Shown here: one piece after another, positions 1-35,239 of the stretch | Layout: the number at the start of each line of letters is the position of its first letter | Numbering within the stretch: the stretch's first letter is position 1 | NCBI GenBank assembly: GCA_020161975.1 | Contig: JAIUNP010000004.1 | Coordinates: forward strand, 1 to 35,239 | DNA: 35,239 bases | Reading direction: 5' to 3' | Source: Pseudomonadota bacterium | GTDB taxonomy: Bacteria > Pseudomonadota > Alphaproteobacteria > Rhizobiales > Beijerinckiaceae | Notes under the pieces: generated by a model | What the model was told of the DNA's origin: nothing | Database searches by the model: none | What the model saw: the letters and a program-made list of their open reading frames with translations, nothing else | Made by a program: the position numbers and the translations under genes

Positions 1-127
1 CGATCCGCGATCAGCCCGGCTGCACAACCCCGACCAGTTCCGCCGGGCTGATCGCTCGCGTCTTGTCGCCAAAATGGGGGTCAAAATTGGACGCCGATCC
101 GGGGTCATTCTTGCACGCCGATTGACA
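1..127 (+). mobile_element. Right end of an IS21-family element (second copy, cut by window edge)
   Basis: These 127 bases are identical to 17488-17614, the non-coding right end of the complete IS21-family element further right, and lie in the same orientation. The stretch carries the same 14-bp inverted repeat (arms 7-20 and 42-55) and the same two terminal TnpA-type repeats, and ends in ...GATTGACA at 127. The rest of this copy lies outside the window. Sequence after 127 differs from that after 17614 from the second base on, so the two copies occupy different sites. The segment 128-15105 is therefore bracketed by two direct copies. Confidence 0.93.
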
Positions 128-267
128 GGCCATCTGAAAACGCCGGAAGGCAACGTGGTGCCGATGAAGCGAGGACACCAGCCATCCTACTGAGACGCTC
201 GTCTACCATGAACGGCGCCCCCAAATAATGGGATTTGTCTGCATCCACCAACAACGGAGGCGGACAA

Positions 268-468
268 ATGGATATTCAAGATCGTGGCGCTCTCAAAATT
301 GAGCAATTCTGTCACTGGGCAAGCATCGGGCGTTCTCACGCCTACAATGAAGCAAAAGCAGGGCGTCTTCGCCTGACCAAGGTCGGCAAGAAAACACTCG
401 TCACCGTCGACGATGCCAAAGCGTGGCTGGCCAAGCTGCCCAAGGCTAACGCTGCGAAGGCCGCTTGA
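268..468 (+). CDS. Small helix-turn-helix (excisionase/MerR-like) DNA-binding protein
   Basis: A 66-residue protein. I chose ATG 268 because GGAGG lies just upstream; an in-frame TTG at 235 would add 11 low-complexity residues. The body has a compact wing-HTH pattern: KIEQFCHWASIGRSHAYNEA, then a basic RLRLTKVGKKTLVTVDDAKAW turn, as in excisionase/AlpA-like proteins of prophages and integrative elements. It probably binds DNA as a regulator or recombination directionality factor of the element whose remains follow. It lies 3 bp before the next ORF, so the two are probably co-transcribed. Family-level call only; the exact role is inferred from size and neighbourhood. Confidence 0.7.
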   Translation: MDIQDRGALKIEQFCHWASIGRSHAYNEAKAGRLRLTKVGKKTLVTVDDAKAWLAKLPKANAAKAA

Positions 469-471
469 TCG

Positions 472-840
472 ATGGCCACCAACAAGAAACCCGCCAGCTT
501 GCGACCGGCGGGTTTTGGGGGTCTTGATGAATACAGCACGTCGAGACTAACCCAGAAAATTGCAAACTTCCAGCGCGAGGTTGAACTCGCTGATCCTGAC
601 GTGCTCCGTCAGAAGGGTGTCGAGGCCTTCCGTCGGCAGATCGAGCAGGAAACTGAAAACCGCGCCTTGGCCATTGCACTTTTTGGCGCGGAACGCTGCG
701 CCGGATGCAGATTTTTCCAGCCTCGCGACGGATATTATGCAGGGCTTTGCCGACGTACCAGCTCCAAACTCCATAAGCCCGCTGATACGCGTGCAACCGA
801 GTGGTGCGGGCGACATGAGGTAATTGAGGGGGCGCGCTAA
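472..840 (+). CDS. Hypothetical protein with four-cysteine motif
   Basis: A 122-residue protein that I do not recognise. The N-terminal half is helical and charged (about residues 25-70). The C-terminal half carries CAGCRFF, a later LCRR and a final EWC, so four cysteines are spaced like a small zinc- or iron-binding site. It sits between a small HTH protein and a primase-like fragment. Its last base is shared with the ATG of the next ORF (TAATG), which indicates translational coupling. This order is typical of the early or maintenance genes of prophages and integrative elements. Start ATG 472 follows the upstream stop directly; no strong ribosome-binding site is visible. Confidence 0.5.
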   Translation: MATNKKPASLRPAGFGGLDEYSTSRLTQKIANFQREVELADPDVLRQKGVEAFRRQIEQETENRALAIALFGAERCAGCRFFQPRDGYYAGLCRRTSSKLHKPADTRATEWCGRHEVIEGAR

Positions 841-1406
841 TGGCTGCGCTTCCCGCAACTGCTCCGGCTCTCATTAATGGCAAGGCGGCACTACGCCTTG
901 CCTCCCTCGGCTTGCATGTGTTCCCCTGCCAACCCGACAAGCGACCGCAACCGGGCCTGAAGTGGACGGCGCTATCCAGCCGGGCAGAGGATCAGGTTCG
1001 CCGCTGGTGGCACGCGCAGCCTCAGCGAATGCTGACTGGTTTCAGATCGTCTCTATCGATCTTGGAAATGCAACCCAATACCGCCCTTCCGACCATGTTG
1101 GCGTTGTGGAGCGCTGGTTGCCACCTGACCCTCTCGAAGGTGTCACCGCAGATCATGTCGGGCGCGTGCAATCGGCGCTCACGGCTGGCGGCAACCGTCA
1201 CGCTGGCGCTGCCTGCTTCACTCAAGACGCCTGCCGACCTTGCCGAAGCCCAAGCCTCGATCCTCACTGCGATGGGCAGCGGCGACATAACCACGGATGA
1301 AGCCGCCGATGCTGCAAAGGTGATCGAGGCAGTCGGGGCCGCGATGGAGCGGCGCGAGCTTGAGGCACGAATTGCAGCACTGGAAACCAAAGAGGCTGGG
1401 AAATGA
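840..1406 (+). pseudogene. Chimeric ORF: prim-pol N-terminus joined to DUF5681-type C-terminus
   Basis: The frame is open for 188 codons but looks like a composite. Residues 1-60 match the start of bifunctional primase/polymerase (prim-pol) proteins of phages and integrative elements (ALRLASLGLHVFPCQPDKRP, then GLKW and a WW pair). After about base 1023 the primase similarity stops and the frame is unconvincing until about 1170. There the alternative frame carries an AAA-ATPase tail. From about 1170 to 1406 the frame resembles the C-terminus of DUF5681 phage-associated proteins (VTLALPASLKTPADLAEAQA, then EARIAALE). Two internal deletions explain this best: prim-pol start, ATPase tail, DUF5681 tail. 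An expressed chimeric protein cannot be excluded, but no primase active site remains. It overlaps the next ORF by 4 bp (ATGA). Confidence 0.55.
1028..1192 (+). pseudogene. C-terminal fragment of a RepA-like AAA ATPase (alternative frame)
   Basis: In the frame one base off from the surrounding open frame, bases 1028-1192 read NADWFQIVSIDLGNATQYRP, then DHVGVVERW, PPDPLEGVTADHVGRVQ and ALTAGG. From memory this resembles the C-terminal winged region of RepA-like AAA ATPases that follow prim-pol genes in proteobacterial integrative elements. The Walker motifs and most of the protein are missing. The fragment starts where the primase similarity ends and stops where the DUF5681-like similarity starts, so both ends look like deletion joints. 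Confidence 0.45.
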
Positions 1407-1690
1407 GCAAGGAACTCCAAAAGCGCCTCGCGCGCATCGAGAGTGCTGCACGGCATAGCGTGGGGATGCTTCGGATCGAATGCGAGCCGCACGAAACCAA
1501 TGCCGAGGCTGTGCGCCGCGTGTTTGGCGATACCGGCGCACCTGCTCGCGTGCCGCTGGCCTTCTTTGAGCGAGAACCGACCTCCGAGGAATGGGAGGCA
1601 GGAGAGAACGAGCCGACTGTGCCGCAGTCGCTCGAATTGCAGCAGGACCGCGCCGCGCGGTTCGCCTTCGTCCATGTGCCAGGGCCGTGC
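1403..1690 (+). pseudogene. N-terminal part of an unknown phage-associated protein
   Basis: About 95 residues from ATG 1403, overlapping the previous stop by 4 bp as in an operon. The protein starts MSKELQKRLARIESA, has an acidic stretch (FEREPTSEEWEAGENE), and loses coding character at about 1690. There the neighbouring frame takes over with an unrelated protein tail. I do not recognise the family. The position after a DUF5681-like gene suits a small terminase-region protein. The frame stays open to 2044, but the part after 1690 is Arg/Cys/Ser-rich and looks like a shadow of the fragment in the other frame. Confidence 0.4.
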
Positions 1691-2055
1691 CGACTGCGCT
1701 GTTGCGCGACCCGTCGGTCGATGACGCGGAGCTTGCCCGCGCGGTGCGCGACATGGGCGCGAAGGGCGCATCAGACGGGATCGCCGAGGATGACCGCGGA
1801 CGCATCTTCGCCGGCGACTATGAGAACAATGCCATTCGCGTGCTGGACGAGGGGCGATGGTCGACTGTCGTCAGCGATCCGCGCATTAGCTGGCCCGATA
1901 CACTCTCGATCGGTCGTGACGGCTACCTCTACTTCACCGCCAACCAGCTGCATCGCCAACCGGGCTTCCACGGTGGCCGCGATATGCGCCGCAAGCCCTA
2001 TGAGTTGCTGCGCATTCACATCGGTAGCGGCCCCGTCCTGCTGACCCGCGATTGA
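1690..2055 (+). pseudogene. C-terminal fragment of a major royal jelly/Yellow-like (SMP-30 fold) protein
   Basis: About 120 residues ending at TGA 2053-2055. The pattern KGASDGIAEDDRGRIFAGDY, ENNAIRV, DPRISWPDTLSIGRDGYLYF and TANQLHRQPGFHGG is that of the last beta-propeller blades of bacterial MRJP/Yellow-family (L-dopachrome-tautomerase-like) proteins, which normally have about 350-400 residues with a signal peptide. Two thirds of the protein and its start are missing. The fragment joins an unrelated N-terminus at about 1690. A strong hairpin right after the stop is probably the original gene terminator. Confidence 0.7.
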
Positions 2056-2058
2056 ACT

Positions 2059-2093
2059 GGAGCGGCGGGCGGTCGCGGCCCGCCCGCCGCTCC
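2059..2093 (+). terminator. Strong GC-rich hairpin after the MRJP-like fragment
   Basis: GGAGCGGCGGGCGG and its perfect complement CCGCCCGCCGCTCC form a 14-bp stem with a 7-base loop, starting 3 bases after the stop codon. There is no T tract, so termination strength is uncertain. The position fits a transcription terminator. Confidence 0.65.
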
Positions 2094-2495
2094 ATACTCA
2101 GCAAGGATCTGCCCATGATCCGGCCGATTACCAGCGATCCGACCTGCCACGCGACCTAACGGCCTACCGCAACCCAATCTACCGCCTGCTCAGCTATGTG
2201 TCTCTGGACTACCGTCGTTGGCCCACCTCGAAAAATCGCGGCATTGCAGCATGATGGTCGGTTGCGGCTCTATCGCGTCGACCAACTCAGATCGCCGCGC
2301 GAGCGGTCGGTATCGGAGGTACTTTGACCTTCGACTGAACGCTGCTCAAGCTCCATAGCGTCATAGGGTGTCTACGGAGATGTTCATCGCCGCCACTTCC
2401 GCTTGGCGGCAGGAAATCGGAATCGCAACGGTGTGATTTTTCTATACGTACGGTTGCGTCGACATGCGATGTGCTCTTCTCCGGTGGTTGCAAGA
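2094..2495. other. Non-coding stretch between the fragment region and the metabolic operon
   Basis: No convincing gene was found in about 400 bases. A rightward frame before the TGA at about 2251 reads like protein for some 40 codons (DLTAYRNPIYRLLSYVSLDY) and may be another gene remnant, family unknown. A 7-bp stem with 8-base loop (GCCGCCA/TGGCGGC, 2389-2410) lies 86 bases beyond the last leftward gene and could help end that operon, although no T tract follows. Confidence 0.4.
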
Positions 2496-2729
2496 TTACC
2501 GAGGCTTCCGGCTCAGGCACGTCCAGAAGAGCGCAGCGACGATTAGAGCGGGGAACACCAGTACGAATGCCAATCCCAACGTCACCGCCACCCCTGCCCA
2601 AACGAAGACCACAAGTGCCATCAATAGCCATGCCGCCACGATGGCGGCGATGCCGAGCAACCACGCCCGCCACCCCGTGATGATCGTCGACTTGCCGTTG
2701 CGAGAAATAACGATAATGCGATCTCTCAT
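2496..2729 (-). CDS. Small two-helix membrane protein downstream of ackA
   Basis: A 77-residue protein with a short polar N-terminus (MRDRIIVISRNGKSTIITGW) followed by two hydrophobic spans at about residues 22-45 and 47-70. It ends with a basic tail (SRKPR), so it is an inner-membrane hairpin protein. I do not recognise a named family. Its start lies 2 bp after the ackA stop, making it the last gene of the leftward phaC-ackA operon. It may act at the membrane under the same stress or low-oxygen conditions, but the sequence gives no catalytic clue. Confidence 0.6.
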   Translation of the reverse strand: MRDRIIVISRNGKSTIITGWRAWLLGIAAIVAAWLLMALVVFVWAGVAVTLGLAFVLVFPALIVAALFWTCLSRKPR

Positions 2730-2731
2730 TT

Positions 2732-3898
2732 CTACACCTGTTGTCTGGTCGCGCGCGCAATGACGACTTCCTCGTCGGTCGGAATGACGAGCACGTCGAC
2801 TTGCGATCTTGGAGAGCTGATCCTTGGGCCGCCCCTTTCATTGGCGACGAGATCGAGAACAACGCCAGCCCACGCGGATGGCTCGCAAATTCGACGGCGG
2901 ACGCCAGCAGAATGCTCGCCGATGCCGGCCGTAAACACGAGGACATCGAGGCCGCCGAGGACCGCGACGAGCGATCCCAGCTCGCGCGCGGCACGGTAGG
3001 CGAACAGATCAAGGGCCTCGGCGGCGCGGGGATCGTCGCTCGCCTCGAGTTTGCGCACGTCCGCGCTGATACCGGAGACGCCGAGCAAGCCGGACTTGTT
3101 GTAGAGCAGGCTCGAGACCTCGTCCGGCGACATGCGCTTGTGCTGCAAGAGGTGAAGCACAACTCCCGGATCGAGCGCGCCGGAGCGCGTGCCCATCATC
3201 AGGCCGTCGAGCGCGGTGAAGCCCATCGTGCTGGCGACGCTGCGGCGCTCTTTCAGCGCGCACATACTGGCGCCGTTGCCGAGGTGGGCTACGATCACGC
3301 GGCCGTCGGCTCGCGGTCCGACATGCTGCGGCAGGACGCCGGCAATGTACTCGTAGGACAGCCCGTGAAAGCCGTAGCGCAGCACGCCATCGTCGGTTAG
3401 CTCCTGCGGCAAGGCAAACAGCTGGGCAAGGCGCGGCTGCGTGCGATGGAATTGCGTATCAAAGCAGGCAACCTGGGGGAGCTGACTCCAAGCCTTGGCC
3501 ACCGCGCGGATGGTCGCAAGATTGTGCGGCTCATGCAGTGGCGCAAGGCTTACCAGGCTATCAAGCTCGCCCATCACCGCATCGTCGATGCAGACGGGGG
3601 CAACAAACCGAGCGCCGCCGTGCACGACGCGATGGCCGGCAGCGGAGATCGTGACGTCATCGAGCCGAGCACGTAGGGTTTCAAGCAACCAAGCCGTCAG
3701 AGTTTCGTGTGTGGCAGTCTCCGGAAGCGCCAGAGTTTCTGTGAGCCGCGCGGCCCTTGCCCCCTTCGCGACAAATCGCGGCGTGCCGCCAATGCCATCG
3801 ATTTGCCCACGGCAGAGCACGTCAAGGTGCTCGGCCCCGTAGAGGGCGAATTTGATGCTCGACGAGCCGGCATTGAGCACCAGGACGGCGCGGGTCAT
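2732..3898 (-). CDS. ackA: Acetate/butyrate-type kinase
   Basis: A 388-residue cytoplasmic kinase of the acetate kinase family that makes ATP from acyl phosphate, or the reverse. Family landmarks are present: N-terminal VLVLNAGSSSIKF, HRVVHGG with the substrate Arg, YGFHGLSY with the transition-state His, MGTRSGALDPGVV with the catalytic Arg, and IPTDEE with the C-terminal Glu. Length is close to the usual 400. The ATG overlaps the TGA of the MaoC-phosphotransacylase gene (ATGA), so the two are coupled and probably form a consecutive route acyl-CoA to acyl-P to acid plus ATP. Substrate length (acetate, propionate or butyrate) cannot be read from sequence. Confidence 0.95.
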   Translation of the reverse strand: MTRAVLVLNAGSSSIKFALYGAEHLDVLCRGQIDGIGGTPRFVAKGARAARLTETLALPETATHETLTAWLLETLRARLDDVTISAAGHRVVHGGARFVAPVCIDDAVMGELDSLVSLAPLHEPHNLATIRAVAKAWSQLPQVACFDTQFHRTQPRLAQLFALPQELTDDGVLRYGFHGLSYEYIAGVLPQHVGPRADGRVIVAHLGNGASMCALKERRSVASTMGFTALDGLMMGTRSGALDPGVVLHLLQHKRMSPDEVSSLLYNKSGLLGVSGISADVRKLEASDDPRAAEALDLFAYRAARELGSLVAVLGGLDVLVFTAGIGEHSAGVRRRICEPSAWAGVVLDLVANERGGPRISSPRSQVDVLVIPTDEEVVIARATRQQV

Positions 3899-5289
3899 GT
3901 CGCACCTCGCGCCTTATGATGAACAACGAGCAGCGCCAACGCGCAGGAAGCTTGCCGCGCCAATGCACCGTCGGCACGGCTGGTCAGCATAATCGGCACG
4001 CGTGCGCCCATGACGATGCCCGTCGCGTCGGCGCCGGCAAGATAGATCAGCTGCTTGGCGACCATGTTGCCGGCCTCCAGATCCGGCGCGACCAGGATGT
4101 CGGCGTCGCCGGCGACAGAAGAGAAGATGCCCTTGGTCTTGGCTGCTTCCTTCGAGACGGCGTTGTCGAAGGCGAGCGGACCGTCGAGCAGGCCGCCGGT
4201 GATCTGTCCGCGATCGGCCATCTTGCACAGAGCGGCAGCTTCCACTGTCGATGCAATCTTGGGATAGACGGTCTCGACAGCGGAGAGGATGGCAACCTTG
4301 GGCTCGGCCAAGCCGAGCGCATGTGCGAGATCGATGGCGTTCTGCACGATGTCGCGCTTGGTCTCGAGATCGGGGTAGATGTTGATCGCGGCATCCGTGA
4401 TCAGCAAAGGCTTGGGGTAGTGCGGCACGTCGAGCGCGAAGACGTGGCTCATGCGCCGCTCGGTCCTGAGGCCGGTGTCGGCCTTGACCACCGCGCCCAT
4501 CAACTCGTCTGTGTGCAGCGCGCCCTTCATCAACGCCTCGACGCGGCTCTCGCGGGCGAGCTCGACGGCGCGTATAGCGGCAGCGTGGCTGTGGGGCGTA
4601 TCGATGATCTCGATGTCCTTCAGGCTGCGGCTGGCCGCATCGGCGGCCCTGCGGATCTTTGCTTGCGGGCCGACCAAGACCGGGACGATCAGTCGGTCGG
4701 CGGCCGCATCGAGTGCGCCGGCAAGCGACACCTCGTCGCACGGATGGACGACTGCCGTTCGGATCGCCGGCTGCTTCTGCGCTGCCTCGATCAACTGGCG
4801 GTATCGTGCCCCCCGCTCGTGCAGGTGGACCTCGGGAAGCAAGGCGCGTGGCCGACGCACCTTCTCCGTCGGAGCGACCACCAGGGCCTCGCCTTTGATG
4901 ACTGTCTCACCAGCCTGGTTTGTGCACGCACAATCGAGTACGACCCGCTTCTTGTCGGGGATCTTCTCGCGCACCGTGAGTCGGACCGTGACGGTGTCGC
5001 CCAGGCCAACCGGCCGCCGGAAGCTCAGCGACTGGTCGAGGTAGATCGTGCCGGGGCCGGGAAGCTCGGTGCCCAAAACGGCTGAGATCAGCGCGCCGCC
5101 CCACATGCCATGGGCGATCACTTTGTGGAAAGGATCAGACTTCGCAAACTCCTCATCGACGTGTGCCGGATTAACGTCGCCCGACATGACCGCGAACAGC
5201 TCGATGTCCTGCTTCCGTAGCGTTCGCGTGATCTCAGCCGTGTCACCGACCTTCAACTCGTCGAATATCTTGTTTTCTATGAACTGCAT
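3895..5289 (-). CDS. MaoC-like hydratase fused to phosphate acetyl/butyryltransferase
   Basis: A 464-residue bifunctional protein. Residues 1 to about 150 form a MaoC hot-dog domain with the hydratase signature DVNPAHVDEEFA and AHGM (catalytic Asp and His). Residues about 165-464 form a phosphate acyltransferase domain (PTA/PTB family) with ADILVAPDLEAGNMVAKQL and GARVPIMLTSRAD. The hydratase should interconvert enoyl-CoA and (R)-3-hydroxyacyl-CoA, the PhaC substrate; the transferase should make acyl phosphate for the adjacent kinase. ATG 5289 was chosen because GGAGAAG precedes it; the frame stays open 68 codons further upstream, but that part is Cys/Arg-rich and unlike the family. This fusion is known in Proteobacteria; the coupling of activities is inferred. 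Confidence 0.92.
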   Translation of the reverse strand: MQFIENKIFDELKVGDTAEITRTLRKQDIELFAVMSGDVNPAHVDEEFAKSDPFHKVIAHGMWGGALISAVLGTELPGPGTIYLDQSLSFRRPVGLGDTVTVRLTVREKIPDKKRVVLDCACTNQAGETVIKGEALVVAPTEKVRRPRALLPEVHLHERGARYRQLIEAAQKQPAIRTAVVHPCDEVSLAGALDAAADRLIVPVLVGPQAKIRRAADAASRSLKDIEIIDTPHSHAAAIRAVELARESRVEALMKGALHTDELMGAVVKADTGLRTERRMSHVFALDVPHYPKPLLITDAAINIYPDLETKRDIVQNAIDLAHALGLAEPKVAILSAVETVYPKIASTVEAAALCKMADRGQITGGLLDGPLAFDNAVSKEAAKTKGIFSSVAGDADILVAPDLEAGNMVAKQLIYLAGADATGIVMGARVPIMLTSRADGALARQASCALALLVVHHKARGAT

Positions 5290-5344
5290 GTTGCTTCTCC
5301 AGCCGCAATTGCGAGAGCGATCACAGCCGCAATGCTCGCAGTCG

Positions 5345-5812
5345 TCACTTGGGTGCCTCCTTATTGTGAGTTCGGGAGAGCAGGGATTGCAGGCTGGACA
5401 GTGCCGCCACCGCGAGAGATGCGTTGCTTCCAATCCGGCTGAAACGTCCACCAACTGATGCGATGCCTTCGACAAGGCTGCTCGTATCGGCACTCAGGGC
5501 GTCCAGTGCCACAGCTTCTGCCTCCGACAGCGCCTCGAGCTCGGCTGAAGCAGGCTCTTGCAATGTGAAGGCCAGTGCAATCGCTCCCGCGACCAAGTGC
5601 ACAGCAGCGACGCCAAGCACCGCGCCGATGTCGCCGAGCGGGTTTCGCAGTGCAAGAAAGAGCGCGACATTGAGAAGCGCCACGCCGACAAGTAAGAGCA
5701 GAACCGCCAGTGTTCCGATTACGATGCGGCTTGCCGCGTAGCGGAACATGATCCGCTGGCGCAATACAGCAAGTCGGGCATAGAGGTGAGCATTCGTCGA
5801 AAGGCTGGACAT
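5345..5812 (-). CDS. YqjE/DUF1469-like (phage-holin superfamily) membrane protein
   Basis: A 155-residue inner-membrane protein with two long hydrophobic spans at about residues 30-55 and 62-85. They are followed by a soluble helical tail rich in Ala/Ser/Glu (SAELEALSEAEAVALDALSA). This matches the YqjE/DUF1469 group, often annotated as phage holin although such genes are chromosomal stress genes. The ATG at 5812 shares a base with the upstream stop (TGATG) and has GGAG ten bases before it inside the upstream gene. Its partner upstream is a DUF883-like protein; in enterobacteria yqjD and yqjE occur together in the same way. The actual function is unknown. Confidence 0.65.
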   Translation of the reverse strand: MSSLSTNAHLYARLAVLRQRIMFRYAASRIVIGTLAVLLLLVGVALLNVALFLALRNPLGDIGAVLGVAAVHLVAGAIALAFTLQEPASAELEALSEAEAVALDALSADTSSLVEGIASVGGRFSRIGSNASLAVAALSSLQSLLSRTHNKEAPK

Positions 5813-6087
5813 CACTCGCGCGCTCCTATGGCCAGCCCTAAGAGGAGCCCGAGTCCAAACGTTGCCAGAGCCGTCAATCTCGGATTCTTCTCGACGCCTT
5901 CGACCGCATCCGCGATGATGGCATCGACGCTGTGCAACAGCGACAGTGCGTCGGACTCCGCACCGGGCTTATAGTCTGGAGACGCTTGTGGGCCCGACGC
6001 AGAGGCCTGTCGATCATCAGGCGCGCTCCTTGGCTTGGCAGCCTCAAGGTCGCCGCGCAATTCAGCGATATCATTGAGCAACGACAT
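5812..6087 (-). CDS. DUF883/ElaB-YqjD-like small tail-anchored protein
   Basis: A 91-residue protein with a charged helical N-terminus (MSLLNDIAELRGDLEA), a polar linker, a second helix (LLHSVDAIIADAVEGVEKNP) and a single C-terminal membrane span rich in Gly/Leu ending LAIGARE. This layout resembles ElaB/YqjD/DUF883 proteins, tail-anchored and in E. coli reported to bind ribosomes in stationary phase. ATG 6087 fits the helical start; an in-frame ATG at 6153 would add 22 residues without family character. It is coupled to the following YqjE-like gene. Ribosome binding here is only an inference from the resemblance. Confidence 0.6.
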   Translation of the reverse strand: MSLLNDIAELRGDLEAAKPRSAPDDRQASASGPQASPDYKPGAESDALSLLHSVDAIIADAVEGVEKNPRLTALATFGLGLLLGLAIGARE

Positions 6088-6136
6088 GATGCTTCCACAC
6101 TCCGTGGTGAACGAAGAAGGCTGCGGCATCGCGGCT

Positions 6137-6394
6137 CTATTCCGATGAACCATTTCGCTCCTCTATGGATTCGGCGAGAGCTTCGAGATCGCGAAACGCC
6201 TCTGCGCCGCCCTTGTCGTCCACGACACGAGCCACAGTCTTCTCGTTGATCTTCAGATCCCCGTCGCCCCACGGCGTGGTGTCGATCTCGAGCCGATCCT
6301 CACCATCCTTGGCGGTGAAGCGCTGCACGGTCGCGCCCTTGCCGGCGGGGAGCGATACGTCGGCATCCCAGTCGATCTTGTGCTTCTTCGTCAT
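6137..6394 (-). CDS. Conserved-looking 85-residue hypothetical protein
   Basis: A small acidic cytoplasmic protein starting MTKKHKIDWDADVSLPAGKG, with no membrane span and no Cys. It alternates charged and hydrophobic residues (VQRFTAKDGEDRLEIDTTPW), suggesting a short beta-rich domain, and ends in an acidic helix (FRDLEALAESIEERNGSSE). ATG 6394 has AGGAGC just upstream. The gene lies in the leftward operon between fabI-like and the DUF883-like gene, with a 94-base gap before it. I do not recognise the family. Its place suggests an accessory role in the storage/fermentation operon, perhaps on granules, but nothing in the sequence proves this. Confidence 0.5.
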   Translation of the reverse strand: MTKKHKIDWDADVSLPAGKGATVQRFTAKDGEDRLEIDTTPWGDGDLKINEKTVARVVDDKGGAEAFRDLEALAESIEERNGSSE

Positions 6395-6488
6395 CGGTTG
6401 CTCCTGATTCAAGCAGGCTAGTCGAGAGAGGTGGGTCAACAGCCACAACGCCGCGAGTGGTGCCGACGCTGGAAAAGCGACGTGCAGA

Positions 6489-7265
6489 TCACGACATGAC
6501 GTGATAGCCGGCGTCGACGTAGGCGATGTTGCCGGTCACGTTCGGCGCGTAGTCACTGACGAGGCCTGCGGCCATGGCGCCAACGTCGGCGATCGACACC
6601 AGGCGCCGCTCGGGCGCTCGGGCGCGTGCCTCGTCGATCAAGGCGTCGAAGTGGTCGATACCGGAAGCAGCGCGTGTCTTCAGTGGTCCCGGCGAAAGCG
6701 CATTGACACGGATGCCTTTCGGCCCGAGCTCGGCGGCGAGGTAGCGCACCGTTCCTTCGAGCGCCGACTTGACCGGCCCCATGATGTTGTAGTGGTCGAC
6801 GACCTTCTCGGCGCCATAGTAGCTGACCGTCAGCAGGCAGCCGCCATTAGGCATGAGCGGCTCGGCCAACCGGGCCATGCGGATGAAGGAGTGTACGGAG
6901 ACATCCATGGCGCGCGCGAAGCCGGGACGCGAGCAGTCGCTGACCCGGCCATGCAGGTCTTCTTTCGGGCAGAAGGCAATCGAATGCAGCAGAAAGTCGA
7001 GCCGGCCCCATTTCTCTTTGACCGCACCAAACACGCCTTCGAGAGAGCCGTCGGTCTCGACATCGAGCGGCAGGAGGAGACGCGCATCGACAGCGGCGGC
7101 TACCGGAGCGACATGAGGCTTGGCCTTGTCGTTGAGAAAGGTCAGTGCGAGCTCGGCACCCGCTGCGCGGAACGCTCTGGCGCATCCGGCAGCGATCGAT
7201 TGGTCGTTCGCGACGCCGACGACCAAGCCAACCTTGCCGGACAGTAGTTCGAGTGCAGTCGTCAT
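6489..7265 (-). CDS. fabI: FabI-type enoyl-ACP/CoA reductase
   Basis: A 258-residue SDR-fold reductase of the FabI class that reduces trans-2-enoyl thioesters with NAD(P)H. FabI landmarks: GLVVGVANDQSIAAGCA at the nucleotide site, LLHSIAF, then VSYYGAEKVVDHYNIMGPVK with the Tyr-X6-Lys catalytic pair, and a C-terminal TGNIAYVDAGYHVM. It starts 3 bp after the phaC stop, and its ribosome-binding site (AGGAG) lies inside the last phaC codons. This is probably a second, non-housekeeping FabI, because it sits in a PHA/acetate-kinase operon rather than with fatty acid genes. It may supply reduced acyl chains or dispose of NADH; this role is inferred. Confidence 0.88.
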   Translation of the reverse strand: MTTALELLSGKVGLVVGVANDQSIAAGCARAFRAAGAELALTFLNDKAKPHVAPVAAAVDARLLLPLDVETDGSLEGVFGAVKEKWGRLDFLLHSIAFCPKEDLHGRVSDCSRPGFARAMDVSVHSFIRMARLAEPLMPNGGCLLTVSYYGAEKVVDHYNIMGPVKSALEGTVRYLAAELGPKGIRVNALSPGPLKTRAASGIDHFDALIDEARARAPERRLVSIADVGAMAAGLVSDYAPNVTGNIAYVDAGYHVMS

Positions 7266-7268
7266 AAC

Positions 7269-9197
7269 CTACTCCTGCAGAACATAGGTCCCGGGCGCTT
7301 CGCCGATCGGCGCGTAGCCTGCTTTCAGCGACCCGAGCGCCGGAGGCCGGGCCGGCTTGCCTGAGTGTGACGCGAGCCACGCTACCCATTCCGGCCACCA
7401 CGACCCGTCCTTGCGCGGCGCAGATGCTGCCCAAGCCTCTGGATCGGTGTATCGGTCGACGCTCGACTTGGTCATGACCTGAAAGTTTCGGCCATTCCGT
7501 CCGGGCTCGGACACGATGCCGGCGTTATGGCCGCCGTTCGTCAGCACGAACGTGACATCGGTGTCGGTGAGCAGGTGGATCTTGTAGGCCGACCGCCAAG
7601 GCGCCACGTGGTCTCGGGTCGTGCCGACCGCGAAGATCGGTGCGCGAATGTCGGTCAGCGCAATGGCTTTACCATCGACCTGATAGCGGCCTTCGGCCAG
7701 ATCATTGTCGAGGAACAGGCGGCGCAGGTACTCTGAATGCATGCGATAGGGCATGCGTGTGGCGTCAGCATTCCACGCCATCAGGTCGATCATCGGCTCG
7801 CGCTCGCCGCCCATATACTCGCGGATCATGCGCGACCAGATGAGGTCGTTGGACCGCAGGAGCTGGAACGTGCCAGCCATTTGCTTGGTGTCGAGAAAGC
7901 CCTGCTCCCACATCATGTCCTCGAGGAACGTCAGCTGGCTGTCGTTGATGAACAGCATCAGCTCGCCGGCCTCGGTGAAGTCGGTCTGGGCGGCAAACAG
8001 CGTCATCGACCTGATGCGGTCGTCGCCATCACGGGCCATCGCCGCCACAGCGATCGACAGGAGGGTGCCGCCGAGACAATAGCCCGCGGCATGCACCGAC
8101 TGATCAGGGGCAACCGCGCTGACCGCGTCGAGCGCGGCCATGACGCCTAGCTTGCGGTAGTCCTCCATGCCGAGGTCGCGGTCCTCGGGATCGGGGTTTT
8201 TCCAGGAGATCATGAACACCGTGAAGCCCTGATCGGTCAGGTATTTCACCAGCGAGTTCTGCGGCGACAGGTCGAGGATGTAGTACTTCATGATCCAGGC
8301 TGGAACGATCAGCACCGGCTCGGGGCGGACCTCGTTGGTAGTGGGCGCGTACTGGATCAACTCGATCAGCCGGTTGCGGAAGATCACCTTGCCCGGCGTC
8401 ACGGCAAGATTGCGCCCCACCTGGAATGCTTCGGCGCCGACCGGCTTCTTGCCCGACACGGCGCGTTGCCAGTCCTCGACGAAATTCTGTGCCCCGCGCA
8501 CGAGATTCATGCCGCCCTGCTGCATCGTGTGCTGCAGGAGCTCCGGATTCGTCAGCAGGAAGTTCGATGGAGAGACCATGTCGAGAAGCTGCCTGGATGC
8601 GAACTCGACGACATTCTCGTGCTGTCTTGTAACTCCGCGCACGCCGGTCGTGGCGTTGTGCCACCACTGCTGCTGCAACAGGAAGCTCTGATACATGAAG
8701 CTGTAGGGCCAGCGCTGCCAGGCTTCGCCGACGAAGCGCCTGTCCTGCGGCAGCGGCGCGATGCAGGCGTCGGAGGCACCACCCTTAAGGGCGCACTGGC
8801 CCACATGATGCGCCAAACGCGTGCTCTTGCGCATCGACTTCTCGATCAGCTGCATTTGCTTTCCTGGCGAGCCGGCCAGGTGCGTGGCCCAATCCAGGTA
8901 CGCTGCGGCCAGCGCCGCAGGGGACAGGCCCGCCGTAAAGCGCGCGAGGGCCGCGTGCAACGAGCGGTCGACGATGTCAGAGAAGGCAGTCGCTGCGTAA
9001 GAATCCCGTTCGGGCGGGGGTGGCGGACGAAAGGCGGCGGCGGGAACCCTGGGTTCCGGCCGGACTTTCCTGGTTGAGACTGCGCTATCGCCGACTGAGG
9101 TATTCATTTGGCGCGCTGCCTTCCCGTTGCCAGCCGGGATCGGTGTTGGAGGCACCACCTCGGACACGCCGGTCTGCCCCTGCTCGCGCGCTGCCAT
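7269..9197 (-). CDS. phaC: Class I poly(3-hydroxyalkanoate) synthase
   Basis: A 642-residue polymerase that makes PHA from (R)-3-hydroxyacyl-CoA on cytoplasmic granules. The alpha/beta-hydrolase core carries the lipase-like box GYCLGG (nucleophile Cys about 374), Asp about 529 (TTRDHVAPW) and His about 557 (NGGHNAGIVSEPG). An N-terminal PhaC_N domain precedes them (VGRNLAVTPGKVIFRN). It exceeds the usual 560-600 residues because of about 60 Pro/Ala-rich leading residues. ATG 9197 follows GGAG by seven bases; a GTG one codon upstream is possible. It is the first gene of the leftward operon, facing an FNR/FixK-type palindrome 60 bp upstream. No phaA, phaB or phasin gene is in the window. Confidence 0.95.
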   Translation of the reverse strand: MAAREQGQTGVSEVVPPTPIPAGNGKAARQMNTSVGDSAVSTRKVRPEPRVPAAAFRPPPPPERDSYAATAFSDIVDRSLHAALARFTAGLSPAALAAAYLDWATHLAGSPGKQMQLIEKSMRKSTRLAHHVGQCALKGGASDACIAPLPQDRRFVGEAWQRWPYSFMYQSFLLQQQWWHNATTGVRGVTRQHENVVEFASRQLLDMVSPSNFLLTNPELLQHTMQQGGMNLVRGAQNFVEDWQRAVSGKKPVGAEAFQVGRNLAVTPGKVIFRNRLIELIQYAPTTNEVRPEPVLIVPAWIMKYYILDLSPQNSLVKYLTDQGFTVFMISWKNPDPEDRDLGMEDYRKLGVMAALDAVSAVAPDQSVHAAGYCLGGTLLSIAVAAMARDGDDRIRSMTLFAAQTDFTEAGELMLFINDSQLTFLEDMMWEQGFLDTKQMAGTFQLLRSNDLIWSRMIREYMGGEREPMIDLMAWNADATRMPYRMHSEYLRRLFLDNDLAEGRYQVDGKAIALTDIRAPIFAVGTTRDHVAPWRSAYKIHLLTDTDVTFVLTNGGHNAGIVSEPGRNGRNFQVMTKSSVDRYTDPEAWAASAPRKDGSWWPEWVAWLASHSGKPARPPALGSLKAGYAPIGEAPGTYVLQE

Positions 9198-9352
9198 CAC
9201 TGTTCTCCAATCGACGTTTGATGCTCTGCACCATAGGCGGCTGTTGCGGTGCAGCGATTGACGTACGTCAAGGCTCTGAATGCGCTAAACACCTAAGTTT
9301 CGTTGCATGTGGCGCCACACAATTGCGCTCGCACTTTCCCAAAGAGGTCCCC
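9198..9352. promoter_or_regulatory. Divergent promoter region with FNR/FixK-type box at 9258-9271
   Basis: The 155 bp between phaC and the HlyD-family gene contain a perfect palindrome TTGACGTACGTCAA (9258-9271, centre 9264.5), matching the FNR/FixK core TTGA-N6-TCAA. On the leftward side TATGGT (plus-strand 9232-9237) is centred 30 bp from the palindrome centre. That is the spacing of a class II FNR promoter (box at -41.5, -10 at about -11.5), putting the phaC start near 9223. On the rightward side the corresponding place holds only a weak TAAGTT (9294-9299). The match to the FNR/FixK consensus comes from known regulon logic; which regulator binds is unknown. Confidence 0.65.
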
Positions 9353-10342
9353 ATGCAGGTCAGTCGAAATGCGGTGTTCTCGGTAGCACTGGTCGCGCTG
9401 GTCGGGGGAGTTGCCGGATTCGTGACCTGGAAGGAGAGTGCGCGGAGCGCGTTGCCGCCCGGCATCTTCAGCGCCAACGGCCGGGTCGAGGCCAATCAGG
9501 TCGACATCGCAACCAAACTCGCTGGCCGCATCGTCGAGGTGATCCCGCGCGAGGGCGATATGGTCGAGGCCGGCGCTGTTGTTGCCCGGCTCGACAAGGA
9601 CCAGCTCGAAGCCCAGCTGCGTCAGGGTGAGGCCGAAGCCCAGCGGGCTCGGCAGGCTCTGGTGGCCGCAGAAGCCATGGTGGCTAGCCGACGGGCCGAG
9701 CTGACGTTTGCCGACCAGGAGGTGAAGCGATCGGCCGCGCTCGTCGACAAGGGCTACACCCCTCGCGAAAAGATGGATCAACGCCAGCAGCAGCTGGCAT
9801 CGGCCGAAGCAGCGCTCAATGCCGCAATCGCCCAGGTCGACCAGGCGAAGGCCACCGTCAAAGCTGCCGATGCACAAGTCGAGCAGATCAAGACCGTCCT
9901 GACTGATGCGACGGTCCGATCGCCGGTGCGGGGGCGCGTGCAGTATCGGCTGATCGAGCCGGGTGCGGTGCTCGCGGCCGGCGGACGCATCTTGTCGGTG
10001 CTCGACCTGTCTGACGTCCACATGACGATCTTTCTGCCGGCGCGTGAAGCTGGCCGCCTGACCGTTGGCGACGAGGCGCGAGTCGTGCTCGACGCTTATC
10101 CCCAGTATGTTTTCCCCGCGAACGTGTCGTTCGTTGCCGGAGAGGCGCAGTTCACGCCGAAGACGGTCGAGACGCGCGAGGAGCGCGAGAAGCTGATGTT
10201 CCGCATCAAGCTGCAAGCGCCACGTGAGATGGTGAAGGAGATCGAGGACCGGGTGAAAACTGGCCTGCGCGGCATGGCATACGTCCGTACAGACCGAGTT
10301 GCCGTCTGGCCGGTCAAGCTCGCACCGAAGCTTCCGTCATGA
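9353..10342 (+). CDS. HlyD-family periplasmic adaptor (YhiI-like)
   Basis: A 329-residue membrane fusion protein. One N-terminal anchor (about residues 7-25) is followed by a biotinyl-lipoyl-like half (VEANQVDIATKLAGRIVEV), a long coiled-coil hairpin (about 95-185, Ala/Gln/Glu-rich), then the second half-motif (VRSPVRGRVQYRLIEPG) and a beta-barrel domain. ATG 9353 has AGAGG before it; the frame is open further upstream, but that part overlaps phaC and the promoter region. Its end overlaps the next gene by 4 bp. The order adaptor, double-ATPase ABC protein, ABC-2 permease is that of E. coli yhiI-rbbA-yhhJ, so it probably joins the inner-membrane exporter to the cell envelope. Substrate unknown. 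Confidence 0.9.
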   Translation: MQVSRNAVFSVALVALVGGVAGFVTWKESARSALPPGIFSANGRVEANQVDIATKLAGRIVEVIPREGDMVEAGAVVARLDKDQLEAQLRQGEAEAQRARQALVAAEAMVASRRAELTFADQEVKRSAALVDKGYTPREKMDQRQQQLASAEAALNAAIAQVDQAKATVKAADAQVEQIKTVLTDATVRSPVRGRVQYRLIEPGAVLAAGGRILSVLDLSDVHMTIFLPAREAGRLTVGDEARVVLDAYPQYVFPANVSFVAGEAQFTPKTVETREEREKLMFRIKLQAPREMVKEIEDRVKTGLRGMAYVRTDRVAVWPVKLAPKLPS

Positions 10343-13113
10343 ACGAGATGATCGCGCCCCGCAGGCTTGCCCAAGCGGCAGGCGTGGCGGCATCGCTTGA
10401 GGCCGTGTCGCACCGCTACGGCAAGAGCATCGCGCTCGATGACGTCTCGATCACCATTCCGGCGGGCTGCATGGCCGGCCTGATCGGGCCCGACGGCGTC
10501 GGCAAGTCCACCCTGCTCGCGCTGATCGCCGGCGTGCGGCGCATCCAGACCGGTGCCGTGCGCGCGCTCGACGGCGACATGCACAGTGCCGCGCACCGCC
10601 AGCAGTGCTACGCCCGCATCGCCTACATGCCGCAGGGCCTGGGCCGCAATCTCTATCCGACGCTCAGCGTGTTCGAGAACCTCGATTTTATCGGGCGGCT
10701 GTTCGGCCAAGGCCAGGCCGAGCGCAAGGCGCGCATCGGCGATCTCTTGAGAAGCACCGGGCTCGACCCGTTTCCGGACCGACCTGCCGGCAAGCTTTCC
10801 GGCGGCATGAAGCAGAAGCTGTCGCTTTGCGGAGCGCTGATCCATGACCCCGATCTGCTCATTCTCGACGAGCCGACCACGGGTGTCGATCCGCTGTCGC
10901 GGCGCCAGTTCTGGGAGCTGATCGATCGCATCCGCGCACGCCGGCCGCAGATGAGCGTGGTGGTCGCGACCGCCTACATGGAGGAGGCGGAGCGCTATGA
11001 CTGGCTGGCAGCCATGGACGCCGGCCGCATCATCGCCACCGGCACACCGGCCGAGCTGAAGGCGCGAACGAACGCGAGGGATCTGGAGCAGGCGTTCGTT
11101 TCGCTTCTGCCGGAGCCCAAGCGGCAGGCGCACCGCGGCGTGCAGATTCCGATGCGTATCCCGCAGTCCGGCCCGCCGGCGATCGAGGCCAATGGGCTGA
11201 CCATGCGGTTCGGCGACTTCGTTGCAGTCGACCACGTGAGCTTCCGCATCGAGAAGGGGGAGATCTTCGGGTTCCTCGGCTCCAACGGCTGCGGCAAGTC
11301 CACGACCATGAAGATGTTGACGGGCCTGCTGCCGGCATCTGAGGGCAAAGCGTCACTGCTGGGGCAGCCGATTGATGCCCAGAACATCGAGACGCGGCGC
11401 CGGGTCGGATACATGTCGCAGTCGTTCTCGCTCTACCGAGAGCTGACGGTACGGCAGAACCTGCAGCTGCACGCGCGCTTGTTTGATCTTCCCGAACCTG
11501 AGCAGGGACCGCGCGTAGTGGAGATGCTGCAGAGGTTCGGGCTCGATCAGGCTGCCGACAGCAACCCGGAGAGCCTGCCGCTGGGCATGCGTCAGCGGCT
11601 GCAGCTCGCAGTCGCTGTGTTGCACAAGCCGGAGATGCTGATCCTCGACGAGCCGACGTCCGGGGTCGATCCGGTGGCTCGCGATCAGTTCTGGCAGTAT
11701 CTGGTTGATCTCTCGCGCAACGAGGGCGTGACGATCTTTCTGTCCACGCATTTCATGAACGAGGCGGAGCGCTGCGATCGGATCTCCCTGATGCACGCCG
11801 GCAAGGTGCTGGCGGCGGACACGCCGAAGGCATTGACCGAGGCTCGCGCCGCCAAGTCCCTCGAGGCGGCATTCATTGCCTACCTCGAGGACGCCTCTGG
11901 CGTGGGAGCCAAGAGCAAGGCAGACGAGCGGATCGAGGCGCGACCGGAGCCGCCGCCGCGCGCATCGCGGGCGATGTCTGCTTCCCGCTTCGATTTCGGC
12001 CGGCTGTGGGCCTATGCGCGGCGCGAAAGCGTCGAGATCTGGCGCGACCTGCTGCGGCTCGCGTTCGCCCTGCTGGGTCCGATCATTCTGATGATCACGT
12101 TCGGCTACGGCATCTCGTTCGACGTCGAGCATCTGCGTTACGCGGCCCTCGACCAGGACCAGACTGTCGAAAGCCGGCAGCTGCTCGAAAGCTTCGAAGG
12201 ATCGCGCTATTTCAGCCGGCGCCCTGATATCGTCGAGCCTAGCCAGATCGAGAGACGTCTCAGGAGTGGCGACTTGAAGCTCGCCGTGGAAATCCCTTCC
12301 GGGTTCGGACGTGATCTGCTCAACAATCGCATCCCAGAGGTCGGCATCTGGCTCGATGGCGCGATGCCGTTCAGGGCGGAGACTGCGAGGGGCTACGTCA
12401 GCGGACTGGCCCTCAGCTACCTGGCCGATCAGGCCGCGCGCCGCACCGGCTCGTCAACGTCGGCCTTGCCGATAGGGATCGAAACTCGCTTCAAGTACAA
12501 TCAAGCGTTCAAGAGCGTGTTTGCCATCGTGCCAAGCGTCATCATGCTCATGTTGGTGCTCATTCCGGCGATGCTGACCGCAGTCGGCGTCGTGCGCGAG
12601 AAGGAGACCGGCTCGATCGCTAATTTCCGCTCGACTCCGGTGACGAGCCTCGAGTTCCTGGTCGGCAAGCAGATACCCTACGTGGTAATCGCGCTGGTGA
12701 GTTTTTTGACCTTGTTGGCACTGTCGCTGTTTCTGTTTGGCGTGCCGGTCAAAGGGTCCGTCGTGGCATTGCTGACCGGTGTCATCCTCTACGTCCTGGC
12801 GTCGACCGGGTTCGGCCTCGTCATATCGACGTTCACGCGAACGCAGGTTGGGGCGATCTTCGCCACTGCCGTCATCGCGATGATCCCCGCCGTCAACTTT
12901 TCAGGCCTGCTCGTACCGGTCTCCTCGCTGTCCGGCGCAGGTCGCTTTCTTGGCTTGGCTTTCCCGGCAGCGTGGTTCCAGCAGATCAGCGTCGGCACTT
13001 TCACCAAGAGTCTCGGGTTCGCAGAGCTGTGGATCAACCACTTGGCGCTCGCGGTTTTTGCGGTTGTCTTCATCGGCGCGGCCGCGGTCGTGCTCAGAAA
13101 GCAGGAGGCGTGA
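10339..13113 (+). CDS. RbbA-like ABC protein: two ATPase domains fused to ABC-2 permease
   Basis: A 924-residue protein. NBD1 (about 18-250) has Walker A GPDGVGKST, signature LSGGMKQ and Walker B LLILDEPTTGVDP, but its H-loop reads ATAYMEEAE, with Tyr in place of His. NBD2 (about 282-515) has GSNGCGKST, an altered signature LPLGMRQ, a normal Walker B and a normal H-loop STHFMNEAE. A linker leads into an ABC-2 permease half (about 555-924) with one leading and five or six later membrane spans. This is the RbbA/YhiH layout. It works with the upstream HlyD-type protein and the downstream permease as an export complex. RbbA was described as ribosome-associated in E. coli; a transporter role fits this gene set better. 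Start overlaps the preceding gene (ATGA). Confidence 0.9.
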   Translation: MNEMIAPRRLAQAAGVAASLEAVSHRYGKSIALDDVSITIPAGCMAGLIGPDGVGKSTLLALIAGVRRIQTGAVRALDGDMHSAAHRQQCYARIAYMPQGLGRNLYPTLSVFENLDFIGRLFGQGQAERKARIGDLLRSTGLDPFPDRPAGKLSGGMKQKLSLCGALIHDPDLLILDEPTTGVDPLSRRQFWELIDRIRARRPQMSVVVATAYMEEAERYDWLAAMDAGRIIATGTPAELKARTNARDLEQAFVSLLPEPKRQAHRGVQIPMRIPQSGPPAIEANGLTMRFGDFVAVDHVSFRIEKGEIFGFLGSNGCGKSTTMKMLTGLLPASEGKASLLGQPIDAQNIETRRRVGYMSQSFSLYRELTVRQNLQLHARLFDLPEPEQGPRVVEMLQRFGLDQAADSNPESLPLGMRQRLQLAVAVLHKPEMLILDEPTSGVDPVARDQFWQYLVDLSRNEGVTIFLSTHFMNEAERCDRISLMHAGKVLAADTPKALTEARAAKSLEAAFIAYLEDASGVGAKSKADERIEARPEPPPRASRAMSASRFDFGRLWAYARRESVEIWRDLLRLAFALLGPIILMITFGYGISFDVEHLRYAALDQDQTVESRQLLESFEGSRYFSRRPDIVEPSQIERRLRSGDLKLAVEIPSGFGRDLLNNRIPEVGIWLDGAMPFRAETARGYVSGLALSYLADQAARRTGSSTSALPIGIETRFKYNQAFKSVFAIVPSVIMLMLVLIPAMLTAVGVVREKETGSIANFRSTPVTSLEFLVGKQIPYVVIALVSFLTLLALSLFLFGVPVKGSVVALLTGVILYVLASTGFGLVISTFTRTQVGAIFATAVIAMIPAVNFSGLLVPVSSLSGAGRFLGLAFPAAWFQQISVGTFTKSLGFAELWINHLALAVFAVVFIGAAAVVLRKQEA

Positions 13114-13114
13114 G

Positions 13115-14242
13115 ATGAGGAAGCGCCTGACCAATGTGCTGTCGCTGGGCGTCAAGGAGTTGCGCAGCGTGCGCGCCGATCCGGTGCTCGTCCTGCTCGT
13201 GCTCTACACCTTCACCTTCGCCGTTTATGCGGTGGCAACCGGCGCCAAGCTCGAGGTCGAGCATGCGTCGGTCGCGATCGTCGATGAGGACCGCTCGGAG
13301 CTGTCAGGACGTATCAAGGCAGCAATCCTCGAGCCGTTCTTCAAGCCAGCCCAGGAGATTGGCGCTTCGGAGATCGACCGGGCGATGGACCTGAATCGAT
13401 ACACATTCGTGATCGAGGTTCCTCCGAAATTCGAGGCCGACCTGCTCGCAGGCCGCAAGCCCTCGGTGCAGATCAACGTCGACGCGACGGCGATGGCGCA
13501 GGCCGGCAATGGGGCGGTCTACCTGCAAAACATCGTCAGCCAGGAGGTGCTGAGCTACGCACAGCGGGCTGAGGGGACGAGCAAGCTCCCGATCAATCTC
13601 GTCGTGCGATCCAAGTTCAATCCCAATCTCGCATCGCATTGGTTTACCGCCGTCATGCAGGTGATCAACAACATCACCATCCTGTCGGTGATCCTCACCG
13701 GCGCCGCGCTGATCCGCGAGCGCGAGCACGGCACGGTCGAGCATCTGCTGGTGATGCCGGTAACTCCTGTCGACATCATGCTCGCCAAGATCTGGGCGAA
13801 TGGCCTGGTCATCCTGGTCGCGGCGCTGGTCTCGCTCAATGTTGTAGTCGAGCTGCTGTTGAAAGTGCCGGTCGCGGGGTCGCTGGCGTTATTCCTTGCC
13901 GGCGCCGTGATCTATCAGTTCTCGGTGACGGCCCTTGGTATCTTGATCGCCACCTTCACGACCTCGATGCCGCAGTTCGGTCTCCTGGCAATGCCGATCC
14001 TGGTCGTCATGAATCTACTGTCGGGATCGACGACGCCGATGGAGAGCATGCCGCTATGGTTGCAGAACGTGATGCAGCTCTCGCCGTCGACACATTTCGT
14101 CAGCTTCGCCCAGGCGATCCTCTATCGCGGCGCAGACCTTTCGATCGTGTGGCCGCAGCTGCTGGCCATGACTGCGATCGGTGCGGCGTTCTTCGGTGTG
14201 TCGCTCATGCGCTTCCGCAATGCAATCGCTGCCGCCCAATAG
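13115..14242 (+). CDS. ABC-2 type permease (YhhJ-like)
   Basis: A 375-residue inner-membrane permease. The first membrane span is at about residues 22-42, then a periplasmic domain of about 130 residues (VEHASVAIVDEDRSELSG), then five spans with the ABC-2 pattern (ALIREREHGTVEHLLVMPVT, typical of YhhJ/YbhS-type proteins). It starts one base after the stop of the RbbA-like gene and is the third gene of the exporter operon. It probably pairs with the permease half of the RbbA-like protein to form the channel. ATG 13115 fits the family start; the frame is open further upstream only as a shadow of the previous gene. Substrate unknown. Confidence 0.9.
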   Translation: MRKRLTNVLSLGVKELRSVRADPVLVLLVLYTFTFAVYAVATGAKLEVEHASVAIVDEDRSELSGRIKAAILEPFFKPAQEIGASEIDRAMDLNRYTFVIEVPPKFEADLLAGRKPSVQINVDATAMAQAGNGAVYLQNIVSQEVLSYAQRAEGTSKLPINLVVRSKFNPNLASHWFTAVMQVINNITILSVILTGAALIREREHGTVEHLLVMPVTPVDIMLAKIWANGLVILVAALVSLNVVVELLLKVPVAGSLALFLAGAVIYQFSVTALGILIATFTTSMPQFGLLAMPILVVMNLLSGSTTPMESMPLWLQNVMQLSPSTHFVSFAQAILYRGADLSIVWPQLLAMTAIGAAFFGVSLMRFRNAIAAAQ

Positions 14243-14502
14243 CGTGTCTCACGGCTATCTCGAACTCGAGCAGCAGCAGCCTGACAGCCGTAAAGACCAG
14301 TAATATTCGACAGCCGGTCTGAAACAAAGGACTCAAAGTACGTCCTATCCACCGCGAAACTCATCTCATAGAACGTGTCGACGGTGTTGCATGAGCGGCT
14401 CGTTGCCCCGGCGCGAAAGCGACATGAAGTGGGTTTGCCGATGCAGCGGGTCCAGGTCCGGCAAGCTCCGACTGCAGACGGTGCCACTGAGAGCACTCAT
14501 CC

Positions 14503-15105
14503 ATGACCTCTGAAGTCAGCCGTTCGTCAACCAGCACGTGGAGGCAGATCCCGCGTGGCGTATGGGCGCTCGGAGCCGTCTCTTTGCTGATGGACGTCTC
14601 GTCGGAGATGGTACACAGCCTGCTGCCGGTCTTTCTCGTTACGGTTGTGGGCGCAAGCACCGTCGTCGTTGGTCTGATCGAAGGACTTGGCGAGGCCACG
14701 GCTGCTGTCGCAAAGGTTTTCTCGGGCGCGCTGTCCGACCGACTGGGCAAGCGCAAGCTGCTGGCTGGAATCGGCTACGCGCTTGGCGCATTGACCAAGC
14801 CAATGTTTCCGCTGGCAACGACCGCTGGCGAAGTGATGGCTGCACGATTCATAGATCGGATTGGCAAAGGCATCAGGGGTGCACCGCGCGATGCGCTCGT
14901 CGCGGACGTAACACCACAACATGTCCGCGGGGCTGCATTTGGGGTTCGACAAGCGCTCGACACCGCAGGAGCGTTCGCGGGACCATTGATCGCGATGCTC
15001 TTGATGGTTCTCTACGCCAACGATTTTCGCGCGGTTTTCTGGTGGGCCGTCGTGCCCGCTGTCATGTGCGTCCTGCTCATCGTATTTGGCGTGCAGGAGC
15101 CTGAC
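14503..15105 (+). pseudogene. MFS transporter, 3' half removed by IS21-family element
   Basis: The first 201 residues of a major facilitator, about half the normal 400. The N-terminal six-helix half is intact: VWALGAVSLLMDVSSEMVHS in helix 1, the loop 2-3 motif SGALSDRLGKRKLL, and helix 5 (QALDTAGAFAGPLIAM). The coding frame runs into the IS left end at 15106 and stops at 15162 after 18 IS-encoded residues. The missing half is not found on the other side of the IS, where an unrelated kinase fragment starts. It is therefore broken and probably non-functional. A 260-bp gap without visible genes separates it from the exporter operon. Confidence 0.9.
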
Positions 15106-15166
15106 TGTGTTTCGGCGTGCAATTTTGACCCCGTGAGCGTGGGAATCGGCGTCCAAAAATGACCCC
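15106..15166 (+). repeat. IS21-family left end with two TnpA-type repeats
   Basis: Repeat L1 (15112-15132) reads TCGGCGTGCAA-3-TGACCCC and L2 (15146-15166) reads TCGGCGTCCAA-3-TGACCCC. They differ in the eighth base (G or C) and in the three-base spacer. These multiple terminal repeats are a hallmark of IS21 elements and are the expected transposase binding sites. Confidence 0.85.
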
Positions 15167-15216
15167 TCTGGCTCTGTCTAGACTGCCTGCTTTTGGACGA
15201 AGCGGGCGGGACGGGA

Positions 15217-16725
15217 ATGAAGGGCGTGGATACGATTGCACGTGTTCGGCGGGAGTATTTCGTTCGTCGCCGGACGATCAAGGACATCTGTCGCGAGCTT
15301 CACGTCTCGCGCAACACGGTGCGCAAGATCATCCGCTCGCAGGCGACGGCGTTTGAGTATGAGCGCGAGACGCAGCCATTGCCCAAGCTGGGGCCATGGC
15401 GCGAGGATCTCGACCGGCTGCTGCTGGCGAATGAAGGCAAAGCGTCGCGCGATCGTCTGACCCTTGTGCGGCTGTTTGAGGATCTGTGCGGCTTCGGCTA
15501 TGCGGGCAGTTACGACGCGGTGCGCCGCTACGCCCAAACTTGGCGCAAGGCGCGCGGCGCCGCGACGGCCACGGCTTACGTACCCCTCTCGTTTGCGCCG
15601 GGCGAGGCCTACCAGTTCGACTGGAGCCACGAGATCGTGCTGATCGACGGCGTGACGATGACGGTCAAGGTCGCGCACATGCGGCTTTGCCACAGCCGGA
15701 TGATGTTTGTACGGGCTTATCCGCGCGAGACGCAGGAGATGGTGTTCGACGCCCACACCCGCGCCTTCGCCTTCTTCAAGGGGGCCTGCGCGCGCGGCAT
15801 CTACGACAACATGAAGACGGCGGTCGAGGCGATTTTTGTCGGCAAGGAGCGCCGCTACAATCGCCGCTTCCTGCAGATGTGCAGCCATTATCTCGTTGAT
15901 CCGACCGCCTGCACGCCGGCCGCAGGCTGGGAGAAGGGTCAGGTGGAGAACCAGGTCGGATTGGTGCGCGAGCGGTTCTTCACGCCGCGCCTGCGGTTTA
16001 AAAGCCTTGAAGAGTTGAACGCCTGGCTGCTCGACAAGTGCGTCGCCTACGCCAAGGCCCATACCCACCCTGAGCTCGCCGGCCAGACAATCTGGCAGGT
16101 GTTCGAGGAGGAGCGGGCGAAGCTTGTGCCAGTCGCCCATACCTTCGACGGCTTCCACGCCGTGGCCGCCTCGGTCTCCAAGACCTGTCTGGTGCGCTTC
16201 GACAACAACAAATACTCGGTTGAGGCGCGCGCCGTCGGCCGACCAGTCGAGGTTCACGCTTACGCCGACCGCATCGTCATTCGCCAGGACGGCGCGATTG
16301 TCGGCGAACACGCCCGCCGCTTCGGTCGCGGCGAGACGGCTTATGATCCCTGGCATTACGTGCCGGTGCTGGCCCGCAAGCCGGGAGCCTGGAGGAACGG
16401 CGCCCCGTTCCGCGACTGGGTGCTGCCGGCGGCGCTGGAGGGCGTGCGGCGCAAGCTCAAAGGCGCCCTTGATGGCGACCATCAGATGGTCAGCATCCTC
16501 GCCGCCGTTCTTACCGACGGGCTGAGCGCGGTCGAGGCGGCCTGCACCGAGGCGCTCGACCATGGCGTCCATTCCGCCGACGTCATCCTCAACATTCTGG
16601 CCCGGCGCCGTGATCCGCCGCCGGCGCTCACCATCCTCACCCCGGACGCATTGACGCTGCGGCACATGCCGCTTGCCGATTGCGCCCGCTATGACAGCCT
16701 CCGATCTGGGAGACGATCCGCATGA
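15217..16725 (+). CDS. istA: IS21-family transposase IstA
   Basis: A 502-residue transposase. An N-terminal helix-turn-helix ([20 protein letters not shown], about 20-42) precedes an rve-type integrase core with Asp about 135 (YQFDWSHE), Asp about 197 ([10 protein letters not shown]) and Glu about 244 (KGQVENQV). The C-terminal part is the beta-barrel region with [20 protein letters not shown] 15217 is the likely start; an in-frame TTG at 15193 is possible. The reading frame is intact. The end overlaps istB by 4 bp (ATGA), as usual for coupled IstA/IstB synthesis. Confidence 0.96.
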
Positions 16726-17465
16726 CCGCACCGCTCATCGACCGCAGCCGCCTGTTTGACCTGATGGGCGAACTCAAGCTCTATGGCATGCGCGGCGCCT
16801 ACGACGAGGTCATGGCCCACGCCCTCAAGCGTCAGCATGAACCGCCGCGCATTCTTGGCGACTTGCTTGGAGCCGAGATTGCCGAGAAGCAGGCCCGCTC
16901 GATCAAATACCAACTGGCCATCGCCAAATTGCCGCTGGCCAAGGACCTCGCAGACTTCGACTTTGCCGGCACGCCGATCAACGAAGGGCTGGCGCGCGAT
17001 CTGGCCGGCGGCGCCTTCATCACCGATCAACGCAACGTCGTCATTGTCGGCGGCACGGGAACCGGCAAGACCCATCTGGCCATCGCCATCGCCCGCGCTG
17101 TCATCCGCAATGGCGCGCGCGGGCGCTTCTTCAATGTTGTCGATCTTGTCAATAAGCTTGAGGCCGAACTGCGCCAGGGCCGCCAGGGCCGCATCGCCGA
17201 CTACCTTGGCCGGCTCGACTTCGTCGTGCTCGACGAACTCGGCTATCTGCCCTTCGCCCAGGCAGGCGGCCAGTTGCTGTTCCACCTGATCAGCCGCCTC
17301 TACGAGCGCACCTCGATCATCCTTACCACCAATCTCGCCTTCGGCGAATGGCCGGGCGTCTTTGGCGACGCCAAGATGACCACGGCCTTGCTCGACCGCC
17401 TGACCCATCATTGCGACATCGTCGAAACCGGCAACGACAGCTGGCGCTTCAAGCACCGCGCCTGA
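16722..17465 (+). CDS. istB: IS21-family helper ATPase IstB
   Basis: A 247-residue AAA+ ATPase of the IstB/DnaC type that assists IstA at the target. Walker A is [15 protein letters not shown] (about 108-122) and Walker [13 protein letters not shown]; an Arg-containing sensor stretch follows ([14 protein letters not shown]). Length and N-terminal helical domain are normal. It is translationally coupled to istA. Both genes are intact, so the element is probably still able to move. Confidence 0.96.
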
Positions 17466-17493
17466 GCCTCCCGGTCACCGTACCAACCGATCC

Positions 17494-17542
17494 GCGATCA
17501 GCCCGGCTGCACAACCCCGACCAGTTCCGCCGGGCTGATCGC
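17494..17542 (+). repeat. 14-bp inverted repeat in the IS right-hand non-coding region
   Basis: GCGATCAGCCCGGC (17494-17507) pairs perfectly with GCCGGGCTGATCGC (17529-17542) around a 21-base loop, 28 bases after the istB stop. The same structure is at 7-55 in the other copy. It could end istAB transcription or insulate the element from outside transcription. No T tract follows. Confidence 0.6.
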
Positions 17543-17563
17543 TCGCGTCTTGTCGCCAAAATG

Positions 17564-17614
17564 GGGGTCAAAATTGGACGCCGATCCGGGGTCATTCTTG
17601 CACGCCGATTGACA
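17564..17614 (+). repeat. IS21-family right end with two TnpA-type repeats
   Basis: In reverse orientation, R2 (17564-17584) is the TCGGCGTCCAA type and R1 (17588-17608) the TCGGCGTGCAA type, mirroring L2 and L1. R1 lies six bases from the tip, exactly as L1 does on the left. The spacing between repeats is shorter on the right (3 bases) than on the left (13 bases). Confidence 0.85.
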
Positions 17615-17615
17615 G

Positions 17616-18629
17616 CCCGAAATTGCCGAGCGCCTGTTCCATCCGTTCGAACGGGCCATGGCGCATGAACGCGGTGGCATCGGCGGCACCGGGCTCGGGC
17701 TCGCGATAACCCGGCGCCTCGTGGCCCTGATGGGGGGGCGGGTGACGCTGGAGCAGGACGGGCCGGGGGCAACCTTCCGCGTCTCGGTCTGCTTTGCGCG
17801 AACGGAGGCGCCGATGCTGCCGGCAGAGCCGGTGGCGGTCGTTCCTTCTGCGGGGCGTCCATTGTCGGTGCTGGTCGCAGAGGATACCCCGGCCAGCCAG
17901 CTGGTGATCTGCACCCTGCTGGAGCGACGCGGTCACCGGGTGGTGCTGGTGCCGGATGGGCGACAGGCGCTGGCAGAGGCAACGCGCGGCGGCTTTGATC
18001 TGATCCTGCTCGACATCCAGATGCCGCATCTTTCCGGGCTGGAGGTCGTCCGCGCGATCCGCGAGCTGCCGCCGCCGCAGGACAGGGTGCCCGTTGTGGC
18101 GCTTTCCGCGCAGGTTTACCCGGCGGACCGCGCCGCCAGCCTTGAGGCGGGCTTCAACGATCATCTGGGCAAGCCCCTGCGTGTCGCCGAACTCGATCGC
18201 CTCATCCAGCGCGTCTGCCACGGCGATTTCTGGCGCACGGGGACACCTGCCGAGGAGGGGGAGGCCGCCCCCAAAGCGCTGGAGGTGGATGACATGCTCA
18301 GCATCGAGCGTGCGATCGGGGAATTGCGGGCCATGACGGGCGACGCCATGCTGACGGAACTGCTGGATCTGGCCTTGTCCAACATCGACGAGGAAATGCA
18401 GCACCTGACCGTGGCGGGAATCGAGGCGGATGCCGAGCGGATGCGGCAGGCTGCGCACAAGCTTTCCGGCGTTCTGGCGCAGTATGGCGCGGAAACCGCG
18501 GCACGCCTTGCTGGCAGCTTCGAAGGCACGTCGGAAGCGATGTTGCTCGCGCAGATTCCCACTCTCGGCCACGCCATTGACCGTGCCCGGAGCCAGCTGG
18601 CCCAGCAGCGCGCTGCGCTTGCCGCCTGA
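17616..18629 (+). pseudogene. Hybrid histidine kinase, 5'-truncated: HATPase end, receiver and Hpt domains
   Basis: 337 codons remain. Residues 1-60 are the end of the kinase ATPase domain (EIAERLFHPFER, then the G-box GIGGTGLGLAI). Numbered from the first internal Met (17658), the receiver has DLILLDIQMP with phospho-acceptor Asp 119 and the conserved Lys 172 (LGKPL). The Hpt domain has His 267 in AAHKLSGVLAQYGA. The sensor, dimerisation domain and N-box are gone; the frame is closed by a TGA in the IS three bases before the gene part starts. It may yield a free receiver-Hpt protein from ATG 17658, but no ribosome-binding site is obvious. Original partner unknown; the neighbouring capsule genes suggest envelope control. 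Confidence 0.88.
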
Positions 18630-18648
18630 GCGGGGAACTTATCCCCGC
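18630..18648 (+). terminator. Hairpin directly after the kinase fragment
   Basis: GCGGGGA and TCCCCGC form a 7-bp stem with loop ACTTA, starting at the base after the stop. No T tract follows, so this is a weak terminator candidate. Confidence 0.45.
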
Positions 18649-18670
18649 ACCGCCGCGCACCCGTAAACTC

Positions 18671-18693
18671 GCCCCGTGTCAATCGAACGGGGC
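18671..18693 (+). terminator. Second hairpin before the DUF2793 gene
   Basis: GCCCCGT and ACGGGGC form a 7-bp stem with a 9-base loop, followed by ATTTG. It lies 25 bases before ATG 18718. It may be a second terminator, or it may shape the leader of the next gene. Confidence 0.4.
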
Positions 18694-18717
18694 ATTTGCC
18701 CGAGCGCGGAGTGAGCC

Positions 18718-19545
18718 ATGTCCAACACCCCCAATCTCCAGCTGCCCTATGTCGCGGCGGGCCAATCGCAGAAGCATGTCACGGTGAACGAGGGGCTGCG
18801 CGCGCTGGATGCACTGGTCCATATGGGCGTGGTTTCGCGCTCGCTCGCCAGTCCGCCGACTTCCCCGCAGGAGGGGCAGCGTTATCTCGTGCCGGTCGGG
18901 GCTGCGAGCGGCTTTGCGGGCCATGCGGGGCAGATCGCGGCGTGGCAGGACGGAAGCTGGTTCTTCTATACCCCGCGTCTGGGCTGGCTGAGCTGGGTGG
19001 CCGATGAAGCCCTGCTCCTCGCCTACAATGGTACGGATTGGGTCATCGCATCCGGCCAGTACCAGAACCTGCCCATGGTGGGCATCAATGCCACTGCCGA
19101 TACCACGAATCGCCTTGCGGTATCGTCCGCCGCCAGCCTGCTCAACCACGCGGGGGCCGGGCATCAGGTGAAAATCAACAAGGCAACAGCAGGCGATACG
19201 GCCAGCCTGCTCTATCAATCGAACTGGTCGGGCCGCGCGGAAATGGGCCTTTCGGGTGATGATCGCTTCCGCATCAAGGTCTCGGCGGATGGCGGCAGCT
19301 GGGTCAATGCGCTGGAGGTTGCCCCCACGGGGACCATGGGTTTGGGCACAGCGCCGGGCAATGCCGCGCTCACGTTGGCCGGCCCCTTGCGTGTTGCCAG
19401 CTATAACGTGGCGGGTCTGCCCTCCGCTTCCAGCATGGGGGCGGGTGCGCTCGCCATGGTCAGCAATGAAAGTGGCGGGGCGGTTCTGGCCTTCTCCGAC
19501 GGCACCAACTGGCGCCGCGTGACCGACCGCCAGACCGTGAGCTGA
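18718..19545 (+). CDS. DUF2793 domain protein (tail-fibre-like)
   Basis: A 275-residue protein. Residues 1-110 are a typical DUF2793 domain: NLQLPYVAAGQSQKHVTVNE, then LVPVGAASGFAGHAGQIAAW and WFFYTPRLGW. The rest is Gly/Ala/Ser-rich beta structure with repeats resembling phage tail-fibre shafts (RFRIKVSADGGSWVNALEV) and a tip-like end (VLAFSDGTNWRRVTD). No signal peptide or membrane span. DUF2793 occurs in alphaproteobacterial phages and, as I recall, in a tail fibre of the Rhodobacter gene transfer agent. Here it stands alone, upstream of the capsule export gene. It could be a stray tail-fibre gene or a surface polysaccharide-binding protein. GGAG before ATG 18718 supports the start. Confidence 0.8.
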   Translation: MSNTPNLQLPYVAAGQSQKHVTVNEGLRALDALVHMGVVSRSLASPPTSPQEGQRYLVPVGAASGFAGHAGQIAAWQDGSWFFYTPRLGWLSWVADEALLLAYNGTDWVIASGQYQNLPMVGINATADTTNRLAVSSAASLLNHAGAGHQVKINKATAGDTASLLYQSNWSGRAEMGLSGDDRFRIKVSADGGSWVNALEVAPTGTMGLGTAPGNAALTLAGPLRVASYNVAGLPSASSMGAGALAMVSNESGGAVLAFSDGTNWRRVTDRQTVS

Positions 19546-19671
19546 AATAGCGTTAACGCTGTTGCGGAATTGCCGCCATCCGTGACCAATCGGTCATAGT
19601 CTGGCTTGCAATGCTTGGTTAAGAAGGTAGGAACTTCGTAAGATTCTATTATCGGGTTTGGTTGGGGCGTG
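19546..19671 (+). promoter_or_regulatory. Leader/promoter region of the capsule export lipoprotein gene
   Basis: This AT-richer 126-bp gap holds two perfect palindromic sites: AGCGTTAACGCT (19549-19560) just after the DUF2793 stop, and TGACC-AATC-GGTCA (19583-19596). Weak promoter-like hexamers (TTGGTT, TAAGAT about 18 bases apart) precede the start. The palindromes could be operators for a regulator of capsule expression. Only the symmetry is directly visible; no regulator family can be named. Confidence 0.4.
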
Positions 19672-20838
19672 ATGTTCACATCATCATTGAAAATGTTGGC
19701 GGCGGGCGGTCTTCTGGCCGCGCTGTTGGCAGGGTGCTCAACTTTGCCGTCTGCCGGCCCGACCACCGCGGAAGTCACCTCCTCCGCCCAGGACGGCGAT
19801 GCTGTCCGCTATATCCTGCGCGATGTGGACGAATCGATTGTCTCGATCCTCTCTTCTTCCCGCAACCGCTCCTTCGCGGGCAGCTTCGGTGATCATCGCC
19901 CGCCGCCCCATCAGCGCATCGGCATCGGTGATTCGGTCAATGTGACGGTGTGGGAGGCCGCTGCTGGCGGCCTGTTCTCCTCGCCCGCCATGGATCGCAA
20001 TTCCACCGGCGCGCGCTCGGCCGTGATTCCCGAGCAGATCGTCGCCAAGGATGGCTCCATCACCGTGCCTTATGCGGGCCGAATCCGCGTGGCTGGTCTG
20101 ACGACTCCCGAGGTCGAGAAGCGTATCGTGTCGCAGCTTACCGGCAAGGCGATTGAGCCGCAGGCGCTCGTGACCGTGCCGCAGGGCCTTTCCAATTCCG
20201 CCACCGTGCTCGGTGAAGTGACCAACGGCGCCCGTGTGCCGCTCTCCGTGCGCGGCGAGCGCATCATGGATGTGGTGGCCATGGCGGGCGGCGTGCGCGC
20301 CCCCACCTATGAGACTTTCATCTCGCTCCAGCGCGGTGGTCGCACCGTCGCGGTGCCGATGCAGCGCGTCGTCTCCGATGCGCGCGAGAACATCTATGTC
20401 CACCCGAAGGATGTGATCACCGTCGTGCGTGATCCGCAGACCTTCTCGGTCTTCGGTGCCGCCGGTCGCAACGCCGTGGTGCCGTTCGAAGCGGCTGGCA
20501 TCACGCTGGAAAAGGCCGTGGCCAAGGCTGGCGGTCTGCTGGATAACCGTTCTGATCCCTATGGCGTCTTCCTGCTGCGCTTCGAGAGCGTCGATGTCGC
20601 CCGTCAGCTCGATTCGAGCTTTTCGTTTGCGGCTTCCGACACCCGCGTTCCGGTCGTCTATCGCCTGAACCTGCGGGATCCGCGTGGCTACTTCCTGGCG
20701 CAGACCATACATGTGCGCAACAACGACATGCTCTACATCGCCAATGCGCCGCTCAACGAGGTGCAGAAGGTGCTGCAGCTCTTCGTAACCGCGGCCCAGC
20801 CTGTCGCCAGCGCTGCGACCATCGCCTCGGGTTTCTGA
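19672..20838 (+). CDS. Outer-membrane capsule polysaccharide export lipoprotein (Wza/BexD/KpsD type)
   Basis: A 388-residue lipoprotein of the polysaccharide export (OPX) family. The signal peptide ends in lipobox LLAGC with acyl-Cys 22. A Poly_export domain follows (RIGIGDSVNVTVWEA, then DGSITVPYAGRIRVAGLTTP), and then two SLBB-like domains (ILGEV-type VLGEVTNGARVPLS; VFGAAGRNAVVPFEAAGITL). It should form the outer-membrane channel that receives polymer from the KpsM/KpsT/KpsE complex encoded at 27856-31732. ATG 19672 is chosen; a GTG one codon upstream is equally possible. It is followed after 8 bp by the sphingoid-type reductase, suggesting co-transcription. Closest in style to BexD/CtrA of ABC-dependent capsules. 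Confidence 0.92.
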   Translation: MFTSSLKMLAAGGLLAALLAGCSTLPSAGPTTAEVTSSAQDGDAVRYILRDVDESIVSILSSSRNRSFAGSFGDHRPPPHQRIGIGDSVNVTVWEAAAGGLFSSPAMDRNSTGARSAVIPEQIVAKDGSITVPYAGRIRVAGLTTPEVEKRIVSQLTGKAIEPQALVTVPQGLSNSATVLGEVTNGARVPLSVRGERIMDVVAMAGGVRAPTYETFISLQRGGRTVAVPMQRVVSDARENIYVHPKDVITVVRDPQTFSVFGAAGRNAVVPFEAAGITLEKAVAKAGGLLDNRSDPYGVFLLRFESVDVARQLDSSFSFAASDTRVPVVYRLNLRDPRGYFLAQTIHVRNNDMLYIANAPLNEVQKVLQLFVTAAQPVASAATIASGF

Positions 20839-20846
20839 GGCTCGCC

Positions 20847-21656
20847 GTGGCCGGGGGGACGAAAGCTCCGGTCGCCCTCATCTCCGGGGGCTCCAGCGGT
20901 ATTGGTCTTGAGGTCGCGCGCCTGTTGCGCCAGCGCGGCTTTGATCTTCACATCGCAGCACGTGACACAGCGCGGCTTGAAAGCGCCCGTGCCGACCTGC
21001 TCGCCGCGCCTGGTGGTCGGATCGAGGTGCATCCGCTGGATGTCGCGGATTCGTCAGCCTGTGAAGCTCTTGTGACAGCTCTTCTCGCCCGCGAAGGCAG
21101 GATCGACTGGTTGGTCACCAGCGCGGGCATGGTCGAGCCGGGTATGTTTCTCGATCAGCCGCCAGAGGTTTTCCAGCGGCACATGCAGATCAATTATTTC
21201 GGCACGCTCAACCTCGTCTCCCCCGTCTCGAAGGCGATGGCAGCGGCTGGCACCGGGCGTATCGTGCTCATCTCGTCGGCGGCGGCCTTCACGGGCATCG
21301 TGGGCTATGCGGCTTATTGCCCCTCGAAGGCCGCCGTGAAAGCGCTGGGGGAGGCGCTTTATGCCGAGCTGGGTGCGCATGGCATTTCTGTCAGTGTGGC
21401 CTTCCCGCCCGACACGGATACGCCACAGTTGGCCGCAGAACAGGCGAATAAGCCGGAGGTCACAAAGCAGATTACCGCCGGGGGGGGCGTTCTCTCTGCA
21501 GGTCAGGTCGCCCAAGCGATTGTCGAAGGGGCGGGATCTGGTCGGCTCGTCGTAGCGCCGGGACTGTTGATGCAACTATTTTCTTGGGTGTACAGCCTCT
21601 ACGCGCCTTTCTTCCTGCGATTGCAGGGGCGCATTCTCAAGAAAACAACGATCTGA
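20847..21656 (+). CDS. Short-chain reductase resembling 3-ketodihydrosphingosine reductase (KDSR/RkpH-like)
   Basis: A 269-residue SDR starting with GTG. The nucleotide motif is SGGSSGIG (about 13-20), NYFG and SSAAAF carry the catalytic Ser about 144, and YCPSK gives Tyr about 157 and Lys about 161. The stretch SVAFPPDTDTPQLAAEQ is distinctive: the PPDTDTP pattern is typical of eukaryotic KDSR/TSC10 reductases, which reduce 3-ketosphinganine. A hydrophobic C-terminal segment (about 235-258), also seen in that family, suggests membrane association. Rhizobial capsule loci contain a comparable SDR, RkpH. With the alpha-oxoamine synthase at the right edge this gives the first two steps of sphingoid-like lipid synthesis; the substrate is inferred. 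Confidence 0.78.
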   Translation: MAGGTKAPVALISGGSSGIGLEVARLLRQRGFDLHIAARDTARLESARADLLAAPGGRIEVHPLDVADSSACEALVTALLAREGRIDWLVTSAGMVEPGMFLDQPPEVFQRHMQINYFGTLNLVSPVSKAMAAAGTGRIVLISSAAAFTGIVGYAAYCPSKAAVKALGEALYAELGAHGISVSVAFPPDTDTPQLAAEQANKPEVTKQITAGGGVLSAGQVAQAIVEGAGSGRLVVAPGLLMQLFSWVYSLYAPFFLRLQGRILKKTTI

Positions 21657-21690
21657 AGCGCTCTGTAAAAGCTGAAGTCAAACGCTCTAG

Positions 21691-22884
21691 TTACGGCGAA
21701 GCGTTGTTCAACAGGCCCAAGAGTGCTCGCCGATAAACATCGATGTTTCTTTGGAATGGCGAAAATTCTGTCATATTGATTGCAGAAGTGTTGGCTGGCG
21801 AAGTCAGTTGCGCGGCCAGATGCCTGTCATCGCCGGGCACGAAAAATTCGATCTTCTCAGGGTAATAGTGGCTGAAACCTTCAAAGGCTTTGATCCGTGA
21901 GGCTACGATCCGCTTTCCGAGTTCAAGAGCAAGACTGATCGGACCCGACGAGGAAAGGCCCACCTCACGGTAGGGCATCACTACAGCATCGCAAATCGCG
22001 ATCGCGTTCAGAAACTGCTCGTCGGGAAGAGTGCCGCAGAAGTGAACACGGGAGGGTATTGCGCGGGCTTCTTCAATCAGCATGTCCCGATAACGGGTAT
22101 CAGTTTGGGTGGGGGCAAGATCGCCAAAAATGGCGAGATGATGTTCAGGCCCGAGATGCTTCAAGGCACGAATGGCGACCTCGAAGCCCTTGTAGGGCGC
22201 CATGAAGCCGAAAACACCGTAGAGTTTCGCTTCTGTTGGTAGATGAGCAATGGCCGCAAACTGCGACCGATTGGAGCGGATCTTGGCGGCTTCGACGTCA
22301 CCAGGTGACAGATACGCGAGAGGATGGTCAAAGACGTCGGACAGACCATACTCATGGACCAGCCTGTCACGGTCACCGACGTTATGAGTAATGAAGCAAA
22401 TGGGTTTTTTCTGCTGTAGATTTCGTAAATAGCGACCGTATAAATGTTTACCCAATCTTGAATAGTTGATCGCCCTGTAAATTGAGCGACCGATGCCTTC
22501 AAAATCGCCTTTGAATGCCTGCCGGGCGTCATCCAGCAGGTTGATATGTGGTTTTGGGGTAAGCCAATGCAGGGTCAGGCAGAGTGCAGGCGCAGCGCCG
22601 AAAAGAATTTTAAGACGGCGCAAGATCTGCGATGTCTCCACGCCATAGAGACCATGCTCAACATGTATGTTGACCATATCAAACTCGGCCAAACGTGATG
22701 CGATGCCACGAATATGATTGTCGCCTTCGATGATGTCTGCGCCGGTTGGGCTTGAGAGCAGATCCACATCAAGCGGAAGGACTTCGACATCAGCAAAACT
22801 GTGAAATTGCGGTACGAGACGCGACACATAGTTCGCAATCCCGCAAAGCCGATCATAGCTGCTGATAACGGCCAGGCGTGGCAT
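21691..22884 (-). CDS. Glycosyltransferase, family 4-like (capsule)
   Basis: A 397-residue cytoplasmic or membrane-associated GT-B glycosyltransferase. The N-terminus PRLAVISSYDRLCGIANYVS has the donor-loop GIANY pattern. The C-terminal half has LYGVFGFMAPYKGFEVAIRA, a P-loop-like AIFGD segment, CDAVVMPYREVGLSSSGPIS and a late FEGFSHYYPE. ATG 22884 has AAGGA upstream and aligns with the start of the paralogue at 24188-25486; an upstream in-frame ATG at 22923 is unlikely. It lies alone, after the terminator of the gmd operon, and converges on the reductase gene with a 34-bp gap. It probably adds a sugar to the capsule repeat unit; donor and linkage unknown. Confidence 0.82.
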   Translation of the reverse strand: MPRLAVISSYDRLCGIANYVSRLVPQFHSFADVEVLPLDVDLLSSPTGADIIEGDNHIRGIASRLAEFDMVNIHVEHGLYGVETSQILRRLKILFGAAPALCLTLHWLTPKPHINLLDDARQAFKGDFEGIGRSIYRAINYSRLGKHLYGRYLRNLQQKKPICFITHNVGDRDRLVHEYGLSDVFDHPLAYLSPGDVEAAKIRSNRSQFAAIAHLPTEAKLYGVFGFMAPYKGFEVAIRALKHLGPEHHLAIFGDLAPTQTDTRYRDMLIEEARAIPSRVHFCGTLPDEQFLNAIAICDAVVMPYREVGLSSSGPISLALELGKRIVASRIKAFEGFSHYYPEKIEFFVPGDDRHLAAQLTSPANTSAINMTEFSPFQRNIDVYRRALLGLLNNASP

Positions 22885-23002
22885 GAAGTATCCTTCGGGC
22901 GGCTTGCTGGTGTGAAAATACAATCACGACGATAATGGACGCGATGAATGCATACCCTCGGTAGTGCGTTGGAGAGCCATGCATATCCCTCCAGATTTGG
23001 GC

Positions 23003-23040
23003 AAAAAAACGCGCTCGTCCAAAAGCAGGGAGCGAGCGCG
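23003..23040 (-). terminator. Rho-independent terminator after gmd (leftward)
   Basis: On the minus strand CGCGCTCG pairs with CGAGCGCG around a 15-base loop and is followed by seven T residues. It lies 49 bases beyond the gmd stop and separates the leftward glycosyltransferase-gmd operon from the next leftward glycosyltransferase gene. Confidence 0.88.
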
Positions 23041-23088
23041 CTGGAAGTGTTTAGTGAGGCTGTGTGTTATCACTGTCTCAAAAAAATA

Positions 23089-24165
23089 TTACAGGAAATC
23101 TTCGAGGATAACCTTGCCGTCCTGAATGCGCTTCTGTCGCTCGATATCGCGATTGACCATGTCGTGGACCAGCTGGGTGAAGCCGGTCTGGTGACGCCAG
23201 CCGAGAACCTGCTGGGCCTTGGAAGGATCCCCAACCAGCAATTCCACCTCAGCCGGACGGAAATACGCCGGATCCACCTGAACAAGCACTTCGCCGGTTG
23301 CTGAGTCGCGACCGATTTCATCCACACCTGTACCGGACCATTCGACCTTGCGGCCGATGCAACCGAAGGCGGCATCACAGAAATCACGCACGGAGTGCAT
23401 CTCGCCCGTGGCCAGAACATAATCGTCGGGCTTGTCCTGCTGCAGCATCAAATACATGCCATAGACATAGTCACGCGCATCGCCCCAGTCGCGCTTGGCA
23501 TCGAGATTACCCAGCCGGAGCGGTGCGGTCGAACCGAGCGCAATGCCTGCCACCGTCTTGGCAATCTTGCGCGTTACAAAAAGCTCGCCGCGCATGGAGC
23601 CTTCGTGGTTGAACAAGATGCCGTTGGATGCGTGCATGCCGTAGGACTCACGGTAATTCACGGTAATCCAATAGCCATAAAGCTTCGCGACGCCATAGGG
23701 GCTGCGCGGATAGAACGGCGTCGTCTCGCGCTGCGGGATTTCCTGGACCTTACCGTAAAGCTCCGACGTCGAGGCCTGATAAAACCGGCATGTCTCCGTC
23801 AGGCCCGCAAAACGGATAGCCTCGAGCAGGCGAAGGGTGCCGATACCATCGGCGTTGGCTGTATACTCCGGGGCTTCGAAGCTGACAGCCACATGGCTCT
23901 GCGCCGCAAGGTTGTAGATCTCGTCCGGCCGCGTCTGTGCAACGATGCGGTTGAGCGACGGAAAGTCCGTCAAATCACCATAGTGAAGCTTCAGGTTCTC
24001 CACAGGCGCCCCGCCCGCCATGAAAGCGCAGAGACGGTGCACGTTCGGCGCTGAAGACCTGCGAACGATACCATGCACTTCATAGCCCTTGTCGAGCAGA
24101 AGGCGGCAAAGATGAGTGCCATCCTGGCCGGTAATCCCGGTGATAAGTGCAACTTTCTTGGGCAT
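23089..24165 (-). CDS. gmd: GDP-mannose 4,6-dehydratase
   Basis: A 358-residue extended SDR that makes GDP-4-keto-6-deoxy-mannose. Motifs: nucleotide site [30 protein letters not shown], the HYGDLTD stretch, [14 protein letters not shown] (catalytic Ser/Thr and Glu), and [10 protein letters not shown] with Tyr-X3-Lys. The usual NHESPRRGETFVTRKI segment is [16 protein letters not shown] here, so the loop before the conserved Arg-Gly-Glu is altered. Length is normal. It follows the second glycosyltransferase gene after 22 bp and ends at a strong terminator. With the epimerase-like gene at 25632 it should supply a 6-deoxyhexose for the capsule. ATG 24165 suits the family start. Confidence 0.93.
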
Positions 24166-24187
24166 GGGTTTTCTTTCGGATTGCAAG

Positions 24188-25486
24188 TCAGGCGTTGTAC
24201 GTTTTTTCCATCAAGCCAGCCAGCGTGCGGATGTTGAACCGCTCATACGCTGCATCCCGCTCTTTGGAAAAATCTCGGTCAGTGAACTGGATCTTCTGAG
24301 CCAGCTCCATGGCGTTCCCGATATCGAAGGTATTGTAGACTTCGCCGAAATATTTCCGGGCCTCAAAGAACGACAAATTGTTGCTGGCAAACATTCGTGC
24401 GCCGGACTCAAGAGCCAGCACCAGAACGCCCGACATGCTCTGTCCCACTTCAAGATAGGGAAGCACGACCGCATCGCACAGGTGCAGCGCCTCGATGAAG
24501 TCGGGATCAGACAAGTTACCCATGAACCGCATGCGGCGGATCAAATCTTCACGGGCATCATCAAGCGTTGTCGGTCCCTGACCTTTGGCAACCTTGAGTT
24601 TGATCAGCTTGTCCAGCGCCTTTTGCTCTCCGGCAAGACGCCGCTCTTCAATGCTTCGAACACTATCCGTAATCTTCGCAAGGAAGGGGTCGATCTCGGT
24701 GTACTCACGAATCGTCTGAGGATGTTGCGAGCCAAACATCGCCAAGGCATAGTTGGGAGGAAGAAATTCCATGGCGGCAACAGCCGTTTCTACGCCCTTG
24801 TATGCCGAAATATACCCGAAGATGCCGACCAGTTTTGTCCCGGGGTTGAAACCATGCTTGGCAAGGAAAGCTTCCTTGTTTCCCATATCCTTAACCTGAG
24901 CGCGCTCCTCAGGGGTCAGGAATGCCAGAGGATGATCAATACAATTATCGAAGCCGTACATTTCTTTGATGATACGTCGATCACGCTTTGTGTGAACAAA
25001 GACCCATGCATTCTTTTCTTTTGATGCCTCGGCCACTTTGTTCACAACATTCTGATAAAGACGTTCGTACTTGCGACGGTTCATCAGGGCATGAAAATGC
25101 GCGTTTGAGCGGGTCTCAATCCACTGGCCGATGGCATCTGCGATAGTAACGGAAGGCGGATCTACGCGATGCATTGTCACAATAATATTGCGAGAAGCTT
25201 CAATGAGCCAGCCAACGCGGCGCAGGATATCCGCAGGATTGGTGCCATACAGTCCAGCTTCGAACTGTATATTAACACAGTCGAAAGATTTCAGCTTTTC
25301 GGCGATCTCGCGGATGTGTTCATCTGCGTGCTTTTTGAATAGTTTTCCGGATTTCTGTATAAAGAAAAGATCTAACGGGATAACTTCAGTTTCATATGAA
25401 GAAGATAGCGCGTTTTTGAGGACATGCGTGTAAGAAGCATTGCCGCAGCTCTCGTTATAGCTGCTGACGATCGCTAATTTTTTCAT
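24188..25486 (-). CDS. Glycosyltransferase, family 4-like, paralogue of the 21691-22884 gene
   Basis: A 432-residue GT-B enzyme. The start [20 protein letters not shown] parallels LAVISSYDRLCGIANY of its paralogue. Other shared blocks are [11 protein letters not shown]-like [61 protein letters not shown] and [17 protein letters not shown]. It is longer by an inserted Lys/Glu-rich helical segment (about residues 285-325, [18 protein letters not shown]) that the paralogue lacks. ATG 25486 fits the paralogue alignment; an upstream in-frame ATG at 25537 is possible because the ribosome-binding site at 25486 is weak. First gene of a leftward pair with gmd. It probably transfers a sugar, perhaps a GDP-deoxyhexose, to the capsule chain. 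Confidence 0.82.
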
Positions 25487-25631
25487 TGGAACTGCACCGT
25501 GCTTGACGATCTTATTGCGTGCGGTTAGCACTTTCATTGTCCAAATGTCAATCTTTGTGGGTGCCACGGGTTGCCGCCAGCGCCGTGGATGAACCCGGTG
25601 TCAGTTTCCTGTCTCAAAAGTCGGATGAACT
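25487..25631. promoter_or_regulatory. Divergent intergenic region between glycosyltransferase-gmd and epimerase genes
   Basis: The 145 bp between two divergent starts must carry both promoters. A short inverted pair, CCACGG and CCGTGG, flanks GTTGCCGCCAGCG. No consensus promoter or known operator was recognised. Confidence 0.4.
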
Positions 25632-26555
25632 ATGTCGCGCATCGTTGTTACCGGGGCTAGCGGGGTCGTCGGGCATGCCCTCGTCACTCATTTGAAGGCG
25701 ATGGGGCGAGATGTTGTCCCGCTGGCCGGGCGCGCTGACGTCAATCTCGAATCATTTGATGAGACACTACGCGTTTTCGAGAAGCATAAGCCCAGCGAAG
25801 TCTATCACATCGCGGGCGCCGTTTTCGGCTTGGGAGGCAACTCCGCTTTCCCGGGTGATGCTTATCGTCGTAACGTGCTGATCAATACGCATGTGGTCGA
25901 AGCTTCGCGCTTGGCCGGCGTCGGAAAGATCGTCGCAATGGGGTCGGCTGCCATGTACGCCGATCAGGAAATCCCGTTTTTCCGCGAAGAAGATGTCATG
26001 AAAAACCTGCCCCATAAGTCTGAACAGGCTTATGGTTTCGCCAAGCGGGGGCTGCTTGTGCAGTTGGAGGCTTATCGCCAGCAGTTCGGGTTGGAGTTCG
26101 CCTTTGCCATCGCAACCAACATGTATGGCCCGCATGATCGCTTCGATCCGCGCTACGGCCACGTGATTCCATCGCTGATCACGAAATTTGCATCAGCGGG
26201 ACCCGATGATGTTGTTGAGATTTGGGGTGATGGAAGCCCGACGCGGGACTTTCTTTACGCCGCAGATGCCGCCAAGGGCTTGTCCTTGATGATGGAAAAG
26301 GGGGAGGGGGCTTATAACCTCGCCACAGGGCAGAGCGTCCAGATTGCAGATCTCGTGACGGTTCTTTCTGAGCTGTTCCCCAAAACAAAGTACCGTTGGG
26401 ATACCAGCAAGCCGCTGGGGCAGCTCGCCCGCTCTTACGCTACCGAGCGTTTGGCCAAGCTGGGCTTTGTGCCTGATTTCAGTTTGCGACAGGGTTTGGA
26501 AGAGACTGTCCGTTGGTTTAACGCCAATCAGGATGTCATCCGGCGATATGTGTAA
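25632..26555 (+). CDS. GDP-L-fucose-synthase-like NAD(P)-dependent epimerase/reductase
   Basis: A 307-residue extended SDR. Landmarks of GDP-fucose synthase: nucleotide motif TGASGVVGHAL, DVNLES (where family members read DLxD), VYHIAGAVFGLGGN, NVLINTHVVEAS, YGFAK (Tyr-X3-Lys), TNMYGPHDRFDPRYGHVIPS and EIWGDGSPTRDFLY. The catalytic His of the GHVIP segment is kept. However, the position of the epimerising Cys (GSSCIY in the E. coli enzyme) reads GSAAMY, so the acid/base Cys is replaced by Ala. It may therefore be a pure 4-ketoreductase or make a different deoxysugar from the Gmd product. The ribosome-binding site is weak. It is followed after 30 bp by a glycosyltransferase in the same direction. 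Confidence 0.82.
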   Translation: MSRIVVTGASGVVGHALVTHLKAMGRDVVPLAGRADVNLESFDETLRVFEKHKPSEVYHIAGAVFGLGGNSAFPGDAYRRNVLINTHVVEASRLAGVGKIVAMGSAAMYADQEIPFFREEDVMKNLPHKSEQAYGFAKRGLLVQLEAYRQQFGLEFAFAIATNMYGPHDRFDPRYGHVIPSLITKFASAGPDDVVEIWGDGSPTRDFLYAADAAKGLSLMMEKGEGAYNLATGQSVQIADLVTVLSELFPKTKYRWDTSKPLGQLARSYATERLAKLGFVPDFSLRQGLEETVRWFNANQDVIRRYV

Positions 26556-26585
26556 GTTGAGGGGCGGTTAGCTGTCGGAAAAGAC

Positions 26586-27842
26586 GTGGGAACAGAGTTC
26601 GCTTATGACTTTTCGGGGTTCGCCAGTAATCTCTTTCAATCTGGCCCGACGGGTATCTCGCGGGTCGATGTAGAGGGTGCCCGCTACTTCGCCAGCACCT
26701 ACCCGCAGGAAACGGTGGGTCTCCATCAGCTTTACAGGATTTCTACGCGCTTCCCGGCCTCCACATTGTCCAATCTCGTTCAGCGGGTGGAGGATGGCTG
26801 GAGTGACTTCCCGGATTCAGAGCAGCGTGACGCCATTCTGGCTTGGCTCCGTGATGGCAGCAGGCCAGCGCGTTCGACAAAGACTGTTTCTGGGCACTCC
26901 TTCGCGGCGGATGCTGTCCGTCTCCTTCGGGGATGGCCATGGCACAGGTTCGGGTGTCCAGTGCCCGATGGGTGCAACTACATCAACGTCTCCTATGCAA
27001 ATGCCCGTCCACCGGGATCTTTGGCTTGGCTCAGAAGGCGGCCCGGCGTGCGCGCCTTTTTCATGGTGCACGATCTCATCCCGCTCAATCGTCCAGAGTG
27101 GTTTTGGGATGGATTGGAGGACGTGTTCCGGCGCCAAATCGAGTTGATTCTTGGTCTTGCGTCGGGAATTTTTACGCCAAGTGAGGTGGTTGCCAGTGCC
27201 GTCCGGGAGCATGCCATCACTTTGGGGCTGCCTGATTTGCCCGTTCGCGCCGTTCATCTGCCCACCTCTTCGGCTTTTCACCAAACCCTTGGCGATGGGG
27301 AGCTGCCCCCCTTCTTCGTGATGTGCGGCACGATTGAGCCGCGCAAGAATCACATGTTGATCCTGGATATCTGGGGCGAGATGGCGCGCAGGGGGCTGGA
27401 TGTCCCCAAGCTCCTGCTGTTCGGCAAGCGGGGGTGGAAAAATGAAGCCGTTTTTGAGCGACTGGAGCAAGACCACGCTCTCAGGCCGCATGTTTTGGAA
27501 ATCGCCGACATCTCGACGCCAGATCTTGCTTTTTTTGTTTCCCGAGCCCGGGCTTTGCTCATGCCCTCATTTGATGAGGGGTTCGGGTTACCTGTTGCGG
27601 AAGGGTTGGCATGCGGGACGCCCGTTGTTGCATCCGATATTCCTGTCTTCCGCGAGATCGCGAAGGGCTGCGCCACGTTGTGTGATCCTGGGCGACAGCA
27701 AGACTGGATGTCCGCGATTATGTGGCTAAGCACACAGGGCGAGGCGACAGAAAAGGCGCGCCTGATGGCGCGCCAGTTTCCCCATCGTACATGGTCGAAC
27801 TTTTATGATGATGTGGTCGCGTTTGTCCGCCACCCGCTGTGA
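26586..27842 (+). CDS. Glycosyltransferase group 1 (GT4), mannosyltransferase-like
   Basis: A 418-residue GT-B glycosyltransferase starting with GTG (GGAAAAGA upstream). The N-terminal acceptor domain has DFSGFASNLFQSGPTGISRV and FFMVHDLIPLNRPEWF. The C-terminal donor domain has FVMCGTIEPRKNHMLILDIW, LLFGKRGWKN and the E-X7-E-type motif MPSFDEGFGLPVAEGLACG, followed by TPVVASDIPVFREIA. The closest resemblance is to mannosyl- or rhamnosyltransferases of capsule and O-antigen clusters. It is co-directional with the epimerase-like gene 30 bp upstream and ends 13 bp from the convergent kpsE stop, with no terminator between them. Confidence 0.9.
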   Translation: MGTEFAYDFSGFASNLFQSGPTGISRVDVEGARYFASTYPQETVGLHQLYRISTRFPASTLSNLVQRVEDGWSDFPDSEQRDAILAWLRDGSRPARSTKTVSGHSFAADAVRLLRGWPWHRFGCPVPDGCNYINVSYANARPPGSLAWLRRRPGVRAFFMVHDLIPLNRPEWFWDGLEDVFRRQIELILGLASGIFTPSEVVASAVREHAITLGLPDLPVRAVHLPTSSAFHQTLGDGELPPFFVMCGTIEPRKNHMLILDIWGEMARRGLDVPKLLLFGKRGWKNEAVFERLEQDHALRPHVLEIADISTPDLAFFVSRARALLMPSFDEGFGLPVAEGLACGTPVVASDIPVFREIAKGCATLCDPGRQQDWMSAIMWLSTQGEATEKARLMARQFPHRTWSNFYDDVVAFVRHPL

Positions 27843-27855
27843 AAGGTCTATCTGT

Positions 27856-29166
27856 TCACATGTGGTCGCGAATAGAAGAAACTAGCAAAAGACCAAGCCC
27901 CCAGACGCCAAAGAAAATCGCAATCATCGTCAAGGCGTTGCGCGTGCGCTTTGGATATAGAGCGTCTTCAGCAAGGCTTGGGCGAACAAATGTCGCAAGA
28001 TACTTTTGCTGGCGCTCTGCCTCGATGCGCGCCTTTTGAAGCAATTCAAGCGCTGTGGCGTAATATCTTTCTGAAAACTGCTTTTCAATTTCCGCGTTTT
28101 CATATTCGCTGATGACGCGAGACAGAGTGTCTGCGCCCGATGTGCCAGACGCAGCTGTTACCTCTCCCTGCAGCTTCGTAATTTCTGCCTCAAGCGACGC
28201 TATGCGCGTCCTCAATACACCCAAGATCGGCGAGCCCGCGGCCAGAAAGGTTCTCTGGGATTGCATTTCAGCCTGTGCCAAAGTCAGTTCCCCACGCAGC
28301 TTGGCGATGAGGCCCAGCGTTGTTTCTGCGTTTTTGCGCGGGTCGAGGATGCCCTCCTTGTCGCGCAGCTGACGCAGCGCCACCTGCGCCTTCAGCAAAC
28401 GACTTTCGGACTTGAGAACTTCCTGTTCTGCAAATTGGACAGAGTCCTTTCTCGCCTTCATGGACAGGTCATTCACCAGAGCCTCCGAGAGGGCGTGAAT
28501 CTCCTTCGCCACCGTCAACGCATCCTCGCGCGTGAAAGCGCGAACGCGAACAACAACAGTGCTCGTGGAGTTCTCGTAAAAGCTGTCCGTCTGCTTCTTC
28601 CAATAATCGACAAGATCTTCGATTGAGTTCTTGGGGTTGAAGCGTGACAGGAAGTCAGCGTCCTTGTTGGCGAATATGCTCCTCAAATCGATCTTTGACT
28701 GAATCTGATCAATGATTTCACGACTCTGAATGTATTGGATCAGAGCATGGGAGTCCGTCCCTGATTGGTCTGCCACGCCAAGACCACGCAGCAACCCAGA
28801 GCTTTGAACCGATGCGGACTCCATGGAGCGGATGCCAAAGCGGGTCTCGGAAACAAATTGGTCGGCAGCAATCCCATAATTGTAGATGAGCGCGAGCAGG
28901 CTCGGCAGGACAGCAACAAGCAGAAAGGAAATCAGCTTCCAGCGCGGACGCCGCCCCCCCCCTTCGGAGGTGAAAACCAGAGCGGTACGTATCGGCTCAA
29001 GCGCCTTCATGGCGCTTCGGGCGGAAGCCAGACTTCCGCGATCCGGTAACGGTGAAATGGCCCCCTGCTGTTCGGTGGGGTCGCCAGCAACGGGAGCGCC
29101 AGCTGCGACGGTTGCCGGGCCGGGGTGGACCGCAACAAGGCGTTCACTTGGTCTGGTTCCGGTCAT
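27856..29166 (-). CDS. kpsE: Capsule export inner-membrane/periplasmic adaptor (KpsE/BexC/CtrB type)
   Basis: A 436-residue protein of the polysaccharide co-polymerase class. A cytoplasmic Pro/Ala-rich N-terminus of about 75 residues leads to the first membrane span (about 77-97, KLISFLLVAVLPSLLALIYN). A periplasmic part with long coiled-coils follows (about 220-380, QEVLKSESRLLKAQVALRQL and YYATALELLQKARIEAERQQ), and a C-terminal span (about 412-431) precedes SSIRDHM. It joins the KpsMT pump to the outer-membrane lipoprotein at 19672. The N-terminal extension is longer than in E. coli KpsE. The ATG overlaps the kpsT stop, so the gene is the last of a coupled kpsM-kpsT-kpsE operon. Confidence 0.93.
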   Translation of the reverse strand: MTGTRPSERLVAVHPGPATVAAGAPVAGDPTEQQGAISPLPDRGSLASARSAMKALEPIRTALVFTSEGGGRRPRWKLISFLLVAVLPSLLALIYNYGIAADQFVSETRFGIRSMESASVQSSGLLRGLGVADQSGTDSHALIQYIQSREIIDQIQSKIDLRSIFANKDADFLSRFNPKNSIEDLVDYWKKQTDSFYENSTSTVVVRVRAFTREDALTVAKEIHALSEALVNDLSMKARKDSVQFAEQEVLKSESRLLKAQVALRQLRDKEGILDPRKNAETTLGLIAKLRGELTLAQAEMQSQRTFLAAGSPILGVLRTRIASLEAEITKLQGEVTAASGTSGADTLSRVISEYENAEIEKQFSERYYATALELLQKARIEAERQQKYLATFVRPSLAEDALYPKRTRNALTMIAIFFGVWGLGLLLVSSIRDHM

Positions 29167-29816
29167 CCTGCGAGAACCTTGTAATGTTCCATTGCTCCCT
29201 CGAGGCTGTTGTAGAGCGTTAAGGAGCCATCGTGGAGCACGGCACCCATATCACAATAGTTTCGGATCGTGTCGATATTGTGGGACACCAGAATGATATC
29301 TGCGTGGAGTACTCTTTTCTGAAACTCCTGCAAGGCCTTACGTCTGAAACGGCTGTCGCCCACTTCCGTGATTTCATCAATGAGGTAGACATCGAAGTTC
29401 ACCGCGAGGCAGGTGCCGAAGGCCAGCTTGGAGCGCATGCCCGAGGAGTATGTGTTCATCGGCATGTCGAAATAGGATCCGATTTCGGCAAACCACTGAA
29501 CGTAGTCCACGGTCTCATCCACGTTCAGCCCGTAGACGCGAGCGATGAAGCGAACGTTCTCCCGACCTGTCATGGAGTGGTGGAAGCAGGAGTCGAACCC
29601 GAGAGGAAAGGACACAAGCCCCTGTCGGATAACGCGCCCCTTGTCTGGAGCTTCCGCACCAGCCAGAATTTTGATCAATGTTGATTTGCCGGCGCCATTG
29701 AGGCCGAAAATCCCGATGTTGCGTCCTTCGGGAAACTCAATCGATACATCGCGCAAGACGGTTTTTCGTCCGTTGCGCGTTTTGAAGTCCTTGCTGACCC
29801 CCTCGAAGATAATCAT
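29163..29816 (-). CDS. kpsT: Capsule ABC exporter ATPase (KpsT/BexA/CtrD type)
   Basis: A 217-residue ATPase. Walker A FGLNGAGKSTL (about 38-48), the family-typical short Q-loop region (GFDSCFHHSMTGRENVRFIA), signature YSSGMRSKLAF, Walker B VYLIDEITEVGD and H-loop LVSHNIDTIR are all present. Length matches KpsT/BexA. It energises transfer of capsule polymer across the inner membrane with the permease encoded just upstream; both ends overlap neighbours by 4 bp, indicating coupled, stoichiometric synthesis. Confidence 0.95.
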   Translation of the reverse strand: MIIFEGVSKDFKTRNGRKTVLRDVSIEFPEGRNIGIFGLNGAGKSTLIKILAGAEAPDKGRVIRQGLVSFPLGFDSCFHHSMTGRENVRFIARVYGLNVDETVDYVQWFAEIGSYFDMPMNTYSSGMRSKLAFGTCLAVNFDVYLIDEITEVGDSRFRRKALQEFQKRVLHADIILVSHNIDTIRNYCDMGAVLHDGSLTLYNSLEGAMEHYKVLAG

Positions 29817-31732
29817 TCGATTTCAAGCAACTTATGTCGGAACATGCGCTCGGCCAGAACCCCGACGCTGACCAGCGCAATGCTCACTGCTGCCAGATAC
29901 TCAAGGCGAAGCCAAGGGGGATCGTGTCCTTCAAACATCGAGGTTCGGAACAGTTCGATGCTTTGGAAGATTGGACCCCATTCGAGAATCTGGCGCACTT
30001 CCACAGGCATCATCGAGGGGACGTAGAAAATACCGGATGTAAAATACATGATCGCGATCGAGATGGACCATACTTTCTCCCAAGTATGAAAGAAGGCCAT
30101 CAAAATGGCATTGATAACACCTGCACCAAAAGCGCACCCGCCCAGAAGAATGAATGTCAGCATGAAGTTGAGGATATCTTTTGGCATAGCATCATAGCCC
30201 AATAGGGCAAAAGCACTTAGCAAAACCAAAGCAACAAAAAATTCCGTCGCGATTTCAAGGATGGCGCGCGACATGAAAACATCAAGTGTAGTGACAGGCG
30301 GTAACTGCAACAGCTGTCTGTTGGCTCGAACCGCAAACATCAGTGCGCCACCAGTATGCGTGAAAAGGTGATAGGGAATAATGCCAGTGAAGTAGAACAA
30401 GGCAAAACTATTGCCGATCGGGGGGTCACCCTTAGCCGTAAACTGGATAATGGCCACAAGAAGGGAAATATGGGCCAAGGGTTCAAAAAGCGCCCAAAGG
30501 TAGCCCAGTTTTGCCCGCCCAAATCGTCCCTGAATCTCGCGCAAGATCAGCGCACCGAGCACACGGAGCTGTGTGCGGAACGCATCCATTGCAGTGAACT
30601 TGCGCCGGGGAGGGCGGCTTTGTGCGGCTTGCCGTTTGAGCGCTGCCAGGCTGTTTCCATCGATCGGCGTGGAGCCTTCCGTCAGGAAGCGACGTGTCAA
30701 AATATGCAGCATCGAGCGGCCGATAGGTTCGTCATCAGGCTTGTGCCGCATGACGGCCGCGCCATAGGGAACCGCCTCTGAGTATCGCCCCAGCTCCGTA
30801 TTGGCCGCAAAGCTGACCCGCAGGGCTTCGTCATGCATGGGGTCGAGGTCAAGGACCGCGCGCATGTCTTCGAGCGCCTCCTCGTAGCGCCCCAGAGAGC
30901 ACAAGACGATTCCCCGGTGCAATCTCAGGCCGATATGTTCAGCGTCGAGCGCGAGCCCCGCAGAGGCCGCATCAATCGAGCCAAGCGGGTCGTTGGCGGC
31001 ATTGCGCGACACACTCATCAAGTGCCAGAGATCCGCCGTTTTCGTCTGCGCGGTGTCAAAGATCGCCTCTAGACACTGGAGGGCTTCATCATAGCGCCCA
31101 TTCACGAGGAGATTGTGGACGTGGCCCTGAATGTAGGTCGGATTATCCGGTTCAAGCTCCCAGGCACGAGTCGCGAAAGCAGCAGCCTGCGTTCGCCGCT
31201 CCAACGCTCCGGCAGCCACACTGAGGTGATAGAAAATCAGGGCGTCATTGCCATGCGCCCGCGCAGCCCGGACCAGATAATTGGCCGCTTCGAGAGTTCT
31301 GCCGAAAAAATTGAGCAGAACACCACAGTGGCGGGCAAATTCCCAATTTTCCGGCGCACCATCTGACGCCTTGATGGCGTGCCGAACGGACGCTTCCAAT
31401 GCGCCCTGTGCGGCCAGAAAGCCACTTAACTGGCGATGTTGTTCGGCATCCAGAAGACTCGCCTGATCAAGAACCTGCAGAGCCGATATCGCCTCGGCCT
31501 GGTTTTGTGTCGCACTGAAGATGACCGCACAATGAGACGCCACGGCGAGATTGCCGGGAGCCAGATCTCGTGCCAGACGCGCCTTTTCGAGCGCCAGCGG
31601 CATACGACCGAGTGCGAGTGCCGCCTGCGACTCACCGAGAGCTTTCATGGCCTCGGCTTCCTGCGCAGGCGCGCTGCTGCCGAGCTTGTCCTGAGAAAAC
31701 GACTCCTGTGGGTCCATTGACTTCGCTGTCAC
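29813..31732 (-). CDS. kpsM: TPR domain fused to capsule export permease (KpsM/BexB/CtrC type)
   Basis: A 639-residue fusion. Residues 30 to about 345 are tetratricopeptide-like helical repeats (examples: YDEALQCLEAIFDTAQ; GLRLHRGIVLCSLGRYEEAL followed by EDMRAVLDLDP), without a signal peptide, so they should be cytoplasmic. Residues about 378-639 are a complete ABC-2 permease: amphipathic start (FRTQLRVLGALILREIQGRF), RAKLGYLWALFEP, six membrane spans and a basic end. KpsM proteins normally have about 260 residues, so the TPR part is extra. No ribosome-binding site is visible before the internal Met at about 30589, so a separate KpsM start is unlikely. First gene of the kpsM-kpsT-kpsE operon. 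The TPR domain could recruit polymer-synthesis enzymes; this is inferred. Confidence 0.92.
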   Translation of the reverse strand: MTAKSMDPQESFSQDKLGSSAPAQEAEAMKALGESQAALALGRMPLALEKARLARDLAPGNLAVASHCAVIFSATQNQAEAISALQVLDQASLLDAEQHRQLSGFLAAQGALEASVRHAIKASDGAPENWEFARHCGVLLNFFGRTLEAANYLVRAARAHGNDALIFYHLSVAAGALERRTQAAAFATRAWELEPDNPTYIQGHVHNLLVNGRYDEALQCLEAIFDTAQTKTADLWHLMSVSRNAANDPLGSIDAASAGLALDAEHIGLRLHRGIVLCSLGRYEEALEDMRAVLDLDPMHDEALRVSFAANTELGRYSEAVPYGAAVMRHKPDDEPIGRSMLHILTRRFLTEGSTPIDGNSLAALKRQAAQSRPPRRKFTAMDAFRTQLRVLGALILREIQGRFGRAKLGYLWALFEPLAHISLLVAIIQFTAKGDPPIGNSFALFYFTGIIPYHLFTHTGGALMFAVRANRQLLQLPPVTTLDVFMSRAILEIATEFFVALVLLSAFALLGYDAMPKDILNFMLTFILLGGCAFGAGVINAILMAFFHTWEKVWSISIAIMYFTSGIFYVPSMMPVEVRQILEWGPIFQSIELFRTSMFEGHDPPWLRLEYLAAVSIALVSVGVLAERMFRHKLLEIE

Positions 31733-31784
31733 CTCGACTGGGTTCCGGACGACGACGAACCGGACGCGCGCCTTCTAGATAACG

Positions 31785-31816
31785 AAAAAAGAAGGCGACA
31801 TGAACATGTCGCCTTC
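31785..31816 (-). terminator. Rho-independent terminator of the RTX protease gene (leftward)
   Basis: On the minus strand GAAGGCGACATG and CATGTCGCCTTC form a perfect 12-bp stem with a two-base loop, followed by TTTTTT. It lies 36 bases after the protease stop and 52 bases before the kpsM start, separating the two leftward transcription units. Confidence 0.92.
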
Positions 31817-31852
31817 ATGATTATTGCCAAGCGAGAGAGATTTTTCCGGTGC

Positions 31853-34054
31853 TCAGAGGAAAATGATATCCGAGGCCTGAAGCGTCGGGTTGTTGAGCAT
31901 GAAGCTCACAACATGCGCAGCCCCCGCGCCCGTTCCGTCAGCGTCGAACCACAAAGCGCGCGTATTGCTGTCGTAGTAGAGCGTCGTCACGGCGGAATTC
32001 GGCAGCGCATTGGCACCGGCGAAGAAATTGACGCCCGCCGTCAGGGTGAAACCGGGTGCAACCCCGAATGCCGCCGCTGAGAATGCCAAGCGATCCCCTT
32101 CAAGGCGGTTGAAGTCGTGCACGAGATCCGCTGCATCGGTTGGGTTGTCGAAGTAGAAGATATCATTGTTGGCACCGCCCACCAGGTTATCCGCACCGCC
32201 ACTACCAATCAGAAAGTCGCCGCCGTCCTGACCGAAAATCGTATCGTTGCCGTCGCCTCCAACGAGGGTATCGTTGCCATACTCGCCAAAGAGCGTGTCA
32301 TGTCCGCTTTCGCCGAATGCCACGTCATCTCCGAAGCCACAAATGACGATGTCATCACCGGTGCCGCCGTAAAGACGATCCGCCCCATCTTCGCCTGAGA
32401 GCGTATCAAAGCCGTCCTGCCCGTAAAGGGTGTCATTGCCGGTGCCGCTGACAAGCGTGTCGTTGCCGAATTCGCCAAAGAGCGTGTCGTTACCGTCTTG
32501 CCCCTGAACGATGTCGTCGCCGAACCCGCCGATCAGCGTGTCATTGCCGAACTCACCGAACATCGTGTCGTTGCCGTCCTCACCGTAGGCGGTATCATCC
32601 CCGAAGCCGGTGATGATCATGTCATTGCCCGTACCGCCGAAGATGGTGTCGGTTCCATCCTCACCGAAAAGGCTATCATTGCCCGCCCCGCCAGAAACGA
32701 TATCGTTCCCGGCTCGACCGTTGATCGTATTGTCAGCGCTGTTGCCAGTGATGGTATCGGCGCCAGAGCCGCCGATGGCATTCTCAATGACGACGCCGTT
32801 GGCAATCGAGATGTTGCTGGTAAGACCGCCGATGTTGGAGAAGCTCTCGGCGTTCAGGTTGATCGTCTGGGCCTGGGAATAGCCGGAGGCGTCGATGGTA
32901 TCGGTGCCGCCGCCATCCCAGATGCAGAACGCACGGGTCGTGCCGGTCGTGAAATTATACGGTGCGCCGGCATTCGAGTTGAAGCCATAGGTGGTGTTGG
33001 TGTTACGCGTTAACATGTTGGCGCCGTAGATGCGCTGCGCCGCATAGATATCGAAGAGCATCGGCGAATTGGCATAAGCGCCGAAGTTGCCGCCCGTGCT
33101 AGTTTCGTCGAAGTAGCTCATGATGGTGTATTGCTGGGTATCCTGCGTGAACTGGGCATTGTTCGCGTAGGTGATGCTCAGGCCCGGCGCGGCATTGTAG
33201 AGGCCGGGGTGAGACAGACCGATGGCATGACCCAGCTCGTGCATGATGGCGAAGAAACCATAGCTGCCATAGTCGAGCGTCTGTGTGGTCGAGATCGAGG
33301 TGGTGTTGAGCCACACATCGCCCGCCGAATCCGTGGCAACCGTTGAACCCGGATAATAGGCAAAGGCACCCGAGCCATCGCCGGCGTCGGTGTAGTTGCT
33401 GAAAAGGATCGTGGCGCTGTCGGTATAGCCGCCCGGGTTCACTTCGATGAAGTTGACGTTGCAGATCTCCGACCACATCCGAAGCGTGTTGCGGACGGTC
33501 GCCATCTCTGACGCCGTCAGGCGCGAGAAGGTCGACAGGTTATGGTCGGTAACAGAGCCGGCATAGGTCGCATTGGTGTTGCGGAAGCCATAGGTCACGA
33601 TCGCAGCTGCGCCCGGAATCACGTTCCAAGCATAGTTGGTGTCGATGACGCCCGCGCCCATGCTGGTGTCAAAACCGATGCGATTGCCGGTGTTGTAGGT
33701 GAACTGATATTGCCCCGTCGTCGAGGGCTGAAACGAAGAAGCATCCAGGTAATAGGTGCCGCTCGTCGTCGCGGTATAGGTAATCAGCGAGTTGAGGTTC
33801 GGCAAACCATCATCATTATCGGCCAGCACAGTCGTGCCGTCTGCCGCGTAAAGGCGCAGGAACGTGTCGATCACGTTATTGGTGCCCGTGCCCGAAAGCG
33901 CGAAGGTATAGGTCTGCCCGGCCGTAAGCGTCACCCGATACCAGTCGTGATCGCCGCTGCCCGTCAGCGTTCCCTGAATGCTCTGCCCGGCCGTGAGGGA
34001 ATACGTCGTGGACGACGATGCTGCAGCATCAAGGCTTTCGGTGAACGTCGGCAT
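31853..34054 (-). CDS. Serralysin-like M10 metalloprotease with RTX repeats and N-terminal PPC domain
   Basis: A 733-residue secreted protein. Residues about 15-125 are a pre-peptidase C-terminal (PPC) type beta-domain (GDHDWYRVTLTAGQTYTF). A metzincin catalytic domain follows, with zinc site HELGHAIGLSHPG (about 272-284) and a Met-turn YTIMSYFDE. Residues about 430-640 carry many Ca-binding nonapeptides of the GGxGxDxφx kind (GNDTLIGGFGDD, GNDTLFGEFGND). The C-terminal 90 residues are the non-cleaved type I secretion region ending in hydrophobic DIIFL. No Sec signal is present. ATG 34054 has CAGGAGG upstream. It should be exported by a type I system, which is not in this window. Targets unknown; perhaps surface proteins or capsule release. 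Confidence 0.93.
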   Translation of the reverse strand: MPTFTESLDAAASSSTTYSLTAGQSIQGTLTGSGDHDWYRVTLTAGQTYTFALSGTGTNNVIDTFLRLYAADGTTVLADNDDGLPNLNSLITYTATTSGTYYLDASSFQPSTTGQYQFTYNTGNRIGFDTSMGAGVIDTNYAWNVIPGAAAIVTYGFRNTNATYAGSVTDHNLSTFSRLTASEMATVRNTLRMWSEICNVNFIEVNPGGYTDSATILFSNYTDAGDGSGAFAYYPGSTVATDSAGDVWLNTTSISTTQTLDYGSYGFFAIMHELGHAIGLSHPGLYNAAPGLSITYANNAQFTQDTQQYTIMSYFDETSTGGNFGAYANSPMLFDIYAAQRIYGANMLTRNTNTTYGFNSNAGAPYNFTTGTTRAFCIWDGGGTDTIDASGYSQAQTINLNAESFSNIGGLTSNISIANGVVIENAIGGSGADTITGNSADNTINGRAGNDIVSGGAGNDSLFGEDGTDTIFGGTGNDMIITGFGDDTAYGEDGNDTMFGEFGNDTLIGGFGDDIVQGQDGNDTLFGEFGNDTLVSGTGNDTLYGQDGFDTLSGEDGADRLYGGTGDDIVICGFGDDVAFGESGHDTLFGEYGNDTLVGGDGNDTIFGQDGGDFLIGSGGADNLVGGANNDIFYFDNPTDAADLVHDFNRLEGDRLAFSAAAFGVAPGFTLTAGVNFFAGANALPNSAVTTLYYDSNTRALWFDADGTGAGAAHVVSFMLNNPTLQASDIIFL

Positions 34055-34190
34055 GGCGCTAGAACCTCCTGTCCCAGAGAAAAACAAATGGGCTATTCAG
34101 CCGGTACCGCAGTTGTATTACGGATGCGTAAGCCAGCAAGGTAAAACCTGCGCACTCTGCGTCGGCCTAGTCCAAAATCACAGCAGCGAA

Positions 34191-35239
34191 CTAGAGCACC
34201 AAAGAGCGCAAGGTATCGACCGCCCGGTCGAGTTCCGGCTCCGTATGCCCCGCATTGATGAAAAAGCGAAGACGCGCCGTCCGCTCCGGAACTCCCGGCG
34301 GCAGTATCGGGAAGGCGTTGATACCCGCTTCAAACAGCTTCTGTGCCACCTGAAGCGTCTTGATCGTCTCGCCGATATAGACCGGAATGACGCCATACCC
34401 CCAGGCGGTGCCGCACTCCAGCCCCGCCGCCTTGGCTTTCGCGATGAAATACTGGCTGTTGGCTTGCTGGCGCGCAACGCGCTCCGGCTCGCGGCGCATG
34501 ATCTCCAGCGCCTTGGCGCTGCCCGCAGCCACCGAGGCGGGCATCCCCACCGAATAGACAAAACCTGCCGCGTGGCATTTGAGCAAATCCACCGCCACCG
34601 CCGAACCCGCGACATAGCCGCCGCAGCCGACAAGCGTTTTCGAGAGCGTGCCGAACCAGAGGTCAGCAAGCCCTGCGGCCACACCCTGATGCTCGAAGAG
34701 GCCACGTCCGGTTTTGCCCAGCACGCCGAGGCCATGGGCATCGTCGATCATCAGCCAGGCGCCAAAACGGGTTTTCAGCTCCGCAAGGCGGGCCAGATCC
34801 GGCCCGTCGCCATCCATGGAGTAGAGCCCCTCGGCGACGATCAGGCAGCGCTCGAAGCGGTGGCGATCCGCGCTCAACAGGCGCTCCAACGCTTCCATGT
34901 CGTTATGCGCGAACACACGGCGCGTCGCGCCCGACAGCTGTGCGCCGACAACGATGCAGTTATGGATCAGGGCATCATGGACGATGAGGTCTTTCGGCCC
35001 CATCAGCGCGGCAAGCGTGGAAACGCCCCCCGCATGGCCAGAGTTGAAGACGATGCAGTCCTCTGCGTCGTAAACCTCGGCCAGCCCGCGTTCGAGATCG
35101 CGGTGCACCGCACGCTCCCCGGCGCTGATCCGGCTCGCGGAAACGGAGGTGCCGTAGGTCTCAACCGCCGCAATGGCGGCCGCCTGAATCTCGGGGTGAC
35201 CATTGAGGCCGAGATAATCGTAGGAGGCGAAGTTGAGAA
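34191..35239 (-). CDS. Alpha-oxoamine synthase (serine palmitoyltransferase/RkpG-like), 5' end beyond window
   Basis: At least 348 residues of a PLP enzyme that condenses an amino acid with an acyl thioester. From the window edge it reads NFASYDYLGLNGHPE, then GTSVSASRISAGE, FNSGHAGGVST (PLP stacking region), IDDAHGLGVLG (pyridine-nitrogen Asp) and GTLSKTLVGCGGY with the Schiff-base Lys. The C-terminus is complete (ARLRFFINAGHTEPELDRAV). Family members are AONS, KBL, ALAS and SPT; sequence alone does not fix the substrate. Rhizobial capsule loci carry a comparable RkpG beside RkpH. Here the reductase at 20847 is KDSR-like, so a 3-ketosphinganine-type product is plausible. Probably about 50-60 N-terminal residues lie outside the window. 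Confidence 0.88.
   Translation of the reverse strand, partial: LNFASYDYLGLNGHPEIQAAAIAAVETYGTSVSASRISAGERAVHRDLERGLAEVYDAEDCIVFNSGHAGGVSTLAALMGPKDLIVHDALIHNCIVVGAQLSGATRRVFAHNDMEALERLLSADRHRFERCLIVAEGLYSMDGDGPDLARLAELKTRFGAWLMIDDAHGLGVLGKTGRGLFEHQGVAAGLADLWFGTLSKTLVGCGGYVAGSAVAVDLLKCHAAGFVYSVGMPASVAAGSAKALEIMRREPERVARQQANSQYFIAKAKAAGLECGTAWGYGVIPVYIGETIKTLQVAQKLFEAGINAFPILPPGVPERTARLRFFINAGHTEPELDRAVDTLRSLVL

Follow-up and report, generated by a model that had tools for sequence, protein, structure and literature searches.

In Rhodobacter sphaeroides, FnrL binds at the phbC-fabI operon RSP1257-4 and regulates it positively (Dufour et al. 2010, PMC2908626), and the RSP_1257-4 operon is also listed as repressed by MppG (PMC4263372). 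The HlyD protein RSP3160 and the ABC proteins RSP3159 and RSP3157 of the same organism belong to the predicted alphaproteobacterial FixK core regulon (PMC2908626, Table 1), and from their names we infer that these three correspond to hlyD-rbbA-yhhJ. Elsewhere, phaC2 of Bradyrhizobium diazoefficiens is a target of FixK2 (PMC10888616), and control of phbC by FnrN/FixK has been predicted in some Rhizobiales (PMC4999443). Bidirectional Fnr/Dnr sites have been proposed in Dinoroseobacter shibae, between nirS and nosR2 and likewise between hemA3 and dnrE (PMC5398030). No box common to phaC and rbbA was found described in PMC10888616 or PMC4999443, our literature search returned no paper linking RbbA with FnrL or Fnr, and we found no description of a box shared by phaC and hlyD-rbbA in the open-access literature searched. 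Such a shared box follows from known parts, and the type of control is already known in these bacteria.

The locus examined here resembles R. sphaeroides RSP1257-1254 in that phaC and fabI are the first two genes of an operon with an FNR-type site, which in R. sphaeroides reads TTGAGcaagATCAA (PMC2908626). That site is imperfect, having a TTGAG half, whereas the box found here is perfect and faces two operons. The HlyD/ABC genes of R. sphaeroides bear distant locus numbers (RSP3157-3160), whereas here they adjoin phaC (PMC2908626). Like the predicted FixK core regulon (PMC2908626), our locus has an FNR/FixK-type site at genes for HlyD and an ABC exporter, but that regulon is a prediction only, and no FixK was identified in our own 79%-complete genome. 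With B. diazoefficiens phaC2 (PMC10888616) and the phbC genes of Rhizobiales (PMC4999443) it has in common a PHA synthase that may be under a FixK-type regulator. The arrangement in D. shibae is similar in that one Crp/Fnr site is proposed for two divergent units, which are denitrification and heme genes in D. shibae but storage and export genes here (PMC5398030).

The window analyzed, a 35,239-nucleotide stretch of DNA corresponding to one contig (C150), comes from a metagenome-like assembly of 3.99 Mb in 465 contigs that is 79% complete with 4.9% contamination. Leftward, on the minus strand, lie phaC, encoding a PHA synthase (7269..9197; PhaC_N and PHBC_N over the Pfam cut-off), a fabI-type enoyl-ACP reductase gene (6489..7265; NF005717, 437 bits against 337), three small open frames called by coding score (5345..6394), a maoC/pta fusion encoding enoyl-CoA hydratase and phosphate acetyltransferase (3895..5289; NF006045, 772 bits against 282, with the start set by coding score), and ackA, encoding acetate/propionate kinase (2732..3898; PF00871 and TIGR00016 over cut-off). 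Two of the three small frames had no Pfam or NCBIfam family match. The phaC product scored 567 bits against TIGR01838, the class I PHA synthase model, whose cut-off is 623; by its sequence it is a PhaC-family protein without a class assignment, closest to the PhaCs of Rhizobiales/Hyphomicrobiales and other alphaproteobacterial genomes. Rightward, on the plus strand, are genes for a HlyD-type membrane fusion protein (hlyD, 9353..10342; HlyD_D23 and HlyD_3 over cut-off), the ABC ATPase/permease RbbA (rbbA, 10339..13113; NF033858, 1501 bits against the curated cut-off of 1050), and a YhhJ-like ABC-2 permease (13115..14242; ABC2_membrane_3, start by coding score). For hlyD we discarded a GTG start further upstream, at 9020, because the homologue alignments and the coding score both begin at about 9353. 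A second rbbA, 57% identical, was found elsewhere in the genome (C10:1025-3784).

Further along the window, the segment 14503-18629 holds a 219-residue frame whose match to an MFS transporter is limited to the N-terminal half, then an IS21-type istA/istB pair (15193-17465) and a histidine-kinase fragment with a receiver domain, a layout that we read as an insertion, a rearrangement, or a join made at the IS element during assembly. From 21000 to 34000 the G+C content drops from about 0.63 to 0.51-0.59, which suggests acquired DNA; this region encodes an RTX/serralysin-like metallopeptidase as well as a polysaccharide cluster with sugar epimerases, glycosyltransferases, and a TPR/ABC-2 protein.

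phaC starts with the ATG at 9197 (minus strand) and hlyD with the ATG at 9353, and the 155 bp that separate them contain TTGACGTACGTCAA at 9258..9271, a perfect 14-bp palindrome centered at 9264.5. Dimeric activators of the FNR/FixK/DNR specificity group within the Crp/Fnr family recognize TTGAY-N4-RTCAA. The sequence has no mismatch to TTGA-N6-TCAA, for which TTGAY-N4-RTCAA is the preferred form, and our check agrees with the first-pass annotation, which had reported a fully symmetric box of this pattern between the two operons. About 0.002 perfect TTGA-N6-TCAA sites would be expected in a gap of 155 bp. When one mismatch was allowed, 7 sites were found across the window compared with 9.6 expected, without enrichment, and the case for the box therefore rests on its position and conservation rather than on its mere presence. 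We disregarded the other perfect site in the window, at 28036-28049, which falls within a coding gene.

Across the 3.99 Mb of the genome we counted 47 perfect TTGA-N6-TCAA sites, compared with 15 of the reversed pattern. A simple coding-potential scan placed about 20 of those 47 between genes, a share far above the 12% of intergenic DNA assumed in calculating its p of 1e-7. Sites of the TTGAY-N4-RTCAA subset were intergenic more often (12/17) than the remaining sites (8/30; p 0.006). Further intergenic boxes lie upstream of the nap operon, ompW, ccmC, a gene for a ferredoxin, a Crp/Fnr gene, and a second phaC, and plausibly outline a low-oxygen/denitrification regulon. For the second phaC, a paralogue with 60% identity, the predicted start is preceded at about 58 bp by the perfect box TTGATCTCGATCAA (C309:7101-7114). 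On these grounds and its conservation upstream of phaC and hlyD orthologues, TTGACGTACGTCAA is very probably the binding site of an FNR-family regulator that senses low oxygen or nitric oxide.

We fetched 80 orthologous phaC loci and sought the pattern within 400 bp upstream. A perfect TTGA-N6-TCAA was present at 28 of the 80, compared with 0-2 loci for palindromes of the same composition and 8 for the best other of all 256 four-mers. Only the 6-bp spacing was enriched, other half-site spacings being found at 0-3 loci. In these boxes TTGAY/RTCAA is retained, with T/C and A/G as the usual bases next to the half-sites, but the six core bases differ from locus to locus; a varying core with kept half-sites is the signature of the FNR/FixK/DNR group and not of a long symmetric operator. 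Half-sites and spacing are thus conserved at both gene sets (28/80 phaC loci, and 9/28 hlyD-rbbA loci as described below), yet patchily so. Conservation is clearly patchy among relatives mostly of the same family or order, where the perfect box was found at 4 of 29 phaC loci, a set that includes distant PhaC paralogues, and the closest relative (75% PhaC identity) had no box at phaC.

The missing box in the closest relative, together with symmetry that spans all 14 bp, could point to some other dimeric regulator, for example of the TetR or GntR type, acting on the palindrome, or to a chance match. We consider this very improbable, since only TTGAY/RTCAA at 6-bp spacing is kept among orthologues and the spacing to the -10 element suits class II activation. 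The variability of the palindrome core among orthologues led us to reject a TetR/GntR-type operator.

The position of the box relative to the leftward promoter agrees with an FNR/FixK/DNR-type activator. The leftward -10 element, TATGGT (9230..9235, minus strand), is centered at 9232.5 and lies 32 bp from the center of the box, with a predicted transcription start near 9223. If the box is at -41.5 and the -10 element at -12 to -7, their centers must be 32 bp apart. The first-pass annotation had placed TATGGT exactly 30 bp from the box center and taken the spacing to fit a class II activated promoter; the figure is corrected by our measurement, and the correction strengthens the claim, since 32 bp is the class II spacing. 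Downstream of the orthologous phaC boxes the -10 score likewise peaked at 31-32 bp from the center (z 4.4; 0/5000 shuffles), which we take as independent confirmation of a predicted class II architecture. Footprinting across the orthologues, the co-occurrence described below, and the published FnrL binding strongly support the prediction that a site of the FNR/FixK/DNR type drives phaC at class II spacing, and the box probably activates the storage-polymer/acetate operon.

The rightward side is less clear. A possible -10 element, TAAGTT (9294..9299, plus strand; predicted start near 9306), also lies 32 bp from the box center. Only three of its positions agree with the -10 consensus, which bears out the earlier remark that the rightward element is the poorer of the two. 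We found hlyD-rbbA divergent from phaC at 12 of the 80 phaC loci, and nine of these 12 had a box between the genes, five perfect and four with one mismatch. In these nine loci there was no clear hlyD-side -10 element at 32 bp.

It may be, then, that the box serves the phaC operon only and that hlyD-rbbA just happens to lie beside it and uses a promoter of its own, as the weak rightward element, the nine divergent loci, and the many phaC loci that bear a box with no adjoining hlyD-rbbA would suggest. We regard this as rather unlikely in view of the exporter loci themselves. RbbA is encoded in 29 of 289 genomes of the class, and 28 alphaproteobacterial loci had both hlyD and upstream sequence. 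A perfect box lay within 400 bp upstream of hlyD-rbbA at nine of the 28, against 0-1 for palindromes of the same composition and 5 for the best other four-mer, and the -10 score was again highest at 31 bp. Since phaC was within reach at only three of all 28 loci, each of the three with a one-mismatch box, the hlyD-rbbA operon carries such sites on its own account. The predicted FixK regulon membership of the HlyD/ABC genes and the exact 32-bp position of TAAGTT also speak against a box confined to phaC. The same box and -10 spacing at hlyD-rbbA elsewhere, with the published FixK prediction, lend indirect support to the view that the box perhaps activates the exporter operon as well. The proposal that one regulator switches on both operons is accordingly upheld in part: the phaC site and the boxes at hlyD-rbbA elsewhere favor it, but the divergent loci provide no clear hlyD-side -10 element.

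The genome scan proposed in the first-pass annotation yielded the 47 motif sites and five Crp/Fnr-family proteins with an E-xx-SR (PE(S/N)xSR-like) recognition helix, all DNR/FtrB-like and lacking the FNR cysteines, but neither a canonical four-cysteine FNR nor a clear FixK in the 79%-complete genome; the signal could thus be O2 or NO. The relatives G015 and G032 encode candidate four-cysteine FNRs. On another contig (C461), a cbb3-oxidase ccoN over the family cut-off is located just downstream of an Rrf2-type regulator gene resembling nsrR, hinting at NO control of the cbb3 oxidase.

A NO-responsive DNR/FtrB-like protein, rather than an O2-sensing FNR or FixK, is a credible if less favored candidate for the regulator. 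All five proteins found are of that kind, one of their genes starts about 70 bp downstream of a box, and the nap operon has a box as well. Across 77 genomes, however, the phaC box followed FnrL/FixK-like proteins, called at 110 bits or more: 27 of the 47 genomes encoding one had the box, compared with 2 of the 30 others (Fisher p 4e-6, uncorrected for kinship). DNR/FtrB-like proteins did not track the box (15/29 genomes with it, 14/21 without), a weak comparison because the 50 of 77 genomes used were chosen by hand to include every box-bearing one. R. sphaeroides also employs FnrL at its phbC-fabI operon, and the incompleteness of our genome (79%) leaves room for a regulator of the FNR or FixK type.

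We propose that a dimeric Crp/Fnr-family activator of the FNR/FixK/DNR group binds the palindrome at about -41.5 and, in class II mode, would recruit RNA polymerase to the leftward promoter. The phaC-fabI-maoC/pta-ackA operon would thereby be switched on under low oxygen or NO, providing a polymer store for carbon and reducing power and generating ATP by way of acetyl phosphate. The symmetry and central position of the site would allow this one dimer to face the hlyD-rbbA-yhhJ promoter as well. We hold this model as a whole to be highly likely. The finding is genuine, and the first-pass annotation was mostly right.

Our analysis adds comparative evidence that the storage/acetate operon and the HlyD-RbbA exporter are members of one Crp/Fnr-type regulon, in some cases through a single shared site. 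We suggest only tentatively that, in several groups of alphaproteobacteria, a single low-oxygen/NO switch ties the RbbA exporter to polymer storage and acetate metabolism, in which case the RbbA substrate would be made, or be harmful, in oxygen-limited metabolism. The poorly understood RbbA exporter would gain a physiological context, that of oxygen limitation or NO.

Follow-up and report, generated by a model that had tools for sequence, protein, structure and literature searches.

Secretion of KPS involves a specific lipid carrier that the rkp-1 products synthesise and modify (PMC4881576), and Sinorhizobium fredii mutated in both exoA and rkpH produces neither EPS nor KPS (PMC8227245). Passages of the literature on rkpA/wcbR-type capsules leave the lipid end as 'a specific lipid carrier'. 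Among the matches listed from open-licence full-text literature, no paper stated a sphingoid capsule anchor for rkp or wcb loci. In Pseudomonas fluorescens MYb115, C24-C28 sphinganines and probable phosphoglycerol-sphingolipids, detected as free lipids, depend on SgaA and SgaB; SgaB takes L-serine almost to the exclusion of L-alanine and glycine, and SgaC is a KDSR homologue (PMC12134224). The main text of that paper, in which 'capsul' does not occur, does not tie this 2025 finding of PKS-AOS sphinganines to capsule.

We analysed a window of 35,239 nucleotides, the entire contig G000:C150 of a draft genome that is 79% complete. Its right edge cuts into a gene for an alpha-oxoamine synthase (AOS). 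On balance we favour the reading that the window covers the central part and one end of an Rkp/Wcb/Sga-type capsule locus, whose pathway supplies the capsule with a sphinganine-like lipid carrier.

Results

The edge gene is a PKS-linked AOS

The gene at the right edge (34191..35237, - strand; N-terminus past the contig edge) matched Aminotran_1_2 (2.8e-44) and carried the motifs HDALIHN, DDAHG and TLSKT, which bears out the earlier note's reading of it as an AOS. In an AOS tree that took in 42 of the 80 loci of the scan below, it fell within a 55-row PKS-linked clade (support 100/91) and was nested with loci L074 and L075 (100/86). The clade stood apart from the rows of ALAS, alphaproteobacterial SPT, KBL and BioF, one BioF row being a stray long branch. 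Against three NCBIfam SPT models, the truncated window protein scored 267, 255 and 165 bits (cut-offs 640, 500 and 670), and the full-length relative from L036 scored 269, 268 and 184 bits. BioF model TIGR00858 gave 338.6 bits for the truncated window protein and 351.9 for that of L036; its cut-off of 426.45 bits is strict, being exceeded by any gene in just 4 of 60 genomes. Neither the window AOS nor any of three full-length relatives reached an NCBIfam AOS cut-off, and the two other AOSs found in the source genome were ALAS, above cut-off. Tree and cut-offs ruled out BioF, ALAS, KBL and canonical SPT as identities of the edge gene; it is an AOS of the RkpG/SgaB kind and not a biotin AONS, and no bio genes were present among the window genes examined. 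The earlier reading of reductase and synthase as the first two sphingoid steps is refined in that the synthase is of the RkpG kind and not a canonical SPT. A scan of viral contigs yielded four AOS relatives, which we would only guess to be host DNA.

Because the synthase lies in the PKS-linked clade and is not a canonical SPT, it probably receives its acyl chain from a PKS and not from acyl-CoA. In relatives, including the two closest, a PKS lies directly upstream of the AOS; that of L036 has the domain order KS-AT-DH-ER-KR-ACP. The window contains no PKS, and the rest of the 79%-complete draft genome gave single-domain matches only and no matching giant PKS, which counts against the favoured reading. 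To judge from the relatives, an iterative, fully reducing type I PKS would lie just past the contig edge and assemble a long acyl chain bound to its own carrier domain.

A KDSR-like reductase adjoins the KpsD-type gene

A KpsD/Wza-type outer-membrane polysaccharide export lipoprotein (19669..20838, +; Poly_export and SLBB domains) is 79% identical to KpsD of the relative G025. A short-chain reductase (SDR) gene starts 8 bp past its end (20847..21656, +; adh_short 4.4e-43), a candidate for the RkpH/SgaC role. The reductase features described earlier were all borne out: YCPSK at residue 157, PPDTDTP at residue 187, and a C-terminal stretch that is hydrophobic in sequence and helical in the model (pLDDT 90). 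PPDTxTP was present in 13/13 class-A SDRs and in 0/26 of class B. The window protein belongs to class A and is 36% and 37% identical to the members from S. meliloti and Shinella. At E 1e-35 it was found in 3 of 60 genomes including its own, exactly those with the closest AOSs. A search of plasmids had no match at E 1e-30, although L066 and L070 contain weaker homologues.

By profile, TSC10 ranked 4th of 719 PDB sequences, with an alignment extending past the PPDTxTP region; TSC10 itself is without the motif at the aligned position. A search with the fold of the SDR model by two programs returned classical SDRs, and TSC10 was absent from the best 50 matches of either, so that the fold did not discriminate. 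TSC10 joined the class-A SDRs at 98/97 in a first tree, in which 17 class-B sequences stood among the 26 'background' rows. In the cleaned tree, with only 11 background SDRs, support was 68/95 and rival placements were not rejected. TSC10 joins class A only without firm support, which counts against the favoured reading, and kinship of the SDR to true KDSR is no more than suggestive.

Capsule export and sugar genes

The earlier note had placed a complete ABC exporter between the two lipid genes. KpsE, KpsT and KpsM do lie inside this bracket; KpsD is just outside it, directly before the SDR. The order is the KpsD-type gene, the SDR and later, all on the - strand, a KpsE/BexC-type inner-membrane export protein (27856..29166; TIGR01010 4.9e-66, below cut-off, no Pfam family), a KpsT-type ABC ATPase (29163..29816; ABC_tran 9.5e-17) and a TPR domain fused to a KpsM-type ABC permease (29813..31732; TPR_19 and ABC2_membrane; NF050053 KpsM 8.3e-36, below cut-off). 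The best models of the ATPase were polysaccharide and teichoic acid export ATPases, all below cut-off. A KpsMTED machine is thus present, with KpsD, KpsT and KpsM recognised by Pfam domains and KpsE by TIGR01010; no exporter protein was above an NCBIfam equivalog cut-off. Apart from the TPR-KpsM fusion, the 51 long loci surveyed below, 13 of which had a KpsM match, contained no KpsM-type ORF longer than 450 aa.

Between the SDR and KpsE lie a group-1 glycosyltransferase (21691..22923, -; PF00534 2.2e-07), a GDP-mannose 4,6-dehydratase (23089..24186, -; TIGR01472 532.9 bits, above the cut-off of 415) and a probable glycosyltransferase (24188..25567, -), which had no Pfam family at E 0.001 and was assigned by position and sequence inspection. 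These are followed by an NAD-dependent epimerase/reductase (25632..26555, +; Epimerase 1.3e-47) that is GDP-fucose-synthase-like yet below cut-off (NF047922, 185.5 of 500 bits), and by a second group-1 glycosyltransferase (26586..27842, +; PF00534 5.1e-21; 41% identical to L189). Between KpsM and the AOS is a serralysin-like M10 metalloprotease with RTX repeats (31853..34054, -). It adjoins the AOS in two relatives too; in L036 and L074 its homologues are flanked by the AOS and the exporter. Upstream of KpsD, a DUF2793 protein (18718..19545, +; PF10983 1.3e-30) is 58.6% identical over 222 aa to that of L189. A homologue lies close to KpsD in G025; its membership of the system is uncertain.

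In the G025 genome (100% complete), KpsD-SDR, exporter, RTX protease, AOS and PKS lie within ~30 kb. The window and G025 both have KpsD next to the SDR on the same strand, and in G024 the two are adjacent same-strand ORFs. Two features of G025 count against the favoured reading: its DUF2793-KpsD-SDR block runs in the opposite orientation to that of the window, and its exporter genes have a different order and are only 28-44% identical to those of the window. The closest AOS neighbours, L074 and L075, also count against it, as neither SDR class was found within 10 kb of the AOS; in G025, whose contig contains L075, the SDR is ~20 kb from the AOS, and L074 was searched over its 21 kb.

Survey of related loci

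We searched 80 AOS loci, of which 29 were shorter than 19 kb and 51 (the long set) were at least 19 kb, together with 20 control loci of AOS paralogues. In the 42-45% AOS class, 2 of 8 loci were below 9 kb. Marker profiles were seeded from the window, L036, L041, L044, L046, L066-L070 and L073; the PKS seed L036 is on the same contig as L075, so one seed was inside the test set. Markers were counted in six-frame ORFs because a simple gene caller was unreliable in some very GC-rich loci (e.g. L043).

A giant PKS stood beside the AOS in 49/51 long loci (61/80 overall). Capsule markers were found in 31 of the 51 long loci versus none of the 20 controls, and PKS plus capsule marker in 29/51 (33/80 overall; 0/20 controls). 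With the linkage in the relative, these findings confirmed that AOS and capsule genes co-occur beyond chance. In 20 of the 51 long loci the capsule marker was absent from the locus, 7 of them having the PKS alone, which counts against the favoured reading.

An LTA-synthase-like gene was present in 25/51 long loci and PF05159-type (KpsC/KpsS) genes in 21/51. The LTA-synthase-like protein of one Pseudomonas locus had phosphoglycerol-transferase homology. The two markers did not behave as a single unit (51 loci, 11/14/10/16, p 0.78). The SDR was associated with the LTA-synthase-like gene (p 0.025) and with PF05159-type genes (p 0.043), these values being uncorrected and not independent of phylogeny. 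The glycosyltransferase family of 26586-27842, searched with seeds from the window gene, L189, L040 and L041, recurs beside PKS-AOS loci and was found in none of the 20 controls. It occurs with and without PF05159-type genes, so that as a KpsS/KpsC substitute it is a lead only.

KpsC and KpsS

KpsC and KpsS had been reported missing from the window. No PF05159 match was found in the window, in the rest of its 79%-complete genome or in G025, which is 100% complete and has the same linked genes; the E. coli positive control matched. As PF05159-type genes occur in 21/51 long loci, the window locus looks, from its gene content, like a KpsC/S-less variant. An RkpI-like query found nothing in the source draft genome; this and the missing PF05159 count against the favoured reading. 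The earlier note had proposed a sphingoid-type anchor instead of, or besides, the lyso-phosphatidylglycerol/poly-Kdo anchor. 'Besides' applies to the loci with PF05159-type genes, and 'instead of' may apply to the window variant.

Discussion

The gene content of the window suggests that a sphingolipid-like anchor, in place of the usual one, keeps the capsule attached to the cell. By analogy with the described systems, we infer the chemistry in the source organism and the anchor role as follows. The AOS would release the PKS-bound chain through its decarboxylative condensation with an amino acid, L-serine being the likeliest, and so give a 3-keto sphingoid base; from this the KDSR-like reductase encoded with KpsD would form a sphinganine-like base. 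On that base or a head-group form of it, a glycosyltransferase would begin the capsule chain. The lipid-linked polymer would then be exported through the KpsMT/KpsE/KpsD machine and stay anchored by its lipid. In related loci, phosphoglycerol-transferase-like genes (about half) and KpsS/KpsC-like genes (two fifths) suggest that phosphoglycerol and Kdo may be added first; the window variant seems to be without both.

Alternatively, the product of PKS, AOS and SDR could be a free lipid, a membrane sphingolipid or a signal, and the capsule genes no more than neighbours in the same surface-polysaccharide island. MYb115 offers a precedent in its free sphinganines and probable phosphoglycerol-sphingolipids (PMC12134224), and the long loci that lack a capsule marker are in keeping with it. 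We consider this unlikely, though worth serious attention, given the one-strand pairing of KpsD and SDR in the window, G025 and G024, the enrichment of capsule markers over controls, and the loss of KPS in the exoA rkpH double mutant (PMC8227245). An AOS that uses alanine, glycine or another amino acid would lead to a deoxysphingoid or prodiginine-like product and not to sphinganine. AOS substrate choice is hard to read from sequence, and the position of the window AOS and its relatives below every AOS cut-off leaves room for this; however, SgaB, likened to the window AOS by PKS linkage and not by tree position, strongly prefers L-serine (PMC12134224), and we judge another substrate improbable. 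We give least credence to an ordinary group 2 capsule with a lyso-phosphatidylglycerol/poly-Kdo anchor, its KpsC and KpsS encoded in the missing part of the genome. The incompleteness of the draft and the presence of PF05159 in 4 of 9 other genomes with an AOS of at least 53% identity agree with it, but the complete G025 has the same linked genes and no PF05159 match, and AOS, SDR and their linkage would be left unexplained.

If the capsule locus indeed makes a sphinganine-like carrier, then combining the rkp lipid carrier with PKS-AOS sphinganines yields a testable prediction: a sphinganine or phosphoglycerol-sphinganine capsule anchor, in many Pseudomonadota and some members of other phyla. 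The window variant would show that the lipid module can accompany the exporter of a capsule for which no KpsC or KpsS is found. A wider proposal, which we advance tentatively and with more doubt than confidence, is a widespread class of ABC-exported capsules with PKS-made sphingolipid anchors. In rkp and wcb, phosphoglycerol-sphinganine would replace lyso-phosphatidylglycerol as acceptor of the first Kdo; the window would represent a KpsC/KpsS-less branch in which another glycosyltransferase starts the glycan on the sphingoid base, a new capsule-lipid linkage.

Among known systems, the group 2 capsule (KpsMTEDCS) shares KpsM, KpsT, KpsE and KpsD homologues with the window; unlike it, the window has a lipid-synthesis module, and KpsC/KpsS (PF05159) were not found in window or draft genome. 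In the fumonisin pathway, FUM1 is the PKS and FUM8 the AOS. The fungal fumonisin and sphingofungin pathways, compared by function only, are similar in having PKS-derived sphingoid-like products and a KDSR homologue (FUM13, SphF) (PMC12134224), but they yield secreted metabolites and involve no capsule. MYb115 sgaA/sgaB/sgaC likewise combine PKS, AOS and KDSR homologue, as known from the publication and not by sequence comparison (PMC12134224). Two other Pseudomonas loci (L068, L110) have a class-B SDR, an LTA-synthase-like gene and PF05159-type genes. The AOS of the Burkholderia wcb cluster is presumably wcbT. Its PKS gene, wcbR, is of the wcbR/rkpA type and lies beside capsule genes (PMC3908369). 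Plasmid loci of Caballeronia and Paraburkholderia (L067, L069) have an AOS of the same clade as the window; unlike the window, they carry an LpxC-like gene between PKS and AOS, a class-B SDR and an LTA-synthase-like gene. Sinorhizobium meliloti rkp-1 (rkpA-rkpG-rkpH-rkpI-rkpJ), which we take to be L066 from its content, as the record gives no gene names, is described as necessary for KPS (PMC4881576, PMC8227245) and differs from the window in its LTA-synthase-like gene and PF05159 gene. Like the window, it combines AOS, class-A SDR and KpsD-like gene, with the PKS in the same pSymB locus; its AOS belongs to the same clade as that of the window (47.6% identical; SDR 36%). The rkpG/rkpH parallel drawn earlier is supported: the window has a synthase and a reductase of the RkpG/RkpH kind, linked to capsule export.

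Gene content of the window

The draft genome consists of 465 contigs and is 79% complete; the window is one entire contig (G000:C150), whose edge interrupts the alpha-oxoamine synthase (AOS) gene (34191-35237, minus strand). A KpsD/Wza-type export lipoprotein gene (19669-20838) ends 8 bp before the short-chain reductase (SDR) gene (20847-21656, plus strand), which is followed by glycosyltransferase and GDP-mannose-derived sugar genes. KpsE-like, KpsT-like, TPR-KpsM fusion, RTX/M10 protease, and AOS genes lie on the minus strand. The synthase and reductase motifs named in the earlier note were found in the sequence, and the association of sphingoid-type enzymes with a capsule export locus is real.

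In the fusion protein (29813-31732), a TPR domain is N-terminal to the KpsM-type permease. Among 51 related long loci, 13 had a KpsM match, and none besides the window's had a KpsM-type ORF longer than 450 aa. A DUF2793 protein is encoded close to KpsD in the window (18718-19545) and in the 100%-complete relative G025 (locus L189, 11944-13128). Left of the capsule genes lies a pair of IS21-type transposase genes (15217-17465), one for an rve/Mu-type integrase and one for IstB.

Identity of the synthase and reductase

The truncated window AOS and its full-length relatives from L036 (same contig as the G025 locus), L066 (S. meliloti pSymB), and L068 (Pseudomonas) scored below all NCBIfam AOS cut-offs. 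A maximum-likelihood tree with 84 rows, including 42 of the 80 scan loci described below, placed the window AOS in a 55-row clade (support 100/91) that also contains S. meliloti, burkholderial, Pseudomonas, Nitrosomonas, planctomycete, and further sequences; ALAS, canonical alphaproteobacterial SPT, KBL, and BioF lay outside it. BioF was represented by four rows, one of them (L183) a long stray branch. The grouping with BioF that was to count against the sphingoid reading did not occur, and BioF identity was rejected. Two further AOSs found by search in the same genome were both ALAS above the curated cut-off.

The PPDTxTP motif was present in 13/13 class-A SDRs (window, S. meliloti, Shinella, and others) and 0/26 class-B SDRs, some of the latter partial; the two classes are those of polyketide synthase (PKS)-AOS loci. 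The class-A profile ranked TSC10 (8jat), a solved KDSR, 4th of 719 PDB sequences; the alignment extended through the region past PPDTxTP, a motif that TSC10 itself lacks. The best tree joined TSC10 and class A, with cleaned-tree support of 68/95 and rival placements not rejected (p 0.23, 0.12). The predicted structure was a classical SDR with C-terminal helices (mean pLDDT 90.2). On balance, kinship of the window SDR to KDSR is likely, not proven. The reductase grouped with RkpH-type SDRs, not with the unrelated SDRs that the earlier note named as counting against its reading; it may be a KDSR relative.

Conserved linkage of PKS, AOS, and capsule genes

G025 had the same parts as the window inside about 30 kb: SDR (61% identity), KpsD (79%), DUF2793 (58%), a glycosyltransferase (41%), AOS (73%), exporter genes, RTX/M10 protease, and a PKS. 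The DUF2793-KpsD-SDR block was inverted relative to the window, with two genes separating DUF2793 from KpsD; the exporter genes differed in order and were less alike (KpsT 44%, KpsE about 29%). In L074 (a Beijerinckiaceae MAG), PKS, AOS, RTX/M10 protease, and exporter were consecutive, interrupted by a single small ORF. In G024, SDR and KpsD were neighbouring ORFs divergent from a PKS start, and a PF05159-type (KpsC/KpsS family) gene adjoined the SDR. A window-type SDR was found at E 1e-35 in 3/60 genomes (own, G025, and G024); the G025 and G024 AOSs were the closest to the window's in this set. A serralysin-like RTX/M10 protease lay between AOS and exporter in the window (31853-34054), L036 (6539-8770), and L074 (11625-13940).

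A genome_contigs scan with the AOS matched at least 594 loci, of which the 80 best were analysed using six-frame ORFs and home-made profiles; 51 of the 80 spanned at least 19 kb. Among these long loci and, in brackets, all 80 of these best loci, we found a giant PKS ORF in 49/51 (61/80), a capsule marker in 31/51 (38/80), both together in 29/51 (33/80), a class-A or class-B SDR in 22/51 (25/80), an LTA-synthase-like gene in 25/51 (26/80), and a PF05159-type gene in 21/51 (21/80). By coordinates, the PKS was just upstream of the AOS on the same strand in 42/51 long loci, and an LpxC-like gene was at the junction in 7/51. Twenty control loci around remoter AOS paralogues (30-36% identity) of related genomes, five of the ALAS clade by tree, had none of these markers above threshold (0/20); RTX/M10 homologues were strong in 1/20 and weak in 1/20.

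The L036 PKS has the domains KS-AT-DH-ER-KR-ACP; searched against the window's own draft genome, it gave single-domain matches only. G025 has a second PKS-AOS pair (L037, on G025:C9; AOS 65% identical to the window's); the 20 kb retrieved for this pair contained no markers of capsule export. A Planktothrix plasmid (L071, 5452-13050) encodes fused PKS and AOS: the AOS match falls within the frame annotated as 'type I polyketide synthase'.

The eight loci of a sister AOS class (L047-L054, 42-45% identity) had neither PKS nor capsule marker; 3/8 had a class-B SDR. The L047 AOS is near a small KS and a GT2/GT21-like glycosyltransferase; visual inspection also suggested ACP-like, MaoC-like, and SDR genes nearby. 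Such loci might produce a lipid of similar kind by a dissociated (type II) pathway.

KpsC/KpsS and LTA-synthase-like genes

The earlier note held that KpsC/KpsS with a poly-Kdo linker would count against its reading. PF05159 had no match in the draft genome (79% complete) or in the complete relative G025, nor in G002, G006, G034, and G049; it was present in G007, G024, G045, and G047. Combining two result tables, we counted PF05159 in 4/10 genomes with an AOS of at least 53% identity (own included) vs. 5/50 others. Among those ten, an RkpI-like query matched clearly in G007 and weakly in G024. Those refuting conditions of the earlier note that sequence data could address did not speak against the sphingoid reading.

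In PDB, the LTA-synthase-like protein encoded at the Pseudomonas plasmid locus matched lipoteichoic acid primase, the phosphoglycerol transferase GacH, and LtaS; these matches would be consistent with the probable phosphoglycerol-sphingolipids reported from P. fluorescens MYb115. In S. meliloti pSymB (L066, 22097-23656), an LTA-synthase-like ORF without an entry in the distributed gene table lies between the SDR and PF05159 genes.

Proposed pathway and comparison with known systems

In the best-supported scheme, the PKS would build an acyl chain, the AOS would release it with serine, and a KDSR-like reduction would follow; a putative glycosyltransferase would add the first sugar to the lipid, the polymer would grow, and KpsMT/E/D would export it. 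For the steps through reduction, the scheme draws on a comparable published system and on the conserved linkage; we infer the glycosylation step and the lipid's anchor role.

The published system is described in PMC12134224: C24-C28 sphinganines require the PKS SgaA and the AOS SgaB, SgaB converts serine and acyl-CoAs to 3-ketosphinganines, SgaC is proposed as a KDSR homologue, and 6,101 homologous clusters were counted. The string 'capsul' does not occur in its main text. Capsule genes accompany wcbR/rkpA-type PKSs, according to an excerpt of PMC3908369. For Sinorhizobium, excerpts report that rkp-1 products synthesize a specific KPS lipid carrier (PMC4881576), that the S. fredii HH103 double exoA rkpH mutant lacks EPS and KPS (PMC8227245), and that genes affecting KPS include rkpA (PMC5539429). 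A reference title in the last excerpt mentions a phospholipid anchor of a Kdo homopolymer, which fits either phosphoglycerol-sphinganine or a glycerophospholipid. Passages from PMC9386255, PMC5748678, and PMC2945791 contained nothing decisive.

In the rkp/wcb type, the pathway would probably also include addition of phosphoglycerol and KpsS-type transfer of Kdo, and phosphoglycerol-sphinganine would be the counterpart of lyso-phosphatidylglycerol. Judged by its genes, the window appears to be a variant, not seen before, of this known kind of locus, and carries a specific chemical prediction.
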